A DNA stretch of 64,000 nucleotides, taken from positions 4,592,501 through 4,656,500 of the forward strand of contig NZ_CP117435.1 of the NCBI RefSeq assembly GCF_030687495.1, in the 5' to 3' direction. Below are positions 1 through 64,000 of the stretch, in pieces. The position numbers and the translations under genes are program-made. The notes under the pieces were generated by a model, which was given only the letters and a program-made list of their open reading frames with translations, searched no databases and was not told the DNA's origin. Source of the stretch: Pseudomonas sp. FP453 (GTDB lineage: Bacteria > Pseudomonadota > Gammaproteobacteria > Pseudomonadales > Pseudomonadaceae). Position 1 is the first letter of the stretch, and the number at the start of each line of letters is the position of its first letter.

Positions 1-915
1 TTCGATAATCATCGCTTGCTTGGCCAATTCGCTGACTTCAGCGTCGGTCAGGCAGAAACGCGCGCGATCAGCCTTGTCGACGTCAACGGTTTTCACCGAA
101 CGGCCGGCCTTGGCTTCGTCGCCGTAGATCATCTTGATGGCCTTGCTGCCCAGGTTACGGCGCAGGATGGCCGGGCGACCGGCTTCAAGGGTGTGCTTGT
201 GGACGTAGAATTCGTCCGGGTTGACCGCGCCTTGTACGACGGTTTCCCCCAGGCCGTAGGCTCCGGTGATAAACACCACGTCACGGAAGCCCGATTCGGT
301 ATCGAGGGTGAACATGACGCCGGCGGTGCCGGTTTCCGAACGCACCATGCGCTGCACGCCGGCAGACAGGGCTACCAGCTTGTGGTCGAAACCTTGGTGT
401 ACACGGTAGGAAATTGCGCGATCGTTGAACAGCGAGGCGAACACTTCCTTGGCCGCGCGGATCACGTTCTCCACGCCACGGATGTTCAGGAAGGTTTCTT
501 GCTGACCGGCGAAGGAGGCGTCCGGCAAGTCTTCGGCGGTGGCCGAGGAACGTACGGCGACGGCCACGTCCGGGTTGCCGGCCGACAGTTCGGCGAAGGC
601 GGTGCGGATTTCTTCGTTGAGCTTCTCGGGGAACTCGGCGTCCATGATCCATTGGCGGATCTGGCTGCCGGTCTTGGCCAGGGCGTTGACGTCATCGACG
701 TCCAGTGCGTCCAGCGCGGCGTGGATCTGAGCGTTGAGGCCGCTCAGTTCGAGGAAATCGCGGTAAGCCTGGGCCGTGGTGGCAAAACCACCCGGCACCG
801 AAACACCAGCGCCTGCAAGATTACTGATCATCTCGCCGAGGGATGCGTTCTTGCCCCCCACGTGCTCTACATCATGGACGCCGAGCTTATCGAGGGAAAC
901 TACGTACTCTACCAA
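1..915 (-). CDS. ppsA: Phosphoenolpyruvate synthase, N-terminal part (cut by window edge)
   Basis: Converts pyruvate, ATP and water to phosphoenolpyruvate, AMP and phosphate, the gluconeogenic entry step from pyruvate in the cytoplasm. Only the first 305 codons are present of a protein usually near 790 residues, so the central phosphohistidine domain and the C-terminal PEP-binding barrel lie outside the window. What is visible is the ATP-grasp-like pyruvate phosphate dikinase N-terminal domain, beginning [11 protein letters not shown] and carrying [11 protein letters not shown]. The start is a TTG at 913-915 with GGAGAGA just upstream; no better-placed ATG keeps the conserved N-terminus. It is divergent from ppsR, the kinase/phosphorylase that switches this enzyme, a pairing common in Pseudomonas. 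Family call is strong; the start codon is slightly less certain. Confidence 0.95.
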
Positions 916-1093
916 GGTGATCTCTCCACTAACTGTGTTGGAAAAGCTCAGGACGCCGGCTGCTCAGTAGGAGCTTTCGCCAGCGCTTGTGGCCTGGACC
1001 TGGAAAATAAGTGAGAATGCGGCCCACTGCGGGACGGCAAAATCGCGCCTATCATATCCAAGATTCGTCATCAGCTTAAGGCCCAGGGCTCAA

Positions 1094-1912
1094 ATGAAAC
1101 GATCTGCTTTCTTTATCTCCGACGGCACCGGCATCACCGCCGAAACATTGGGTCAAAGCCTGTTGGCGCAGTTCGAAAACATTACCTTCGCCAAATTCAC
1201 GCGGCCTTATATCGACAGCGTGGATAAAGCGCGGGCCATGGTACAACAAATCAATCTGGCGGCTGAAAAAGACGGCTTTCGGCCGATCATTTTCGACACC
1301 ATTGTCAATCAGGACATTCGTGAGATCCTCGCGACTTCCAATGGTTTCATGATCGACATCTTCTCGACGTTCCTTGCGCCACTGGAACAAGAGCTGAGTG
1401 AACACTCCTCATACTCGGTAGGAAAGTCCCATTCCATTGGGCACAACTCCAACTATATGGAGCGTATCGAGGCGGTGAACTTCGCCCTCGACAACGACGA
1501 CGGCGCCCGCACGCACTACTACGACAAGGCCGACCTGATCCTGGTGGGCGTGTCCCGCTGCGGCAAGACGCCCACCTGCCTCTACATGGCCATGCAGTTC
1601 GGCATCCGCGCGGCCAACTACCCGCTGACCGAGGACGACATGGAGCACCTGACGCTGCCTGCGGCCCTGCGCTCGCACCGCCACAAGTTGTTCGGCCTGA
1701 CCATCGACCCGGACCGCCTTACCTCGATCCGCAACGAGCGCAAGCCCAATAGCCGCTATTCCAGCTACGCGCAGTGCGAGTTCGAAGTGCGTGAAGTGGA
1801 AAATCTGTTCCGTCGCGAGAATATTGCGCATATCAATTCCACCCACTTTTCGGTGGAGGAGATTTCCGCGAAGATTTTGGTGGAGAAGGGTGTGGAGCGT
1901 CGGTTCAAGTAG
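1094..1912 (+). CDS. ppsR: PEP synthase regulatory protein (kinase/pyrophosphorylase, DUF299)
   Basis: Bifunctional serine/threonine kinase and phosphotransferase that inactivates PEP synthase by ADP-dependent phosphorylation and reactivates it by phosphate-dependent pyrophosphorylation. The 272-residue product has the usual family length, the conserved N-terminus [18 protein letters not shown] and the P-loop GVSRCGKTP in its second half. I chose the ATG at 1094 because the family N-terminus begins there; the reading frame is open further upstream to 989, but the extra residues look like intergenic sequence. It diverges from ppsA across about 180 bases that must hold both promoters. The coupling to ppsA supports control of gluconeogenic carbon flow. 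Confidence 0.95.
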
Positions 1913-1930
1913 TTGTGTCGTCTGGGCTGG

Positions 1931-2008
1931 CCTCTTCGCGGGCAAGCCCGCTCCCACAGTTGACTGCATTTACACATCAACATGTGGGAGCTGGCTTGCC
2001 TGCGATGA
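1931..2008. repeat. REP element pair (inverted)
   Basis: Two short palindromic units in opposite orientation: CGCGGGCAAGCCCGCTCCCAC on the left and its related form GTGGGAGCTGGCTTGCCTGC on the right, separated by about 25 bases. Each can fold into a hairpin and the pair can form a larger cruciform. It lies between the convergent ends of ppsR and the MocR gene. This is the first of many copies in the window. Confidence 0.85.
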
Positions 2009-2029
2009 ACGATAACGCGGTAAACCTGC

Positions 2030-3454
2030 CTACAACTGAAACCGCCCTCCACCCTGCCCCAGCGCCGTCGCCAACGCATCAAACCCCGCCAACAACAGCT
2101 GGTCATCCCCCGATGTATTGCAGACACTCGCCCGAATAAACTGCGGCACCGCCGTCTGCCCTACGGCAAACGCCTCGGCCGTGGCGATCAGGTAATTATT
2201 CTGCTTGAGCTCCGCCTCGATTTCCGACGCGCGCCACGGTTCCGGGACTTCGATCCAGAAGTGCGGGCTGTTGAGGTGCGTGCGGTACTCAAGCCCGGCC
2301 AACACCCCCTCGACCAGGGTTTTGCGGCGACTGATCTCGTTGATCTGCTGACGCAACAGGTATTCCGCAGTGCCGTTTTCGATCCACTGTGTCGCCAGTT
2401 CCAGCGTCACCGGCGTGGCCATCCAGCAGGTCGAGCGCAGCGCCGCCGAAATACGGCTGACCAGCGCCGGCGGTGCGTGCACATACCCCACACGTAACCC
2501 GGCCGACACCGCCTTGCTCAGACTGCTGATCAAAATCGTACGCTCGGGCGCGAAGTGACTGAGGGGCGGTGGACGATCTTCCACCAACACGCCGTGGGCC
2601 TCGTCTTCGAGAATCAGCAGGTTGTGTTCCCGGCAGACCCGGGCCAATGCCTCCCGGCGCGAAATCGACAGGACCGCCGTCGTCGGGTTCTGAATGGTCG
2701 GCGTGCAATACAACGCCGAAACCCGGTGGTTACGACAGACTTCTTCCAGCGCACTCGGCAGCACGCCCTCTTCGTCCATCTCCAGGCCGATCAGGCGCAC
2801 GCCAAGCATACGGGCTGCGGTGATCAAGCCCGGGTACGTCAATTGTTCGGTGACCACCGTATCGCCAGCGCGCAGCAACGCCATCATCGCGCAGAGCAAA
2901 CCGTGCTGGCCGCGGTTGACGCAGATGACCTGCTCGGGAATCGGATGAAAGTCACGCTGTACCAGCCATTGCGCGCCGGCTTCGCGGTAACGCGGCAGGC
3001 CGGCATCGGGTGTGTACGCACTGATGTCCTGAAGGAACTTGGCGTTGGTCGCCAGGGTTTGCAGGCTCTGGGAAAGAAAGGCCGTCTCTTGCCCGGGGAT
3101 ATGCATGTTGCGGCTCATGTCGAAGAACTGGCGCGGCTCCTCGCTGAAGTTGCGAAAACCTTCATCACGTTGGCGCTCCATCCCACGCTTGCGCACGAAA
3201 GTGCCGTCACCCACCCGCGCCACCACCAAGCCCAGGCGTTCCAGTTCGCCGTAGGCCCGGCTGATGGTGCCGATGGTCACCCCAAGATTGTCGGAAAGCA
3301 CCCGATGGGGCGGTAGCTTTCGTCCTGGTTCAATCAGCCCTTCGAGGATGCCCCGTTCCATGACATCGGACAGGCGCTTGTACTTCACGCCCTGCCCGCT
3401 GGACAACCCCTCACGCATAATTGACACCATGTCAATATTTGTTTTGACAGCCAT
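2030..3454 (-). CDS. MocR/PdxR-type transcriptional regulator (GntR wHTH fused to aminotransferase-like domain)
   Basis: A 474-residue regulator with a GntR winged helix at about residues 20-90 (PGRKLPPHRVLSDNLGVTIGTISRAY region) followed by a fold-type I aminotransferase-like domain. The PLP-binding lysine is recognisable in SSLSKAVSAGLRVGY. Members of this family sense PLP or PLP-amino acid adducts and usually control a divergent amino-acid, vitamin B6 or transport gene. It is transcribed away from the EamA transporter and the sulfur-transfer operon, so it is the obvious candidate regulator of that operon. Three copies of GTTCAAT lie in the shared intergenic region. ATG at 3454 has AGGG seven bases upstream. 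The effector is unknown; an amino acid made or exported by the operon is a reasonable guess. Confidence 0.88.
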   Translation of the reverse strand: MAVKTNIDMVSIMREGLSSGQGVKYKRLSDVMERGILEGLIEPGRKLPPHRVLSDNLGVTIGTISRAYGELERLGLVVARVGDGTFVRKRGMERQRDEGFRNFSEEPRQFFDMSRNMHIPGQETAFLSQSLQTLATNAKFLQDISAYTPDAGLPRYREAGAQWLVQRDFHPIPEQVICVNRGQHGLLCAMMALLRAGDTVVTEQLTYPGLITAARMLGVRLIGLEMDEEGVLPSALEEVCRNHRVSALYCTPTIQNPTTAVLSISRREALARVCREHNLLILEDEAHGVLVEDRPPPLSHFAPERTILISSLSKAVSAGLRVGYVHAPPALVSRISAALRSTCWMATPVTLELATQWIENGTAEYLLRQQINEISRRKTLVEGVLAGLEYRTHLNSPHFWIEVPEPWRASEIEAELKQNNYLIATAEAFAVGQTAVPQFIRASVCNTSGDDQLLLAGFDALATALGQGGGRFQL

Positions 3455-3482
3455 CTTTCGCCCTAATAGTGTGCTTTTACGG

Positions 3483-3533
3483 GTTCAATCGCCGAATTTA
3501 ATAACTCATTACAAGTTCAATATAGAGTTCAAT
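3483..3533. promoter_or_regulatory. Candidate MocR operator: three GTTCAAT direct repeats
   Basis: GTTCAAT occurs at 3483-3489, 3515-3521 and 3527-3533, all in the same orientation, within the 103-base divergent region between the MocR regulator and the EamA transporter. The last two are 12 bases apart start to start and sit in the longer repeat AGTTCAAT. MocR proteins such as GabR bind directly repeated half-sites, so the arrangement suits the neighbouring regulator. Binding is inferred. Confidence 0.5.
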
Positions 3534-3557
3534 TCCGGCTCAGGGAAGTAATAAACG

Positions 3558-4508
3558 ATGCCAATGTCCGCCGTTCTCGAAAACGCTGAAAAAACCAAAT
3601 CCCAGAAACAGTGGTTGGCCGGCCTGGTCACCAGCCTGATGTTTCTCATCGTGTGCCTGAGCTGGGGCACCACCTGGCTGGGGATCAAGATTGCCGTGGA
3701 GAGCGTGCCGCCGCTGACGTCCGCGGGCCTGCGCTTCCTGATCGCCTTCCCGCTGTTCCTGTGTTTTGCCATGGTGCGCCGCGAGCCGATCCTGTTCCCC
3801 CGGGAAAGCCGCTGGTTCTTTGTGTTCGTGACCCTCTCCTACTTCAGCGTTCCCTATTACCTGCTCAACTACGGCGAGATGCATGTGTCATCCGGCCTGA
3901 CCGCCCTGCTGTTCAGTTGCATGCCGGTGTTCATCCTGATTTTCTCCGCGCTGTTCCTGCGCGAGCGCATCTACTTCTCCCAGGTGGTCGGCATCGGTAT
4001 CGGTTTCGGCAGCCTCTACATGATCATCAAGAGCCAGGGCCTGCACCTGGACCACGCCGAGTTCTTCGGGGTGCTGGCGATTCTGACCGCCGCGATCATG
4101 CATGCCTTGTGCTACGTCATTACCAAGCAAAAAGGCAGCGCCATCAGCGTGATCACCTACAACACCCTGCCCATCGGCATTGCCGGGCTGATGCTGTTCG
4201 TGGCCGGGCTGTGGTTTGAAACCCCCAGCTTCGACAGCATCACCCTGCGCTCCTGGAGTGCGCTGTTCTACCTCGGGCTGGTCGCCTCGGTCGGTGGCTT
4301 CATCGTGTACTTCATGCTGCTCAAGCGCCTGAGCCCGATCATCCTGTCGTTCGTGTTCATCATCTTCCCGGTGTTCGCGGTGATCATCGGCGCCTGGTAC
4401 GAAGGCGTGGCGATTTCCCGCGACCTGATGCTGTATTCGGCCATCCTGCTGGCCGGTTTTGCGATCACCAAGTTGCCGGTTGAAAAACTCCTGGCCAAGA
4501 AAAAATGA
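3558..4508 (+). CDS. EamA/DMT-family inner-membrane transporter
   Basis: A 316-residue integral membrane protein with about ten hydrophobic helices arranged as two EamA repeats, the normal architecture of drug/metabolite transporters. Signature segments are LSWGTTWLGIKIAVESVPP near helix 1 and GLRFLIAFPLFL in helix 2. Some family members export cysteine or O-acetylserine (E. coli EamA/YdeD), which fits the downstream serine acetyltransferase and cysteine synthase-like genes, but substrate cannot be read from the sequence. ATG at 3558 follows AGGGAAG. The stop overlaps an in-frame ATG (ATGA at 4505) upstream of the next gene, so translation of the two is probably coupled. First gene of the candidate sulfur-transfer operon under the divergent MocR regulator. 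Confidence 0.88.
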   Translation: MPMSAVLENAEKTKSQKQWLAGLVTSLMFLIVCLSWGTTWLGIKIAVESVPPLTSAGLRFLIAFPLFLCFAMVRREPILFPRESRWFFVFVTLSYFSVPYYLLNYGEMHVSSGLTALLFSCMPVFILIFSALFLRERIYFSQVVGIGIGFGSLYMIIKSQGLHLDHAEFFGVLAILTAAIMHALCYVITKQKGSAISVITYNTLPIGIAGLMLFVAGLWFETPSFDSITLRSWSALFYLGLVASVGGFIVYFMLLKRLSPIILSFVFIIFPVFAVIIGAWYEGVAISRDLMLYSAILLAGFAITKLPVEKLLAKKK

Positions 4509-4531
4509 CTTTCAACAGACGCGAGAGAAAC

Positions 4532-6394
4532 ATGGACGTCCTCCGCCCCAACGCCCTGGAACAGATCTACGCCCACGCCAGCCGCAGCTATCCTGAGGAA
4601 TGCTGTGGGTTCGTCTTCGCCGACGGCAGTGTGCACCTGGGCAGCAATATCCAGAACGAGCTGCACCGCAAGAACCCCGAGATCTACCCGCGCACCGCCG
4701 CCAACGGCTACACCTTCTCGGTGGCCGACACCCTGCTGCTGAACAAAGCGTTTCGCGGCGACAACCCGGTGGTGGTGATCTACCACTCCCACCCCGACGT
4801 CGGCGCCTACTTCAGTGACGAAGACCAGGACAAGGCGCTGTTCATGGGCGAACCGATCTTCCCCGTGAGCTACCTGGTGGTCGATGTTCGCCAGGGCCAG
4901 GCCCTGAGTTCAAAGCTGTTTGCCTGGGATGGCAAGCATTTCGCCCTTAACCCTTTCAACGACCTGCACACGGAGTTGTCCATGAACGCTGTCTCTTTCC
5001 CCGACATTCTGGTTCGCGTGGCCAAGCTGCCGGAATCGACCCTTGAGGGCACCGGATCGACATTGCGCGAAGTCATTGAAAACCTCTGCGAAAGCCACCC
5101 GCAATTGCGCCCGCATCTGTTCCACGAAAAGAACAACCAGCTCAAGGAACACTTCCTGTTTACCGCCGAGGAAGAGCTGATCGGCGCCGACGATCCACTC
5201 CCCGGGAAAGCCCGGATCGAAGTGTTGCTCGCCACGTCCGGCGGCATGGATGTGGAGACGTTGAGCAATGAAGAAGTGCAACGTTATGTGCGCCATATCA
5301 CCCTGCCGGGCGTCGGCCGCGAAGGCCAGTTGAACCTGAAGAAAGCCAAGGTGCTGATCATCGGCACCGGCGGCCTGGGCTCGCCCATCAGCCTCTACCT
5401 GGCGGCGGCCGGCATCGGCACCCTGGGCCTGGTGGATTTCGACGTGGTGGAAAGCAGCAACCTGCAACGCCAGATCGTCCACGGCAACAGCACATTGGGC
5501 ATGCCCAAGGTCGAGTCCGCCAGGCAGCGCCTGCAGGACCTCAACCGCCATATCCAGATCAACGCCCACGACACCGCCCTGAATGCCGACAACGCCCTCG
5601 AGCTGGTCGGCGCCTACGACCTGGTGATCGACGGCACCGACAATTTCGACACCCGCTACCTGGTCAACGACGCCTGCGTCCAGCTGGGCAAACCCTTGGT
5701 GTACGGCGCCATCTACCGTTTCGACGGGCAGATCAGCGTGCTCAACTATAAAGGTGGGCCGTGCTACCGCTGCCTGTTTCCCCAGGCGCCGCCCGCTGAG
5801 CTGGCACCCAATTGCAGCGCCGGCGGGGTCATCGGCGTGCTGCCCGGCGTGGTCGGGATGATCCAGGCCACCGAGGCGATCAAGTTGCTCATCGGCATCG
5901 GCGACCCCCTGTCTGGCCGCCTGATGCGCTTCGATGCGCTGGCAATGAAATTCAGCGAGATCCGCTTCAAGCGCCGCGCCGACTGCCCGTGCTGCTCGGA
6001 GCTGCGCCACAGCGCAAGCCAGGCACCAGCGGTGTGGGCCGACGCAGTGCCGAGCACGCCGTCGCTGGCCGCAGAACGCTACATCAAGCCGCGCGTGCTC
6101 AAGCAACTGCTCGAACACCCGCGCAGCGCCGACGTACTGCTGGACGTGCGCGACGCCAGCGAGCTGGAAGTGTGCAAATTGCCCGGCGTGGTGCACATCC
6201 CCTTGGCCGAGCTGGATGGACAACTCGACAGCCTCAGCCGCGACAACACCCACTACCTGATCTGTTATGCCGGCACCCGCGCCGAGCAAGCGGCCACCAC
6301 CCTGCTGGCGGCCGGTTTCGCCAACACCAAAGTGCTGCAGGGCGGCATGAAGCATTGGGTGCGCGACGTCGAACCCGACATGCCTTTGTATTGA
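4532..6394 (+). CDS. Four-domain fusion: JAMM metalloprotease - ubiquitin-like sulfur carrier - E1/ThiF adenylyltransferase - rhodanese
   Basis: A 620-residue protein combining a complete thiocarboxylate system. Residues 1-145 are a JAMM/Mov34 deubiquitinase-like domain with Glu in PEECCGF and the full metal motif HSHPDVGAYFSDED (H86, H88, S95, D98). Residues 151-238 are a ThiS/MoaD-like beta-grasp carrier ending in the diagnostic di-glycine ATSGG (G237-G238), here internal. Residues 239-490 are a MoeB/ThiF-type E1 with IIGTGGLGSP, NLQRQ, candidate catalytic Cys in APNCSAGG (C428) and zinc pairs CYRC and CPCC. Residues 515-620 are a rhodanese with active loop CYAGTR (C578). Met151 and Met239 lie exactly at the domain joins, as if three genes fused; GGAG precedes the codon of Met151. 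In known systems such as QbsCDE and mycobacterial CysO-CysM-Mec these parts are mostly separate proteins. Activation should load sulfur on the carrier C-terminus, but here G238 must first be freed, perhaps by the JAMM domain itself. Start 4532 is preferred over 4505. Confidence 0.9.
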   Translation: MDVLRPNALEQIYAHASRSYPEECCGFVFADGSVHLGSNIQNELHRKNPEIYPRTAANGYTFSVADTLLLNKAFRGDNPVVVIYHSHPDVGAYFSDEDQDKALFMGEPIFPVSYLVVDVRQGQALSSKLFAWDGKHFALNPFNDLHTELSMNAVSFPDILVRVAKLPESTLEGTGSTLREVIENLCESHPQLRPHLFHEKNNQLKEHFLFTAEEELIGADDPLPGKARIEVLLATSGGMDVETLSNEEVQRYVRHITLPGVGREGQLNLKKAKVLIIGTGGLGSPISLYLAAAGIGTLGLVDFDVVESSNLQRQIVHGNSTLGMPKVESARQRLQDLNRHIQINAHDTALNADNALELVGAYDLVIDGTDNFDTRYLVNDACVQLGKPLVYGAIYRFDGQISVLNYKGGPCYRCLFPQAPPAELAPNCSAGGVIGVLPGVVGMIQATEAIKLLIGIGDPLSGRLMRFDALAMKFSEIRFKRRADCPCCSELRHSASQAPAVWADAVPSTPSLAAERYIKPRVLKQLLEHPRSADVLLDVRDASELEVCKLPGVVHIPLAELDGQLDSLSRDNTHYLICYAGTRAEQAATTLLAAGFANTKVLQGGMKHWVRDVEPDMPLY

Positions 6395-6409
6395 GCCGGG
6401 GGCTGACTG

Positions 6410-7324
6410 ATGCTGCATAACTCCATTCTCGACGTCATCGGCCATACGCCGATCGTACGTCTGGCGCAGTTTTCCGAAGACCTCGGCATCGAGGTCTACG
6501 CCAAGCTCGAATCCCTCAACCCTGGCGGCAGCCACAAGGCGCGTATCGCCCTGGGCATGATCCTCGACGCCGAGCGCCGTGGCGTGCTGATCCGTGACGC
6601 CGGGCAAACCATCATCGAGCCCAGCGGCGGCAACACCGGCATTGGCCTGGTGATGGCGGGCAACGTGCTGGGCTACAAAGTGGTGCTGGTGATCCCCGAC
6701 AACTACAGCCCCGAAAAGCAGAAGCTGCTGCGCCTCTACGGCGCCAAGGTGGTGCTGTCAGACAGCCGCCTCGGTAACAATTCCCACGGCGAAAAGTGCC
6801 TGGAACTGCAACTGGAAAACCCCAGCTACGTGATGCTCAACCAGCAACGCAATGGCGCCAACCCGCAAACCCACCGCGACACCACCGCACCCGAGATCCT
6901 GCGCGCTTTTGGTGAGCGGCGCGTGGACTACTTCGTCAGCGGCATCGGCACCGGTGGCCACATCACCGGCATCGGCGAAACCCTCAAGGCCGCCTGGCCG
7001 GAGCTGCGCGTCATGGGCGTGGAGCCGGAAGAGTGCGACCTGCTGAAAAACCAGCACGCGCCGCACCATATCCAGGGCCTGTCGATCGGCCTGATCCCCA
7101 GCATCCTCAACCTGGATGTGCTGGACGGCATGCTCAAGGTGTCGCGCCAGGAGTGCATCGACATGATGAAACGCATCATGCGCACGGATGCCATCAGCCT
7201 GGGCCTGTCCTCGGCCGCCAACATGGTGGCCATTGCCAAGCTCGCCCCGGAGCTGCCCACCGAAACAGTGGTACTGACCATGGTCTACGACAATGCCGAC
7301 AGCTACCTGCCCAGTTTCGAATAA
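6410..7324 (+). CDS. PLP-dependent cysteine synthase-like enzyme (CysK/CysM family)
   Basis: A 304-residue fold-type II PLP enzyme that in this family replaces the acetyl or phosphate group of an activated serine with a sulfur nucleophile. Visible are the PLP lysine in NPGGSHKARIA (K43), the substrate loop EPSGGNTGIG (70-79) and the phosphate-binding loop GIGTGGHITG (178-187). The lysine context is K-A-R rather than the usual K-D-R. Fifteen bases separate it from the fusion gene, so one operon is likely. Mycobacterial CysM uses a protein thiocarboxylate on CysO as sulfur donor, and the neighbouring ubiquitin-like/E1/JAMM fusion makes the same logic likely here: carrier thiocarboxylate plus O-acetylserine gives a carrier-cysteine adduct that JAMM would cleave. 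A different product amino acid is possible. Housekeeping cysM/cysK are expected elsewhere. Confidence 0.88.
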   Translation: MLHNSILDVIGHTPIVRLAQFSEDLGIEVYAKLESLNPGGSHKARIALGMILDAERRGVLIRDAGQTIIEPSGGNTGIGLVMAGNVLGYKVVLVIPDNYSPEKQKLLRLYGAKVVLSDSRLGNNSHGEKCLELQLENPSYVMLNQQRNGANPQTHRDTTAPEILRAFGERRVDYFVSGIGTGGHITGIGETLKAAWPELRVMGVEPEECDLLKNQHAPHHIQGLSIGLIPSILNLDVLDGMLKVSRQECIDMMKRIMRTDAISLGLSSAANMVAIAKLAPELPTETVVLTMVYDNADSYLPSFE

Positions 7325-7361
7325 GCGGTTTCCCAACCATCCAGAATGCGGGGGTGCCTCC

Positions 7362-8354
7362 ATGGGGGGGTTTATTGACATGCAACAGCTGCACGATGAG
7401 TTGCTCACGCACCTCATCAAGACCCTGACGCCTGCGCAGATGAAGCAACTGGAACCGCACCTGGCGCCCTTGGTGCAGAACGCCGCCCAGGCCGTGGCCG
7501 AAGACTTGATCGCCTACGCCTACCGTGATCCCGCCTCGCGTGGCCGGGGTGAGCTGATCCTGGAGTCCTACGCCTCGTTCAAGGCGGTGCTGTTCTACCG
7601 CCTGGCGCATTTGGTGTGGAACTTCCCCGACCAGGTCAACGGCGTGTTTTCGCGCATGGCCCTCAAGCTCAGCAACCAGGGCAAGATCCTCTCCGGCGCC
7701 GAGATCCACCCGGCGGCGCGTATCGGCCGGCGCTTTGTGCTGGACCACGGCTACGGCACGGTGATCGGCGAGACCTGCGAGATCGGCAACGACTGCTACA
7801 TCCTCTGCGGCGTGACCCTGGGTGCCCGTGGCATCGCCAATAACCCGGACGGCAAGCGCCACCCGCGCCTGGGCAACAACGTCGAGATCGGCTCCGGCGC
7901 GCGGGTGCTGGGCTATGTGCTGATCGGCGACAACGTGTTCATCAGCCCATCCTGCGTGATCACCCAGGACGTGCCCGCAGGCACCAAGGTCAAGGTGGTC
8001 AACCAGGTGCAACTGCAAAAAAACGACGAGTCCGAGCACAGCAATTACCTCGGCGCCTTCGCCCTCGACGAGCGCCTGCACGTGGTCGGCGAAATCAACG
8101 CCAACCACAAGGTCACGGTGCTCGACGCCGACTTTCACCCCTTGCAGGGCCTGATGCTGGAGCCGACGGTGAAAGAGCGCCACCACCTGCAATTTCGCCT
8201 GCACCGCATTGAAGCCGATAGCCACCTGCCGCGCCTGCCACTGAACCTGAAGGTCTGCGGCCCGGAATTTGAAATCACCCTGCTTTCCCCCCCTGGCTTG
8301 AGTGCAATGGTGCGTCATCTGTTGCAAACCAGCCCTTTGAACGTCGGAGGTTGA
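7362..8354 (+). CDS. Serine O-acetyltransferase-like protein with additional C-terminal domain
   Basis: A 330-residue protein whose centre (about 113-215) is a left-handed beta-helix acetyltransferase with the serine acetyltransferase signature DHGYGTVIGET (D128, H129) and GKRHPRLG (H167). The N-terminal helical part (to about 110) matches the EpsC/SrpH type. It should make O-acetylserine from serine and acetyl-CoA, the substrate of the adjacent cysteine synthase-like enzyme. Unusual is an extension of about 100 residues after the beta-helix (roughly 228-330), which I do not recognise. Start is ATG 7362 after GGGGGTG; ATG 7380 after seven G residues is an equally possible start, five residues of coding difference plus one. 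The stop is two bases from the AlaX start with GGAGG inside this gene's end, indicating an operon. Confidence 0.85.
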   Translation: MGGFIDMQQLHDELLTHLIKTLTPAQMKQLEPHLAPLVQNAAQAVAEDLIAYAYRDPASRGRGELILESYASFKAVLFYRLAHLVWNFPDQVNGVFSRMALKLSNQGKILSGAEIHPAARIGRRFVLDHGYGTVIGETCEIGNDCYILCGVTLGARGIANNPDGKRHPRLGNNVEIGSGARVLGYVLIGDNVFISPSCVITQDVPAGTKVKVVNQVQLQKNDESEHSNYLGAFALDERLHVVGEINANHKVTVLDADFHPLQGLMLEPTVKERHHLQFRLHRIEADSHLPRLPLNLKVCGPEFEITLLSPPGLSAMVRHLLQTSPLNVGG

Positions 8355-8356
8355 AC

Positions 8357-9085
8357 ATGTCCGTGCACACCATGGAAACCCTGGCGCTGTTCGACAGCGC
8401 GCCCTACCAGAATGCGTTCAGCGCGCGGGTCATCGCCGTCAGCGAACACGGCATCGCCCTGGAGCACACGCTGTTCTACCCCACGGGCGGCGGGCAACCG
8501 GGCGACACCGGGCACTTCACCCTGGCCGATGGCACGCGGGTCGAGGTCGTCGGCACCGTGCGCGACCCGGTGCTGCGCTCGATCATCTGGCACCAGGTGG
8601 AACACTGCCCCGAACAATTGACCTCGGGCGTGCAGGTTGACGCCGGCCTCGATTGGGAGCGGCGCTACCAGCACATGAAGATGCACACCTGCCTGCACCT
8701 GTTGTGCTCGATCATCGACGCCCCTGTGACCGGTTGCAGCATCAGCGCCGACAAAGGTCGCCTGGATTTCGACCTGCCGGAAATGACCCTCGACAAGGAC
8801 AGCATCACCCGCGACCTCAATGCGCTGATCGAACAGGCCCACACGGTGAAGGCCCTGTCGATGCCCGCCTCGGAGTATTCGACCCTGCTGCAAATCACCC
8901 GCACCCAGGCGGTTGCGCCGCCGGTGGTGCAAGGCTCGGTGCGCATCATCGAGATTGCCGGGGTGGATATCCAGCCGTGCGGCGGCACCCATGTGATCAA
9001 CACCGAGGAAATCGGCCGGGTGTTCTGCGAGAAGATCGAGAAGAAGAGCAAGCACAACCGCCGGGTCATCCTGCGTTTTGAATAA
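8357..9085 (+). CDS. AlaX-type trans-acting aminoacyl-tRNA editing protein
   Basis: A 242-residue free-standing relative of the alanyl-tRNA synthetase editing domain. It has the glycine-rich motif PTGGGQPGDTG (42-52) of the longer AlaX forms, the zinc motif HTCLH (H110, H114) and the second zinc motif CGGTH (C208, H212). AlaX proteins hydrolyse Ser-tRNA(Ala) or Gly-tRNA(Ala). Its location as last gene of a serine-activation and sulfur-transfer operon is unexpected: it may protect the cell against tRNA mischarged by serine, cysteine or an unusual amino acid made by the pathway. ATG 8357 has GGAGG six bases upstream. Function class is firm; the link to the pathway is inference. Confidence 0.85.
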   Translation: MSVHTMETLALFDSAPYQNAFSARVIAVSEHGIALEHTLFYPTGGGQPGDTGHFTLADGTRVEVVGTVRDPVLRSIIWHQVEHCPEQLTSGVQVDAGLDWERRYQHMKMHTCLHLLCSIIDAPVTGCSISADKGRLDFDLPEMTLDKDSITRDLNALIEQAHTVKALSMPASEYSTLLQITRTQAVAPPVVQGSVRIIEIAGVDIQPCGGTHVINTEEIGRVFCEKIEKKSKHNRRVILRFE

Positions 9086-9092
9086 CCCTCAA

Positions 9093-9124
9093 GCGCCTGG
9101 GGCGCCAATGCCCCAGCCGCTTTT
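9093..9124 (+). terminator. Rho-independent terminator candidate after the AlaX gene
   Basis: Stem CTGGGGC (9097-9103) and GCCCCAG (9110-9116) with a six-base loop, extended by an outer GCG/CGC pair and followed by TTTT. It lies just after the AlaX stop codon, so the ABC transporter genes downstream are probably a separate transcript with a promoter in 9125-9322. Confidence 0.6.
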
Positions 9125-9322
9125 CGTACAGCGAACTGACAGGAAATTTATCCGCTTGTAACATTCAGAAACGTATCATCCCACCAGCAGCCATCGTCCT
9201 GATGCGCGGCTACTTGAACCTCCAGGAAAGCACACCCGCCCGTTCCCGGAGGGTCTTTCGTACAGAAGCCATGCTCACCCCATCGCCGCCCCTGAACCTG
9301 AACGCAGCAGGAATGACTGCCT

Positions 9323-11069
9323 ATGAATAAAGTGCTCCGTCACTACATACCAGCCTCCACCTTGCGCTTGCTGCCCAATCGCTGGGACCTGTGTCGCCCT
9401 GCCGTTGGTGATCGGCTTTCTGCTGTTTTTTTCCATCACCGCACGGGAAACCTGGGCGCCCATCGACACGTTGCAGAGTGAGGTCATCTCCCTCGACCCG
9501 GCCAACCTGCCGGAATACGCCATGCGCACCACCCTGCGCATGCTCGCGGCGATGGTGGCGGCGCTGGTGTTCACCTTCCTCTACGGCACCCTCGCGGCAA
9601 AAAGCCGGCGCGCCGAAAAACTCCTGGTGCCGGTGCTCGACATCCTGCAATCGGTGCCGGTACTCGGTTACATCTCGTTTACCGTGACCTTCTTCCTGCT
9701 GCTGTTTCCCGGCCGTGTGCTCGGCGCCGAGTGTGCGGCGATCTTTGCGATCTTCACCAGCCAGGCCTGGAACATGACGTTCAGCTTCTACCAGTCGCTG
9801 CGCATGTTGCCCCATGACCTGGTGGAAGTGTCCACCAACCTGCGGCTGTCGGGCTGGCAACGTTTCTGGAAGCTCGACGTGCCCTTCGCCATGCCCGGCC
9901 TGGTGTGGAACATGATGATGAGCATGTCCGGCGGCTGGTTTTTTGTGGTCGCTTCCGAGGCCATCACCGTCGGCGACAAGACCATCACTTTGCCCGGCGT
10001 GGGTTCGTACCTGGCCCTGGCCATCGCGCAGAAAGACCTGCATGCGGTGGGGTACGTGATCCTCGCGATGATCGCGGTGATCCTGATCTACGACCAGTTC
10101 CTGTTCCGCCCGCTGGTGGCCTGGGCCGACAAATTCCGCATGGAAACCACCGCTTCCCAGGGCGCCGCGCCGCAATCCTGGGTGTTGAACCTGATCCAAC
10201 GCACGCGCATGGTCCAGCGCATCCTGCGCCCCATCACCCGCAGCATCAGCCGTATCGGCAACAAACGCTTCAGCCTGGCCGGTGGTGCGCTCAAGGCGCT
10301 GCCGAGCGAATCACCGGCAGCCTCCAAGGTGATCGATTGGGTCTGGGGCACGTTGATTGCCGTGCTCACCGCCTACGCGCTGTACCACATCGTGATGTAC
10401 GTCGGCACCGAAGTGACCTTCGCCGAGGTCGGCCATGTGTTCGTGCTCGGCTTGATCACCCTGATGCGTGTGACGGGCCTGATCCTGATCGCCTCGCTGA
10501 TCTGGGTGCCGCTGGGGGTGATGATCGGCCTGCGCCCGCGCCTGGCGCAAAAGATCCAGCCCGTGGCGCAGTTCCTCGCGGCGTTCCCGGCAAACCTGCT
10601 GTTCCCGGTGTTTGTCATCGTGATCCTGCACTACCACCTCAACCCGGACATCTGGCTCAGCCCGCTGATCGTGCTCGGCACCCAGTGGTACATCCTGTTC
10701 AACGTGGTGGCCGGTGCCAGTGCGTTTCCCAATGACTACAAGGAAGCCGCCGCCAACTTCCGCATTCGCGGCTGGTTGTGGTGGCGCAAGGTGATGCTGC
10801 CGGGGATTTTCCCCTATTACGTCACCGGCGCGATTACCGCCTCCGGTGGTGCGTGGAACGCCAGCATCGTTTCCGAGTACGTGTCCTGGGGCCAGGACAA
10901 CGTGGTCGCCCACGGCCTCGGCGCCTACATCGCACAAACCACCGCTGCCGGCGACTTCCCGAAGATCGCCCTGGGCGTGGTGGTGATGTCGATCTTTGTG
11001 GTGGCCTTCAACCGCGCGGTCTGGCGCCCGATGTACGCCCTGGCGGAAAACAAACTGCGTCTGAATTGA
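9323..11069 (+). CDS. NitT/TauT-family ABC transporter permease, two fused permease units (5' frame break)
   Basis: Membrane component of an importer-type ABC system. The open frame from about 9327 to 11069 encodes two permease modules in tandem, each with several helices and an EAA-like loop: one around EVSTNLRLSGWQRFWKLD and one around EAAANFRIRGWLWWRKVM. The natural N-terminus (MNKVLRHYIPAS..., ATG 9323 with AGGAATG upstream) is in a different frame and joins the rest by one base at about 9390-9392, where ...GACCTG(T)GTCGCC... would read through if one T were absent. Expected length is then about 581 residues. Without repair, the first in-frame starts are TTG 9405 and GTG 9408, neither with a ribosome site. 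Either a recent mutation or a sequence error. No periplasmic binding protein is next to it; the ATPase follows by 15 bases. Relatives import sulfonates, nitrate or bicarbonate. Confidence 0.8.
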
Positions 11070-11084
11070 GGGGGATGCACCCAG

Positions 11085-12407
11085 ATGACTACCACGACCG
11101 AACACACCGCCGACACCCCGCAAATCTATTCGCTGAAAAATGTGAACCGGGTGTTCGGCAAAGGCAAAGATGAACTGCACGTGCTCAGCGGCGTCGACCT
11201 GAGCCTGCACGAAGGCGAGATCGTCGGCATGCTCGGGCGCTCCGGCTCCGGCAAATCCACCCTGCTGCGCATCATTGCCGGGCTGATCCAGCCGTCATCA
11301 GGCGAGGTGCGTTACCACGGCGTGCCACTGACCGGCCCGGCCGAAGGCGTGGCCATGGTGTTCCAGACCTTCGCCCTGTTCCCCTGGCTGACCGTGCTGG
11401 AAAACGTCGAAGCAGGCCTGCAAGCCTTACAGGTCGAACGCAAAGAAACCCGCCGCCGCGCCCTGGCCGCCATCGACCTGATCGGCCTCGACGGTTTTGA
11501 AAACGCCTACCCCCGCGAGCTGTCCGGCGGCATGCGCCAGCGCGTCGGGTTTGCCCGTGGCCTGGTGGTCAACCCGACCCTGCTGCTGATGGACGAACCC
11601 TTCTCCGCCCTCGACGTGCTCACCGCCGAAACCCTGCGCACCGACTTGCTGGACCTGTGGAGTGGCAAGCAACTGCCGATCAAGTCGATCCTGATCGTGA
11701 CTCACAACATCGAAGAAGCGGTGCTGATGTGCGACCGCATCCTCGTGCTGTCCTCCAACCCCGGCCGTGTGGTCGCCGAGATCAAGGTGCCGTTTGCCCA
11801 CCCGCGCAACCGGCTGGACCCGACCTTCCGGCAAATGGTCGATGACATCTATGCGCTGATGACCGACCGGCGCAGCGCCGATGCCAGCGCCGGCAAGCCC
11901 GAGCTGAAAATGAGCAGCCTGCTGCCGGAAGTCTCCACCAACCTGATGGCCGGCCTGATCGAAACCCTGGCCGCCGAGCCCTACAACGGCCACGCCGGCT
12001 TGCCCACCGTGGCCGAGCGGCGCTTGCTGGAAGTCGATGACCTGTTTCCCGTGGCGGAAATGCTCGAGCACCTGGGCTTCGCCGAACTCAAGGGCGCCGA
12101 CATCACCCTCACCGACGCCGGCAAGTTGTTTGCCGACTATGGCACCCAGGAACGCAAGACCCTGTTCGCCGAGCACCTGATCCAGCATGTGCCGTTGGCC
12201 GCGCGCATTCACCAGGTGCTGCTCGAACGCAGCGGGCACCGCGCGCCACGGGTGCGTTTCGAGCAGGAGCTGGAGGACTCGATGACCGAGGCCTTCGTCG
12301 AAAAAACCCTGGAAAGCGTGGTGGCGTGGGGACGGTATGCGGAGATTTTCTCGTATGACGACCATACCGAGACATTCAGCCTGGAAGATGTTGAAGGCAG
12401 CCTGTAA
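11085..12407 (+). CDS. NitT/TauT-family ABC transporter ATPase with C-terminal AAA-associated domain
   Basis: The 440-residue ATPase partner of the preceding permease. Residues 1-260 form the nucleotide-binding domain: Walker A GRSGSGKST, Q-loop VFQTFALFPWL, signature LSGGMRQR, Walker B LLLMDEP and switch His in VTHNIEEA. The remaining ~170 residues are an extra C-terminal domain of the kind seen on a subset of nitrate/taurine-type ATPases (AAA-associated domain). RBS GAGGGGGATG precedes the ATG. Together with the double permease this would be a two-gene transporter whose binding protein is encoded elsewhere. A sulfur compound is an attractive substrate given the neighbouring operon, but this is not shown by the sequence. 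Confidence 0.88.
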   Translation: MTTTTEHTADTPQIYSLKNVNRVFGKGKDELHVLSGVDLSLHEGEIVGMLGRSGSGKSTLLRIIAGLIQPSSGEVRYHGVPLTGPAEGVAMVFQTFALFPWLTVLENVEAGLQALQVERKETRRRALAAIDLIGLDGFENAYPRELSGGMRQRVGFARGLVVNPTLLLMDEPFSALDVLTAETLRTDLLDLWSGKQLPIKSILIVTHNIEEAVLMCDRILVLSSNPGRVVAEIKVPFAHPRNRLDPTFRQMVDDIYALMTDRRSADASAGKPELKMSSLLPEVSTNLMAGLIETLAAEPYNGHAGLPTVAERRLLEVDDLFPVAEMLEHLGFAELKGADITLTDAGKLFADYGTQERKTLFAEHLIQHVPLAARIHQVLLERSGHRAPRVRFEQELEDSMTEAFVEKTLESVVAWGRYAEIFSYDDHTETFSLEDVEGSL

Positions 12408-12440
12408 GCCCTTCGCGTTGAATGAACCACACCTAAAGAA

Positions 12441-12462
12441 ATGTGGGAGCTGGCTCCCACAT
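12441..12462. repeat. Collapsed REP palindrome
   Basis: A near-minimal REP unit in which GTGGGAGC and GCTCCCAC are separated by only two bases, giving a perfect hairpin. It looks like a REP pair that has lost its centre. No T-run follows, so it is not an obvious terminator. Confidence 0.65.
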
Positions 12463-12583
12463 TGACTGTAGCGTTGCCCACCTGAAAAACACGATCACAA
12501 GCCTTGTTGACTGGCGATGGCTCCCCCGCGCTTGAGCGCCCGGTTCAACACACGCCGCGTGAAGGTGCGGGCGGGCTGTTGGG

Positions 12584-13111
12584 TTAAGCGCTGAGACCGT
12601 CGAAGAACTGGTCGATTTTGCGCAGCATCACCTCTCTGTCCTGGTGCCCGAACCGATCATCCAACGCACTCAAGCGTGAGAGCGGCGTCGGGCTGTGTTG
12701 TACAGACCTGACATCGCCGACGAACGAGTCAACGTTGCCCGCTATCACCTCTCTGTCCGGGAGTCTGACCCCCTCATTCAACCCACTCAAGCGTGAGAGC
12801 GGCGTCGGGCTGTTGGGTACAGCCCTGATATCGACGGCCAGCTGGCCTACGCCATCGTGCATCAGGCTACCTCCCCGTGGGGTGGACCCGTCGACGCGAG
12901 ACAGCGGCATTGGGTTTTGCAAACCCGCATGGGTTGCAAACAGCCCGCGCGGTAGTGACGCCATCGTCCCCTGAGGCAGCGCTGGACCTGACACAGTCAT
13001 GTGCCCGGAGCGGGCCTGGGCACTGTCTGCGTACCGGATGGGCGCAGGGGGCGCAGACAATTCAAAACTGGCGTAGTGAGGCGCATAAGCCTGTGGATGT
13101 GTGCAAATCAT
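12584..13111 (-). CDS. Hypothetical protein with tandem ~39-residue repeats; candidate HrpL-regulated secreted protein
   Basis: I do not recognise this 175-residue protein. Its C-terminal two thirds consist of about three repeats of roughly 39 residues, each with a core like SPTPLSRLS followed by a DREV segment; the last two are near-identical at the DNA level, the first (NPMPLSRVD) is degenerate. The N-terminal 50 residues are rich in Ser, Ala, Pro and lack acidic residues in the first 16, with no signal peptide or membrane helix. Start ATG 13111 has AGAGGT seven bases upstream. A GGAACC-N15-CCAATCA element lies 80 bases upstream, resembling a HrpL promoter. The combination suggests a type III secreted effector or helper; no secretion genes are in the window. 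The gene stands alone between unrelated operons. Confidence 0.65.
   Translation of the reverse strand: MICTHPQAYAPHYASFELSAPPAPIRYADSAQARSGHMTVSGPALPQGTMASLPRGLFATHAGLQNPMPLSRVDGSTPRGGSLMHDGVGQLAVDIRAVPNSPTPLSRLSGLNEGVRLPDREVIAGNVDSFVGDVRSVQHSPTPLSRLSALDDRFGHQDREVMLRKIDQFFDGLSA
12627..12813. repeat. Direct repeats, 117-bp period, within the repeat-protein gene
   Basis: Two units offset by exactly 117 bases. ATCACCTCTCTGTCC occurs at 12627 and 12744, and a 30-base identical stretch occurs at 12667-12696 and 12784-12813 (core AAGCGTGAGAGCGGCGTC). The period equals 39 codons, so the repeat expands or contracts the protein in frame. Confidence 0.9.
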
Positions 13112-13158
13112 TGAAGTACCTCTTCAGATTCAAGGTTTAGCTCGGGGAGCACTTGGCG

Positions 13159-13182
13159 GGCGACCGGTAACCACCGGTCGCC
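13159..13182. other. Perfect 10-bp hairpin in the leader of the repeat-protein gene
   Basis: GGCGACCGGT at 13159-13168 and ACCGGTCGCC at 13173-13182 are exact inverted repeats around the loop AACC. It sits between the candidate HrpL promoter and the start codon, near the expected 5' end of the transcript. No T-run follows on either strand. It may stabilise the transcript, bind a regulator or end transcription from prpD. Confidence 0.7.
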
Positions 13183-13190
13183 TGACTATC

Positions 13191-13218
13191 TGATTGGCAT
13201 TTATCCGAAAACGGTTCC
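13191..13218 (-). promoter_or_regulatory. Candidate HrpL (type III secretion sigma factor) promoter
   Basis: On the minus strand GGAACC is followed after exactly 15 bases by CCAATCA. The HrpL consensus is GGAACC-N15/16-CCACNNA, so all six bases of the first box and four of the five fixed bases of the second match. It is about 80 bases upstream of the start codon of the repeat protein. The call rests on this match alone. Confidence 0.5.
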
Positions 13219-13282
13219 GCAAATGTAGGAAGCGCGAACCGCCGAGTCTTCAGGCTTCAAGCCTGGCCCTTGCGCAGGCTGT

Positions 13283-14767
13283 TCACACCACCCACAGATC
13301 GACAAACCGATTCACCGGCGTGGCCTCAAGCTTCGCCTGATCCTTGCACAACGCAAAAATCTCCCCGCTGCGCTGCGCGGCAAACCGCGTGGCCAGGTTG
13401 GCCTTGAACTTGTCTTCCAGCAACGGAATGCCCTCCACCCGGCGCCGACGATGGCCGATCGGGTATTCCACCGCCACTTGCTCGGTGCTGGAGCCGCCCG
13501 TGAAAAACACCTGCACGGCGTTGGCAATCGAGCGCTTGTCCGCTTCCAGGTATTCGCGGCTGTAGCGCGGGTCTTCGACGATGACCATCTTGTCGCGCAA
13601 CGCGTCGATGATCGGGTGCGCAGCGTGGAACTCATCCTCGTACTGCTCGGCCACCAGGTTGCCGAACGCCAGCGGCACGGCGGTCATGTATTGCAGGCAG
13701 TGGTCGCGGTCGGCGGCGTTGGCCAGTTGGCCGACCTTGGAGATGATGCGGATCGCCGACTCATGGGTGGTGATTACGATGCGCTCGATTTCATGCAGGC
13801 GATCCTTGACCAACGGGTGCAAGGTCACGGCGGCTTCGCAGGCGGTTTGCGCGTGGAATTCAGCGGGAAAGCTGATCTTGAACAGCACGTTTTCCATCAC
13901 GTAAGTGCCGTAGGGCTGGGACAGGCTGAAGGCGCGCTTGTCCTCGGGCTTGAGGGCCAGGTCCTTGTTGGTGTGGCTGAACAGCACGTCGTAGAACCCC
14001 CATTGCGGCGCACTCAAGACGCCGGGGATGCCCATTTCGCCACGCAGGGCGATGTCGGCCAGGCGCACGCCGCGACTCGACGCATCCCCCGCCGCCCACG
14101 ATTTGCGTGAGCCGGCATTCGGCGCATGGCGGTAAGTGCGCAACGCTTGGCCATCGACAAAGGCATGGGACAAGGCCGCCAGCAGTTGCTCGCGGTTGGC
14201 GCCCATCAGCTTGGCGGTGACGGCGGTGGAGGCGACTTTCACCAGCAGCACGTGGTCGAGGCCGACGCGGTTGAACGAGTTTTCCAGGGCAATCACGCCC
14301 TGGATTTCGTGGGCCATGATCATCGCGTCCAGCACCGCGCGCACGGTCAGCGGCGCGTCGCCGTTGGCCACGCGCTTTTGCGAGAGGTGGTCGGCCACGG
14401 CGAGGATGCCGCCGAGGTTATCCGAAGGGTGGCCCCATTCGGCGGCGAGCCAGGTGTCGTTGTAGTCGAGCCAGCGCACGATGCAGCCGATGTCCCAGGC
14501 GGCCTTGACCGGGTCGAGTCGGAACGAAGTGCCCGGCACCCGTGCGCCGAACGGCACTACCGTGCCTTCGACAATCGGCCCCAGGTGCTTGGTGCACTCG
14601 GGGAAACGCAGGGCCAGCAGGCCGCAACCCAGGGTGTCCATCAGGCAGTTGCGGGCCGTGTCCAGCGCGGCCGGGGAGTCGATCCGGTAGTTGAGGACGT
14701 AGTCGGCGATGTCCTGCAAGACCTGGTCGTAGTCGGGGCGGTGGTTCTGGTCGACGTTGGCGCTCAT
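13283..14767 (-). CDS. prpD: 2-methylcitrate dehydratase
   Basis: Dehydrates 2-methylcitrate in the methylcitrate cycle that oxidises propionyl-CoA to pyruvate. The 494-residue product has normal PrpD length and family features: [20 protein letters not shown] near the N-terminus, [19 protein letters not shown] around 100-120 and [19 protein letters not shown] in the middle. It is the last gene of the minus-strand prp cluster, separated from prpF by about 140 bases containing one REP element. In organisms with AcnD and PrpF, methylcitrate is dehydrated by AcnD to the trans isomer, so PrpD may be accessory. ATG 14767 gives the usual N-terminus; a GGAGTACTGCC stretch upstream is a plausible ribosome site. 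Confidence 0.92.
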
Positions 14768-14862
14768 GGCAGTACTCCAAGAATGGGTTGGGGTTGGTCC
14801 TCGGGCTCACGGTTAATCGGGTTTTGGCCGGTCTGGTTGCCTGCCTTGGAATAGAGATCCCT

Positions 14863-14890
14863 TGTGGGAGCGGGCAAGCCCGCTCCCACA
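14863..14890. repeat. REP element (single palindrome)
   Basis: One symmetric unit, TGTGGGAGCGGGC then AAG then CCCGCTCCCACA, between prpF and prpD. It could form a strong hairpin in the operon transcript and so lower expression of prpD relative to upstream genes. Confidence 0.85.
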
Positions 14891-14906
14891 GGGTTAGTGT
14901 GATGTT

Positions 14907-16097
14907 TTAGAAGGCATCGCCGGGAATGCGCACAAAGCCCTCCATCAACACCCGCGCACTTCGGCTCATGATGGCCTTCTTCACCACCCACTCACCGTTG
15001 ACTTCACTGGCCTCGGCGCCCACCCGCAACGTGCCGGACGGATGGCCGAAGCGCACCGCATTACGCTCCACACCACCGGCCGCCAGGTTGACCAAGGTCC
15101 CGGAAATCGCCGCCGCCGTGCCAATCGCCACCGCTGCCGTGCCCATCATCGCGTGGTGCAGCTTGCCCATGGACAGCGCGCGCACCAGCAAGTCCACATC
15201 AGCGGCCTTGATCGCCTTGCCGCTGGAGGCCACGTAGTCCGCAGGCTTGGCAACAAACGCGACTTTCGGCGTGTGCTGGCGCTGGGCGGCTTCGTCCAGG
15301 TGCTTGATCAGGCCCATGCGCAGCGCGCCGTAGGCGCGCACGGTTTCGAACATCGCCAGGGCCTTGGGGTCGCTGTTGATCGCGCCTTGCAACTCGGTAC
15401 CGGTGTAGCCGAGGTCTTCGGCGTTGATAAAAATGGTCGGGATGCCGGCGTTGATCAGCGTCGCCTTGAAGGTGCCGACGCCGGGTACTTCGAGGTCATC
15501 CACCAGGTTGCCGGTAGGAAACATCGAACCGCCACCGCCCTCTTCTTCCGCCGCCGGGTCCATGAATTCCAACTGCACTTCAGCGGCCGGAAAGGTCACG
15601 CCGTCCAGCTCAAAGTCGCCGGTTTCCTGCACCGCACCGTCGGTGATCGGCACGTGGGCGATGATGGTCTTGCCGATATTGGCCTGCCACACCCGCACCA
15701 CGGCCACGCCGTTGTGGGGGATGCGGGACGAATCGACCAGCCCCGCGCTGACGGCGAACGAACCCACCGCCGCCGACAGGTTGCCGCAGTTGCCGCTCCA
15801 ATCCACAAACGGCTTGTCGATGGATACCTGGCCGAACAGGTAGTCCACGTCGTGATCGGCGCGGGTACTTTTGGCCAGGATCACCGTCTTGCTGGTGCTG
15901 GATGTGGCGCCGCCCATGCCGTCGATCTGCTTGTCGTAGGGATCGGGGCTGCCGATCACCCGCAGCAGCAGGGCATCCCGCGCAGCGCCTGGCACCTGCG
16001 CCACGGCGGGCAGGTCGGTGAGGCTGAAAAACACGCCCTTGCTGGTGCCGCCACGCATATAGGTGGCGGGAATCTTGATTTGCGCTGCATGTGCCAT
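14907..16097 (-). CDS. prpF: 2-methylaconitate cis-trans isomerase
   Basis: Isomerises trans- to cis-2-methylaconitate, the step that makes the AcnD product usable in the methylcitrate cycle. The 396-residue protein begins MAHAAQIKIPATYMRGGTSK, the characteristic PrpF N-terminus, and contains DCGNLSAAVG-like sequence (WSGNCGNLSAAVG) and FPTGN in the diaminopimelate epimerase-like fold. ATG 16097 is preceded by GAGGGGGGTAACC. The upstream acnD stop would be 12 bases away, so the two are translationally close. As sequenced, the acnD frame runs without a stop into prpF because of a frame break near the acnD end; the prpF start and body are intact. Confidence 0.93.
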   Translation of the reverse strand: MAHAAQIKIPATYMRGGTSKGVFFSLTDLPAVAQVPGAARDALLLRVIGSPDPYDKQIDGMGGATSSTSKTVILAKSTRADHDVDYLFGQVSIDKPFVDWSGNCGNLSAAVGSFAVSAGLVDSSRIPHNGVAVVRVWQANIGKTIIAHVPITDGAVQETGDFELDGVTFPAAEVQLEFMDPAAEEEGGGGSMFPTGNLVDDLEVPGVGTFKATLINAGIPTIFINAEDLGYTGTELQGAINSDPKALAMFETVRAYGALRMGLIKHLDEAAQRQHTPKVAFVAKPADYVASSGKAIKAADVDLLVRALSMGKLHHAMMGTAAVAIGTAAAISGTLVNLAAGGVERNAVRFGHPSGTLRVGAEASEVNGEWVVKKAIMSRSARVLMEGFVRIPGDAF

Positions 16098-16108
16098 GGT
16101 TACCCCCC

Positions 16109-18701
16109 TCAGGCCGTCGCCGCCGATTCCAGGAAGTCCTGGGCAAAACGGCAACACGCCGCCCGCCTCGTAGATCGACACTTCTTCGGCGGTGTCCAGG
16201 CGGCAGGTCACCGGCACTTCGACACGTTCGCCATTCTTGCGGTTGATCACCAGGGTCAGCGTCGCACGCGGGGTGCGCGCGCCGATCACGTCATAGGTTT
16301 CACTGCCGTCGATCTGCAAGGTGTGGCGGTCGGTGCCCGGCAGGAATTCCAGGGGCAGCACGCCCATGCCCACCAGGTTGGTGCGGTGGATGCGCTCGAA
16401 CCCTTCGGCGGCAATCGCTTCCACCCCAGCCAGGCGCACGCCCTTGGCGGCCCAGTCGCGGGACGAGCCTTGGCCGTAGTCGGCGCCGGCAATGATGATC
16501 AGCGGTTGCTTGCGTTCCATGTAGGTTTCGATGGCTTCCCACATCCGCGTGACCTGGCCTTCAGGCTCGATCCGCGCCAGGGAACCCTGCTTGACCTTGC
16601 CGTTTTCCATCACCATTTCGTTGAACAGTTTCGGGTTGGCAAAGGTGGCGCGCTGCGCGGTCAGGTGGTCGCCCCGGTGAGTCGCGTAGGAGTTGAAGTC
16701 CACTTCCGGCAAGCCCATTTTCGCCAGGTATTCGCCGGCGGCGCTGTCGAGCATGATCGCGTTGGACGGCGACAGGTGGTCGGTGGTGATGTTGTCCGGC
16801 AGCACCGCCAGCGGGCGCATGCCCTTGAGCGGACGCGCCCCGGCCAGCGCGCCTTCCCAGTACGGCGGGCGGCGGATATAGGTGCTTTGCGGGCGCCAGT
16901 CGTACAGCGGCGCGACTTTCGGGCCGGTGTCTTCGTGGATCGCGAACATCGGGATGTAAACCGCGCGGAACTGCTCCGGCTTGACCGACGCCTTGACCAC
17001 CGCGTCGATCTCTTCGTCGCTCGGCCAGATGTCTTGCAGGCGGATTTCCTTGCCGCTGGCGTCGAGGCCGAGCACGTCTTTTTCGATGTCGAAACGGATG
17101 GTGCCGGCAATCGCATACGCCACCACCAACGGCGGCGACGCGAGGAAAGCCTGCTTGGCGTAAGGGTGAATGCGCCCGTCGAAGTTGCGGTTGCCCGACA
17201 ACACGGCGGTGGCGTACAGGTCGCGGTCGATGATCTCTTGCTGGATCACCGGGTCGAGTGCGCCGGACATGCCGTTGCAGGTGGTGCAGGCAAACGCCAC
17301 CACGCCGAAGCCGAGTTTTTCCAACTCATGGTCCAGGCCGGCGTCTTCCAGGTACATCGCCACGGTTTTCGAGCCCGGCGCCAACGAGGACTTGACCCAC
17401 GGCTTGCGCGCCAGCCCCAGCTTGTTCGCGTTGCGTGCCAACAGGCCGGCGGCAATCACGTTGCGCGGGTTGCTGGTGTTGGTGCAACTGGTGATGGCCG
17501 CGATGATCACCGCGCCGTCGGGCATTTGCCCCGGCACCTCGTCCCACTGGCCGCTGATGCCTTTGGCCGCCAGGTCGCTGGTGGCAACGCGGGCATGGGG
17601 GTTGCTCGGGCCGGCCATGTTGCGCACGACGCTGGACAGGTCGAACGTGAGGCCGCGCTCGTATTGCGCGCCCTTGAGGTCATCGGCCCACAGGCCGGTG
17701 TGGCGGGCATATTGCTCGACCAGGGCGACTTGTTCGTCTTCACGGCCGGTGAGTTTCAGGTAGGCGATGGTTTGCTGATCGATATAGAACATCGCCGCCG
17801 TCGCGCCGTATTCCGGGGCCATGTTGGAGATGGTCGCGCGGTCGCCCAGGGTCAGGGCCGAGGCGCCTTCGCCGAAGAACTCCAGCCAGGCGCCGACGAC
17901 TTTCTGTTTGCGCAGGAACTCGGTCAGCGCCAGCACCATATCGGTAGCGGTGATGCCCGGTTGCAGCTTGCCCGTCAGCTCCACGCCGACGCTTTCCGGC
18001 AGGCGCATCCACGACGCGCGGCCGAGCATCACGCTCTCGGCTTCAAGGCCGCCGACGCCGATGGCGATCACGCCCAGCGCGTCCACGTGGGGCGTGTGGC
18101 TGTCGGTGCCGACGCAGGTATCCGGGAAGGCCACGCCGTCACGCACCTGGATCACCGGCGACATTTTCTCCAGGTTGATCTGGTGCATGATGCCGTTGCC
18201 CGGCGGGATCACATCGACGTTCTTGAAGGCCTTTTTGGTCCACTCGATAAAGTGGAAACGGTCTTCGTTGCGGCGGTCTTCGATGGCGCGGTTCTTCTCG
18301 AAGGCGTCCGGGTCGAAACCACCGGCTTCGACGGCCAGGGAGTGATCGACAATCAGCTGGGTCGGCACCACCGGGTTGACCTGCGCCGGGTCGCCACCTT
18401 GCAGGGCGATGGCATCACGCAGGCCGGCGAGGTCCACCAGGGCCGTCTGGCCAAGGATGTCATGGCACACCACACGGGCCGGAAACCACGGGAAGTCGAG
18501 GTCGCGCTTGCGCTCGATCAACTGGCTCAGGGACGCATTGAGGGTGGCCGGGTCGCAACGGCGCACCAGGTTCTCGGCGAGCACGCGGGAGGTGTACGGC
18601 AAGGTGGCGTAGGCGCCGGGGGTGATGGCCTCGACTGCCGCACGGGCGTCGAAGAAATCCAGGCGGCTGCCGGGGAGCGGTTTGCGGTGGTCAGTGTTCA
18701 T
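16109..18701 (-). CDS. acnD: 2-methylcitrate dehydratase, Fe/S-dependent (AcnD), with a frame break near the 3' end
   Basis: An aconitase-family [4Fe-4S] enzyme that converts 2-methylcitrate to trans-2-methylaconitate for PrpF. The protein of about 863 residues shows aconitase motifs: VGTDSHTPHVDALGV, ITSCTNTSNPRNV and GADYGQGSSRDWAAKGVRLAG, with cluster cysteines in SCTNTS and FACTTCNG. The conserved C-terminus (RFAQDFLESAATA then TGA at 16109) is in a different frame from the body; the shift lies at about 16145-16154 in TTGCCGTTTT on the coding strand, equivalent to two missing or one extra base. Unrepaired, translation continues into prpF as a 1,264-residue chimera. Start ATG 18701. It lies downstream of prpC. 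Confidence 0.9.
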
Positions 18702-18760
18702 CGTCAGGACTCGGTCACGGTAGGTTCACAGGACGAACGGTCGACACTGGCCTTGCTTCC

Positions 18761-18847
18761 TGTGGGAGCTGGCTTGCCTGCGATGGCATCACTGCAGTGT
18801 GGCAGGCACACCGAGTTGATCCCATCGCAGGCAAGCCAGCTCCCACA
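18761..18847. repeat. REP element pair (inverted)
   Basis: GTGGGAGCTGGCTTGCCTGC and its inverted partner GCAGGCAAGCCAGCTCCCAC flank about 40 bases in the gap between prpC and acnD. Inside an operon, such a structure can protect the upstream message or attenuate the downstream one. Confidence 0.88.
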
Positions 18848-18884
18848 GAAAAGCACAGTGGCCGGTGTGCTCGGTTCATTCCAC

Positions 18885-20012
18885 TCAGCGACGTTCGATT
18901 GCCACGAACTTGCGCTGCTCAACGCCGATGTACTCGGCGCTTGGACGGATGATGCGGTTGTTGGCGCGTTGTTCGAACACGTGTGCCGCCCAGCCAGTCA
19001 GCCGCGAGCAGACGAAGATCGGCGTGAACAGCTCTGTCGGGATGCCCATGAAGTGGTACGCCGAGGCATGGTAGAAGTCGGCGTTGGGGAACAGCTTTTT
19101 CTGTTCCCACATGGTCTTGTCGATGGCTTCCGAGACCGGGAACAGCACCTTGTCGCCCACTTCGTCGGCGAGTTTTTTCGCCCAGCCCTTGATCACTTCA
19201 TTGCGCGGGTCGTTGTCTTTGTAGATCGCGTGGCCGAAGCCCATGATCTTGTCTTTGCGCGCCAGCATGCCGAGGGTGCCTTCGACGGCTTCTTCAGCGG
19301 ACGAGAAACGCTCGATCATTTCCATCGCCGCTTCGTTGGCGCCGCCATGCAGCGGGCCGCGCAGGGAGCCGATGGCCGCAGTGACGCAGGAGTACAAATC
19401 CGACAGGGTCGAGGCGCACACGCGGGCGGTGAACGTCGAGGCGTTGAATTCGTGCTCGGCGTAGAGGATCAGCGACACGTTCATCACCTTGACGTGCAGC
19501 TCGCTCGGCTTCTTGCCATGCAACAGGTGCAGGAAGTGGCCGCCGATAGAAGGCTCGTCGGTCACGCAGTCAATGCGCTGGCCGTCGTGGCTGAAGCGGT
19601 ACCAGTAGCACATGATCGCCGGGAACGCGGCGAGCAGGCGGTCGGTCACGTCGTGCTGGGCGCTGAAGTCTTTTTCCGGTTCGATATTGCCCAGGAACGA
19701 ACAGCCGGTGCGCATCACGTCCATCGGGTGGGCGTCGGCGGGGATGCGTTCCAGCACTTCTTTCAGGGCTTGGGGCAGGTCGCGCAGCTTGCTCAGTTTG
19801 GCGCTGTAGGCGGCCAGTTCGGTCTTGCTCGGCAATTCGCCGTACAGCAACAGGTAGGCGACTTCTTCGAACTGCGCATCGGCGGCCAGTTCACGCACGT
19901 CGTAGCCGCGATAGGTCAAGCCGGCACCGGCCTGGCCCACGGTGGACAGTGCGGTCTGCCCGGCCACCTGGCCACGCAGGCCGGCGCCACTCAGTACTTT
20001 TGCTTCAGCCAT
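18885..20012 (-). CDS. prpC: 2-methylcitrate synthase
   Basis: Condenses propionyl-CoA with oxaloacetate to 2-methylcitrate. The 375-residue protein starts MAEAKVLSGAGLRGQVAGQT and carries the citrate-synthase family active-site regions: HGGANEAAMEMIE, GFGHAIYKDNDPR and the catalytic aspartate in NADFYHASAYHFMGIP. Length and motifs match the shorter methylcitrate/type II citrate synthases. It is flanked by REP pairs on both sides, about 160 bases from prpB and 180 from acnD. ATG 20012 follows GGAGAAGAACC. Confidence 0.95.
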   Translation of the reverse strand: MAEAKVLSGAGLRGQVAGQTALSTVGQAGAGLTYRGYDVRELAADAQFEEVAYLLLYGELPSKTELAAYSAKLSKLRDLPQALKEVLERIPADAHPMDVMRTGCSFLGNIEPEKDFSAQHDVTDRLLAAFPAIMCYWYRFSHDGQRIDCVTDEPSIGGHFLHLLHGKKPSELHVKVMNVSLILYAEHEFNASTFTARVCASTLSDLYSCVTAAIGSLRGPLHGGANEAAMEMIERFSSAEEAVEGTLGMLARKDKIMGFGHAIYKDNDPRNEVIKGWAKKLADEVGDKVLFPVSEAIDKTMWEQKKLFPNADFYHASAYHFMGIPTELFTPIFVCSRLTGWAAHVFEQRANNRIIRPSAEYIGVEQRKFVAIERR

Positions 20013-20064
20013 GGTTCTTCTCCAATTTTGTATTTATAGGGAGTCGCGTGCGGAGCTAGACCCC

Positions 20065-20152
20065 TGTGGGAGCGGGCTTGCCCGCGATAGCGGTATATCA
20101 GTCACAACATATTTGCTGACCCACCGCCATCGCGGGCAAGCCCGCTCCCACA
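20065..20152. repeat. REP element pair (inverted)
   Basis: GTGGGAGCGGGCTTGCCCGC on the left, its inverted copy GCGGGCAAGCCCGCTCCCAC on the right, with the inner sequences GATAGCGG and CCGCCATC extending the pairing. Located between prpB and prpC. Confidence 0.88.
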
Positions 20153-20172
20153 TAAGCCTGCGCCCACAGGTC

Positions 20173-21066
20173 TTATTTCTTCGCCGCAAACAGCGCGTCG
20201 AGCTTCTGCTCGAAGGTGTGGTAGTCGATGCGATCGTAAAGCTCCATGCGGGTTTGCATGGTGTCGATCACGTTCTGTTGGGTGCCGTCGCGGCGGATCG
20301 CGGTGTAAACGTTTTCGGCGGCCTTGTTCATCGCGCGGAACGCCGAGAGCGGGTACAGCACGATGGACACATCGGCCGCTTTCAATTGTTCGGTGGTGTA
20401 CAGCGGCGTGGCGCCGAACTCGGTGATGTTGGCCAGGATCGGCGCTTTCACGCGGGCAGCGAACAGCTTGTACATCTCCAGCTCGGTGATGGCTTCGGGG
20501 AAGACCATGTCGGCGCCGGCTTCGATGCAGGCGGCGGCGCGCTCCAGGGCGGACTCCAGGCCTTCGACGGCGAGGGCGTCGGTGCGCGCCATGATCACGA
20601 AGCTGTCATCGGTGCGCGCATCCACGGCGGCCTTGATGCGGTCGACCATTTCCTGCTGGGACACGATTTCCTTGTTCGGGCGATGGCCGCAGCGCTTGGC
20701 GCCGACCTGGTCTTCGATATGGATCGCGGCCGCGCCGAACTTGATCATCGACTTGACGGTGCGCGCGACGTTGAACGCCGAGGAACCGAAGCCGGTGTCC
20801 ACGTCCACCAGCAGCGGCAGGTCGCAGACGTCGGTGATGCGGCGCACGTCGGTGAGCACGTCGTCCAGGCCGGTGATGCCCAGGTCCGGCACGCCGAGGG
20901 AACCGGCCGCTACCCCGCCACCCGACAGATAGATCGCCTTGAACCCGGCGCGCTTGGCCAGCAACGCATGGTTGGCGTTGATCGCGCCCACCACTTGCAG
21001 AGGGTGCTCACTGGCGACGGCGTCACGGAAACGCTGGCCTGGGGTGCTCTTATTATTGGAACTCAT
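20173..21066 (-). CDS. prpB: 2-methylisocitrate lyase
   Basis: Cleaves 2-methylisocitrate to pyruvate and succinate, the last step of the methylcitrate cycle. The 297-residue product has the isocitrate lyase/PEP mutase superfamily features: [18 protein letters not shown] N-terminal strand, metal and substrate sites DVDTGFG and [16 protein letters not shown] with the catalytic cysteine in KRCGH. Two tandem ATG codons (21069 and 21066) overlap the stop of the GntR gene; I take the second because GAGGT lies five bases before it and relatives begin MSSN. First structural gene after the regulator in the cluster. Confidence 0.94.
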
Positions 21067-21776
21067 CATTCACCTCGTGATTGGGCTGCGCCGTCGGGGA
21101 AGTGACGGGCGATGTTGCGTTTGGATGCGCCGATGTGACGGCGCATCAACAGTTCGGCCAGTTCACCGTCGCGATCGGCAATCGCGTCCAGAATGCGGTG
21201 GTGCTCGGCAAAGGCCTGGCGTGGACGATTGGGGGTGGCGGAGAACTGGATGCGGTACATGCGCACCAACTGATACAGCTCGCCGCAGAGCATTTGCGTG
21301 AGGGTGCGGTTGCCGGCGCCCTGGATGATCCGGTAGTGAAAGTCGAAGTCGCCTTCCTGCTGGTAATAGCCGACGCCGGCCTGGAACGCTTCGTCGCGTT
21401 CATGGGTGTGCAGGACCTGGCGCAGTTCTTCGATCTCCGCGTCGGTCATGCGCTCGGCCGCCAGGCGGCAGGCCATGCCTTCGAGGGATTCGCGGATTTC
21501 ATAGAGTTCGATCAGTTCGGCGTGGCTCAACGACACCACCCGCGCGCCAACGTGGGGCACGCGCACCAGCAGGCGCTGGCCTTCCAGGCGGTGGATCGCC
21601 TCGCGCAGCGGGCCACGGCTGATGCCGTAGGTGCGCGCCAGTTCCGGCTCGGAGATCTTGCTGCCGGGGGCGATCTCGCCCTTGACGATGGCGGCCTGGA
21701 TACGCCGGAAGACGTTCTCGGACATGGTCTGCGAGTCGTCTTGTATCGCCACTGGGGTTTCCAGCTGATCCAGCAT
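21066..21776 (-). CDS. GntR-family (FCD) transcriptional regulator of the prp operon
   Basis: A 236-residue FadR-subfamily regulator: winged helix at about 15-80 ([23 protein letters not shown]) and a helical FCD ligand domain with metal-binding His candidates ([16 protein letters not shown]). It is the first gene of the methylcitrate cluster and overlaps prpB by one to four bases, so it is co-expressed. Regulators at this position typically respond to a cycle intermediate. ATG 21776 with AAAGGTG upstream is preferred to the upstream start at 21818. Two related palindromes, ATTGTCGACAAT at 21850 and ATTGTCGACACC at 21777, are probable operators, the second adjoining the start codon, which implies autorepression. 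Confidence 0.88.
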
Positions 21777-21788
21777 ATTGTCGACACC
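21777..21788. promoter_or_regulatory. Candidate GntR operator, imperfect copy
   Basis: ATTGTCGACACC directly abuts the start codon of the GntR gene and shares the TGTCGACA core with the perfect site at 21850. The two centres are 73 bases apart, close to seven helical turns. Confidence 0.5.
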
Positions 21789-21849
21789 TTTAAAAGCAAT
21801 GTGGCAAAAACTAGCCAATCATCCCTGGATAGTCAAAGAATAAATGCAC

Positions 21850-21861
21850 ATTGTCGACAAT
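21850..21861. promoter_or_regulatory. Candidate GntR operator, perfect palindrome
   Basis: ATTGTCGACAAT is an exact 12-base palindrome in the promoter region upstream of the prp regulator and operon, of a size and form usual for FadR-type GntR proteins. It also lies in the divergent region shared with the protease gene at 22049. Confidence 0.55.
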
Positions 21862-22048
21862 CGTCTAATAACCCCTTTCGCACTCCAACGGGGCATGGCC
21901 GCCTGCCAGCGCTGGCGCCAAAAAAGCATCATGTTAGAATGCCCGCCGCTTTTGCCTGACATCACCTGATGAAACGGCGCACGAGGGAGTTTGCGCAGTA
22001 ATGCCAGTCGCCTTGAACTCAACATCGCACTGCACCGCCTCGGGATTT

Positions 22049-22585
22049 ATGACACTCAAGCCCTTCCTTCTATTGATCAGCCTGCTGCTCGTACCAGGCC
22101 TTGGCGTTGCCGCCGAGAAAACCGTGTACGGCCTCAACGAATACGCCAAGTTGGCGGGCATCGACCTTGAAGTCGCCGCCAAACTCGACACTGGCGCCAA
22201 GACCGCCTCCCTCAGCGCCCGCGACATCAAGCGTTTCAAGCGCAACGGCGAATCCTGGGTGCGCTTCTACCTGGCCATCGACACCGCCCATTCCCACCCC
22301 ATCGAACTGCCCCTGGCCCGCGTCAGCAAGATCAAGCGCCGCGCCGGTGACTACGACCCCGACGAGGGCAAGAACTACACGGCTCGTCCGGTGATTGCCC
22401 TCGATGTGTGCATGGGCACTGCTTTACGCAGCATCGAAGTGAACTTGACCGACCGCAGCACCTTCCAATACCCGCTGCTGATCGGCTCCGAAGCGCTGAA
22501 ACGCTTTGATGCGCTGGTCGACCCCAGCCTTAAATACGCAGCAGGCAAACCCGCCTGCGCCGCCGACGCTCATACCGCCGAGTAA
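22049..22585 (+). CDS. Exported retropepsin-like protease (RimB / 'ATP-dependent zinc protease' family)
   Basis: A 178-residue protein with an N-terminal signal peptide (MTLKPFLLLISLLLVPGLG then AA) followed by the family domain. The segment KLDTGAKTASLSA (D47-T48-G49) matches the retropepsin aspartic active-site loop of this family, often annotated as ATP-dependent zinc protease and related to cytoplasmic RimB. The signal peptide implies periplasmic action. It is followed after five bases by a membrane transglutaminase-like gene and a RimK-like ligase, so it probably processes the peptide or glutamyl chain that the ligase makes. The start at 22049 is set by the signal peptide; ATG 22001 is in frame with GAGGGAG upstream and would add 16 residues. 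Confidence 0.82.
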   Translation: MTLKPFLLLISLLLVPGLGVAAEKTVYGLNEYAKLAGIDLEVAAKLDTGAKTASLSARDIKRFKRNGESWVRFYLAIDTAHSHPIELPLARVSKIKRRAGDYDPDEGKNYTARPVIALDVCMGTALRSIEVNLTDRSTFQYPLLIGSEALKRFDALVDPSLKYAAGKPACAADAHTAE

Positions 22586-22590
22586 ACCGA

Positions 22591-24126
22591 ATGCGCTCTC
22601 TGACCCTGCACCTGAAAATCCTGATCACCATTCTGGTGGTACTGGGTATTTCGGTCACCGCCTACCAGATCTTCGTGCTGGGGATCCCCGTCACCGAGGA
22701 CGCCACCGACGACTTGTGGAACATCGACGCCAAGGTCGAGTTCGTCGCCAACCCGAAAGACCCGGTGAAGATCCAGATGTTCGTGCCGCCGCTGAGCCGC
22801 GACTTCGTCAGCCTCAACGAGAGTTTTATCTCGAACAACTACGGGGTCAGCGTCAACCGCATCGACGGCAACCGCAAGGTCACCTGGTCGGCACGCCGCG
22901 CCAAGGGCAACCAGACCCTGTATTACCGCCTGGTGCTGACCAAGCGTTACAGCGGTGAAAAGGTCAAGGTCAAGGGCCCGACCTTCCGCGACAGCATCGC
23001 CGTGGAAGGCCCCGAGAAAATCGCCGCCGAAGCCCTGCTGGCGCCGATCCGCCAGCACTCGGCCGACGTCGAGACCTTTATTACCGAAGCGATCAAGCGC
23101 ACCAACAACCTCAACGACGACAACGTCAAGCTGCTGCTGGCGGGCGACCCGTCGACGCCGCACAAGGCCAAGATCGTCGAGTTGCTGCTGTCCATCGCCC
23201 ACGTGCCGGTGGAAAAAGTCCACACCATCCGCCTCGTCGCCGACCAGCCGCAAACCCCGGAACTGTGGCTGCGCAGCTTCAATGGCAATGACTGGCTGTA
23301 CTTCAACCCGGAAACCGGCGAACAAGGCCTGCCCGCCGACCGCCTGCTGTGGTGGACCGGTGATGAAAACCTGATCACCGTGGATGGCGGCAAGAAAGCC
23401 ATGGTGACCTTCAGCCTGAACAACAGCGAGATGAACGCGATTCGCCTGGCCAAGCTGACCGACGAGAACACCGACGCCAACTTCCTCGAATACTCGCTGT
23501 ACGGCTTGCCGCTGCAAACCCAGCAGACCTTCATGATCATGGTGATGATCCCGATTGGCGTGCTGGTGATCCTGATCCTGCGCAACCTGATCGGCCTGCA
23601 GACCCTGGGCACGTTTACCCCGGTGCTGATCGCCCTGGCATTCCGCGAGACACAGCTGGGCTTCGGCATTGTGCTGTTTACGATTATTACGGCGCTGGGG
23701 TTGTCCTTGCGCTCGTACCTGGAACACTTGAAGTTGCAGATGCTGCCGAGGCTGTCGGTGGTGTTGACGTTTGTGGTGGTGTTGATTGCGGCCATCAGCC
23801 TGTTCAGCCACAAGCTCGGCCTGGAGCGCGGCTTGTCGGTGGCGCTGTTCCCGATGGTGATTTTGACCATGACCATCGAACGCCTGTCGATCACCTGGGA
23901 AGAACGCGGCGCCAACCATGCGCTGAAAGTGGCGATTGGCACGCTGTTCGCTGCGTCCCTGGCGCACCTGATCATGAGCGTGCCGGAACTGGTGTACTTC
24001 GTGTTTACCTTCCCGGCGATCCTGTTGATCCTCGTGGGCTTCATGCTGGTCATGGGTCGCTATCGCGGTTATCGCCTGACCGAGCTGGTGCGTTTCAAGG
24101 CATTCCTCAAGAAGGCTGACCAGTAA
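22591..24126 (+). CDS. Inactive transglutaminase-like domain fused to a seven-helix membrane region
   Basis: A 511-residue membrane protein. Residues 7-28 are a membrane anchor, residues 30-320 a periplasmic transglutaminase-fold domain lacking an evident Cys-His-Asp triad (no cysteine is present in this part), and residues 330-500 hold about seven hydrophobic helices including VMIPIGVLVILILRNLIGL and VLTFVVVLIAAISLF. Comparative surveys of ATP-grasp ligases describe this inactive transglutaminase-7TM protein next to a RimK-like ligase and a retropepsin-like protease, exactly the order here. The inactive domain probably binds the peptide product at the membrane. Stop and next start share one base (TAATG). 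Confidence 0.85.
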   Translation: MRSLTLHLKILITILVVLGISVTAYQIFVLGIPVTEDATDDLWNIDAKVEFVANPKDPVKIQMFVPPLSRDFVSLNESFISNNYGVSVNRIDGNRKVTWSARRAKGNQTLYYRLVLTKRYSGEKVKVKGPTFRDSIAVEGPEKIAAEALLAPIRQHSADVETFITEAIKRTNNLNDDNVKLLLAGDPSTPHKAKIVELLLSIAHVPVEKVHTIRLVADQPQTPELWLRSFNGNDWLYFNPETGEQGLPADRLLWWTGDENLITVDGGKKAMVTFSLNNSEMNAIRLAKLTDENTDANFLEYSLYGLPLQTQQTFMIMVMIPIGVLVILILRNLIGLQTLGTFTPVLIALAFRETQLGFGIVLFTIITALGLSLRSYLEHLKLQMLPRLSVVLTFVVVLIAAISLFSHKLGLERGLSVALFPMVILTMTIERLSITWEERGANHALKVAIGTLFAASLAHLIMSVPELVYFVFTFPAILLILVGFMLVMGRYRGYRLTELVRFKAFLKKADQ

Positions 24127-25112
24127 TGTTCGGTTTCTGGAAAACCTGGAAGGCCCTGGAAGCGCGGGGGATCATGGGCATCAACCGGCGTAACGCCGAC
24201 TACGTGCTCAAGTACAACAAGCGCAGCCTGTACCCGATCGTGGATGACAAGATCATCACCAAGGAACGGGCCATCGCCGCCGGCATCCATGTGCCGGAAA
24301 TGTACGGGGTGATCTCCACCGAGAAGGAAATCGACAAGCTCGACGAGATCATTGGCGGGCGCAGCGACTTTGTGATCAAGCCGGCACAAGGCGCCGGCGG
24401 TGACGGCATCCTGGTGGTGGCGGACCGCTTCGAGGGGCGCTATCGCACGGTGTCGGGCAAGATCATCAGCCATGAGGAGATCGAGCATCAGATCTCCAGC
24501 ATCCTCACCGGCCTGTATTCCCTGGGCGGCCACCGCGACCGCGCGCTGATCGAATACCGCGTGGTGCCTGACCAGATCTTCAAGAGCATCAGCTACGAAG
24601 GCGTGCCGGACATCCGCATCATCGTGCTGATGGGCTACCCGGTAATGGCCATGCTGCGCTTGCCGACCCGCCAGTCGGGCGGCAAGGCCAACCTGCACCA
24701 GGGCGCCATCGGCGTGGGTGTGGACCTGGCCACCGGCCTGACCCTGCGGGGCACCTGGCTGAACAACATCATCACCAAACACCCCGACACCACCAACGCG
24801 GTGGATGGCGTGCAACTGCCCAACTGGGACGGTTTCATGAAGCTCGCCGCCGGTTGCTATGAGTTGTGCGGGCTGGGTTATATCGGCGTGGACATGGTGT
24901 TGGACCAGGAGAAAGGCCCGTTGATCCTGGAACTGAATGCGCGGCCGGGGCTGAATATCCAGATTGCCAACGACTGCGGGCTGACCTTGCGCACCCATGC
25001 GGTGGAAGCGCGCCTGGAAGAACTGAAGGCCGCAGGCGTGACGGAAACGCCGGAAGAACGGGTGAAGTTTGTGCAGGAGATGTTTGGGCATATTCCGCCG
25101 GTTGAAGGCTGA
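24126..25112 (+). CDS. RimK-like ATP-grasp ligase (alpha-L-glutamate ligase-like)
   Basis: A 328-residue ATP-grasp enzyme. ATP-grasp features visible are the lysine-containing strand SDFVIKPAQGAGGDGILVV, the acidic metal site ILELNARPGLNIQIAN and the arginine-rich DIRIIVLMGYPVMAM. Family members ligate amino acids, classically glutamate, to a carboxylate with ATP hydrolysis. Its start overlaps the stop of the membrane transglutaminase gene, so the three genes form one operon: ligase in the cytoplasm, membrane partner, exported protease. The substrate is not known to me; a small peptide or peptide-tagged envelope molecule is likely. Confidence 0.86.
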   Translation: MFGFWKTWKALEARGIMGINRRNADYVLKYNKRSLYPIVDDKIITKERAIAAGIHVPEMYGVISTEKEIDKLDEIIGGRSDFVIKPAQGAGGDGILVVADRFEGRYRTVSGKIISHEEIEHQISSILTGLYSLGGHRDRALIEYRVVPDQIFKSISYEGVPDIRIIVLMGYPVMAMLRLPTRQSGGKANLHQGAIGVGVDLATGLTLRGTWLNNIITKHPDTTNAVDGVQLPNWDGFMKLAAGCYELCGLGYIGVDMVLDQEKGPLILELNARPGLNIQIANDCGLTLRTHAVEARLEELKAAGVTETPEERVKFVQEMFGHIPPVEG

Positions 25113-25128
25113 AGACCGCGTCGACTGC

Positions 25129-25202
25129 ATCGCAGGCAAGCCAGCTCCCACAGTGGAATGGGTTCACACATCAAAAAGGTGGGAGCTGGCTTGCCTGCGA
25201 TA
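25129..25202. repeat. REP element pair (inverted)
   Basis: ATCGCAGGCAAGCCAGCTCC and its inverted partner GGAGCTGGCTTGCCTGCGAT flank about 30 bases, directly after the ligase operon. Confidence 0.88.
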
Positions 25203-25330
25203 GCTTTCTGACAAGCAATACAGCCCTCCCTATAAGCCTTCAATCTGCCTATCACCGACATCCCCTCTAGGACCAAAACCGACAGGGGAATACAATCCCC
25301 TCCCCCACGCCAACGGCTGATCCACCCCGC

Positions 25331-26674
25331 ATGCCAACCTGCTCCGTACACCCGCTGCCCTACCGGGCCAACCCCGCCGAGTACTTCACGGCGATTCGCC
25401 ATGCCCCCGGCGCGGTGCTGCTGGACAGCGGCCGACCCGCTGCCGAACGTGGGCGTTATGACCTGCTCAGCGCCTGGCCTTTGGAAACGTTGACGGTATC
25501 GCCTGACGAAAGCGGCAGTTCGTTTCTGCAACGCTTACGGAAGAACCTCACACAACTGGGCGAAGCGAATATACCGGCCGGTTATGAACTGCCCTTTGCC
25601 GGCGGCTTGATCGGCTACCTGAGCTACGACTTCGGCCGGCACCTGGAGCAAATGCCGCACCTGGCGGTGGACGACCTGCACCTACCGGACGCACGCTTTG
25701 GGCTGTACGCCTGGGCGCTGATCAGCGATCACCAGGCGCAGACCAGCCAGCTTGTATTCCACCCCACGCTGGCTGACAGCGAGCGGCAACGCTTGATAGC
25801 AGTGTTCAGCGTTGAAGCTGCCGACACCGGCGCGACGTTCAAACTCCAAGGCCCCATGGCCCCGGACCTCAGCGCCGACGCTTACCGACAAGCCATCGTG
25901 CGCATCCAGGACTATATCCAGGCCGGCGACTGCTATCAGGTCAACTTTGCCCAGCGCTTTCGCGCACCCTGCGTGGGTGATCCATGGACCGCGTATTGCG
26001 CCCTGCGCGCTGCCTGTCCTACGCCCTTCTCCGGTTTCCAGAGCCTGCCGAATGATGGCGCGGTGCTGAGCCTGTCGCCGGAGCGCTTCGTGCACATCAG
26101 CGACCGCCGCGTCGAAACCCGCCCGATCAAGGGCACCCGCCCCCGTGGCCTGACGCCCGCAGAAGACGCCGCCAACGCCGCCGAACTGCTGGCCAGCCCC
26201 AAGGACCGCGCGGAAAACCTGATGATCGTCGACCTGCTGCGCAACGACCTCGGCCGCACCTGCCGCACCGGCTCGGTCAGCGTGCCAGAGCTGTTCAGCC
26301 TGGAAAGCTACCCCAACGTGCACCACCTGGTGAGCAGCGTCATCGGCACACTGGCCGACGACAAGGACGCCCTCGACCTCATCGCCGGCAGCTTCCCCGG
26401 CGGCTCCATCACCGGCGCGCCGAAGATCCGGGCGATGCAGATCATCGACGAGCTGGAGCCTACAAGGCGCGGGTTGTACTGCGGCTCGTTGGTGTACCTG
26501 GATGTGCGCGGCGAGATGGACAGCTCCATCGCCATCCGCAGCTTGCTGGTCAAGGACGGGCAGGTGTGCTGCTGGGGCGGCGGCGGGATTGTCGCGGATT
26601 CGGAATGGGAGGCGGAGTACCAAGAGTCGCTGACGAAGGTGCGGGTGTTGTTGGAGACACTGGAAGCTTTGTAG
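25331..26674 (+). CDS. pabB: Aminodeoxychorismate synthase component I
   Basis: Makes 4-amino-4-deoxychorismate from chorismate and ammonia for folate synthesis. The 447-residue protein has the chorismate-binding fold with PIKGTRPRG (the lysine typical of PabB and TrpE relatives), ENLMIVDLLRNDLGR, FPGGSITGAPKIRAM and CWGGGGIVADS. The N-terminal part has the short substrate-channel domain normal for PabB. It is monocistronic, flanked by REP pairs. ATG 25331 lacks a strong ribosome site. TrpE is the main alternative, but length and the lysine motif favour PabB. Confidence 0.92.
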   Translation: MPTCSVHPLPYRANPAEYFTAIRHAPGAVLLDSGRPAAERGRYDLLSAWPLETLTVSPDESGSSFLQRLRKNLTQLGEANIPAGYELPFAGGLIGYLSYDFGRHLEQMPHLAVDDLHLPDARFGLYAWALISDHQAQTSQLVFHPTLADSERQRLIAVFSVEAADTGATFKLQGPMAPDLSADAYRQAIVRIQDYIQAGDCYQVNFAQRFRAPCVGDPWTAYCALRAACPTPFSGFQSLPNDGAVLSLSPERFVHISDRRVETRPIKGTRPRGLTPAEDAANAAELLASPKDRAENLMIVDLLRNDLGRTCRTGSVSVPELFSLESYPNVHHLVSSVIGTLADDKDALDLIAGSFPGGSITGAPKIRAMQIIDELEPTRRGLYCGSLVYLDVRGEMDSSIAIRSLLVKDGQVCCWGGGGIVADSEWEAEYQESLTKVRVLLETLEAL

Positions 26675-26685
26675 TGACTGGGCTG

Positions 26686-26763
26686 GCCTCTTCGCGGGCA
26701 AGCCCGCTCCCACATTTTGAGGTGTGAACCCATTCTAGTGTGGGAGCTGGCTTGCCTGCGATA
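26686..26763. repeat. REP element pair (inverted)
   Basis: TTCGCGGGCAAGCCCGCTCC on the left and GGAGCTGGCTTGCCTGCGAT on the right: the two sequence variants of the repeat combined in one pair, between the convergent pabB and thrH genes. Confidence 0.88.
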
Positions 26764-26787
26764 GGGCCATCCGCCGCGCTGAAAGCC

Positions 26788-27405
26788 CTACAGACTCAAC
26801 GACCGATTCGACGCCTTGATAAATTCCTGCTTCAAATCCTCAAACGTGTGCACCGCCGGGAACTGCGGGAACTCACGGATCACATTCTCCGGCGCATGGA
26901 ACAGAATCCCACGATCAGCCTCGCCCAGCATGGTGGTGTCATTGTAGGAATCACCCGCGGCGATGACGCGGTAATACAGGCTCTTGAAGGCCAATACCGA
27001 CTGGCGCTTGGGATCTTTCTGGCGCAGTTGGTAGCTCACCACGCGGTCGGTTTCATCGGTGATGAGGCGGTGGCACAGCAGCGTCGGGAAACCCAGTTGG
27101 CGCATCAGCGGCTGGGAGAATTCGTAGAAAGTATCCGACAGGATCACCACCTGGAAGCGCTCGCGCAGCCAGTTGACGAACTCGACGGCACCGTCCAGCG
27201 GCTTGAGGGTGGCGATCACTGCCTGGATGTCGGCGAGCTTGAGCCCGTGTTCATCGAGGATGCGCAGGCGTTGCTGCATCAGCACGTCGTAGTCGGGAAT
27301 GTCGCGGGTGGTGGCCCGCAGGGATTCAATACCGGTTTTTTCAGCGAAGGCGATCCAGATTTCCGGGACCAGTACCCCTTCCAGGTCGAGACAGGCAATT
27401 TCCAC
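26788..27405 (-). CDS. thrH: Phosphoserine phosphatase / phosphoserine:homoserine phosphotransferase
   Basis: HAD-superfamily enzyme that hydrolyses phosphoserine and can transfer the phosphate to homoserine, so linking serine and threonine synthesis. The 205-residue product from GTG 27405 is exactly ThrH length. It has the ThrH nucleophile motif DLEGVLVPE (D7), [11 protein letters not shown], the lysine in RQKDPKRQ and the metal site [17 protein letters not shown] lies six bases before the GTG; the open frame continues to 27507 but the family N-terminus starts here. It diverges from cysH. Confidence 0.95.
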
Positions 27406-27557
27406 AAGACACTCCCATTGGATGTTGTTGGTTGAGCGAGCAAAAGGACTGCCGAACTCTAGCGATTCATGCTCGCCGCCGCAACGCAGAGCGGATTTTG
27501 ATACCATCGCCCACCTATAGAGCGCTTAGCGCCACTGACCTTGTAGGAACCGTGCTG

Positions 27558-28292
27558 ATGAACCAAGCCTTCGACGTCGCTGAACTCGCCGCGACTTATG
27601 CCAACAAGTCCGCCCAGGACATTCTCAAGCTGGCGTTCAGCCAGTTCGGCGATGACCTGTGGATTTCCTTCAGCGGTGCCGAGGACGTGGTGCTGGTGGA
27701 CATGGCCTGGAAGCTGAACAAGAACGTCAAGGTGTTCAGCCTCGACACCGGCCGCCTGCACCCGGAGACCTACCGGTTTATCGAGCAGGTGCGCGAGTTC
27801 TACAAGATCGACATCGAGCTGATCTCGCCGGACCAGACCAAGCTGGAACCCTTCGTCAAGGAAAAGGGCCTGTTCAGCTTCTACAAGGACGGCCACGGCG
27901 AGTGCTGCGGCGTGCGCAAGATCGAGCCGCTGCGCCGCAAGCTGTCCGGCGTGAGCGCCTGGGCCACCGGCCAGCGTCGCGACCAGAGCCCCGGCACCCG
28001 CAGCCAGGTGGCGGCGCTGGAGATCGACGCAGCCTTCTCCACGCCGGAGCGCACCTTGTACAAGTTCAACCCGCTGGCACAGATGACCAGCGAGGAAATC
28101 TGGGGCTACATCCGCATGCTGGAGCTGCCTTACAACAGCCTGCATGAGCGTGGCTTTATCAGCATCGGCTGCGAGCCCTGCACCCGTCCGGTGTTGCCGA
28201 ACCAGCACGAGCGCGAGGGTCGTTGGTGGTGGGAAGAGGCGACGCAGAAGGAATGTGGGCTGCATGCGGGGAACATCATCAGCAAGGCTTGA
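27558..28292 (+). CDS. cysH: Adenylyl-sulfate (APS) reductase, [4Fe-4S] type
   Basis: Reduces adenylyl sulfate to sulfite and AMP in assimilatory sulfate reduction. The 244-residue protein has the PP-loop-like [10 protein letters not shown] (38-47), [11 protein letters not shown], the iron-sulfur cysteines C116-C117 (GECCGVRK) and C205/C208 (GCEPCTRP), and the catalytic cysteine near the C-terminus in KECGLH (C233). The four cluster cysteines mark it as APS rather than PAPS reductase. ATG 27558 matches the usual N-terminus; TAGGA lies about eleven bases before. The thrH-cysH neighbourhood is common in Pseudomonas. Confidence 0.95.
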
Positions 28293-28305
28293 TGCAGTAA
28301 AAAGA

Positions 28306-28410
28306 TGTGGGAGCGAGCTTGTGTGGGAGCTGGCTTGCCTGCGATAGCGGTGTATCAGTGATGAATGTATCAACTGAAACACCGCTATCGCGGGCAAGCC
28401 CGCTCCCACA
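28306..28410. repeat. REP cluster: partial unit plus inverted pair
   Basis: A truncated unit TGTGGGAGCGAGCTT at 28306-28320 is followed directly by a full unit of the GCTGGCTTGCCTGC type and an inverted partner of the GCGGGCAAGCCCGC type ending at 28410. The truncated copy suggests a past insertion or recombination within the element. Confidence 0.85.
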
Positions 28411-28772
28411 TTTGTTTTCGTATTGGTTACTTAAGGTGTACACACAAATGTAACCATCGGTGCCATTTATGTGTGCAATTTTTCTTTACCCGCACCAATA
28501 CGTAACACCTCTTCCCGCCTATCTTCCCCGCTCGCGAATCACCCTCTTCTCGCCGAAAAATAAATACCTGTTCAATCGGTCAATTTATATTTCTTCTAAT
28601 TCAGCAAGTTATTTAACCAACCTATAAAAACGAAATTAACCAAAGTTTTCATAGATCAAAAACTGGCACGCAAGTGGCTTAAGGTGAAAAGCGCTTTGTA
28701 TACAATAAATACAAAACCTACATACACTTTGCCATCCGCGGATCTCTCGCAGATGTGCTGGAGCCTGCCGGA
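28411..28772 (+). promoter_or_regulatory. AT-rich promoter region of the NCS1 permease with TTGTATACAA palindrome
   Basis: No gene is visible here. The stretch is markedly more AT-rich than its surroundings. TTGTATACAA at 28695-28704 is a perfect 10-base palindrome about 70 bases upstream of the permease start, followed by the partial copy AATACAAA. This resembles sites of GntR-type regulators of purine or hydantoin catabolism. No regulator gene of that type is adjacent. Confidence 0.45.
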
Positions 28773-30299
28773 ATGCGTACAAGTCTCTCGAATAACATCG
28801 CACTGGATCTGCCCTCCTCCCTGAACCCTGCGGCCGAGGGCCCCGGCCCGCTGGTGCTGAGCCCGCGCCTGCACAACAAGGACCTGGCCCCCACCAAGGT
28901 CGAAGGCCGACGCTGGGGGCGCTACAGCATCTTCGCGCTGTGGACCAATGACGTGCACAACATCGCCAACTATTCGTTCGCCATTGGTTTATATGCCTTG
29001 GGCCTGGGCGGCTGGCAGATTTTGCTGTCCTTGGGGATAGGTGCCGCACTGGTGTACTTCTTCATGAACTTGTCGGGGTATATGGGCCAAAAGACCGGTG
29101 TGCCATTCCCGGTGATCAGCCGCATCAGTTTCGGCATTCATGGCGCGCAGATTCCGGCCTTGATCCGTGCGGTGATTGCGATTGCCTGGTTTGGTATTCA
29201 GACCTACTTGGCCTCGGTGGTTTTCCGCGTATTGCTGACGGCGATTCATCCAGGTTTTGCCGACTATGACCACGACTCGATCCTCGGCCTGTCATCCCTA
29301 GGCTGGGCGTGTTTTGTCGTGATCTGGCTGGTGCAACTGGTGATCCTGGCCTACGGCATGGAGATGGTGCGTCGCTACGAAGGCTTCGCCGGGCCGGTGA
29401 TTTTGCTGACGGTGGCGGCGTTGGCCGGCTGGATGTACTTCCAGACGGGCGGCAACATCGCCTGGTCGATCCGCGAGCCGCTGAGCGGCGGCGAGATGTG
29501 GCGCAATATCTTCGCCGGTGGCGCGCTGTGGCTGGCGATCTACGGCACGCTGATCCTCAACTTCTGCGACTTCGCCCGCTCCTCGCCGTGCCGCAAGACC
29601 ATCCAGGTCGGCAACTTCTGGGGCCTGCCGGTGAATATCCTGGTATTTGCCGCAATCACCGTGCTGCTGTGCGGCGGCCAATTCCAGCTCAATGGCCGGG
29701 TAATCGAAAGCCCGACCGAGATCATCGCCGCGATCCCCAATACCTTCTTCCTGGTACTCGGCTGCCTGGCGTTCCTGATCGTCACCGTGGCGGTGAACAT
29801 CATGGCCAACTTCGTCGCGCCGGCGTTTGTGCTGAGCAACCTGGCGCCCAAGTACCTGAACTTCCGCCGCGCCGGGTTGATCAGCGCCACGGTCGCGGTG
29901 CTGATCCTGCCGTGGAACCTCTACAACAGCCCGTTGGTAATCGTGTATTTCCTCTCCGGCCTGGGCGCGCTGCTGGGGCCGTTGTACGGGATCATCATGG
30001 TCGATTACTGGCTGATCCGTAAAAGCCAGGTCGATGTGCTGCAGCTGTATAGCGAAGACCCGAACGGCGTTTATTACTACAGCCGTGGCGTCAACTTGCG
30101 CGCGGTGGCGGCGTTTATTCCCGCAGCCGTGATTGCCATTCTCCTGGCCCTGCTGCCCGGTTTCGCCAGCGTGTCACCGTTTTCCTGGATGTTTGGCGCC
30201 GGTATTGCAGGGTTGCTGTACCTGCTGATCGCCAAGCGCCAGCCGTTCTACGCCGATGTCAGCGGCGAAAGCATTGCCGTCGATAACGTCAGCCATTAA
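28773..30299 (+). CDS. NCS1-family nucleobase/hydantoin/allantoin permease
   Basis: A 508-residue inner-membrane symporter with about twelve hydrophobic helices. The family signature is clear: GRRWGRYSIFALWTNDVHNI leading into helix 1, and NFCDFARSSP in the central region that corresponds to the substrate site of Mhp1-like transporters. Typical substrates are allantoin, hydantoins, uracil, cytosine or thiamine. It is followed after 13 bases by a racemase of the Asp/Glu/hydantoin family, which points toward hydantoin-like or allantoin substrates. ATG 28773 preferred over GTG 28755. Confidence 0.85.
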   Translation: MRTSLSNNIALDLPSSLNPAAEGPGPLVLSPRLHNKDLAPTKVEGRRWGRYSIFALWTNDVHNIANYSFAIGLYALGLGGWQILLSLGIGAALVYFFMNLSGYMGQKTGVPFPVISRISFGIHGAQIPALIRAVIAIAWFGIQTYLASVVFRVLLTAIHPGFADYDHDSILGLSSLGWACFVVIWLVQLVILAYGMEMVRRYEGFAGPVILLTVAALAGWMYFQTGGNIAWSIREPLSGGEMWRNIFAGGALWLAIYGTLILNFCDFARSSPCRKTIQVGNFWGLPVNILVFAAITVLLCGGQFQLNGRVIESPTEIIAAIPNTFFLVLGCLAFLIVTVAVNIMANFVAPAFVLSNLAPKYLNFRRAGLISATVAVLILPWNLYNSPLVIVYFLSGLGALLGPLYGIIMVDYWLIRKSQVDVLQLYSEDPNGVYYYSRGVNLRAVAAFIPAAVIAILLALLPGFASVSPFSWMFGAGIAGLLYLLIAKRQPFYADVSGESIAVDNVSH

Positions 30300-30312
30300 T
30301 CAAGGACATTCC

Positions 30313-31041
30313 ATGCGCATCCTCGTGGTCAACGTCAACACCACCGAATCCATCACCGACACCATCGCCCAGCAGGCACGGGCCGTGGCCGCGCCAGGCA
30401 CCGAGATTGTCGGGCTCACGCCCTACTTCGGCGCGGAATCGGTGGAGGGCAATTTTGAAAGCTACCTGGCCGCCATCGCGGTGATGGACCGGGTGATGGC
30501 CTACGATCAACCCTTCGACGCGGTGATCCAGGCCGGCTACGGCGAACACGGCCGCGAAGGGTTGCAGGAGCTGTTGAACGTGCCGGTGGTGGACATCACC
30601 GAAGCGGCCGCCAGCACCGCGATGTTTCTGGGCCACGCCTATTCGGTGGTGACCACCCTCGACCGCACGGTGCCGCTGATCGAAGACCGCCTGAAACTCG
30701 CCGGCCTGTACCAACGCTGCGCCTCGGTGCGGGCCAGCGGCATGGCGGTGCTGGAGCTGGAAGAACACCCGCTGGCCGCGATGGAGGCCATCGTGCGCCA
30801 AGCGGAACTGGCCATCAGCGAAGACAAGGCCGAGGTGATCTGCCTGGGCTGCGGCGGCATGGCCGGGCTGGACGAGCAGATTCGCCAGCGCACCGGCGTG
30901 CCGGTGGTGGACGGGGTGACGGCGGCGGTGACGATTGCGGAGGCGTTGGTGCGACTGGGGTTGTCGACGTCGAAGATCAGGACGTATGCGACACCGCGGC
31001 CGAAGAAAGTCATTGGCTGGCCGGGACAGTTCGGGCGGTAG
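30313..31041 (+). CDS. Asp/Glu racemase superfamily protein, hydantoin/allantoin racemase-like
   Basis: A 242-residue protein beginning MRILVVNVNTTESIT, the N-terminus of hydantoin and allantoin racemases, with AAKGG of transcription start context CAAGGACATTCC upstream giving a clear ribosome site. The C-terminal catalytic cysteine is seen in LGCGGMAGL. The N-terminal catalytic cysteine expected in an ACFGDPG-like loop is replaced: the loop reads QAGYGEHGREGL, so position C is G. It may therefore not racemise by the two-cysteine mechanism, or may act on a different substrate. Operon with the upstream permease. Confidence 0.78.
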   Translation: MRILVVNVNTTESITDTIAQQARAVAAPGTEIVGLTPYFGAESVEGNFESYLAAIAVMDRVMAYDQPFDAVIQAGYGEHGREGLQELLNVPVVDITEAAASTAMFLGHAYSVVTTLDRTVPLIEDRLKLAGLYQRCASVRASGMAVLELEEHPLAAMEAIVRQAELAISEDKAEVICLGCGGMAGLDEQIRQRTGVPVVDGVTAAVTIAEALVRLGLSTSKIRTYATPRPKKVIGWPGQFGR

Positions 31042-31054
31042 ACCGAGGTGCGGC

Positions 31055-31138
31055 CATCGCAGGCAAGCCAGCTCCCACAGTTGATCGCATTGCAACTTTG
31101 GAATGCATTCCCCTGTGGGAGCTGGCTTGCCTGCGATG
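31055..31138. repeat. REP element pair (inverted)
   Basis: CATCGCAGGCAAGCCAGCTC and the inverted partner GAGCTGGCTTGCCTGCGATG flank about 35 bases, between the convergent racemase-like gene and the LysR gene. Confidence 0.88.
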
Positions 31139-31163
31139 CCGGCGACTCGGTCTACCAGACTCA

Positions 31164-32095
31164 TTAAACCGCACTAAACCGCCGCCCCCACTGCTGCTCG
31201 GCAAACTGCTCGATGATGAAATCCACAAACGCCCGGGTCTTGCCCGGCAACAACTTGTGCTCGGCGTAATAGATGGAGATATTGCCGTCGTCCACATACC
31301 AATCCGGCAACACCCGCACCACCGCGCCACCGCGCCACTGTCCAGGAATGGCACGGCCATCGGCATGCTCACCAGCGCAATGCCCAAGCCCTGGGCGCTG
31401 GCGCAGCAGGCGGCTTCGGAGTCGCTCATGGTCATGCCCGGCTTGAGCACCAGCGGGCGGTGCTCGCGCTCGGCGCTGGTCAGTTGCCACGAACGCACGC
31501 GCCCGGTTTGCGGGGAGCGGATCAGGATACCGCTACAGCGCGCCAGGTCTTCTGGCGCATTGACCGGCGGGCGTTGCGCCAGGTAATCCGGCGCGGCCAC
31601 CAACACCCGATGGGCCGGCGTCAACTTGCGCGCCACCACGCCCTGGGGCAGCTCAAAACCGCCGCCGATGGCCGCATCGAAACCTTGGCCGATCAGGTCC
31701 ACCTGGCGGTTATCGAAGTGCCAATCCGGGCTGATATCCGGGAAGCGCTGCATGAACGCCCCCAGCAGCGGCACCACATAGCGGTTGCCAAACACCGTGC
31801 CCATGCTGACTTTGAGGGTGCCCACCGGCCGCCCTTCGGCGCTCGCCAGGTTGGCCACGGCATTTTGGATAGTGGTGAGGCTGCCACTGACTTCCTCAAG
31901 AAACAGCTTGCCGGCTTCGGTCAGGGTGAGGCGCCGAGTGCTGCGCTGGAACAGGCGCACACCGAGGCGCGCCTCCAGCTTGGCGACACTTTTGCCCACC
32001 GCCGCCGGGGTGAGGCTCAGGTGCCGCGCAGCCTCGGCAAAACTGCCCCCTTCGGCGCTGCGCACAAAGCATTCGATACTGCCAAAGCTTTCCAT
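31164..32095 (-). pseudogene. LysR-family regulator disrupted by an 8-bp tandem duplication
   Basis: The first ~250 residues are a normal LysR protein: winged helix with FAEAARHLSLTPAAVGKSVAKLE and a substrate-binding domain (VGTLKVSMGTVFG). After PFLDSG the frame changes; the conserved end (VVRVLPDWYVDDGNISIYY ... then TAA at 31164) lies in another frame. The cause is visible: ACCGCGCC is repeated head to tail at 31321-31328 and 31329-31336, and removing one copy restores a 308-residue protein. In the unrepaired frame the protein runs on with unrelated sequence to 31010. It is divergent from the short-chain dehydrogenase at 32222, its probable target. The regulator may have lost ligand control while keeping DNA binding. 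Confidence 0.85.
31321..31336. repeat. 8-bp tandem duplication in the LysR gene
   Basis: ACCGCGCC occurs twice in direct contact. The extra eight bases shift the LysR reading frame. This is typical of replication slippage and could revert at appreciable frequency. Confidence 0.85.
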
Positions 32096-32221
32096 ATCGC
32101 CTCACTCTAAACTTTTGGTTTACACAGACTATAGCAATCACGGTCTACCGGCGCCCCGGGGCGAGGCGGATACTCGGCTCCAACAACAAGGCATTCCGCC
32201 TTGAACAGCTAGGAGATCGAC

Positions 32222-32968
32222 ATGACCACACAAAACCTCAGCGGCAAAGTCGCCTTGATTCAAGGCGGTTCCCGTGGCATCGGCGCCGCCATCGTCAAGC
32301 GCCTGGCCGCACAGGGCGCAGCGGTTGCCTTCACCTACGTCAGCTCGGCCGCCAAGGCTGAAGAATTGCAGAACAGCGTGATCAGCGCCGGCGGCAAAGC
32401 CCTGGCGATCCACGCCGACAGCGCCAGTGCCGACGCCATCCGCAACGCGGTCAACGCCACCGTCGAAGCCTTTGGCCGCCTGGACATCCTGGTGAACAAC
32501 GCCGGCGTACTGGCCATCGCCCCGCTGGCAGACTTCAAGCTGGAAGATTTTGACCAGACCCTGGCAATCAACGTGCGCAGCGTGTTTATCGCGACTCAGG
32601 AAGCGGCGAAACACATGGGTGATGGTGGTCGGGTGATCAATATCGGCAGCACCAACGCCGAGCGCATGCCCTTCGGTGGCGGTGGGCCGTATGCGATGAG
32701 CAAGGCGGCGCTGGTGGGCCTGACCAAGGGTTTGGCACGGGATCTGGGGCCGCGCGGCATCACCATCAACAACGTGCAGCCTGGGCCGGTGGACACGGAT
32801 ATGAACCCGGCGAACAGTGACTTTGCCGAGAGCCTGATCGGGTTGATGGCGGTGGGGCGGTATGGGCATGTGGAAGAGATTGCGAGCTTTGTGGCGTACC
32901 TGGCGGGCCCAGAGGCCGGCTACATTACGGGGGCCAGCCTGACCATCGACGGTGGTTTCAGCGCCTAA
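32222..32968 (+). CDS. Short-chain dehydrogenase/reductase (FabG-like)
   Basis: A 248-residue classical SDR. Cofactor motif GGSRGIGAA (NAD(P)-binding), NNAG at the central strand, catalytic Ser in NIGSTNAERM and the YxxxK motif in YAMSKAA are all present, and it ends with the usual ITGASLTIDGGFSA. Such enzymes reduce or oxidise small ketones, alcohols or 3-oxoacyl thioesters; the substrate cannot be told. AGGAG precedes the ATG. Divergent from the damaged LysR gene with 126 bases between them, the standard regulator-target layout. Confidence 0.88.
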   Translation: MTTQNLSGKVALIQGGSRGIGAAIVKRLAAQGAAVAFTYVSSAAKAEELQNSVISAGGKALAIHADSASADAIRNAVNATVEAFGRLDILVNNAGVLAIAPLADFKLEDFDQTLAINVRSVFIATQEAAKHMGDGGRVINIGSTNAERMPFGGGGPYAMSKAALVGLTKGLARDLGPRGITINNVQPGPVDTDMNPANSDFAESLIGLMAVGRYGHVEEIASFVAYLAGPEAGYITGASLTIDGGFSA

Positions 32969-32994
32969 GACTTCAGAAACACCGCAAAACCCAC

Positions 32995-33060
32995 TGTGGG
33001 AGCTGGCTTGCCTGCGATGGCGGTCTTGAGGACGCCATCGCAGGCAAGCCAGCTCCCACA
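32995..33060. repeat. REP element pair (inverted)
   Basis: TGTGGGAGCTGGCTTGCCTG and its inverted partner flank a short centre with GCGATGGCGTC-type pairing, between the convergent SDR and HAD genes. Confidence 0.88.
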
Positions 33061-33078
33061 GTTTTTGACCGAGTTCAG

Positions 33079-33765
33079 TCAGCGCAATGGCGGCAGGCCG
33101 TAGGCCGCCAGGTCAAACTCGGCGAGCTTGCGAATGATCTGATCCGCATGCTGGTACTTACTGTCGGCCATGGCCTCATCCGGCACGGCGATGGCGGTCA
33201 TGTTGGCGGCCTTCGCAGCGGTCACACCGAACGGCGAATCCTCGAACACCAGGCAATCCTCGGGCGCAACGCCCAAACGGCGGGCGGCGGTGAGGAAGAT
33301 ATCCGGCGCAGGTTTGGCGGCGCCGACTTCCGGGTCATCGGCGGTGACGATGGTATCGAACAAGCCAAACCATTCGCGGTGCAACGTGGTCTTGTGCCCA
33401 AACGAATTGCGCGACGAACTGGTGCCCACGGCAATCGGAATATTGTGCGCCTTCAAGTGCCGCACCAGCGCTTCGGCGCCGGGCATGCCCAGGGCCTTGG
33501 GAAAGCGCTCGCTCATCAGCGGCTCGCGAATCACCAGGAACTCCGCCGGGGTGATCGGCAGGTCCAGCGCCTTGACCACATACTCGGCCAAGTCCTGCGC
33601 GCCACGGCCGATGATGTGCTGCTTGATCCCCCAGTCATAGGTGCGACCATAGCGTTCGGCGATGATCTGCGTGACTTCGGTGTAGATGCCTTCCGTATCC
33701 AGCAACAAACCGTCCATATCGAAAATCACGGCCTTGATCGGGCCGGCGGTACGCGGTGCGTTCAT
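33079..33765 (-). CDS. HAD-superfamily phosphatase (pseudouridine-5'-phosphatase/beta-phosphoglucomutase-like)
   Basis: A 228-residue subclass I HAD hydrolase. Motif 1 is AVIFDMDGLLLDTE (nucleophile and acid Asp), motif 2 Ser/Thr in VGTSSSRN, motif 3 Lys in AAKPAPDIF and motif 4 in VFEDSPFGVTAA. The cap domain and sequence resemble pseudouridine-5'-monophosphatase and related sugar phosphatases. ATG 33765 is chosen; an adjacent TTG at 33768 would add one residue. Monocistronic, divergent from the small membrane protein at 33874. Confidence 0.87.
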   Translation of the reverse strand: MNAPRTAGPIKAVIFDMDGLLLDTEGIYTEVTQIIAERYGRTYDWGIKQHIIGRGAQDLAEYVVKALDLPITPAEFLVIREPLMSERFPKALGMPGAEALVRHLKAHNIPIAVGTSSSRNSFGHKTTLHREWFGLFDTIVTADDPEVGAAKPAPDIFLTAARRLGVAPEDCLVFEDSPFGVTAAKAANMTAIAVPDEAMADSKYQHADQIIRKLAEFDLAAYGLPPLR

Positions 33766-33873
33766 CAAAACAGATCCTGGGAGGAAGGACTAAAAGGATT
33801 CAGCACAATAACGGTCACGCTTGCCGGCAAGCAACCCTTTAGACTGTGCGCCTCTCCTTTTGAAGTGCCCACG

Positions 33874-34257
33874 ATGCTCTACCGCCTTGCCGCCGACAGC
33901 CTGGTGCTGTTTCACCTCAGCTTTATCCTGTTCGTGTTGTTTGGCGGGTTGCTCGCCCTCAAATGGCACCGCGTGATGTGGTTGCACCTGCCCGCCGTGG
34001 CATGGGGCATCGCCGTCGAGGTGCTGCACCTGCCCTGCCCGCTGACCCGCTGGGAAAACCTGCTGCGCCACCTCGCCGGGCAGGACGGCTATGGCGCCGG
34101 GTTTATCGAACACTACATCCTCGCGCTGATTTATCCCGCCGGGCTGACGCCGGATATCCAGTTGGTGCTGGGCGCCGTGGTGGTGGCGATCAATGTCGCG
34201 GTGTACGGCTGGCTGATCCGGGCGTTACGTACAGGCTTGAGACAGCTCGGCTGGTGA
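33874..34257 (+). CDS. DUF2784 small membrane protein
   Basis: A 127-residue protein with three or four membrane helices (LVLFHLSFILFVLFGGLLA; VAWGIAVEVLHLPCPLT; the C-terminal VVAINVAVYGWLI). The CPLT..EN..R motif (LPCPLTRWENLLR) and GFIEHY are features of the DUF2784 family. Function is unknown. ATG 33874 chosen since relatives start MLYRLAAD; the frame is open further upstream as an overlap with the HAD gene's other strand. Confidence 0.8.
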   Translation: MLYRLAADSLVLFHLSFILFVLFGGLLALKWHRVMWLHLPAVAWGIAVEVLHLPCPLTRWENLLRHLAGQDGYGAGFIEHYILALIYPAGLTPDIQLVLGAVVVAINVAVYGWLIRALRTGLRQLGW

Positions 34258-34294
34258 AGAATCAGGCTCCCTCAGTCCGTGCGTAGCCGTCGCC

Positions 34295-34871
34295 ATGTCC
34301 GAAGCCTTCGAAGTCCCCAGCCCCCACGAAAAACACATCGAACACACCACCGAACATGCCCACGGCCGCGGGGACAATTTCGCCAGCCGCATTGCCGTGA
34401 TGACGGCACTGATGGCCACCCTTGGCGCCATGCTCAGCTACCAGGCCGGCTCCACCGAAAGCGAAGCGGCGATGGAAGAACAACGCCGCCATCATCAAGA
34501 CCGAAGCCGCCAACCAGTGGAACTACTACCAGGCCAAGTCCAGCCGGCAGAACCTGGCGGAACTGGCCACCCACATTCCCGGCGTGGACGCGGCGCATTA
34601 CAAGGACGAGATCGAGCGCTACAAGAGCCAGAAAGAAGACGTGCGCAAACAGGCCGAGAAGCTTGAGGCTACCTCGAAGGCATGGGATGAAAAGTCGGAA
34701 CAGGCGCTGCACCAGCATCACCGCTGGGCCCAGGCGATGACCGCGATTCAGATCGCGATCTCGCTGGCGGCGATTACGTTGTTGACGAGGAAGGAGTGGT
34801 TGAAACGGATGTCGTATGCGGCGGCGGGAGTGGCGGTCGTGCTCGGTAGCCTGGCATGGCTGCACATCTGA
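34295..34871 (+). pseudogene. DUF4337 membrane protein with internal frame break
   Basis: The first 60 residues (MSEAFEVPSPHEKHIEHTTE..., with a membrane helix AVMTALMATLGAMLSYQAG) are in one frame and the rest (NNAAIIKTEAANQWNYYQAK..., a charged helical region and two C-terminal helices ending LGSLAWLHI) in another. The change is at about 34475: ATG-G-AAG-AAC reads correctly if two bases were missing after the ATG or one added. Joined, the product is about 191 residues, the normal DUF4337 length and order. Function unknown. Either a recent slip in a GA-rich stretch or a sequence error. Confidence 0.75.
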
Positions 34872-34889
34872 CACCCCCCAGGCCAAAAA

Positions 34890-34934
34890 TGTGGGAGCTG
34901 GCTTGCCTGCGATAACGGTGTGCCAGCCCCCACA
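34890..34934. repeat. REP element with degenerate second half
   Basis: A full left unit GTGGGAGCTGGCTTGCCTGC is followed by only TGCCAGCCCCCACA, a shortened and diverged inverted half. Between DUF4337 and the M24 gene. Confidence 0.75.
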
Positions 34935-35015
34935 ATTTGCACTGTCACTCCACCACCCCATCGCTATATAGTAAAAAGCATAACGAAAAAACCTACACAA
35001 GCCGAGGAACAGCTG

Positions 35016-35675
35016 GTGACCGCACAACCCAAGGAAGCCGTGGGCGCCGCCTACAGCATAGAATCCATGCGCTACGCCCAGGCCATGACCTGGCAAGCCA
35101 TCGAACACCTCGCCCAACGCATCCGCCCCGGCATGCTGGAGTCCGAAGCCCGAGAACTGGGCAAACAAGTCCTCGCCGACCTCGACATGCAACGCATCTG
35201 GCACCCGCTGCTGGTGCGCTTCGGCGCCAACACGCTGAAGGCCTTCAACCAGCGCTCCGAAGGCGATCCGGTGCTGGGCGAAGACGATATCTTCTTCATC
35301 GACATGGGCGCCGTATGGCAAGGCCACGAAGGTGACGCCGGCGCCACATTCACCACCGGCAACGATGCAGACATGATCGCCTGCGCCAGCGCCGCCAAAG
35401 CGCTGTTCGACCGCGTACAGGCCCGCTGGAAAAACGACCAGGTCGTCGGCCTCGAACTCTACCGCTACGCCGAAGAACAAGCCCGGGCCATGGGCTGGCA
35501 ACTGAACCTCGACATCAAGGGCCACCGCGTCAGCGACTTCCCCCACGCCATCCACCGTGGCGGCGACCTCGGCGACTTCGAGCACTACCCGAATGCGGGA
35601 TTGTGGATCCTCGAAATCCAGATCGCCCACCCGAGCAAACCCTACGGCGCCTTCTACGAAGACCTGCTTGCCTGA
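35016..35675 (+). CDS. M24 (creatinase/aminopeptidase P-fold) metallopeptidase-like protein
   Basis: A 219-residue single-domain pita-bread protein related to Xaa-Pro peptidases and methionine aminopeptidases. Metal ligands appear in order: Asp in FIDMGA (D96), Asp in EGDAGATF (D107), His in the DFPHAIHRG region and Glu in WILEIQIAH. The short N-terminus lacks the prolidase N-domain. GTG 35016 is preferred because GAGGA lies seven bases upstream and the fold begins soon after; the frame is open to 34920. Substrate unknown. Followed after 17 bases by a gamma-glutamylcyclotransferase-like gene, so both may act on small peptides. Confidence 0.8.
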   Translation: MTAQPKEAVGAAYSIESMRYAQAMTWQAIEHLAQRIRPGMLESEARELGKQVLADLDMQRIWHPLLVRFGANTLKAFNQRSEGDPVLGEDDIFFIDMGAVWQGHEGDAGATFTTGNDADMIACASAAKALFDRVQARWKNDQVVGLELYRYAEEQARAMGWQLNLDIKGHRVSDFPHAIHRGGDLGDFEHYPNAGLWILEIQIAHPSKPYGAFYEDLLA

Positions 35676-35692
35676 CCCCTTAAGGAACCCAA

Positions 35693-36046
35693 ATGGAACG
35701 CTCCACCGAGCCCCCCGTGCTGCTTTTTTCCTACGGCACATTGCAGGACAAAGCCGTACAACTGGCCAACTTCGGCCGCGAGCTGGCGGGCCAGCACGAT
35801 GCAATGCTCGGCTACACAAAAAGCTGGGTAGAGATCACCGATCCCGAAGTGCTGGCCACCAGCGGCAAAACCCATCACCCGATCGTGGCGCCCACGACCG
35901 AAAACGGCCACAGCGTGGAGGGCATGGTCTTTCAGATCACCGAGAAAGAACTGGCGGCGGCGGATGCGTATGAAGTGTCGGACTACAAGCGGGTGTCGGT
36001 AGCCCTGGCGTCAGGGCTGACGGCTTGGGTGTACGTGCAGGCATAA
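35693..36046 (+). CDS. Gamma-glutamylcyclotransferase-like (GGCT/AIG2) protein
   Basis: A 117-residue protein with the family's phosphate/substrate loop FSYGTLQDK at residues 12-20 and the catalytic-type acidic residue in the ELAAADAYEV segment. Family members cleave gamma-glutamyl amino acids or gamma-glutamylamines to 5-oxoproline. AAGGAACCCAA precedes the ATG. Likely co-transcribed with the M24 gene. Confidence 0.82.
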   Translation: MERSTEPPVLLFSYGTLQDKAVQLANFGRELAGQHDAMLGYTKSWVEITDPEVLATSGKTHHPIVAPTTENGHSVEGMVFQITEKELAAADAYEVSDYKRVSVALASGLTAWVYVQA

Positions 36047-36119
36047 TGAGTCATGGGGGCCTGAGCACTCGCGGCCCCCTCTCGACCCAAACCTTCTTTA
36101 TGAAAAAGGCCATCTATCA

Positions 36120-36497
36120 ATGAGGATGTCACTCATCGCTGCGTTGGGATTTTTATCGCTGATACACGCGTCACTCTCCCTCGCGGAGAATAGCAACGGC
36201 AAGAATCTCTTTTCACAGCGATGCGCCATGTGTCACGGAGCCGACCTCAAAGCCACAGAACCACTGGCCAATAAAAGCACCCCGCCTACGCCCAACCTGA
36301 CTACACCTGCCTTCAAGAAACGGCTGGATGATTACCCGGGCGTCATCGTGTCTTCGATCATCCTTCGCCCCAATGGCGACTTGATTCCACGCACCTTGCG
36401 GGAGAACGGGGTAAAGCTCGCGCCGCATACGTGGACCATCCAGGACCTGCGCGACTTGAATGAATACATGAGTGGCGCGATCACTAAAGCCCGATGA
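36120..36497 (+). CDS. Small periplasmic c-type cytochrome
   Basis: A 125-residue protein with a signal peptide (MRMSLIAALGFLSLIHASLS then LAEN) and a single heme motif CAMCH, followed by GADLKATEPLANKS and a C-terminal helix DLRDLNEYMSG. The distal methionine is not certain, perhaps M in the last helix. Architecture fits a class I monoheme cytochrome of the electron-transfer type. No partner oxidase or dehydrogenase is adjacent. Confidence 0.82.
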   Translation: MRMSLIAALGFLSLIHASLSLAENSNGKNLFSQRCAMCHGADLKATEPLANKSTPPTPNLTTPAFKKRLDDYPGVIVSSIILRPNGDLIPRTLRENGVKLAPHTWTIQDLRDLNEYMSGAITKAR

Positions 36498-36573
36498 ACA
36501 GGCGGAAAAGGCACAGCCATAAATTAGGGAACGTCTGATATTCGCGGGTTTCGATGCTGAATAGAGTGCTTCA

Positions 36574-37524
36574 TTGTTCAGAAAACTCTATCGGTATCAA
36601 CATGACGCTTTGGAAAAGTTTATTGGCCAGGCTTACTCATCGAGTGCTGCAGCAGCCTGCGCCTCGAATAGCAGCGCACTTACCATTAATTTCGGAAAAA
36701 ATCTAACTCAGAGCATTACGACACCCCAAGATGTACCGAACGGAACGGTACTTTACTCGGAAACTTCCGCGGTAATGCCAAAGTTTGACCTTTATTGCCA
36801 AAACGCAACACTCGGCTTTAACGTCAATCCTGCTTTGGGTAGTGCGACCACTGGAACGGTCTTTCCTTTAGGAGTGCCAGGGCTCTCGTTCCGAATATAT
36901 TTCGGTGGCTTTTATGTAGCCACGCCAGCACTTGAATCCGGTAACATCACCTTTTTCTACCCCTCTACAAGTTACCGCCTTGAAATCATCAAGTCTGGCG
37001 AGCTTTTATCACAGAGCCCGGTCCCTGCAATCTCACTGGGAGAGTTCCGAGGCGATAACTTGAAAGTAATCACGTTCAACCTAATCAATCCAGTGACGGT
37101 GAATGCTGCGTCCTGCCAAACACCGTCGGTATTTGTGGCGATGGGTGACGATTACCAATTGTTTGAATTCGACAACACTGGCGACGCGCCTCGCCCCATA
37201 AAATTCGACCTGTCGTTGAACAACTGCCAACGAGGAATACAAAAAGTCACTTACCAACTCCAGGCCAATACGCCGGTCATCGACGCGCAAAAAGGCATTG
37301 TCGCACTGAGCGGCGCATCCACCGCCAAAGGCATCGGCTTGCAGCTGAAGAACGATGCAGGCCAACCCATTGTGCTAAACACGCCTTATGTATTCAGCGG
37401 GTTCAACACCACGGGTACCGACTTCAAAATCCCGTTAACCGCCGCTTATATTCGCCTGGCGGACAGCACCCTCCAAGCTGGCAGCGCCAATTCGGAAGTC
37501 ACCTTTATCGTGAATTACCTGTAA
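36574..37524 (+). CDS. Fimbrial adhesin-like protein, orphan, with unclear or broken 5' end
   Basis: The C-terminal ~150 residues look like a chaperone-usher pilin/adhesin domain: NCQRGIQKVTYQL, then the end TAAYIRLADSTLQAGSANSEVTFIVNYL-like pattern (conserved penultimate Tyr, alternating hydrophobics of the donor strand). The N-terminal domain resembles a tip adhesin. No ATG lies in frame at the 5' end: the frame begins with TTG 36574 and lacks a signal peptide, whereas ATG 36602 in another frame gives MTLWKSLLARL, a plausible signal start. A one-base loss around 36630-36640 would join them. No usher, chaperone or major pilin is adjacent, and base composition is more AT-rich than the neighbours, suggesting transfer or a remnant. 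Confidence 0.6.
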   Translation: MFRKLYRYQHDALEKFIGQAYSSSAAAACASNSSALTINFGKNLTQSITTPQDVPNGTVLYSETSAVMPKFDLYCQNATLGFNVNPALGSATTGTVFPLGVPGLSFRIYFGGFYVATPALESGNITFFYPSTSYRLEIIKSGELLSQSPVPAISLGEFRGDNLKVITFNLINPVTVNAASCQTPSVFVAMGDDYQLFEFDNTGDAPRPIKFDLSLNNCQRGIQKVTYQLQANTPVIDAQKGIVALSGASTAKGIGLQLKNDAGQPIVLNTPYVFSGFNTTGTDFKIPLTAAYIRLADSTLQAGSANSEVTFIVNYL

Positions 37525-37739
37525 AGAGGAAGGTCGTCTCATTTACCGTCAGAAGCGGCCATTCAAAAAATCGTGAACTCGCAACCTCCGAAAGCCATTT
37601 AGTGCCCCCCCTCCACTGCCACCCCAAGCGCATTGCCGGCCAAGGTCAGCCACTCATCCGGCTGGCTCTTTTTGCGCAGCCAAATAGAGCCCCAGTCCCC
37701 GATCCGTCCCATATAGCGATTTTTCAGACGCCAGAAACC

Positions 37740-37778
37740 ACAAACCCCCGGTTTCCTCTAGGAAAACCGGGGGTTTGT
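37740..37778. terminator. Strong inverted repeat, probable bidirectional terminator next to tRNA-Ser
   Basis: ACAAACCCCCGGTTT (37740-37754) pairs perfectly with AAACCGGGGGTTTGT (37764-37778). On the minus strand it lies about 13 bases past the tRNA 3' end, as expected for a tRNA terminator. The arms themselves begin with A-rich and T-rich runs. Confidence 0.7.
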
Positions 37779-37790
37779 GTTTACTTAATG

Positions 37791-37880
37791 TGGCGGTGAA
37801 GGAGAGATTCGAACTCTCGATACAATTTCTTGTATACACACTTTCCAGGCGTGCTCCTTAAGCCACTCGGACACTTCACC
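37791..37880 (-). tRNA. tRNA-Ser(GGA)
   Basis: A 90-base class II tRNA on the minus strand with encoded CCA. Acceptor arms GGTGAAG and CTTCACC pair, the anticodon loop reads CTGGAAA (anticodon GGA), there is a long variable arm (GTATACAAGAAATTGTATC region) as required for serine, and the T arm GAGAGTTCGAATCTCTC is perfect. No integrase or phage gene is adjacent. Confidence 0.97.
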
Positions 37881-38216
37881 GTATCTCGTCAAACCAGTTC
37901 AGTCTGTCGAGGCGCGCTAATGTAGTCGAAAGCCTTTCAGATGGCAAAGGTTTTTTTCAGAATTTTCATGCGCTTAGCGGGATATGCCATTCCATGCCCG
38001 GCAAGGGGCGGTGTTTCTGCCATTCTCGGGCACCGGCAGCGCACGCCCGGGGAGGCTGTTGTCCCCTGCCCTAGGCCGCCCAGCGCTGGGTAAGCGGGAA
38101 AAGTCTGACTGGGTAGTCAGTCATGGCGCTTTACCGAGACGGGCGTGGTGGGTAACGTCTGTGCATGCTCGTCTATAAACAGCCTATCTATAACAAGTCC
38201 TACAAGGAACCGCGTC
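37881..38216 (+). promoter_or_regulatory. Gene-free region between tRNA-Ser and the crotonase gene
   Basis: No convincing coding sequence. It must contain the tRNA promoter (minus strand, near 37885-37930) and the crotonase promoter (plus). GACTGGGTAGTCAGTC near 38107 is a partial dyad that could be a regulator site. Confidence 0.35.
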
Positions 38217-38909
38217 ATGAGTGAGTTGATTGCTTACCACCTCGAAGACGGTATCGCGACCCTGACGTTGAGCAACGGCAAGGTGAATGCCATTTCTCCC
38301 GATGTGGTCAGTGCGTTTAATACAGCGCTGGATCAGGCGGAGAAGGATCGGGCGGTGGTGATCATCACCGGCACGCCGGGGATTTTGTCCGGTGGTTATG
38401 ATTTGAAGGTCATGACTGCCGGTCCTAAAGAGGCAATCGGTTTGGTGACGTCGGGTTCGACCCTGGCGCGCCGCCTGTTGTCGCACCCGTTCCCGGTGAT
38501 TGTGGCGTGCCCTGGGCATGCGGTGGCGAAAGGTGCGTTCCTGTTGTTGTCGGCGGATTATCGGATTGGCGTCGAAGGCCCGTTCAGCATTGGCCTGAAT
38601 GAAGTGGCCATCGGCATGACCATGCACCACGCCGGGATCGAGTTGGCGCGGGATCGTCTGCGCAAATCGGCGTTTCATCGTTCGGTGATCAATGCCGAGA
38701 TGTTCGACCCGCAGGGCGCGTTGCAGGCTGGCTTCCTGGATAAGGTGGTGGCGCCTGAAGAACTGCACGCTGCCGCCCTGGAAGCCGCACGCCAGTTGAA
38801 GAAGATCAATATGAATGCGCACAAGCACACCAAATTGAAGGTGCGCAAAGCGCTGCTGGAGGCCTTGGACGATGCCATCATCCAGGATCAGGGCCATAAC
38901 CTGAGCTGA
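38217..38909 (+). CDS. Enoyl-CoA hydratase/isomerase family protein (crotonase-like)
   Basis: A 230-residue crotonase-fold protein that acts on acyl-CoA thioesters. The oxyanion-hole segments GILSGGYDLKVM and CPGHAVAKGAFLLL are recognisable, and the C-terminal helix contains NMNAHKHTKLKVRKA. The usual acidic hydratase residues are not obvious, so hydratase activity is unproven; isomerase or hydrolase chemistry is possible. ATG 38217 has AAGGA upstream. It is monocistronic with a terminator after it. Confidence 0.85.
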   Translation: MSELIAYHLEDGIATLTLSNGKVNAISPDVVSAFNTALDQAEKDRAVVIITGTPGILSGGYDLKVMTAGPKEAIGLVTSGSTLARRLLSHPFPVIVACPGHAVAKGAFLLLSADYRIGVEGPFSIGLNEVAIGMTMHHAGIELARDRLRKSAFHRSVINAEMFDPQGALQAGFLDKVVAPEELHAAALEAARQLKKINMNAHKHTKLKVRKALLEALDDAIIQDQGHNLS

Positions 38910-38931
38910 CCGCCTACATCCGCAATACCAG

Positions 38932-38958
38932 AGCCCGACCTTGAGTCGGGCTTTTTCT
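38932..38958 (+). terminator. Rho-independent terminator after the crotonase gene
   Basis: AGCCCGAC and GTCGGGCT form an 8-bp stem around a short loop, followed by TTTTTC. Located about 25 bases past the crotonase stop codon. Confidence 0.85.
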
Positions 38959-39122
38959 TACAAAAAAATCCGAAACACCTTTAGCCGCTCTAGCCAGCCG
39001 CTGCTGGCACATGTTGAAACATGTACTAAAACATCGCCTATCTCCTACCTCTACAGGGGTAATTGCCGAATACAGTGCACATCCGTACACTGCGCCACCT
39101 TTTGTCTCGATAGGCCGTGTCG

Positions 39123-39845
39123 ATGCTTTTTCTGTTGCGTATGTTGTTGATGGGCCTGCATTTTATGATCGCGGGCGTGCTAGGCGTGCTCGTCGGGATC
39201 TGCCGGCCGTTCAACCCGGACAACAGTCGCCTGTGCGCACGCCTCTATGCGTTGCCGGCCATGTGGATCCTGGGGCTGAACGTCAAGACCGATGTGGATT
39301 CGCTGCGAGACAAGCCCAGCGGTTGCGTGATCATCGCCAACCACCAGTCCAACTATGACCTGTTTGTGTTTGGCAACGTGGTGCCCTATCGCACCGTGTG
39401 CATCGCCAAGAAAAGCCTGAAGTGGGTGCCGCTGTTCGGCCAGTTGTTCTGGCTGGCGGGCAATGTGCTGATCGACCGGGGCAACGCGCACAAGGCGCGC
39501 CGGGCGATGCTCACCACCACCGATACGTTGCAACACAAGGACACGTCGATCTGGGTGTTCCCGGAAGGTACGCGCAATCTGGGCAAGGGGTTGCTGCCGT
39601 TCAAGAAAGGCGCGTTCCATATGGCGATTGCGGCCGGCGTGCCGATCGTGCAGGTGTGCGTGAGCAATTACGTCACGCATATGCGGCTGAATCGCTGGAA
39701 CAGTGGTGATGTGCTCATACGCTCGTTGCCGCCGATTCCTACGGTTGGGATGACGGTGGATGACGTGCCGAGGTTGATGCAGGCGTGTCAGGCGCAGATG
39801 GAAGCTTGCATTGCGCAGATGGATCTTGAGTTGCGGGTGGGCTAA
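39123..39845 (+). CDS. 1-acyl-sn-glycerol-3-phosphate acyltransferase (PlsC-like)
   Basis: Transfers an acyl chain to lysophosphatidic acid in phospholipid synthesis at the inner membrane. The 240-residue product has two N-terminal membrane helices, the catalytic HX4D motif NHQSNYDLF and the substrate motif FPEGTRNLGKG. ATG 39123 is taken; a GTG six bases earlier is also possible. Pseudomonas usually carries several PlsC paralogues, so this may be one of them with a special substrate preference. Confidence 0.9.
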   Translation: MLFLLRMLLMGLHFMIAGVLGVLVGICRPFNPDNSRLCARLYALPAMWILGLNVKTDVDSLRDKPSGCVIIANHQSNYDLFVFGNVVPYRTVCIAKKSLKWVPLFGQLFWLAGNVLIDRGNAHKARRAMLTTTDTLQHKDTSIWVFPEGTRNLGKGLLPFKKGAFHMAIAAGVPIVQVCVSNYVTHMRLNRWNSGDVLIRSLPPIPTVGMTVDDVPRLMQACQAQMEACIAQMDLELRVG

Positions 39846-39850
39846 GCCTT

Positions 39851-39893
39851 TGGGGGCGCTTCGCGCCCCAGCGCGAGCAAGCTCGCTCGCCAC
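39851..39893. repeat. Palindromic repeat of a second family
   Basis: GGGGGCGCTTCGCGCCCC forms one hairpin and GCGAGCAAGCTCGC a second directly after it. The sequence differs from the GTGGGAGC family seen elsewhere in the window. Lies after plsC and may act as its terminator. Confidence 0.65.
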
Positions 39894-39988
39894 AACTAGC
39901 TCGCTCGGCACAGTGAGCAGCCGCAATGGAACGCCTTTCAGGCTAAGCTGCCCAACACCTGTCCTCCTAATAAGAAGTGATCAGCACC

Positions 39989-40960
39989 ATGGGTAGAGTT
40001 GTTGCGGCCGCCGTCTACAGCGCCGGTAAGAAAGTTACGGATATCACCCTTGACGAAGGCGCGGCCTGGGCCGCCAAACCCAACCACTTTGTATGGATCG
40101 GCCTGGAAGAACCCAACGCCCAGGAGCTGGCCAATCTGCAACGCCAGTTCAACCTGCATGAACTGGCCATCGAAGACGCCCTGGAGAAACACAGCCGCCC
40201 GAAGCTGGAAACCTTCGGCGATGCGCTGTTTATCGTCACCTACTCACCGGTGCGCGAGAACGGCAAGCTGGTGTTTATCGAGACCCATATCTTTGCCGGC
40301 AACGGCTACATCATCACCGCCCGTAACGGTCACTCGGCGTCCTACGGCTTTGTGCGCCAGCGCTGTGAGGCGCGGCCGCTATTGCTGGAGCATGGGGAAG
40401 ATTTCGTACTCTATGCGTTGCTGGATTTCGTCACCGAGAACTACCAGCCGGTCAGCGAAGCGATCCATGCCGAGATCGATGAGCTGGAGCGCAACGTGCT
40501 GTGCAGCTCATTGAGTGAACGCGACATCCAGAAGATTCACGGCCTGCGCCGCGATGTACTGCGGCTCAAGCGTTATGTGGCACCGATGGTGGAGATCAGC
40601 CAGGAGCTGCAGAAGCTGAGCTTTCCGTTTATCGACAAGAACATGCGCCCGTATTTCCGTGATGTGCAGATCCACGTCACGCGGCAGATGGAAGACCTCA
40701 CCACCCTGCGCGATATCGCCAGCCAGACCATCGAGATCGGTGTGTTGCTGGAGGCCTCGCGCCAGAGCGTGGTGCAGCGCAAATTCGCCGCGTGGGCGGC
40801 GATCCTTGCGTTCCCCACGGCGGTGGCGGGAATTTATGGGATGAACTTCCAGAACATGCCCGAGCTGCAATGGCACTACGGCTATTTTGCGGTGCTCGGG
40901 TTTATCGCATTTGGCTGCACCGGGCTGTGGGCCAGCTTCAAGCGTTCGGGCTGGCTTTAA
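39989..40960 (+). CDS. CorA-family divalent cation transporter
   Basis: A 323-residue member of the CorA/ZntB superfamily. It has a large cytoplasmic N-terminal domain, two C-terminal membrane helices and the hallmark GMN motif (YGMNFQNMPEL, G284-N286) at the pore entrance. Magnesium or cobalt uptake, or zinc export, are the candidate functions. ATG 39989 is chosen; GTG 39977 is in frame. Its 3' end overlaps the convergent amidotransferase gene by four bases. Confidence 0.9.
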   Translation: MGRVVAAAVYSAGKKVTDITLDEGAAWAAKPNHFVWIGLEEPNAQELANLQRQFNLHELAIEDALEKHSRPKLETFGDALFIVTYSPVRENGKLVFIETHIFAGNGYIITARNGHSASYGFVRQRCEARPLLLEHGEDFVLYALLDFVTENYQPVSEAIHAEIDELERNVLCSSLSERDIQKIHGLRRDVLRLKRYVAPMVEISQELQKLSFPFIDKNMRPYFRDVQIHVTRQMEDLTTLRDIASQTIEIGVLLEASRQSVVQRKFAAWAAILAFPTAVAGIYGMNFQNMPELQWHYGYFAVLGFIAFGCTGLWASFKRSGWL

Positions 40961-41682
40961 GCCGCAGCGCCGGGCTTGTGCGCCACAAAGCGCATCATCC
41001 ATTCCGCCACGGTCACGCCGTGGTGGTCATGTTCCAGGCTGGCCACGCCGCTGCTGTAGATCTGCTCGCCGAGGTTCTGCTGGCGAATATCCAGCAAGGC
41101 GCGGGAGTAATCGTGGATAAATTCCGGGTGGCCCTGGAAGCACAGCACCTGATCATTGATGTGGTACGCGGCAAACGGGCAGAAATCGCTGGAGGCGATG
41201 ACGGTGGCGTTTTCCGGTAGCGCGGTGACCTGGTCCTGGTGGCTGATCAACAGGGTCAGTTCCTCCACCACCGGGCTGATCCACGGTGCCTTGGCGGCCA
41301 TTTGATAGTTGTGGATGCCCACGCCCCAGCCTTGGCTCGCGCGCTCGCTCTTGCCGCCCAGCAGCAGCGCCAGCAACTGGTGGCCGAAGCAGATGCCCAA
41401 CAGTTTGTCGCCGCGCTCGTAGCGGTTGAGCAGGTAGGTCTTGAGGGTCTGGATCCATGGGTCGGTGCCGAAGGAGTCGGCCTTGCTGCCGGTGACGAGG
41501 TAGGCATCGAACAACTGGTCGTCCGCCGGGTAATCGCCATTCATCACGTTATAGACGATGAACTCGGCCGCAATCGGCTGCTGGGAAAACAGACGCTGGA
41601 ACATCTGCCCATAACCCTGATATTGATCCACCAACTCCGGGCGCAGGACATCGGTTTCCAGAATGCAGACGCGTAGCGACAT
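40957..41682 (-). CDS. Class I glutamine amidotransferase-like protein
   Basis: A 241-residue GATase1 protein resembling GMP synthase-type stand-alone amidotransferases (YfeJ-like). The nucleophile elbow is GICFGHQ and the catalytic His-x-Glu is FQGHPEF. Such proteins release ammonia from glutamine or hydrolyse gamma-glutamyl compounds. ATG 41682 is preceded by a short A-rich run rather than a strong ribosome site. Convergent with corA and upstream in the same direction as no other gene, so it stands alone. Confidence 0.87.
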   Translation of the reverse strand: MSLRVCILETDVLRPELVDQYQGYGQMFQRLFSQQPIAAEFIVYNVMNGDYPADDQLFDAYLVTGSKADSFGTDPWIQTLKTYLLNRYERGDKLLGICFGHQLLALLLGGKSERASQGWGVGIHNYQMAAKAPWISPVVEELTLLISHQDQVTALPENATVIASSDFCPFAAYHINDQVLCFQGHPEFIHDYSRALLDIRQQNLGEQIYSSGVASLEHDHHGVTVAEWMMRFVAHKPGAAA

Positions 41683-41729
41683 AAAAAATACCTGACACGG
41701 TGATGGGAATAATGCACAGCCCAGAGCCT

Positions 41730-41752
41730 GCCTTGAAATACCCCTTCAAGGC
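41730..41752. other. Hairpin downstream of the FadB-like gene
   Basis: GCCTTGAA and TTCAAGGC pair around a seven-base loop, 25 bases past the FadB-like stop on the minus strand. No T-run follows, so it is a weak terminator candidate. Confidence 0.4.
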
Positions 41753-41776
41753 AAGCCCTGCCCGTGCGCCCATCTG

Positions 41777-43921
41777 CTAGAAGCTAGCACCCTGTGCGGC
41801 TTTTTCCAGCAGCAACGCAGGCGGTGTGAAGCGCTCACCATACTGCTCGGCCAAATAGCGGGCGCGGGCGACAAAGTCGTTCAGGCCATACTGATTGATG
41901 AACTGCAACGCGCCGCCACTCCACGCGGCGAAGCCGATGCCGAAGATCGAGCCGACGTTGGCGTCAGCCGTGGACATCAGCACGCCCTCCTCCACGCAAC
42001 GCACGGTTTCGATGGCCTGGATAAACAGCAAGCGGTCGCGCACATCCTGCGCAGAGATGCGTTGATCAGGTCGCTCAAAGCGCGCTTTCAGTTCCGGCCA
42101 CAGCTGCTTCTGGCCACCCAAGGGGTAATCGTAAAAACCGCCGCCTGCCGCCTTGCCCAAGCGCTTGTACTCGTTGACCAACAGATCAATCACCAGCGTC
42201 GCCGGATGCGTCGGCACGGCCTTGCCTTCGGCCTGTAGATCCTTGGCCGTCTGCTGTCGGATATGGCTCATCAGGCTGAGGGACACTTCATCGGATACCG
42301 CCAACGGCCCTACCGGCATACCGGCCTTGCGCGCTTCGGTCTCGATCATTGGCGCCGCCACGCCTTCGCCAAGCATCGCAATGCCTTCGTTGGTGAAGGT
42401 GCCGAACACCCGCGAGGTGAAGAAGCCGCGACTGTCATTGACCACAATCGGGGTTTTCTTGATTTGCAGTACGAAGTCAAAACCTCGCGCCAGGGTTTCG
42501 TCCGAGGTGTGGGCGCCCTTGATGATTTCCACCAGGGGCATCTTGTCCACCGGGCTGAAGAAATGCAGGCCGATAAACTTGCCTTGGTCCGGCACCGCCG
42601 TTGCCAGCCCGCTGATGGGCAAGGTGGAGGTGTTGGAGGCGATCACCGCGTCGGCACCGACCACACGTTGCGCCGCCGCGGAGACCTTGGCCTTGAGTTC
42701 GCGGTCTTCGAACACCGCTTCGATGATCAGATCGCAGCCGGCCAAGTCTGCGTCCTCGGCCGTAGGATGAATCCGCGCGAGGATGGTTTCCCGCTGTTCG
42801 GCGCTCAATTGCCCACGGCTGACTTTCTTGTCCAGCAACGCCGCCGAGTGTGCCTGGCCCTTCTCGGCCGCCGCCAGATTGATGTCCTTGAGCACCACCT
42901 CGACCCCGGCGCTGGCGCTGACGTAGGCGATACCCGCGCCCATCATCCCGGCGCCGAGCACGCCGACCTTGCGCGTGACATAGGGCGCAAAGCCTCGCGG
43001 CCGGGAGCTGCCGGCGTTGATTTCATTGAGTTGAAACCAGAAGGTGCCGATCATGTTTTTCGCCACTTGCCCGGTCACCAGCTCGGTGAAGTAGCGGGTC
43101 TCGATCAAATGCGCGGTGTCGAAATCCACCTGGGCGCCTTCCACGGCGGCACACAGGATTTTCTCCGGCGCGGGGAAACAACCCTGGGTTTTACTGCGCA
43201 GGATCGACGGCGCGATGGCCAGCATCTGCGCGACTTTGGGGTTCGAGGGCGTACCGCCGGGGATCTGGTAACCCTTGTTGTCCCAAGGCTGTCGGGCCTC
43301 GGGATTGGCCAGAATCCAGGCGCAGGACTTGGCCAGCAACTCATCGCGATCTGCCGCCAGTTCGTTGATCAATCCGGCCTGCAACGCTTGTTGTGGGCGG
43401 ACTTTTTTGCCCTCCAACAAATACGGCAAGGCCTTTTCCAGCCCGAGCAGGCGCACCATGCGCACCACGCCACCGCCGCCAGGCAGTAAACCCAGGGTGA
43501 CTTCCGGCAGGCCGAGTTGCACCGACTTGTCGTCCAGCGCGACCCGGTAATGGCACGCCAGGCAAATCTCCCAGCCGCCGCCCAGCGCTGCGCCATTGAT
43601 CGCGGCGACCACCGGCTTGCCAAGGGTTTCCAGGCGGCGCAGTTGCGCCTTGAGCACCCGTACGCCGTCGTAGAAATCCTTGGCGTGGGCCTTGTCGACC
43701 TTGATCAGTTCATTGAGGTCGCCGCCGGCAAAAAAGGTCTTCTTCGCCGAGGTGATGACCACGCCGGCCAGCGTGTCTTTTTCTGCTTCCAGGCGTTCGA
43801 CCGTCGCGGCCATGGCCTCGCGGTACGCGCCGTTCATGGTGTTGGCGCTCTGGCCGGGCATGTCGAGGGTCAGCACGACGATCCGGTCCTGGCCTTTTTC
43901 GTAGCGAATGGCTTGGGTCAT
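41777..43921 (-). CDS. Fatty-acid oxidation multifunctional protein (FadB/FadJ-like: enoyl-CoA hydratase + 3-hydroxyacyl-CoA dehydrogenase)
   Basis: A 714-residue protein of FadJ-like build. The N-terminal crotonase half has the oxyanion-hole motif AAINGAALGGGWEICLAC and KKTFFAGGDLNEL; the middle carries the NAD-binding motif VGVLGAGMMGAGIAYV and the catalytic His region LHFFSPVDKMPLVEI; the C-terminal domain follows. ATG 43921 is chosen because the preceding open frame overlaps the thiolase gene. It is 16 bases after the thiolase gene, forming a two-gene beta-oxidation operon. A paralogue of the housekeeping fadBA5 set, possibly for unusual acyl chains. Confidence 0.9.
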   Translation of the reverse strand: MTQAIRYEKGQDRIVVLTLDMPGQSANTMNGAYREAMAATVERLEAEKDTLAGVVITSAKKTFFAGGDLNELIKVDKAHAKDFYDGVRVLKAQLRRLETLGKPVVAAINGAALGGGWEICLACHYRVALDDKSVQLGLPEVTLGLLPGGGGVVRMVRLLGLEKALPYLLEGKKVRPQQALQAGLINELAADRDELLAKSCAWILANPEARQPWDNKGYQIPGGTPSNPKVAQMLAIAPSILRSKTQGCFPAPEKILCAAVEGAQVDFDTAHLIETRYFTELVTGQVAKNMIGTFWFQLNEINAGSSRPRGFAPYVTRKVGVLGAGMMGAGIAYVSASAGVEVVLKDINLAAAEKGQAHSAALLDKKVSRGQLSAEQRETILARIHPTAEDADLAGCDLIIEAVFEDRELKAKVSAAAQRVVGADAVIASNTSTLPISGLATAVPDQGKFIGLHFFSPVDKMPLVEIIKGAHTSDETLARGFDFVLQIKKTPIVVNDSRGFFTSRVFGTFTNEGIAMLGEGVAAPMIETEARKAGMPVGPLAVSDEVSLSLMSHIRQQTAKDLQAEGKAVPTHPATLVIDLLVNEYKRLGKAAGGGFYDYPLGGQKQLWPELKARFERPDQRISAQDVRDRLLFIQAIETVRCVEEGVLMSTADANVGSIFGIGFAAWSGGALQFINQYGLNDFVARARYLAEQYGERFTPPALLLEKAAQGASF

Positions 43922-43937
43922 GATGGATTCCTTGGGC

Positions 43938-45143
43938 TCAGAGCCGTTCGATGATGGTGGCGATGCCCATGCCACCGCCGACACACAGGGTGGCCAGGCC
44001 GTAGCGCTGCTGGCGTGTTTCCAGCTCATCGAGCAAGGTGCCGAGAATCGCGCAGCCGGTGGCGCCCAAGGGATGGCCCATGGCGATGGAGCCGCCGTTG
44101 ACGTTGACCCGGGCAGCGTCGATGCCCATGTCCTTGATGAATTTGAGGACCACCGAGGCAAACGCTTCGTTGACTTCAAACAGGTCGATGTCTTCCACGC
44201 GCAGGCCGGCCTTGGCCAGGGCCTTGCGCGTCGCCGGCGCAGGGCCGGTGAGCATGATGGTCGGGTCGGTGCTGGTCACCGCCGTGGCGACGATGCGTGC
44301 ACGGGGTTGCAGGCCCAGCTCGCGGCCCTTGGCTTCGGAGCCGATCAGCATCAGCGCGGCGCCGTCGACAATCCCGGAACTGTTGCCGGGGGTGTGTACG
44401 TGGTGGATGCGCTCGACATGGCTGTAGACCCGCAGCGCGGTGGCGTCGAAGCCCATCTGCCCGATCATTTCGAAGCTGGGCTTGAGCTTGCCGAGGCCTT
44501 CGAGGGTGGAGTCGCCACGGATGAACTCATCGTGGTCGAGCAATACGATGCCGTTCTGGTCCTGCACCGCGATCAGCGATTTGTTGAAGGAACCGTCTGC
44601 ACGGGCCCTGGCCGCTTTCTGCTGGGAATGTAGGGCGAAGGCGTCCACATCCTCGCGCGTGAAGCCTTCCAGGGTGGCGATCAGGTCCGCGCCGATGCCC
44701 TGGGGGGTGAAGTGGCTGTGCAGGTTGGTTTGCGGGTCCAGCACCCAGGCGCCACCGTCGCTGCCCATGGGCACGCGGGACATGGACTCGACGCCGCCGA
44801 CCACCACCAGGTCTTCAAAGCCGGAACGCACCTTCATCGCGCCGAGGTTCACCGCTTCCAGGCCCGAGGCGCAGAAGCGATTGACCTGCACGCCGGCGAC
44901 GCTGATGTCCCAGTCCGCCACCAGCGCAGCGGTCTTGGCGATGTCGGCGCCCTGGTCGCCCACGGGAGTGACACAACCGAGGACGATGTCATCCACCTGA
45001 TGTGTGTCGAGGTCAGTGCGCTGGGCCAGCGCATTGAGCAGGCCGGCCACCAGGTTTACCGGCTTGACGCTGTGCAAGGCGCCGTCAGCCTTGCCTTTGC
45101 CACGGGGCGTGCGTATCGCATCAAAGATCAAAGCTTGGGTCAT
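43938..45143 (-). CDS. Acetyl-CoA C-acyltransferase (3-ketoacyl-CoA thiolase)
   Basis: Last step of a beta-oxidation turn: cleavage of 3-ketoacyl-CoA. The 401-residue thiolase has the acyl-accepting cysteine in [12 protein letters not shown], the general-base region [17 protein letters not shown] and the C-terminal cysteine in [12 protein letters not shown] 45143 with GAGGACGTC upstream matches the family start [17 protein letters not shown]; the frame is open to 45221 but extra residues are not conserved. First gene of the operon with the FadB-like gene. Confidence 0.92.
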
Positions 45144-45534
45144 GACGTCCTCGAACCGCTGTGCATGTGTGCCCCTTACCTTAGGCCCGATTGACACGGT
45201 TTCAATGACGGATGCGCTCATTGCTTTTGACCCCCACGCTCGGACGAACGGTAGGCAGTGCGGGCCATCAGTGGGTTAATCGTTTTAGCTGTCTAGCCAA
45301 CGGTCTGGCGCCAAGATGGCGTTAAGCCTCATGCCTTTTTTAGCGCAAATATTGCTTAGCTGATATGAAATGGATCTAAGCCACGCAGAACGAGGGCTCT
45401 AAGGTTGAATCAGTAGGAGGCTGCTGCCGGGTTTTGCTGGAGCAGCTGTAAGAAAAGTGTCACGCCACAGCGCAATACTGAAATTGACCGGCACGTATTT
45501 GACGCTCAGGAATAACAACAAAAGGCAGTCAGCC
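45144..45534. other. Gene-free region between the thiolase and microprotein genes
   Basis: No coding sequence is convincing over these 390 bases. The left part should hold the thiolase promoter (minus) and the right part the promoter of the microprotein (plus). I see no clear operator or terminator. Confidence 0.35.
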
Positions 45535-45630
45535 ATGTTCAAACATTCGAAAGTACGTCAGGCGGGACTTATTCTGTTCGCCACCACACTGATTCTGATC
45601 CTGCCCAATCTGACCAAGGTCATTGGGTGA
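45535..45630 (+). CDS. Predicted 31-residue single-helix membrane microprotein
   Basis: ATG 45535, with AAGG about nine bases upstream, opens a 31-codon frame ending TGA at 45628. The product has a basic N-terminus (MFKHSKVRQ), one hydrophobic helix (AGLILFATTLILILP) and ends NLTKVIG. I recall near-identical small proteins in other Pseudomonas genomes, but cannot check this here. It is the only open frame in this gap and is followed at once by a cytochrome c gene; function unknown. Confidence 0.55.
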   Translation: MFKHSKVRQAGLILFATTLILILPNLTKVIG

Positions 45631-45793
45631 CCCTTCAGCCCACACATTCCGTGCACACACAGCATCAGGACTGCAGCTTTTGGCAGCGCCTGCCGGGACA
45701 TTGCGCATAGCGCTCCCGTTGCAGGCGCTGTCTTTTTGCCTGCGCATTTCCGGTATCGTGGGCGCCATTGCCACTTTGTATCGGGCCTTTCTC

Positions 45794-46600
45794 TTGAAAT
45801 CGATCCTCGCCCTCCTCGCCTTGTTCTTCACCCTGCCGGTCGCGGCCGCGCCATTGAGCGTCGAACTGGACCACGCCAGCAAGACCTGGCAGACCGCCGA
45901 GCTGCTCAAGCACCCGGACGCGCAAACGGTGCAGATCGTCGATGACGTTTCCTACAAGCGCGCCATGACGTATCGCGCAGTGCCGCTGGCGGTGCTCCTA
46001 CCGGGCCTTGATCCGCAGAGCCATCTGCAAGCGGTTGCCCTCGATGGGTTCGCTGCCGAACTCGCTGCTGCACCGCTGCTGGAGAAACGTGGCGCCCGCG
46101 CCTGGCTGGCGGTGGAAGACCCGGCGCACCCGTGGCCCGCACTGGCGCCTGGAAAACCGAGTGCCGGGCCCTTCTACCTGGTGTGGACGGACCCGCAAGC
46201 CGGCCATATCAGCCCGGAGCAGTGGCCCTTCCAGGTCGCCGCGATCAAGCAGCTCAAGGGCGTGGCCGAACGGTTTCCGTCCCTGTTGCCGGACCCGAAA
46301 CTGGCCGCCGATGATCCGATCAACCAGGGCTTTGCGCTGTTCCAGAAGAATTGCCTGGCCTGTCACCGGCTCAATGGCGCCGGCGATGCGCAGGTGGGGC
46401 CGGACCTGAATATTCCCTACAACCCCACGGAGTATTTCGGCGGGGATTTCCTCAAGCGTTATATCCGTGACCCGCAAAGCCTGAGGCACTGGTCGCAGGC
46501 GAAGATGCCGGGGTTTGCGGCGAGTGTGTTGCCGGATAATGAGCTGGATTTGTTGGTGGGGTATTTGAAGCATATGGCAGGGCGTAAACAACATCCCTGA
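45794..46600 (+). CDS. Periplasmic c-type cytochrome with N-terminal molybdopterin-like/unknown domain
   Basis: A ~268-residue exported protein. A signal peptide (KSILALLALFFTLPVAAA) precedes about 150 residues resembling the small sulfite-oxidase-like accessory domain found in some cytochromes (ELLKHPDAQTVQIVDDVSY), then a cytochrome c domain with CLACH and a Met ligand candidate in KMPGFAAS. The start is uncertain: TTG 45794 matches the signal peptide, no ATG is well placed and no strong ribosome site is seen. The open frame continues to 45623 without a plausible N-terminus. Electron-transfer role inferred. Confidence 0.75.
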   Translation: MKSILALLALFFTLPVAAAPLSVELDHASKTWQTAELLKHPDAQTVQIVDDVSYKRAMTYRAVPLAVLLPGLDPQSHLQAVALDGFAAELAAAPLLEKRGARAWLAVEDPAHPWPALAPGKPSAGPFYLVWTDPQAGHISPEQWPFQVAAIKQLKGVAERFPSLLPDPKLAADDPINQGFALFQKNCLACHRLNGAGDAQVGPDLNIPYNPTEYFGGDFLKRYIRDPQSLRHWSQAKMPGFAASVLPDNELDLLVGYLKHMAGRKQHP

Positions 46601-46618
46601 GTACAACCTATATCAACT

Positions 46619-46706
46619 GTGGGAGCTGGCTTGCCTGCGATAGCGGTGGGTCAGCTAAACAGGTACTGGCTGATAGTCCGCTATCGCAGGCAAGCCAGCT
46701 CCCACA
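46619..46706. repeat. REP element pair (inverted)
   Basis: TGTGGGAGCTGGCTTGCCTG on the left, inverted partner on the right, with inner GCGATAGCGG/CCGCTATCGC pairing. A further partial CCTGTGGGAGCA follows at about 46721. Between the cytochrome and transglutaminase genes. Confidence 0.88.
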
Positions 46707-46776
46707 GGGGATTGGATGTGCCTGTGGGAGCACTGTCAGCCCTTCCAACACAGCGCCCACAGCTGATCACCTTCGC

Positions 46777-47579
46777 CTACTGTTGCTGCACCGCAATCAC
46801 CGGCGTCGGCGCCACGAATACCTTGGCATGCATCTGCTCATGCCCGCCGCCACGGCGCATGCCGCGCACCGGGCAGGCGTCGAGGTAATCCAGGCCCACA
46901 GCCAGCTTCAAATGCCGCTCGGGCCGTGCGAGCTGGTTGGTCACGTCAAAGCTGTACCAGGCGTCATCCAGCCAGGCTTCGGCCCAGGCGTGGCTGGCCA
47001 GGTGCGCGCTGTCTTCTGTGTACAAATACCCCGACACATATCGCGCCGGTACCCCCAGGCTGCGGGCGCAGGCGAGGAACGCGTGGGTGTGGTCCTGGCA
47101 CACGCCCGCGCCGCCGGCAAAGGCTTCGGCGGCGCTGGTGTCCACTTCGGTGGCGCCGGGGGGTATAGACCATCGAGTGATTCAGCGCCTGCATCAGGTC
47201 GATCAACGCATTGCGGTCGCGACGTTGCTGGCAGTGCTGCCGGGCAAAGCCGCGCAGGGCTTCGTCGGCCTCGGTCAGGCGGGCTGCGCAGGAAGGGGAA
47301 CGCGGACTGGCTCTCGTGTTCGGCTTCGCGCAGCTCGTCGATGTCGACCTGGCCACGGGCGCCGATGATGATGGCGTCGTGGGGTTCGTCCAGGGTCAGC
47401 ACGTGCAGGATGTTGCCGAACGGGTCCACTTGGGCGCGCACTGGGCGTGGCAGGTCGAGTTGCCAGCTGAGGACGTGCTGGCGCTCGCTGTCGTGGGGCG
47501 TAAGGCGCAGGTACTGGATGCTCGCGCGAACCTGGTCGTCGTAGTGGTAGGTGGTTTCGTGGCTGATGGAGAGTCTCAT
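46777..47579 (-). pseudogene. Transglutaminase-family protein with two frame breaks
   Basis: The family sequence is spread over three frames. It starts MRLSISHETTYHYDDQVRAS (typical bacterial transglutaminase N-terminus), changes frame near 47284-47290 in a GC-alternating stretch, continues with RLTEADEALRGFARQHC...HSMVYTP, then changes again at a run of six G (plus strand) at 47158-47163, where five would keep the frame. The last part holds the catalytic triad region: AGVCQDHTHAFLACARSLGVPARYVSGY (Cys), SHAWAEAWL (His) and FDVTN (Asp). Joined, the protein is about 267 residues, the normal size. Its start overlaps the stop of the alpha-E gene. Two breaks in one otherwise perfect gene favour sequence error over decay. 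Confidence 0.8.
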
Positions 47580-48526
47580 GCGGCCTCCAGGTAGGAACTG
47601 TAGATGGCGTCGCCCAACTGGCGGACCAAGGGGATAAAGTCGGTCAGCCAGGCGTGCAGGCCTTCCTCGAGGATTTCATCGATGGCGGTAAAGCGCAGGC
47701 GCGCGTCCATCTCGGCGGCCAGGCGCTGGGCCGGGCGACCGTTGAGGCCGGGCAGGCTGGCGAGGATCTGGTCGATTTCCTCGCTGCAGGCGCGCAGCGA
47801 ACGCGGCACATCGGCGCGCAACAGCAGCAACTCGGCGACTTGCCGCGCGCCAGGCGCATCACGGTAGATCTCGGTGTAGGCCTCGAACGAGGACAGCGCG
47901 CGCAGCAAGGCGCTCCATTGATAGTAGGCGTGGGCCGTGCCGTCGGTGACTGCGGCAGCCTGGTCGCCGGCCATTTCGTAGCGCGCATCCAGCAGGCGCA
48001 GGGTGTTGTCGGCCCGTTCGATAAAGGTGCCCAGGCGAATAAACCGAAAGGCGTCGTTGCGCATGATGGTGCCGTAGGTCGCGCCGCGAAACAGGTGGGA
48101 ACGTTCCTTGACCCACTCACAAAAGCGGCTCATGCCGTAGCGGCTCAGGCCTTGCTGGGCGATATCGCGAATATCCAGCCAGGTGGCATTGATGTTTTCC
48201 CACATGTCGGCGGTGATTCGCCCACGCACCGCATGGGCGCTGGCCCGCGCCGCACCAAGGCAGCTGTAGATGCTCGCCGGGTTGGCCGCATCCAGGGCGA
48301 AAAAGTGCAGCAGGTGTTCGGCGTGCAGTTCACCGTGGCGCTCGCGGTAATCATCCAGGGTGCCGGTGATCAGCAGCGGCATCGCCAGTTCATGCAGGCC
48401 ATCGCCGCGCCCATCCTGGGGCATCAGCGACAGCGAATAACTGACATCGAGCATGCGCGCGAGGTTTTCCGCGCGCTCCAGGTAGCGCGACATCCAGTAC
48501 AGATCCGAGGCAGTTCTACTCAGCAT
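47576..48526 (-). CDS. Alpha-E domain protein (DUF403)
   Basis: A 316-residue all-helical protein, beginning MLSRTASDLYWMSRYLERAENLARML, the standard N-terminus of the alpha-E superfamily. Such proteins are almost always encoded beside a circularly permuted ATP-grasp and a transglutaminase, as here, and are thought to form part of a peptide-ligating or -modifying system. No catalytic residues can be assigned. Four bases separate it from the ATP-grasp gene and it overlaps the transglutaminase gene by four bases. Confidence 0.88.
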   Translation of the reverse strand: MLSRTASDLYWMSRYLERAENLARMLDVSYSLSLMPQDGRGDGLHELAMPLLITGTLDDYRERHGELHAEHLLHFFALDAANPASIYSCLGAARASAHAVRGRITADMWENINATWLDIRDIAQQGLSRYGMSRFCEWVKERSHLFRGATYGTIMRNDAFRFIRLGTFIERADNTLRLLDARYEMAGDQAAAVTDGTAHAYYQWSALLRALSSFEAYTEIYRDAPGARQVAELLLLRADVPRSLRACSEEIDQILASLPGLNGRPAQRLAAEMDARLRFTAIDEILEEGLHAWLTDFIPLVRQLGDAIYSSYLEAA

Positions 48527-48530
48527 GGCA

Positions 48531-49940
48531 TCAGTCCTCCACCACCCACGTGTCTTTGGTGCCGCCGCCCTGGGACGAGTTGACCACCAACGAGCCTTCG
48601 CGCAGTGCCACGCGGGTCAGGCCGCCCGGCACGACGCGGGTTTCCTTGCCGGACAAGACGAACGGGCGCAGGTCGATATGGCGCGGCGCGATGCCGTTTT
48701 CGACAAAAGTCGGGCACGTGGACAAACAGAGGGTGGGCTGGGCGATATAGGCATGGGGCTTGGCCTTGATGCGTGCGCGGAAGGCTTCGATCTCCGCCGC
48801 CGTGGAAGCGGGGCCCACCAGCATGCCGTAACCGCCGGAGCCTTGGGTTTCCTTGACCACCAGATCCGGCAGGTTGGCCAGCACGTGGGACAGTTCGTCG
48901 GGCTTACGGCACTGGAAGGTCGGAACGTTCTTCAGGATCGGCTCTTCATCCAGGTAAAAACGGATCATGTCGGTGACGAAGGGGTACACCGACTTGTCAT
49001 CCGCGACCCCGGTGCCGATGGCGTTCGCCAGCACCACGTTGCCGCAGCGATAGGCCGCGAGCAGGCCGGGCACGCCGAGCATGGAGTCGGGGTTGAACGC
49101 CAGCGGATCGAGGAAGGCGTCGTCGAGGCGGCGATAGATCACGTCCACTGCCTTGGGGCCGTCGGTGGTGCGCATGAAGACGCGGTCGTCGCGCACGAAC
49201 AGGTCGGCGCCTTCTACCAGTTCCACGCCCATTTCCCGGGCCAGGAAGGCATGCTCGAAGAACGCACTGTTGAAGCGCCCCGGCGTCAGCACCACCACGC
49301 TGGGGTTGTCCAGGGGGCTGGAGCTTTTCAGGGTGTCGAGCAGCAGGTTGGGGTAATGGTCGATGGGGGCGATGCGCTGGGCCGCGAACAGTTCGGGGAA
49401 CAGGCGCATCATCATCTTGCGGTCTTCGAGCATGTAGCTGACGCCGCTGGGGGTACGCAGGTTGTCTTCCAGCACGTAGTAGGTGCCGTCGCCATCACGT
49501 ACGAGATCGACCCCAGAGATGTGGGAATACAGGTCGCGGTGCAGGTCCAGGCCCTGCATTGCCAACTGGTACTGCTCGTTGGCCAGCACCTGCTCGGCGG
49601 GGATGATCCCGGCCTTGATGATGCGCTGCTCGTGGTACAGGTCGGCGAGAAACATGTTCAGCGCCTTGACCCGTTGAATGCAGCCGCGCTCGACAATCCG
49701 CCATTCGCTGGCAGGAATGCTGCGCGGGATCGTGTCGAACGGAATCAGGCGTTCGGTGCCCTGCTCGTCGCCGTAAAGGGTGAAGGTGATCCCGGCGCGG
49801 TGAAACAGCAAATCGGCTTCGCGCCGGCGCTGGGCCAGCAGTTCAGCAGGGGTTTCGGCCAACCAGCGGGCGAATTCGCGGTAATGGGGGCGGACCTGCC
49901 CTGCCCCATCGTACATTTCATCGTAATAAGTGCGGATCAT
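48531..49940 (-). CDS. Circularly permuted type 2 ATP-grasp protein
   Basis: A 469-residue member of the DUF404/DUF407 circularly permuted ATP-grasp family, with DPLAFNPDSMLGVPGLLAAY, PYFEQ-like LEDNLRTPSGVSYMLEDRK and VVKETQGSGGYGMLVGP as the likely nucleotide-binding segments. It probably forms an amide or peptide bond with ATP. ATG 49940 has AAGGAG seven bases upstream, better than the extended frame start at 50003. First gene of the ATP-grasp / alpha-E / transglutaminase operon; substrate unknown. Confidence 0.88.
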   Translation of the reverse strand: MIRTYYDEMYDGAGQVRPHYREFARWLAETPAELLAQRRREADLLFHRAGITFTLYGDEQGTERLIPFDTIPRSIPASEWRIVERGCIQRVKALNMFLADLYHEQRIIKAGIIPAEQVLANEQYQLAMQGLDLHRDLYSHISGVDLVRDGDGTYYVLEDNLRTPSGVSYMLEDRKMMMRLFPELFAAQRIAPIDHYPNLLLDTLKSSSPLDNPSVVVLTPGRFNSAFFEHAFLAREMGVELVEGADLFVRDDRVFMRTTDGPKAVDVIYRRLDDAFLDPLAFNPDSMLGVPGLLAAYRCGNVVLANAIGTGVADDKSVYPFVTDMIRFYLDEEPILKNVPTFQCRKPDELSHVLANLPDLVVKETQGSGGYGMLVGPASTAAEIEAFRARIKAKPHAYIAQPTLCLSTCPTFVENGIAPRHIDLRPFVLSGKETRVVPGGLTRVALREGSLVVNSSQGGGTKDTWVVED

Positions 49941-50213
49941 GCCGTACTCCTTGTCACCCGGACGCAAGAACCATCGCAAGGCCCGTGCCAGCGGCATAAA
50001 CACTTAAAAATCAGTGAGTTGAATAGAAACAGAAATCCAGCCGCACCGTCCTGGTGCGAGGAATGCCCGCCGTCCTGTCGTACGCTTCATCGCAATGCGA
50101 GCTTTGACTATCAACAGCATAGTCAGAGTTGATTTCACTGCCCGGCCACGCCTGCGGATAATCGCGCTCATCTGCTGAACACGCTCCTTTCAGCACACCG
50201 CTCTTCCCTTTAG

Positions 50214-50241
50214 GCCACCCTTGCTGGGTGGCTTTTTTTTT
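50214..50241 (+). terminator. Orphan rho-independent terminator on the plus strand; possible small RNA upstream
   Basis: GCCACCC and GGGTGGC form a perfect stem around TTGCT and are followed by nine T. No plus-strand gene ends here: the flanking genes on both sides are on the minus strand, and the opposite strand has no T-run. It may end a small RNA from about 50100 onward, which would contain CTCCTTT and CTTCCCTTT, sequences complementary to ribosome-binding sites. Confidence 0.6.
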
Positions 50242-50341
50242 GGTGCTGAAAAAGGGCCCGCAAGTTCCGAAAAGTTTGCCTACGGCACAAACAAAATCGG
50301 CCGACCCTGAGGTCAGCCGATACGCTGTGTTTCTCATACGG

Positions 50342-50683
50342 CTACATGGGTAAACCACGCACCTCCTGCTTGACGCCCCAGCCCTCGATAATCCCGCCCA
50401 GCGGTTCCACCACGGCTTCAAAGTCTTGCTCGAAGTCGCCGATGCCGTCGTAGGTGGCGAACATGATCTTGCTCAGTTCCAGGTACCAGGCGCCATCGTC
50501 GCGCGCGCTGACCTGGGCATTCAGGGATTCCCCACGAAACTCGCCCGCAGCCCTGCGCGCCCGTTCCTCATCCGGGAAAATGGCGTAGAACTCGATGGGG
50601 TGAAAACGCGAGAAGTCGAAGCCGCCTTCTTTCATGCGGCGCAGAACGTTGGTGCTGATGTCTTCTTGATAGGCTGTGCTCAT
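50342..50683 (-). CDS. RraB-like ribonuclease E inhibitor family protein (DUF1260)
   Basis: A 113-residue protein with the RraB fold signature: EDISTNVLRRMKEGGFDFSR near the start, HPIEFYAIFPDEE, and DGAWYLELSK. RraB binds RNase E and changes its RNA preference; Pseudomonas carries related proteins whose exact target is less clear. ATG 50683 has GAGGAGC nine bases before it; the open frame goes on to 50800. Between it and the ATP-grasp gene lie about 400 gene-free bases with the orphan terminator. Confidence 0.82.
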   Translation of the reverse strand: MSTAYQEDISTNVLRRMKEGGFDFSRFHPIEFYAIFPDEERARRAAGEFRGESLNAQVSARDDGAWYLELSKIMFATYDGIGDFEQDFEAVVEPLGGIIEGWGVKQEVRGLPM

Positions 50684-50896
50684 GAAAAGTGCTCCTCTAA
50701 CCGATGGATAGACTTTCCGTGCTTCCCGAAGCCCACGCCGCAATGGCGTGGGTACCACGGCAATGACAACACCGCTGGAAAACAAGCATGTAGCTGACAA
50801 GACCAGACCTTAGCGATTCATTCGCTGATCTCGATTGCAGAGTAGCGCGAAGCTATCACCTCCACCAGAGGCGCTTTAATGGCAATCAGGGAATGT

Positions 50897-51133
50897 TCAG
50901 GCGGCAGGCGAGATGTCGAGGATTTGAATGCTGTTCTGGTCTTTGAGGATCTTGACCGTCGGCTCGGGCTTGCGCCCCTCAAGGTCATTGAGGTCAAGTT
51001 CGGCGGCGACCGGTACCAGTTTGTTGCGGATCATGTGCGCGGCGTCTTCGAGGCTGGGTTTTTCAGCGCAGGCGAACTGCTCCACCGAGGTCTCGCCGTG
51101 ATCGTCAACGAAGGTAATTTTCCACGTTTGCAT
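50897..51133 (-). CDS. Small hypothetical protein, conserved-looking
   Basis: A 78-residue acidic protein beginning MQTWKITFVDDHGETSVEQF. ATG 51133 has a strong GAGGAGG six bases upstream, which supports expression. No signal peptide, membrane helix or known motif is visible. Flanked by the START-domain gene (101 bases upstream) and the RraB gene. I cannot assign a function. Confidence 0.65.
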   Translation of the reverse strand: MQTWKITFVDDHGETSVEQFACAEKPSLEDAAHMIRNKLVPVAAELDLNDLEGRKPEPTVKILKDQNSIQILDISPAA

Positions 51134-51236
51134 CGGTGCCTCCTCGATAAAGCCCGTGTGTGGGCTCACATCCATCTGGACCTTGAGGGTTCGCCAAACG
51201 TTCCACCCAAGGCCGGAGGCACCTGATCAACTGCGC

Positions 51237-51842
51237 TTACTTCTCGGCGTGGTCCTTGAGGGCTTTCAAGGTGTTGAACGGCGCGTCCACCACGAACTTG
51301 TTGGCCAACCACGATGGCACGCTGCCGCCTGGCTCGGTGTGTACTTGATAGGTGACTTCGGTCAGGTTGTCGCCTTTTGGCACCAGCTTCCAGAAACCCT
51401 CGACCTGGGCGACACGCACGTAGCCTTTGACTTCCGGCTGATAGGTGGGCACTTCCAGCAACTTGCGGGTGAGCGTGCCGTCGGCGGCCTTGGAGGTGGT
51501 GATCTCCAGGATGGAGTCACGGTCGGTCACCGGGAACGGTGCCTTGAACTGGGTGTAGGTCCAGCTCTTGTCGCCTTCCTGCTTGAGCAGTTTTTGCGAT
51601 TTGCACTCGTGAATCCAGGAACAGGCGCCCGCCACGTCTTCTTGCAGCGCCTGGATCTTGGCCACCGGCGCCTTGATCGTGGTCACACCGCGATACGCCT
51701 TGTACTTGGAGCCAGCGACTTCGCTCAGCGACACCTTGATCCCGTCTTCGTCCTTGGCGACCTGCCAATCCTCAGCCTGGGCAGTGGCAGCAAACATCAC
51801 CGTAAAACCGCACAACACAGCCATTCGTTTCAGCGAACCCAT
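51237..51842 (-). CDS. Periplasmic START-domain lipid-binding protein
   Basis: A 201-residue exported protein: signal peptide MGSLKRMAVLCGFTVMFAATAQA, then a START/Bet v1-type helix-grip domain with segments VAKDEDGIKVSLSEV, CSWIHECKSQKLL and TEVTYQVHTEPGGSVPSW. Such domains bind lipids or other hydrophobic ligands; the export signal places it in the periplasm. ATG 51842 follows AAGGAATAC. Same direction as the small hypothetical downstream and YkgJ-like gene upstream. Confidence 0.82.
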   Translation of the reverse strand: MGSLKRMAVLCGFTVMFAATAQAEDWQVAKDEDGIKVSLSEVAGSKYKAYRGVTTIKAPVAKIQALQEDVAGACSWIHECKSQKLLKQEGDKSWTYTQFKAPFPVTDRDSILEITTSKAADGTLTRKLLEVPTYQPEVKGYVRVAQVEGFWKLVPKGDNLTEVTYQVHTEPGGSVPSWLANKFVVDAPFNTLKALKDHAEK

Positions 51843-51883
51843 TGTTGTATTCCTTATTGTTGAAGTTCCGATAGTAAAGCCCA

Positions 51884-52138
51884 TCAAGCCGCCGTCATCT
51901 GCTCCCACCAGCCGATCAAACGGATCGCATCGGCCTGGTCGGTGCCGCAGACCTCGATATCCGCCTTGAAATCACTGCACACCGCCGGTCGCTCCGGTTG
52001 CCCGAACAGTTGGCACAGCTGTTCGACCGACAGGTGCAGGCAGCGTTCGCCCGCCGGTTTGCCCTGTGGCATTCCGGGGAGTGGCGAACTGATGGAGGGG
52101 GCGATGCAGCAAGCGCCACAGCCTTCACGGCATTTCAT
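51884..52138 (-). CDS. YkgJ-family cysteine cluster protein (Fe-S/zinc binding)
   Basis: An 84-residue protein with the cysteine cluster MKCREGCGACC at the N-terminus (C3, C7, C10, C11) and further cysteines in RCLHL, QLCQL and AVCSDF, matching the UPF0153/YkgJ family. A bound iron-sulfur cluster or zinc is expected. The ATG 52138 lacks an obvious strong ribosome site. Function unknown. Confidence 0.8.
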   Translation of the reverse strand: MKCREGCGACCIAPSISSPLPGMPQGKPAGERCLHLSVEQLCQLFGQPERPAVCSDFKADIEVCGTDQADAIRLIGWWEQMTAA

Positions 52139-52300
52139 GACCAGCAGGTCCTCGACGACTCAATGTGGATGGCCGGGCTAGAGTACGCCCTTAAACAGCC
52201 GTTTTAAAATGGTCTAACAGGGGTTTTTCGCAGAAAACAAAAGTGACTGACCAGTCTGCGACAGATGGTCGAAGGGCGCCGTCACGTTTGTGGGAAAAGT

Positions 52301-52765
52301 TTACTGCTTGAACTCGAATTCCAACGCTGCACCTTCCACGTCACGGCGCTCTTCGTTGCGCAGTTGCAGCTTCATCTCATTGCTGAGCAGGCGGCCGTTG
52401 ATCTGGAAGGCGCTGTTGTCGGTGGGTTTCTCACCGAACATCGGCGGCAGCAAGGGCACGCTCTTGGGTTTGGGCATGGTGCCAATGGGCTGCAAGTGCC
52501 TGACCATGTCTGAAGGCAAGGACAGATCCAACTGTGCCGGTGGCAATTTAGTCTGGGCCACTTCGCTGGCGGATTTGCTCGCTTTCGTTACGCGTTTTTT
52601 CACTGCCGGGGCCTTCTTTTTCGCCACCGGGGCTTTTTTCGCCGGCGTCTTTTGCTCGGCAGCGACAGGTGCGCGTTCCGTCACAGGCGCCGCCGCCAGC
52701 ACGGTGCCGACGTTGCACAGGCTTAGCAGGCCAATCACCCAGACAGCACGAAAAATAGAGGTCAT
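52301..52765 (-). CDS. Exported Lys/Ala/Pro-rich hypothetical protein
   Basis: A 154-residue protein with signal peptide (MTSIFRAVWVIGLLSLCNVG to AAA), a low-complexity segment of Ala-Pro-Lys repeats (about 30-70, e.g. KKAPVAKKKAPAVKKR) and a C-terminal part ending EGAALEFEFKQ. The repeat is like histone H1 or IF-2 linkers and often causes misannotation as translation factor. Probably a periplasmic or envelope protein; function unknown. ATG 52765 has AGAGGT close upstream. Confidence 0.72.
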   Translation of the reverse strand: MTSIFRAVWVIGLLSLCNVGTVLAAAPVTERAPVAAEQKTPAKKAPVAKKKAPAVKKRVTKASKSASEVAQTKLPPAQLDLSLPSDMVRHLQPIGTMPKPKSVPLLPPMFGEKPTDNSAFQINGRLLSNEMKLQLRNEERRDVEGAALEFEFKQ

Positions 52766-52869
52766 ATCGCCAACAGCATTAACGGCAGAGGGCCATATGC
52801 TCGCTTGTTGTGCGCGGCATGACAAGCGTGGTGATTAGCCTACTACCGATCATGCCCCTGTTCCGGAGT

Positions 52870-54309
52870 TCAAAAGCCCGCTGCGGTTTCCTGGCACAAC
52901 TGGCTGGCGAGCATCCCCAAGGTCATCAGCGCGCGCTCTGCCTCGCGGTTCCACGGCGTGCCGCAGTTGAGACGGATACAGTGGTTGAACTGCTCGGTGT
53001 TACTGAAAATCAGCCCCGGCGCAATGCTGATGCCCTGTTGCAGGGCGCGTACGTGCAGTTCCTGGGTATTGACCCGCCCCGGCAAACTGACCCACAGGAT
53101 AAAACCACCACTGGGACGGGTCATCTGCGTGCCTTCGGGGAAGTACTGCTGCACCGCCAGCTGGAAGGCGTTGAGGTTCTTGCGATATTCCTGGCGGATA
53201 TAGCGCAGGTGACGATCATAACCACCGTTTTCCAGGTAGGCCGCAACGCCCATCTGCGTGACGCTGCACGCCGAGTGGGTGCTGAACATCTGCAAGCGCT
53301 GGATTTCCTGCTGGTATTTGCCGGCAATCATCCAGCCAATGCGCACGCCCGGGGACAAGGTCTTGGAAAAGCTCGAGCAGTAGATCACCCGATCCAGGCG
53401 GTCATAGGCTTTCAGGGCCTTGGTGCGGCCGACTTCGAACATCAACTCGCCGTAGATATCATCCTCGACGATCTGGATATCGAAATCCGAGGCCAGGCGC
53501 AGCAACTGTTTCTGCCGTTCCTCGGGCATGGTGCCGCCGAGGGGATTGCTCAGGCGCGTGGTCAGCACCAGGGCCTTGATCGACCATTGGTTGGCCGCCA
53601 GTTGCAGGGCTTCCAGGCTCATGCCCGACGCCGGGTCGCTGGGAATTTCGATGACCTTGAGGCCGAGCAGGTCAGCCAGTTGCAGCAACCCGTAATAAGT
53701 CGGCGATTCCGCAGCGATCAGGTCGCCGGGACGGGTCAGCACCCGCAGCGACATCTGCAACGCATCCACGCAACCGTGGGTGATCACCACTTCGGACGGG
53801 TCCACCACCACGCCCGCATCGCGCATGCGGATCGCCACCTGGCGCCGCAGCGGCTCGAAACCGGGGCTGAACATGTAGCTGAACGCCCGCGGGCTCTGGA
53901 AGCGCGTGACCTTGGCCAACTGCTGGTGCAGTGCGCGCACCGGCAAGTAATCGACACTCGGCACGGCGGCGCCCAGCGGGAACACGCCTTCGCGGCGCGA
54001 CTCGACCAATACCTGCTGGATGATGCTGCTGCGGGTGACCAACCCTGGGCGCTCTACACGGGCGATGTCTGGCGTCGGCGCGGTGAGCGCGGGCGTCTGG
54101 TGCACGTAGTAGCCGGACTGCGGCCGCGCGCGGATCAGCCCCTGGTCTTCCAGGTTGGCGTATGCCTGCAACACCGTGGCATGGCTGACGTTGAGCTGGG
54201 AGCTCATCTTGCGCACCGAAGGCACACGCTCGCCCGGTTGATAGACACCGCGCCGGATATCCTCAGCCAGTTGCTGGGCGATACGTTGGTAGAGCAACAG
54301 ATTGGTCAT
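52870..54309 (-). CDS. MocR-type transcriptional regulator (GntR wHTH + aminotransferase-like domain)
   Basis: A 479-residue regulator. Winged helix at about residues 10-75 (PGERVPSVRKMSSQLNVSHATVLQAYANLE), then a fold-type I aminotransferase domain with PLP lysine in YCSSFSKTLSPGVRIGWM and the aspartate in VEDDIYGEL. It differs from the MocR at 2030 in sequence. The upstream gap holds REP elements and the downstream gene is a hypothetical in the same direction; the nearest candidate target is not clear. ATG 54309. Confidence 0.87.
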   Translation of the reverse strand: MTNLLLYQRIAQQLAEDIRRGVYQPGERVPSVRKMSSQLNVSHATVLQAYANLEDQGLIRARPQSGYYVHQTPALTAPTPDIARVERPGLVTRSSIIQQVLVESRREGVFPLGAAVPSVDYLPVRALHQQLAKVTRFQSPRAFSYMFSPGFEPLRRQVAIRMRDAGVVVDPSEVVITHGCVDALQMSLRVLTRPGDLIAAESPTYYGLLQLADLLGLKVIEIPSDPASGMSLEALQLAANQWSIKALVLTTRLSNPLGGTMPEERQKQLLRLASDFDIQIVEDDIYGELMFEVGRTKALKAYDRLDRVIYCSSFSKTLSPGVRIGWMIAGKYQQEIQRLQMFSTHSACSVTQMGVAAYLENGGYDRHLRYIRQEYRKNLNAFQLAVQQYFPEGTQMTRPSGGFILWVSLPGRVNTQELHVRALQQGISIAPGLIFSNTEQFNHCIRLNCGTPWNREAERALMTLGMLASQLCQETAAGF

Positions 54310-54471
54310 GACGCAGCACTCGATTTCACGGGTATTTTATTTTTGTGTGAAACATACCGGCACAGTTTAGAAGTGTACGGGGACAGTTGCCACAATAGTC
54401 GAGCGCGGGCGGGAGTGACAGTAAAAACTGTAAGGGTGCTTAAGTGCCTTTTGGGTGTACACCAGACAAAA

Positions 54472-54560
54472 TGTGGGAGCGGGCTTGCCCGCGATAGCGG
54501 TGTATCAGCAAAAACATTCTTGACTGACCCACCGCTATCGCGGGCAAGCCCGCTCCCACA
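54472..54560. repeat. REP element pair (inverted)
   Basis: TGTGGGAGCGGGCTTGCCCG and its inverted partner, with GCGATAGCGGTG / CACCGCTATCGC extending the pairing inward. Between the second MocR gene and the OmpA-family gene. Confidence 0.9.
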
Positions 54561-54595
54561 CAAGCCCACTCCACATTTGAATTGGTAGCTGGCTT

Positions 54596-55411
54596 TTAGC
54601 GAGCAGCGCCCAGTTGGCCTTTCTCGTCGGAGAACACAATCTCTACCCGACGGTTCTGCGCCCTGCCCCGCTCGGACGCGTTGGCCTCCACCGGATACTG
54701 GTCGCCATACCCCTCGACCTGAATGCGTTTTTCATCGATCCCCAGGTCCACCAGCACATCGGCCACCGATTGCGCGCGGTCACGAGACAGTTTGAGGTTT
54801 TCCTGTTCGCCACCGGTACTGTCGGTATAACCCTCGATCCGCACCACGCGCTTGGGGTTCAGTTGCAGGAACTGGACGATTTTCAACACGGTGCGGTTCG
54901 CCGAGTTTTTCAGCTCGGCTTCGCCGGTATCAAACAGCACGTCGCCCAGGGTCATCACCAAACCGCGATCGGTCTGGGTGGTGGTCAGGCTGGCGATCTG
55001 TTCTTCGAGCCATTTGCCCTGCTGCTGCACGCTGGTCAGCTTGTTTTCCCGCAGGGCCAGTTGCAGGCGCTGGCGTTCCAGTTCGAGCTTGGCGCCCCGT
55101 TCGGCGTTGAGCGCCTGCTCGGTGTGTTCGCGGGCGATGGCGCTGTAGCGCTGGCTCAGGTAGGCGTAATGCGCAACGTCGTTGCCGCTGCCCCAGTAGC
55201 TGGACAGGCGGTCGGCACGGGCCAGGGACTCGCCGGCGCGGATCACATCCTTGGGCGCGAAGCGCAGCACGTTGGCGTCTTCCTTGACCTTCTGGAAGTC
55301 GCTGCCCGCCTGCTGCAAGGCCTGCTCGCTGTTGGGATGGCTGGCACAACCGCCCAGCACTGCGCTACTCACCAGCAACGCGCAGCTCAGACCACGGATC
55401 AGCGGGCTCAT
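54596..55411 (-). CDS. OmpA-family lipoprotein with DUF4398-like N-terminal region
   Basis: A 271-residue outer-membrane lipoprotein. Lipobox LGGC (C22 region) ends the signal peptide; about 100 helical residues rich in Glu/Gln/Arg follow (DUF4398-type), then a peptidoglycan-binding OmpA-like domain with DVLFDTGEAELK, IEGYTDSTGG, LSRDRAQSVADVL and NRRVEIVF. It probably anchors the outer membrane to the cell wall. Start overlaps the stop of the upstream DUF4398 lipoprotein by four bases: translational coupling. Confidence 0.9.
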   Translation of the reverse strand: MSPLIRGLSCALLVSSAVLGGCASHPNSEQALQQAGSDFQKVKEDANVLRFAPKDVIRAGESLARADRLSSYWGSGNDVAHYAYLSQRYSAIAREHTEQALNAERGAKLELERQRLQLALRENKLTSVQQQGKWLEEQIASLTTTQTDRGLVMTLGDVLFDTGEAELKNSANRTVLKIVQFLQLNPKRVVRIEGYTDSTGGEQENLKLSRDRAQSVADVLVDLGIDEKRIQVEGYGDQYPVEANASERGRAQNRRVEIVFSDEKGQLGAAR

Positions 55412-55770
55412 TGGGCTTCTCCCAACTGCAGCTGTTTGCGCAGGCGTGTGATGCGGGTGTTGAGCACGTTCAACTGCTCCTGGCTCTTGCGGGTCAGCAC
55501 TTGGGCTTCGGCCAGGCGCGCATCCAGTTCAGCCTGTTCGGCGCGCATGCGCGCATTTTTGTAGGACTCATCGGCCATGCTGCCCTGGGCCCGAGCGAAC
55601 TTGGCTTCGGCCAGTTTCAATTCAGCCGATTCATCCGCGTTGGCACCTACGGCACTGGCTTGTTCCAAGGCTTGCTGGGTGAGGCGCATTTGTTCAATCG
55701 GCGCAGGATCGCTCGCACATCCCGCCAGAGCTACAACGGCGAGGGCCGCGAAAAGAGGTCGAAGAGTCAC
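55408..55770 (-). CDS. DUF4398 lipoprotein
   Basis: A 120-residue lipoprotein with lipobox LAGC after MTLRPLFAALAVVA and a helical, charged body (EQMRLTQQALEQA, SADESAELKLAEAKFARAQ). It resembles the N-terminal region of the OmpA-family protein encoded downstream, and the two genes overlap by four bases, so they probably work as a pair in the envelope. ATG 55770. Confidence 0.85.
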   Translation of the reverse strand: MTLRPLFAALAVVALAGCASDPAPIEQMRLTQQALEQASAVGANADESAELKLAEAKFARAQGSMADESYKNARMRAEQAELDARLAEAQVLTRKSQEQLNVLNTRITRLRKQLQLGEAQ

Positions 55771-55779
55771 TGAAAATCC

Positions 55780-56595
55780 TTACTTTGCTGGGGTGCCGAC
55801 AGGTTGCTGCAATTGCGCTTTCCAACGTTCCAGATTGCTCTGCAACGCTGCTTGCGCCACACCGGAGGCCGACAATTCTGTCATCTTTTTAGCCAACTGT
55901 CCGCGTAGCCACGGATCATTGCAGGCGGAGTTGTGGGAAATCGCCAGGTACAGGCCGGGCTGATCGACCGGCACTTCGTGGGCGATCAAGTCATTGCTCA
56001 TCCCCAGGGTCTGGGCCATGGCCATGCCGGAGTAACGTCCGGCGAGGACGTAATCCACTTCGCCAAGCAGCAGTTTCTGGAAGGCCGGCGTCAAGCTGGG
56101 CAAGCGTTGCAGGGTGAGTTGCTGGCCGGCGAAGGTTTCGAAACCGGCGCTCAAGCGTGCACGCTCCGAGACCGCGCCCTTGTGCCCGTGCAGGTCGGTG
56201 GCGGTGGTGTAGGCCAGCGCCGAATCCTTGCGCGTCCACACCAGGTAATCGGTGTGCACCAGTGCCGGGTGGATGTAGTCGAGGGTGTCCAGTTCGCCGA
56301 GGTTCAGCGGTGCATCGGCGAGGATGTCCATGCGCCCGCTGCGCACTTCGTCCAGGGCCAGGGAGCGTTTGCCGCCGTAGAGCAGGTCAACCTTGAGGCC
56401 GAGGTCCTTGGCCACTTGTTGCAACACATCGGCGGTGGCACCGATCAGCCGCGTGGGGTCTTGGGGGTCGCGCCAGAGCAAGGGCGGTGCGTCCGGGCTG
56501 CCGGTGATCACCAGGCGTTCGCATTTGCCGGCGGCCAGCGTCAGGCCTGGCAGCAGCGTGAGGCCCAGCAGTACAGTCCAGCGACGCAATTCCAT
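55780..56595 (-). CDS. Periplasmic solute-binding protein, family 3 (amino-acid type)
   Basis: A 271-residue protein with signal peptide MELRRWTVLLGLTLLPGLTLA and a type 3 binding-protein fold: PPLLWRDPQDPTRLIGATADVLQ, SGRMDILADAPLNLGE and LAISHNSACNDPWLRGQL. No permease or ATPase is adjacent, so it may be a sensor or partner of a distant transporter; it lies 9 bases upstream of the DUF4398/OmpA lipoprotein pair and is likely co-transcribed with it. Confidence 0.85.
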   Translation of the reverse strand: MELRRWTVLLGLTLLPGLTLAAGKCERLVITGSPDAPPLLWRDPQDPTRLIGATADVLQQVAKDLGLKVDLLYGGKRSLALDEVRSGRMDILADAPLNLGELDTLDYIHPALVHTDYLVWTRKDSALAYTTATDLHGHKGAVSERARLSAGFETFAGQQLTLQRLPSLTPAFQKLLLGEVDYVLAGRYSGMAMAQTLGMSNDLIAHEVPVDQPGLYLAISHNSACNDPWLRGQLAKKMTELSASGVAQAALQSNLERWKAQLQQPVGTPAK

Positions 56596-56616
56596 GGGGA
56601 AGTTCTCCAGCCAGTC

Positions 56617-56647
56617 AAAAAAAAAGCCCGGTCACAAGGACCGGGCT
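56617..56647 (-). terminator. Rho-independent terminator after etfA
   Basis: AGCCCGGTC and GACCGGGCT form a nine-pair stem around ACAAG; on the minus strand a run of at least eight T follows. It lies 23 bases past the etfA stop codon. Confidence 0.9.
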
Positions 56648-56669
56648 CTTTATAAGTGAAGCGGCTGGA

Positions 56670-57599
56670 TTAGACCAGCTTCTCCAACTCAGGTACGGCG
56701 TCGAACAAGTCCGCGACCAGGCCGTAGTCAGCCACCTGGAAGATCGGTGCTTCTTCGTCCTTGTTGATCGCAACGATCACTTTGGAGTCTTTCATACCGG
56801 CCAAGTGCTGGATCGCGCCGGAGATACCGACCGCGATGTACAGCTGTGGCGCAACGATCTTGCCGGTCTGGCCGACCTGCATGTCGTTGGGTACGAAACC
56901 TGCGTCGACGGCCGCGCGGGAAGCGCCGACCGCAGCGCCCAGCTTGTCGGCCAGGGCGTACAGGTGCTTGAAGTTGTCACCGTTCTGCATGCCACGGCCG
57001 CCGGAAACGACGATCTTGGCAGCGGTCAGCTCAGGACGATCCGACTTGGCCAGCTCTTCGCCGACAAAGCTGGAGGTGCCAGCGTCGTGGGCAGCCGCGA
57101 CGGCTTCAACGGCAGCCGAACCACCTTCAGCGGCAACCGGGTCGAAACCGGTGGCGCGCACGGTGATGACTTTTACCGAAGCGGTCGATTGCACGGTAGC
57201 AATGGCGTTACCGGCATAGATCGGGCGCTTGAAGGTGTCAGCGCTTTCAACCGAGATGATCTCGGAGATCTGGTCAACGTCCAGCTGCGCGGCAACGCGT
57301 GGCAGGATGTTTTTGCCGTTGGAGGTCGCGGCAGCCAGGATGTGGCTGTAGCCAGCGCCAAGCTCTGCGATCAGCGGGGCCACGTTTTCTGGCAGCTGGT
57401 GAGCGTACGCGGCGTTGTCGGCCAGCAGTACCTTGCTCACGCCAGCGATTTTCGCCGCGGCTTCAGCCACGGCGCCAGCGCCTTGGCCTGCTACCAGCAC
57501 GTGAATGTCGCCACCGATTTTAGCGGCAGCCGCCACGGTGTTCAGGGTGGCCGGGGCCACAACCTTGTTGTCGTGTTCAGCGATTACCAAGATAGTCAT
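56670..57599 (-). CDS. etfA: Electron transfer flavoprotein alpha subunit
   Basis: The FAD-binding subunit of the ETF heterodimer, which carries electrons from acyl-CoA and other dehydrogenases to the ETF-ubiquinone oxidoreductase. The 309-residue protein has [14 protein letters not shown], the FAD loop [36 protein letters not shown] and [22 protein letters not shown], all standard. It follows etfB by two bases, giving a coupled etfBA operon, and has a strong terminator behind it. Confidence 0.97.
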
Positions 57600-57601
57600 G
57601 A

Positions 57602-58351
57602 TTAGATTACCTTCGCTTCGTTTTTCAGTTTCTCGACCAGTTCAGCCACCGACTTGACCTTGATGCCCGCGCTGCGTGCAGCCGGGGCTTCAACTTTTAC
57701 AGTCTTGTTGGTGGAGGCGGTGGAAACGCCCAAAGCTTCAGGAGTGACCGACTCAAGCGGCTTCTTCTTGGCTTTCATGATGTTTGGCAGGGACGCATAG
57801 CGCGGCTCGTTCAAACGCAGGTCGGTGGTGACGATGGCCGGCAGTTTCAGGGAAACGGTCTGGGCGCCGCCGTCGATTTCACGGGTCACAGCTACGCTGT
57901 CGCCGCTCACTTCGACTTTGGAGGCGAAGGTGCCTTGGCCGTAACCGGTCAGGGCAGCCAGCATCTGGCCAGTCTGGTTGTTGTCGCTGTCGATGGCCTG
58001 TTTGCCGAGGATCACCAGCTGAGGCTGTTCCTTGTCGACAACGGCCTTGAGCAGCTTGGCCACGGCCAGGGAGGTCAGGTCTTCGGCAGACTCGACCAGG
58101 ATGGCACGGTCGGCACCCAGGGCCAGGGCGGTACGCAGCTGCTCTTGAGCAGTGGTAGGGCCGATGGAAACCACGACGATTTCAGTTGCCACGCCTTTTT
58201 CTTTGAGGCGTACGGCTTCTTCCACGGCGATTTCACAGAAAGGGTTCATCGACATCTTGACGTTAGCAAGATCGACGCCGGAATTGTCCGCCTTGACGCG
58301 AACTTTCACGTTGTAATCGACAACGCGTTTGACAGCTACAAGAACCTTCAT
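57602..58351 (-). CDS. etfB: Electron transfer flavoprotein beta subunit
   Basis: The AMP-binding subunit of ETF. The 249-residue product starts [20 protein letters not shown] and contains [19 protein letters not shown] and the family signature in [38 protein letters not shown] region, with normal length. ATG 58351 with AGGAATCC upstream. Divergent from the ETF-ubiquinone oxidoreductase gene across about 500 bases. Confidence 0.97.
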
Positions 58352-58708
58352 GGATTCCTCGTTACTCTCCGTTGAAAAGAAAGTCGCCTAGGCGAACCTG
58401 GCGGTTGATGCTCATCGGCACACAAGGGCACCTCCAAAACCTTCGGCAGGGACCTTGCTCACGGGAAGTGATGACCGTTCGTCAGTGGTGACTGAGAGGT
58501 CATTCTTTATCGCGGCGTGTAAACTGCGCGCCATCATTTGGGCACGCATGCCTTTAGCCTGTCTTTGGACGTGCTCTTGAAACCCGCTGTCTGCCTACGG
58601 TAAGCGCAAAACCGACCGTATATTGACCGGAACGCCTATTCTGGTCAATACGCCAAAATAGCCAGTCATAAGCCGCGTTGCTTTGATTTACCTAGCCTGC
58701 GGCCAATT
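58352..58708. promoter_or_regulatory. Divergent regulatory region between etfB and the ETF-ubiquinone oxidoreductase gene
   Basis: No coding sequence is convincing. The left half should hold the etfBA promoter (minus strand); I could not fix its boxes. The mapped PsrA-like box and sigma70 promoter of the right-hand gene lie just beyond, listed separately. Confidence 0.4.
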
Positions 58709-58722
58709 CAAACAAACGTTTG
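58709..58722. promoter_or_regulatory. PsrA-like operator: CAAAC-N4-GTTTG
   Basis: CAAACAAACGTTTG has the form G/CAAAC-N2-4-GTTTG/C described for PsrA, the long-chain fatty-acid-responsive TetR regulator of Pseudomonas. It ends two bases before the -35 box of the ETF-ubiquinone oxidoreductase promoter, a position suited to repression. PsrA control of this gene in P. aeruginosa is known from the literature. Confidence 0.7.
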
Positions 58723-58724
58723 TA

Positions 58725-58753
58725 TTGGACGCTCGCAGTGGTCTATATATAAT
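58725..58753 (+). promoter_or_regulatory. Sigma70 promoter of the ETF-ubiquinone oxidoreductase gene
   Basis: TTGGAC (58725-58730), a 17-base spacer and a perfect TATAAT (58748-58753), about 100 bases before the start codon. Confidence 0.8.
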
Positions 58754-58857
58754 GCGCCACCTAGAGAGAAAGGTGGGTCGGGCCTTCGCGCCAGACGACA
58801 CCAAACCTCCACCCCATTAGAAAAAAAGCCTGTTGAGCCTTGAGTAGGAGATAACCT

Positions 58858-60522
58858 GTGGAACGCGAATACATGGAATTCGACGTGGTCATCGTCGGCG
58901 CTGGCCCGGCGGGCCTGTCTGCCGCCTGCCGCCTGAAGCAGAAGGCCGCCGAAGCCGGTAAGGAAATCAGCGTCTGCGTGGTCGAGAAAGGCTCCGAAGT
59001 CGGCGCCCACATCCTCTCCGGTGCCGTGTTTGAACCACGCGCCCTGAACGAACTGTTCCCGGACTGGAAAGAGCTTGGCGCCCCGCTCAACACCCCCGTG
59101 GTGCGCGATGACATCTATGTACTGCGCAGCCCCGAAGCCTCCACCAAGGTTCCCGACTTCTTTGTGCCCAAGACCATGCACAACGAAGGCAACTACATCA
59201 TCTCCCTGGGCAACCTGTGCCGCTGGCTGGCCCAGCAGGCCGAGAACCTGGGCGTGGAAGTCTACCCAGGCTTCGCCGCCCAGGAAGCGCTGTTCGACGA
59301 AAATGGCGTGGTGCGCGGGATCATCACCGGCGACCTCGGCGTCGACCGTGAAGGCCATCCGAAAGAAGGCGTCTACACCCCGGGCATGGAGCTGCGTGGC
59401 AAGTACACGCTGTTCGCCGAAGGTTGCCGTGGCCACATCGGCAAGCAACTGATCCAGCGCTTCAACCTGGACAGCGACGCCGACGCCCAGCACTACGGCA
59501 TCGGCCTCAAAGAAATCTGGGAAATCGACCCCGCCAAGCATCAGCCAGGCCTGGTGGTGCACACCGCCGGCTGGCCGCTGGACATCATGAAGAACGAGAA
59601 CACCGGTGGCTCGTTCCTCTATCACCTGGAAAACAACCAGGTTGTCGTGGGCCTGATTGTCGACCTGTCCTACAGCAACACCTTCCTGTCGCCGTTCGAT
59701 GAGTTCCAGCGCCTCAAGCATCACCCGGTGCTGGCCCAGTACCTGGAAGGCGGCAAGCGCATCAGCTACGGCGCCCGCGCCATCTGCAAAGGCGGCCTGA
59801 ACTCGCTGCCGAAGATGGTGTTCAACGGTGGCGCGCTGATCGGTTGCGACCTCGGCACCCTGAACTTCGCCAAGATCAAGGGCAGCCACACCGCGATGAA
59901 ATCCGGCATGCTCGCCGCCGACGCCGTGGCCGACCGCCTGTTCGCCGACTCCGAGGGCGGTGACGAACTGACCGCTTACGTCGACAGCTTCAAGTCGAGC
60001 TGGCTGTACAAAGAACTCTTCGCCAGCCGCAACTTCGGCCCGGCGATGCACAAGTTCGGCCCGATCATCGGCGCCGGCTTCAACTGGTTCGACCAGAACA
60101 TCCTCGGCGGCAAGATGCCGTTCACCCTGCACGACACCAAGCCGGACTACGCCTGCCTCAAGCTGGCGAAAGACAGCCAGAAGATCGACTACCCGAAACC
60201 CGACGGCAAGCTGAGCTTCGACAAGCTGAGCTCGGTGTTCCTCTCCAGCACCAACCATGAAGAAGAGCAGCCGTGCCACTTGAAGCTGAAAGACCCGAGC
60301 ATCCCGATCGGCACCAACCTGCCGCTCTACGATGAACCGGCGCAGCGCTACTGCCCGGCTGGCGTGTATGAGGTGATCACCAAGGAAGACGGCGAGAAGC
60401 GCTTCCAGATCAACGCCCAGAACTGTGTGCACTGCAAGACCTGTGACATCAAGGACCCTTCGCAGAACATCACGTGGGTTACGCCGGAAGGCGCGGGCGG
60501 GCCGACTTACCCGAATATGTAA
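58858..60522 (+). CDS. Electron transfer flavoprotein-ubiquinone oxidoreductase
   Basis: Membrane-associated FAD and [4Fe-4S] enzyme that passes electrons from reduced ETF to ubiquinone, joining fatty-acid and amino-acid oxidation to respiration. The 554-residue protein has the FAD-binding GAGPAGLS (14-21), GCDLGTLNFAKIKGSHTAMKSG and the C-terminal ferredoxin-like cysteines CPAGVYEV and INAQNCVHCKTCDIKDP. It starts with GTG 58858, preceded by AGGAG; the downstream M6 is a less likely start since relatives begin MEREYMEFDVV. The promoter has a PsrA-like box. The gene ends at a clear terminator. Confidence 0.97.
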   Translation: MEREYMEFDVVIVGAGPAGLSAACRLKQKAAEAGKEISVCVVEKGSEVGAHILSGAVFEPRALNELFPDWKELGAPLNTPVVRDDIYVLRSPEASTKVPDFFVPKTMHNEGNYIISLGNLCRWLAQQAENLGVEVYPGFAAQEALFDENGVVRGIITGDLGVDREGHPKEGVYTPGMELRGKYTLFAEGCRGHIGKQLIQRFNLDSDADAQHYGIGLKEIWEIDPAKHQPGLVVHTAGWPLDIMKNENTGGSFLYHLENNQVVVGLIVDLSYSNTFLSPFDEFQRLKHHPVLAQYLEGGKRISYGARAICKGGLNSLPKMVFNGGALIGCDLGTLNFAKIKGSHTAMKSGMLAADAVADRLFADSEGGDELTAYVDSFKSSWLYKELFASRNFGPAMHKFGPIIGAGFNWFDQNILGGKMPFTLHDTKPDYACLKLAKDSQKIDYPKPDGKLSFDKLSSVFLSSTNHEEEQPCHLKLKDPSIPIGTNLPLYDEPAQRYCPAGVYEVITKEDGEKRFQINAQNCVHCKTCDIKDPSQNITWVTPEGAGGPTYPNM

Positions 60523-60533
60523 GCGCCAACTAA

Positions 60534-60558
60534 GGCTCCCAGATGGGAGCCTTTTTTA
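60534..60558 (+). terminator. Rho-independent terminator of the ETF-ubiquinone oxidoreductase gene
   Basis: GGCTCCC and GGGAGCC pair around AGAT and are followed by six T, 12 bases after the stop codon. Confidence 0.92.
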
Positions 60559-60580
60559 TAGCTGGCACAACTCGGTCAAA

Positions 60581-60668
60581 TGTGGGAGCTGGCTTGCCTG
60601 CGATAGCGGTGGGTCAGCTACACATAAGACACTGACAGACCGCTATCGCAGGCAAGCCAGCTCCCACA
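60581..60668. repeat. REP element pair (inverted)
   Basis: TGTGGGAGCTGGCTTGCCTG and its inverted partner with inner GCGATAGCGGT/ACCGCTATCGC pairing, between the convergent ETF-QO and AraC genes. Confidence 0.9.
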
Positions 60669-60692
60669 TTGACTGTGGTGAGCCAGCAAGAC

Positions 60693-61586
60693 CTACGCCA
60701 CCCGCTCTTCGCCGGGGTTACGCTCGAAGTAGCGCTTATATTCGCGGCTGAACTGCGACGTACTCTGATACCCCACGCTGTGCGCCGCCTGCGCCACGCC
60801 CATGCCCTCCACCAACAGCAACTGCTGCGCCTTCAACAACCGCAGGCGCTTCAGATACTGCACCGGCGACAACAACGTGCAGCGCTTGAAATGCTCATGA
60901 AAGGTCGACGCACTCATGTGCGCATACCCGGCCAACGTCTCGATATTCAGCGGCTCGTCAAAATGCGCATGCAGGTGGTTCAACGACGTGGCAATCCGCG
61001 AAAACTGCCCTTGCTGCTCCACCAACGCACGCAACACATCCGCCTGCGGCCCACGCAGTGCGGTGAACAACAATTCACGCACCCGCGCCGGGCCCATGAT
61101 CCGGCTTTCCAGCGGATCGTGCAGGCACTGCAAAAGCCGCTCGACGCAACCGCGCATGGCGTCATCGAGTACCACTGAACTCATCGACTCCAAGGTCTGC
61201 GCCGTCGGCGGCGGCCCGGCCTGAATGCCCATGGCCATCACCAACTCGCCCAACACCACGCGATCGATGTTCACCGTCACCCCGTACAGCGGTGCATCCG
61301 GCGCCATGGCAAACGTCTCGCATTCGAACGGCACCGGCATCGCCTGGATCAGGTAATGCCCGGCGCCATACTCCAGCGTGCGCGGGCCCAGATAGGCGAG
61401 TTTGCTGCCCTGGGCCACGAACATCAGGCTCGGCTCATAGATCTGCGGCCCGCGCGCCACATCGCAACTGGCGCGCAACACCTTCACGCCCGGCAGGTTC
61501 GTCGGGGAGAAACCGTCGCAGGGCGTCAGCCCTTCGATCAAGGAGACCAGCGTGGCGTTGGCGTCGAGATGGCGGGTCAACAACAT
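60693..61586 (-). CDS. AraC-family transcriptional regulator
   Basis: A 297-residue regulator with an AraC-type N-terminal cupin-like domain (PSLMFVAQGSKLAYLG...GAGHYLIQAMPVPFE) and the C-terminal double helix-turn-helix, including ETLAGYAHMSASTFHEHFKR and GVAQAAHSVGYQSTSQFSREYKRYF. It is divergent from the zinc alcohol dehydrogenase, an arrangement common in Pseudomonas, and is its likely activator. ATG 61586; the inducer is not known. Confidence 0.88.
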   Translation of the reverse strand: MLLTRHLDANATLVSLIEGLTPCDGFSPTNLPGVKVLRASCDVARGPQIYEPSLMFVAQGSKLAYLGPRTLEYGAGHYLIQAMPVPFECETFAMAPDAPLYGVTVNIDRVVLGELVMAMGIQAGPPPTAQTLESMSSVVLDDAMRGCVERLLQCLHDPLESRIMGPARVRELLFTALRGPQADVLRALVEQQGQFSRIATSLNHLHAHFDEPLNIETLAGYAHMSASTFHEHFKRCTLLSPVQYLKRLRLLKAQQLLLVEGMGVAQAAHSVGYQSTSQFSREYKRYFERNPGEERVA

Positions 61587-61768
61587 GGCAAAAAACTTCG
61601 CGAAAAAGGGATGAGAGCATCATCGCAGGTCTGGCGACACATAAATCCAAACACAGGGCACTCCCGGACGAATAGGCATGAGACTCGGAGCAATCGCCAT
61701 GGCCGCTGCAAGGCCCGGCGCGGAGAATGCGCCGCCTCTCCTGTGATTGTTTTTGCGAGGTTTTCCCC

Positions 61769-62821
61769 ATGTACACCGCCATCGGTTATGCCGCCCAGTC
61801 GGCCACCACACCCCTCGCCCCGATGTCCTTCCAGCGCCGCAGCCCGCGCGTGGATGACGTGGCGATCGAGATCCTCTACTGCGGCGTGTGCCACTCCGAC
61901 ATCCACCAGGCGCGCAACGAGTGGGGCATCGCCGTGTACCCGTTGATGCCGGGCCACGAGATCGTCGGCAAGGTCACCGCCGTCGGCGCCAACGTCACCG
62001 CGCATAAAGTCGGCGACCTGGTCGGTGTGGGCTGCATGGTCGATTCGTGCCGCCACTGCGACGCGTGCAAGTCGGACCTGGAGCAATACTGCCTCGAAGG
62101 CCCGACCATGACCTACGCCACCCCGGACCGCGTCGATGGCAGCAACACCATGGGCGGCTACTCCGACAGCATCGTCGTCAGCGAGCACTTCGTCGTGAAG
62201 ATCCCGGCCACGCTCGACCTGGCCAGCGCCGCGCCGATCCTCTGCGCAGGCGTGACCATGTACTCGCCGATCAAGCACTACGGGATCAAGGCCGGAGACA
62301 AAGTCGGCGTGTTGGGCATGGGCGGCCTGGGCCATATGGGCATCAAGCTGGCCAAGGCGATTGGCGCTGAGGTGACCCTGTTCACCCGTTCCGCGAGCAA
62401 GGCCGAGGAAGGCCGTCGCCAGGGCGCCGACCATGTGATCGTGTCCACCGACGCCGAACAGATGAAAGCCGCCGCCGGGCACTTCGACTTCCTGCTGGAC
62501 ACCATCCCGGTGCAGCACGATCTGAACCCCTACCTCGACGTGCTGCGCTTTGACGGCGTGCACATCCTGGTCGGCCTGATCGAACCGGTTGACCCACCGG
62601 TGAACGCCGCCAAGCTGATCATGGGCCGCAAAGTGCTGGCCGGCTCCCTGATCGGTGGCATTGCCGAAACCCAGGAAGTCCTGGATTTCTGCGCCGAGCA
62701 CGGCATCAGCTGCGACATCGAGATGCTCGACATCCGCAACATCAACGAAGCCTACAGCCGCATGATCGCCGGCGATGTGAAGTACCGCTTTGTCATCGAC
62801 ATGGCGACTTTGAAGGTCTGA
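61769..62821 (+). CDS. NAD(P)-dependent zinc alcohol dehydrogenase (YahK/cinnamyl-type)
   Basis: A 350-residue medium-chain dehydrogenase. Catalytic zinc ligands: Cys in CGVCHSDIHQ, His-Glu in PGHEIVG; structural zinc cysteines CRHCDACKSDLEQYC; nucleotide-binding motif GVLGMGGLGHMG. Of the cinnamyl alcohol dehydrogenase/YahK group that reduces aldehydes, often with NADPH. ATG 61769 has GAGG eight bases upstream; the open frame reaches 61727. Divergent from the AraC regulator. Probable role: aldehyde detoxification or reduction. Confidence 0.9.
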   Translation: MYTAIGYAAQSATTPLAPMSFQRRSPRVDDVAIEILYCGVCHSDIHQARNEWGIAVYPLMPGHEIVGKVTAVGANVTAHKVGDLVGVGCMVDSCRHCDACKSDLEQYCLEGPTMTYATPDRVDGSNTMGGYSDSIVVSEHFVVKIPATLDLASAAPILCAGVTMYSPIKHYGIKAGDKVGVLGMGGLGHMGIKLAKAIGAEVTLFTRSASKAEEGRRQGADHVIVSTDAEQMKAAAGHFDFLLDTIPVQHDLNPYLDVLRFDGVHILVGLIEPVDPPVNAAKLIMGRKVLAGSLIGGIAETQEVLDFCAEHGISCDIEMLDIRNINEAYSRMIAGDVKYRFVIDMATLKV

Positions 62822-62827
62822 TGGCGC

Positions 62828-62880
62828 TGGACGCGGAGCGTCCGGGGCGACGTTCCCACGCAGAGCGTGGGAACGATCAG
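62828..62880. repeat. Intergenic palindromic repeat (GTTCCCACGC type)
   Basis: CGTTCCCACGC and GCGTGGGAACG pair around AGA at 62850-62874; GGACGCGGAGCGTCC just before it is a second small palindrome. A sequence of this type recurs widely in Pseudomonas intergenic regions; this is the only copy in the window. Confidence 0.65.
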
Positions 62881-62886
62881 GTCTGA

Positions 62887-63690
62887 TCAGGCCTTCGCGC
62901 CCAACTCCGCTGACAGCCGTGCTGCGACCTGTTTGATCACAGGGATCAGCTCGGCCATTTTTTCCAGCGGCATGTAGGGCACGGTACTGGCGATGCTGAT
63001 GCCGGCGACGATTCGCCGGCTGGCATCGCGCACCGGTGCCGCGACACAACGGATCGACGGTTCGTTGTCTTCCAGATCGAACGCAAAACCACCCACCACG
63101 TATTCGCGCATGCGCTGCTCGAACTGCGCCCAGGATTGCTCCGGGTGCTGTGGCCACTGCGGGCTTTTGCCGGCCGCCGGCTGGCTCACGTCGTACAGGC
63201 GCTGCCACTCTTGCACCGGGTCATCCAACAACAACGCCTTGCCGATACCGGTGCGCGCCAGCGGCATGCGATGGCCGACCCGCGAGCGCATTTCCGGGCC
63301 GTTGCGGCCGGGGTTCTTGTGCAGGTAGAGCACGTCATCGTATTCGCGAATGGCCAGGTGGATGGTGTCGCCGGTCAGCGCCGACAACTCGTCCAGGTAC
63401 GGCACCGCCAGGGTTACCAATGGCAGTTCTTCACGCGCCTGGAAACCCAGCTCGATCAGCTTCGGCCCTAGCAGGTAACCGACTTGCGGCACCACGCGCA
63501 GGTAACGCTCCTCCACCAGGCAACTGGCCAGGCGGTGGGTGGTGCTGCGGGTAGTGCCGATGCGCTTGGCGATCTCTTTGAGATCCCGCGCACCGGCCGC
63601 CACCGCCTGCACCACGCCCAGGCCACGGAGCAGGGTCTGGGTGCCGGTGGGGGCGGTGTCTTTGCTGGGGGTGGGGGCGTTTTCCTGCAT
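62887..63690 (-). CDS. IclR-family transcriptional regulator
   Basis: A 267-residue regulator: N-terminal winged helix around GVVQAVAAGARDLKEIAKRIGTTRSTTHRLASCLVEE and a C-terminal ligand-binding GAF-like domain (HLAIREYDDVLYLHK, MPLARTGIGKALLL, GISIASTVPY). IclR proteins usually control aromatic or sugar catabolism. It is adjacent to the sugar ABC permease that enters from the right edge and could belong to that catabolic locus. ATG 63690. Confidence 0.87.
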   Translation of the reverse strand: MQENAPTPSKDTAPTGTQTLLRGLGVVQAVAAGARDLKEIAKRIGTTRSTTHRLASCLVEERYLRVVPQVGYLLGPKLIELGFQAREELPLVTLAVPYLDELSALTGDTIHLAIREYDDVLYLHKNPGRNGPEMRSRVGHRMPLARTGIGKALLLDDPVQEWQRLYDVSQPAAGKSPQWPQHPEQSWAQFEQRMREYVVGGFAFDLEDNEPSIRCVAAPVRDASRRIVAGISIASTVPYMPLEKMAELIPVIKQVAARLSAELGAKA

Positions 63691-63760
63691 GTCGGGCCTA
63701 TAAGTGTGAAAGCGCGGGCATTATGGCAAATACCGAACATCAATACAGTGGCGTTCCCAA

Positions 63761-63863
63761 TGTGGGAGCTGGCTTTTGTGGGAGCTGGCTTGCCTGCGAT
63801 GCAGGCGCCTCGGTTTTCCAGTTAAACCGAGGTGATGCTATCGCAGGCAAGCCAGCTCCCACA
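63761..63863. repeat. REP cluster: truncated unit plus inverted pair
   Basis: TGTGGGAGCTGGCTTT at 63761 is a short copy fused to a full unit (TGTGGGAGCTGGCTTGCCTG at about 63778), with the inverted partner ending at 63863. Same tandem pattern as the cluster at 28306. Between the IclR gene and the ABC permease. Confidence 0.85.
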
Positions 63864-63887
63864 TTTGGATCTCCATTGGGTCTAGCT

Positions 63888-64000
63888 TCAGCGTTGTTTC
63901 ATGCGGTCGATGATGACGGCCAACAACAGGATCGAGCCCCGGATCACATACTGGTAAAAGGTATCGATGTTCTTCAGGTTCATCGCATTCTCAATAATCG
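63888..64000 (-). CDS. Sugar ABC transporter permease, C-terminal end only (cut by window edge)
   Basis: The last 36 codons of a gene entering from the right. The product ends NLKNIDTFYQYVIRG, a hydrophobic stretch, then DRMKQR and TGA at 63888. This is the conserved C-terminus of AraH/RbsC/XylH-type monosaccharide permeases. Substrate cannot be read from this part. Confidence 0.75.
   Translation of the reverse strand, partial: IIENAMNLKNIDTFYQYVIRGSILLLAVIIDRMKQR

What the first reader, a model, noticed from the sequence alone, without database searches (positions are those of the whole stretch)
4532..6394. One polypeptide holds a whole ubiquitin-like sulfur-transfer system: JAMM + carrier + E1 + rhodanese
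Seen directly: complete JAMM motif (H86-x-H88-x6-S95-x2-D98), a beta-grasp carrier ending in internal G237-G238, a ThiF/MoeB E1 with zinc cysteines and a rhodanese with CYAGTR. Met151 and Met239 lie exactly at the domain junctions and GGAG precedes the first, so the gene looks like a fusion of formerly separate genes or may allow internal starts. In known thiocarboxylate systems the carrier must have a free C-terminal GG; here it is followed by MDVET. So either the JAMM domain cleaves after G238 to release a JAMM-carrier piece, or internal initiation at 5246 yields a separate E1-rhodanese and leaves the carrier at the end of a truncated product. Related fusions may have been noted in surveys of prokaryotic ubiquitin-like systems; I know of no functional study.
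Basis: partly seen in the sequence, partly recalled or inferred. Interest (0 to 1): 0.92.

Follow-up and report, generated by a model that had tools for sequence, protein, structure and literature searches.

The report
Four-in-one sulfur-carrier gene with inner start
A group of Pseudomonas bacteria has merged a sulfur-carrier protein, the enzyme that loads it and a protease that probably frees it into one gene, which seems to have kept the old starting point of its second half so that two proteins can be made from it.

Summary
One 620-codon frame holds JAMM, a beta-grasp carrier with internal GG, MoeB-type E1 and rhodanese, in a conserved operon with EamA, CysK-like, CysE-like and AlaX genes. 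The JAMM fusion is derived: 92 of 92 unique intact fused genes form one clade whose sister genes are split into JAMM and carrier-E1-rhodanese. The carrier-E1 join is older: 16 of 16 named split loci have it. Met151 is the start codon of the once separate gene. Its ribosome-binding site and start are the most synonymously constrained stretch of the gene (4 changes, about 90 expected), so it is probably still used and the gene makes two nested products. Met239 is a coincidence (Ile in 25 of 92; Leu in 9 of 10 split proteins aligned). G237-G238 are 92 of 92, and published JAMM enzymes cut linear carrier fusions after GG, so cleavage after G238 is the likely activation step, not shown here. Split operons are in print (Iyer 2006, row 4c; apparently P. 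aeruginosa PA2100-PA2106). Nine literature searches showed me no report of the four-domain fusion or its inner start.

The parts
4532..6394 (+). fused gene JAMM-carrier-E1-rhodanese, 620 aa (an in-frame ATG also at 4505)
   Evidence: 63 intact single-frame homologues among 398 same-genus genomes
4532..4951 (+). JAMM/MPN+ domain (Prok-JAB, residues about 1-140); E23, H85, H87, S95, D98
   Evidence: residues invariant in 92 of 92
4961..4990 (+). codons 144-153, strongest synonymous constraint in the gene; holds the inner ribosome-binding site and start
   Evidence: 4 synonymous changes, 89.6 expected, 0 of 20000 column permutations reach it; 4 against 61.3
4972..4975 (+). GGAG, inner Shine-Dalgarno motif, 6 nt before ATG 4982
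   Evidence: invariant in 63 of 63; same motif before the separate gene in L068/L167 and L168
4982..6394 (+). nested product carrier-E1-rhodanese, 470 aa, from the inner start Met151
   Evidence: M151 92 of 92; start codon of the separate gene in split relatives
4982..5245 (+). beta-grasp sulfur-carrier domain (residues 151-238), CysO/SAMP1-like fold
5051..5080 (+). codons 174-183, second synonymously constrained stretch, cause unknown
   Evidence: 8 synonymous changes, 95.4 expected
5240..5245 (+). G237-G238, internal diglycine, predicted cleavage point
   Evidence: 92 of 92 fused, 10 of 10 split
5246..6031 (+). MoeB/ThiF-type E1 with CYRC and CPCC zinc motifs (residues about 239-500)
6095..6364 (+). 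rhodanese domain, CYAGTR loop
2030..3454 (-). MocR-type regulator, divergent
   Evidence: at the same place in 80 of 80 loci
3558..4508 (+). EamA-family transporter
   Evidence: 80 of 80 loci
6410..7324 (+). CysK-like PLP enzyme with changed active-site motifs (GGSHKAR, EPSGGNTG)
   Evidence: 80 of 80 loci
7293..8354 (+). CysE-like serine acetyltransferase (start uncertain)
   Evidence: found in 80 of 80 loci, on the other strand in L183
8351..9085 (+). AlaX-type alanyl-tRNA editing protein (ATG at 8357)
   Evidence: 79 of 80 loci

Best explanation
It is a sulfur-carrier gene of the JAMM / carrier / E1-rhodanese / cysteine-synthase operon kind, in which the JAMM gene has fused in frame to an older carrier-E1-rhodanese gene. 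The mRNA is probably read from two starts: the first gives the 620-residue protein, the inner start at 4982 the 470-residue carrier-E1-rhodanese. In both the carrier is capped by the E1 that should load it. The JAMM domain (in cis or on a neighbouring molecule) cuts after G238 and frees the carrier's GG carboxylate; E1 adenylates it; the rhodanese brings the sulfur; the thiocarboxylate hands sulfur to the aminoacrylate made by the CysK-like enzyme from the CysE-like enzyme's product; JAMM may also release the amino acid from the carrier, as Mec does for CysO. Product: cysteine or a related amino acid, exported by the EamA protein. Shown by sequence: the fusion, its single origin, the split relatives, the invariant catalytic and GG residues, the constraint at the inner start. 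Inferred: use of the inner start (about 0.8), cleavage after G238 (about 0.65), hand-over to the CysK-like enzyme (about 0.6).
For: Inner start: codons 144-153 carry 4 synonymous changes where 89.6 are expected in 92 unique intact fused CDS, the lowest 10-codon window of the gene, 0 of 20000 permutations (63-CDS version 4 against 61.3, 1 of 20000). What varies there is the spacer (-2) and -13, while GGAG and ATG are 63 of 63. By base variation (-15..+20, 61 loci) it is as conserved as the EamA start (0.018 and 0.019) and more than the AlaX (0.036), JAMM (0.102) and CysK (0.132) starts. From +1 to +30 it is 97% identical to the separate start in L068 and L168, against 69-77% in the next 100 bases. 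No same-strand overlapping frame explains it: frames +1 and +2 hold stops in 92 and 91 of 92; no promoter-like site, no Rfam family. Local folding is weak for this gene. Cleavage: ATSGG invariant in 13 of 13 carriers down to 31% identity; the next residue is M, I, L or T; JAMM residues 92 of 92. Published: DRJAMM cuts the MoaD-MoaE linear fusion and leaves a C-terminal Gly (PMC8832034, passages); MoaX must be cut at Gly82-Ser83 to work (PMC4326299, abstract and passages); capped carriers need a protease such as QbsD (PMC6006322, passage). Pathway: CysK-like, CysE-like genes in 80 of 80 loci; CysO pathway described in PMC3227635 (passages).
Against: No expression, mass-spectrometric or enzymatic data. 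The constraint (ratio 0.045) is far stronger than at a coding-embedded native ribosome-binding site used as control (AlaX site in the CysE 3' end: lowest window of that gene, but 0.55), so something more than a start may be selected; a second constrained stretch in codons 174-183 is unexplained. The predicted ensemble pairs the inner GGAG most of the time (mean unpaired probability 0.25; AUG 0.47). Another in-frame ATG (Met105) also has an AAGG upstream. The CysK-like enzyme has altered active-site motifs (GGSHKAR, EPSGGNTG), so its substrate may differ. The E1 is of the two-CXXC MoeBR type, whereas in mycobacteria MoeZR and not MoeBR loads CysO (PMC3227635). The full-length model is poor (pLDDT 65.8, low at 139-149 and 233-260), so geometry says nothing. 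Reported N-acetylcysteine induction of PA2100-PA2103 (PMC9431628) does not fit a simple cysteine-starvation role.
Confidence: 0.5

Rival explanations
1. The constraint around Met151 is not a translation start but another regulatory RNA or DNA element (small-RNA or protein site, long-range hairpin); only the full-length protein is made and JAMM processes it in cis.
For: Constraint is stronger than at the control ribosome-binding site. A second constrained stretch (codons 174-183) can pair with the first over 22 positions. Predicted occlusion of GGAG.
Against: The same DNA is a separate gene's start in the sister split genes. Hairpin: shuffles as good in 10-12%, whole region folds worse than most shuffles (z +1.38, 186 of 200), duplex energy ranks 3861st of 9200 window pairs, no compensating changes.
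Confidence: 0.2
2. The embedded carrier is never freed; it is a regulatory or docking domain of the E1, and the E1-rhodanese loads another carrier of the cell, for example the free one with VAGG end encoded elsewhere in the genome.
For: A free carrier gene with its own JAMM and E1-rhodanese exists in the same genome. The carrier-E1 join is stable in 16 of 16 named split loci.
Against: ATSGG is among the most conserved parts of the carrier and a docking domain would not need a diglycine; a JAMM is always next to or fused with it in the 80 loci (selected by JAMM). JAMM cleavage of linear carrier fusions has precedents (PMC8832034, PMC4326299).
Confidence: 0.2
3. A protein-modification system: the carrier is conjugated to lysines and JAMM removes it, as Iyer et al. 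proposed in general for E1-JAB pairs.
For: JAMM with E1 and carrier; Iyer 2006 section 16 suggests E1-mediated transfer (PMC1779556, section read).
Against: Rhodanese fused to E1 and CysK/CysE in every locus point to sulfur transfer; the same paper says E1 enzymes of the E2-type clusters never carry a rhodanese. I saw no E2-like gene among the neighbours scanned.
Confidence: 0.07
4. The operon makes or exports a toxic non-protein amino acid, AlaX being self-protection against mischarged tRNA.
For: EamA exporter, AlaX and a CysK-like enzyme with changed motifs are linked in 79 of 80 loci; nearest solved structure by sequence is O-ureido-L-serine synthase, E 2.2e-67, though ordinary cysteine synthases follow at once.
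Against: No chemistry known; AlaX could simply remove Ser from tRNA-Ala when serine or O-acetylserine is high. My one literature search on this listed nothing specific.
Confidence: 0.3

Closest known systems
Iyer, Burroughs and Aravind 2006 operon class 4c (PMC1779556; sections 12, 16 and table passages read)
   Same: ThiS/MoaD-like carrier, E1 fused to rhodanese, JAB protease and cysteine synthase together; listed for P. aeruginosa and R. palustris
   Different: The passages I read treat JAB and carrier of this class as standalone genes; here carrier is joined to E1 and JAMM to both, with an inner start
P. aeruginosa PA2100-PA2106 (PMC9431628, PMC9866376, PMC13256707; passages seen)
   Same: Reported names and order (MocR-type MdrR2, EamA, Mov34/MPN, MoeB, cysteine synthase, acetyltransferase, AlaS-domain hydrolase) match this operon
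   Different: JAMM (PA2102) and MoeB (PA2103) are separate genes; I did not examine their sequences
CysO-CysM-Mec cysteine pathway of Mycobacterium (PMC3227635, passages)
   Same: CysO-like carrier fold, JAMM, CysK/M-type enzyme, E1-rhodanese
   Different: Carrier is free there; E1 is MoeZR type (NYRD) there and two-CXXC type here; here CysE and AlaX are included
MoaD-MoaE linear fusions: MoaX (PMC4326299) and DR2607 cut by DRJAMM (PMC8832034)
   Same: Carrier GG buried in a linear fusion and freed by cleavage; JAMM does it in Deinococcus
   Different: There the partner is the sulfur user MoaE; here it is the loading E1, and the protease is on the same chain
QbsE/QbsD of thioquinolobactin (PMC6006322 passage; details recalled)
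   Same: Carrier capped after GG, JAMM uncaps it
   Different: The cap is a few residues there (recalled for QbsE), a whole E1-rhodanese here

Membership tests
Iyer 2006 class 4c operon | JAB/JAMM protease with metal motif | tested here: met
Iyer 2006 class 4c operon | ThiS/MoaD-like carrier | tested here: met
   Pfam ThiS just under cut-off, fold match to CysO/SAMP1
Iyer 2006 class 4c operon | E1 fused to a rhodanese | tested here: met
Iyer 2006 class 4c operon | cysteine synthase in the operon | tested here: met
CysO-CysM-Mec pathway | E1 of MoeZR type (NYRD, no second CXXC) | tested here: not met
   CYRC and CPCC invariant in 92 of 92 and 10 of 10; distinction from PMC3227635
CysO-CysM-Mec pathway | free carrier with C-terminal GG as encoded | tested here: not met
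   GG internal
CysO-CysM-Mec pathway | carrier thiocarboxylate accepted by the cysteine synthase, adduct released by JAMM | not testable with these tools
   no assay
JAMM-processed linear carrier fusion | internal GG between carrier and partner | tested here: met
JAMM-processed linear carrier fusion | cleavage after the second Gly by JAMM | not testable with these tools
   no assay
gene with retained internal translation start | Shine-Dalgarno and start conserved beyond protein need | tested here: met
gene with retained internal translation start | shorter product present in cells | not testable with these tools
   no proteome data
bacterial ubiquitin-like conjugation / defence systems | E2-like partner, no rhodanese on E1 | tested here: not met
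   rhodanese present; no E2-like gene among the eight neighbours scanned; PADLOC not run

The most novel reading that the evidence does not exclude
One gene encodes two nested forms of a self-contained sulfur-carrier system: a full-length form that carries its own activating protease, and a protease-free form made from an inner start that has been kept almost base for base since two genes fused. The carrier stays inactive as an N-terminal cap on its own E1 until JAMM cuts after G238, so the ratio of the two starts sets how much carrier is released. The two constrained RNA stretches form a dedicated control element for that ratio.
Probability: 0.3. Interest if true: 0.8.

Novelty: new variant of a known kind. 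Interest (0 to 1): 0.62.

Why it matters
If true, it gives a compact one-gene test of an old question for JAMM-linked sulfur carriers: is the protease there to mature the carrier, to release the product, or both? It also shows a route by which gene fusion keeps separate expression: the upstream stop is lost but the old ribosome-binding site survives inside the coding sequence under very strong silent-site constraint. The operon is found in many fluorescens-group pseudomonads and, in split form, apparently in P. aeruginosa, and the product is unknown.

Tried and rejected
Met239 as inner start: rejected. Long-range hairpin hiding the inner ribosome-binding site: its two arms are exactly the two constrained stretches, but shuffles do as well in 10-12%, the region folds worse than shuffles, duplex energy is unremarkable and the split relatives do not show it; left as an idea. 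Overlapping same-strand frame: rejected; one antisense frame is open in 77 of 92 but not in 15. Internal sigma-70 promoter: none found. Repeats linking the constrained stretches to the upstream region: nothing relevant. Rfam: no hit in window 1-14000. Full-length structure model: too poor to judge geometry, so no fold search was made with it. Protein-database search: not available. Rows dropped before counts: CDS with internal stops and exact duplicates (from 76 plus 66 spans to 92 unique intact); frame-broken fused genes L066, L071, L142, L147, L151 are not in the 92.

Full report
What is there. Window 4532-6394 is one open frame of 620 codons (the mechanical ORF starts at 4505). Pfam finds Prok-JAB, ThiF and rhodanese above their cut-offs; the carrier between JAMM and E1 scores just under the ThiS cut-off when scanned alone. 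A profile of 13 carriers matches the ThiS/MoaD protein of 4n6e (E 9.5e-5), and its predicted structure (pLDDT 90.5) matches SAMP1, BexX/CysO and Mycobacterium CysO. The JAMM profile matches a Mov34/MPN/PAD-1 structure (2kcq, E 1.3e-9).

Operon. Upstream is a divergent MocR-type regulator and an EamA transporter; downstream a CysK-like enzyme, a CysE-like acetyltransferase and an AlaX-type editing protein. In 80 named loci from the single genome-contig scan, the regulator, EamA, fusion or its parts, CysK-like and CysE-like genes were found in 80 and AlaX in 79; in L183 (Paraburkholderia) AlaX is missing from the stretch held and CysE lies on the other strand. The ABC genes that follow in the window are present in only part of the loci. 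These 80 are the best of at least 542 JAMM relatives, so they oversample the window's own clade.

Fused and split forms. Among 398 same-genus genomes, 65 have JAMM and carrier in one frame and 5 have them separate; 63 of the 65 are intact to the end, one (L066) is broken just after the carrier and one (L071) in the E1-rhodanese part. Among the 80 named loci 61 are fused and intact, 3 fused but frame-broken (L142, L147, L151), and 16 split. Outside the genus, one of 369 class-level genomes (G099) had the split operon, itself with a frame change within E1, and a phylum draw of 398 gave 6 hits, all of the same genus. Named split examples include P. alcaligenes, P. otitidis, P. nitroreducens, P. 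indica, Vreelandella boliviensis and Paraburkholderia ultramafica. In all 16 named split loci the carrier is joined to E1-rhodanese and JAMM is the separate gene. On a tree of 104 carrier-E1-rhodanese proteins the 92 fused ones form one clade (support 0.836) with split L068 and L168 as sister (0.995). So JAMM joined once; the carrier-E1 join is older.

The inner start. In split genes the carrier-E1 gene begins at the residue equal to Met151, with GGAG or AGGAG-like bases before it. In fused genes that stretch is nearly frozen. Parsimony counts on 92 unique intact fused genes give 4 synonymous changes in codons 144-153 where 89.6 are expected from the gene's average for the same residues; none of 20000 column permutations has a window as low. 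With 63 genes the figures were 4 and 61.3, 1 of 20000. GGAG and ATG never vary in 63; spacer base -2 and base -13 do. Variation over -15..+20 in 61 loci equals that of the EamA start and is below the AlaX, JAMM and CysK starts. The first 30 bases are 97% identical to the sister split genes, while the following 100 bases are 69-77%. Time since fusion is not the reason: the gene as a whole shows 6048 synonymous changes.

Against a simple reading: the one control I made inside another coding sequence (AlaX's site at the CysE end, 64 genes) gives the lowest window of that gene but only a ratio of 0.55, so 0.045 is more than a ribosome-binding site seems to need; the computed ensemble leaves GGAG unpaired only 25% of the time; and codons 174-183 form a second constrained stretch (8 against 95.4). 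The two stretches can pair, but not better than 10-12% of shuffles, and the whole region is less structured than shuffles.

Met239. Residue 239 is Met in 67 and Ile in 25 of 92. In split proteins aligned it is Leu in 9 of 10 and Ile in L068; in L025 it is Thr. No GGAG-like motif precedes it. It is not a relic start.

The diglycine. A-T-S-G-G is invariant in 13 of 13 carriers, the most distant 31% identical, while the next residue varies. This is what one expects if the tail must end free. Published precedents: the MoaX fusion of M. tuberculosis is inactive until cut between Gly82 and Ser83 (PMC4326299, abstract and passages); DRJAMM cuts the MoaD-MoaE fusion of Deinococcus and leaves a C-terminal Gly, and is described as essential for activating it (PMC8832034, passages); carriers with capped ends typically need a protease, as QbsD in thioquinolobactin synthesis (PMC6006322, passage). 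Here protease and cap sit on the same chain. Whether JAMM acts in cis or in trans is open; in the split relatives it must act in trans.

Pathway. By analogy with CysO-CysM-Mec (PMC3227635, passages) the loaded carrier would feed the CysK-like enzyme. But it is not simply that pathway: the E1 has the two CXXC motifs of MoeBR, and that paper reports that MoeZR and not MoeBR loads CysO. The same genome holds, at G000:C1 near 4.885 Mb, a conventional set: E1-rhodanese with NYRD, separate JAMM, and separate carrier ending VAGG, beside a family III CoA-transferase. The CysK-like enzyme has GGS-H-K in 80 of 80 and EPSGGNTG in 80 of 80 loci where PDB cysteine synthases aligned show GGSxKDR/GGSVKDR and TSGNTG-like loops, so its substrate may not be the usual one.

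Literature. Iyer et al. 2006 (sections 12 and 16 read, plus passages and tables) list operons with carrier, E1-rhodanese, JAB and cysteine synthase in P. aeruginosa and R. palustris (row 4c). The P. aeruginosa genes appear to be PA2100-PA2106: names and order in PMC9431628 (up-regulated by N-acetylcysteine), PMC9866376 (RpoH paper, table row) and PMC13256707 (PA2105 next to PA2104) agree with this operon; I did not compare sequences. Nine searches of open-licence papers listed no report of the four-domain protein or an inner start; subscription papers and supplements were not searched.

Verdict. Real, well conserved, a new variant of a known operon kind. The strongest new point is the preserved inner start; the strongest untested point is cleavage after G238.

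Noticed in passing
window 5051-5080 (codons 174-183): Second stretch of very strong synonymous constraint inside the carrier: 8 changes against 95.4 expected in 92 genes. Cause unknown.
   Followed up: partly
L037 5039-6998 (own genome, G000:C1 about 4.885 Mb): Conventional three-gene set in the same genome: free carrier ending VAGG, JAMM, E1-rhodanese of NYRD type, next to a family III CoA-transferase and a class III aminotransferase protein; resembles Iyer class 4a.
   Followed up: partly
L038 6541-7296 (own genome, G000:C1 about 4.077 Mb): Protein with a JAMM-like N-terminus among what look like phage tail and portal genes; probably a prophage tail-tip protein; not scanned.
   Followed up: no
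L066 about 9201 (G544): In one single-contig genome the frame is broken directly at the carrier's GG, leaving a JAMM-carrier frame ending SGERA; E1-rhodanese follows in another frame. Decay or error not decided.
   Followed up: partly
L071/L151, L142, L147: Three further fused genes with frame breaks at other places (L071 and L151 appear to be the same assembly).
   Followed up: no
window 6410-7324: CysK-like enzyme keeps GGSHK and EPSGGNTG in 80 of 80 loci, unlike the cysteine synthases it was aligned with; possibly a different nucleophile or substrate.
   Followed up: partly
window 8351-9085: An AlaX-type tRNA editing gene belongs to the operon in 79 of 80 loci; why a sulfur-transfer operon needs it is unclear.
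   Followed up: no
window 4968-4977: ACACGGAGTT around the inner Shine-Dalgarno resembles the RsmA/CsrA target consensus as I recall it (A-N-GGA core); not tested.
   Followed up: no
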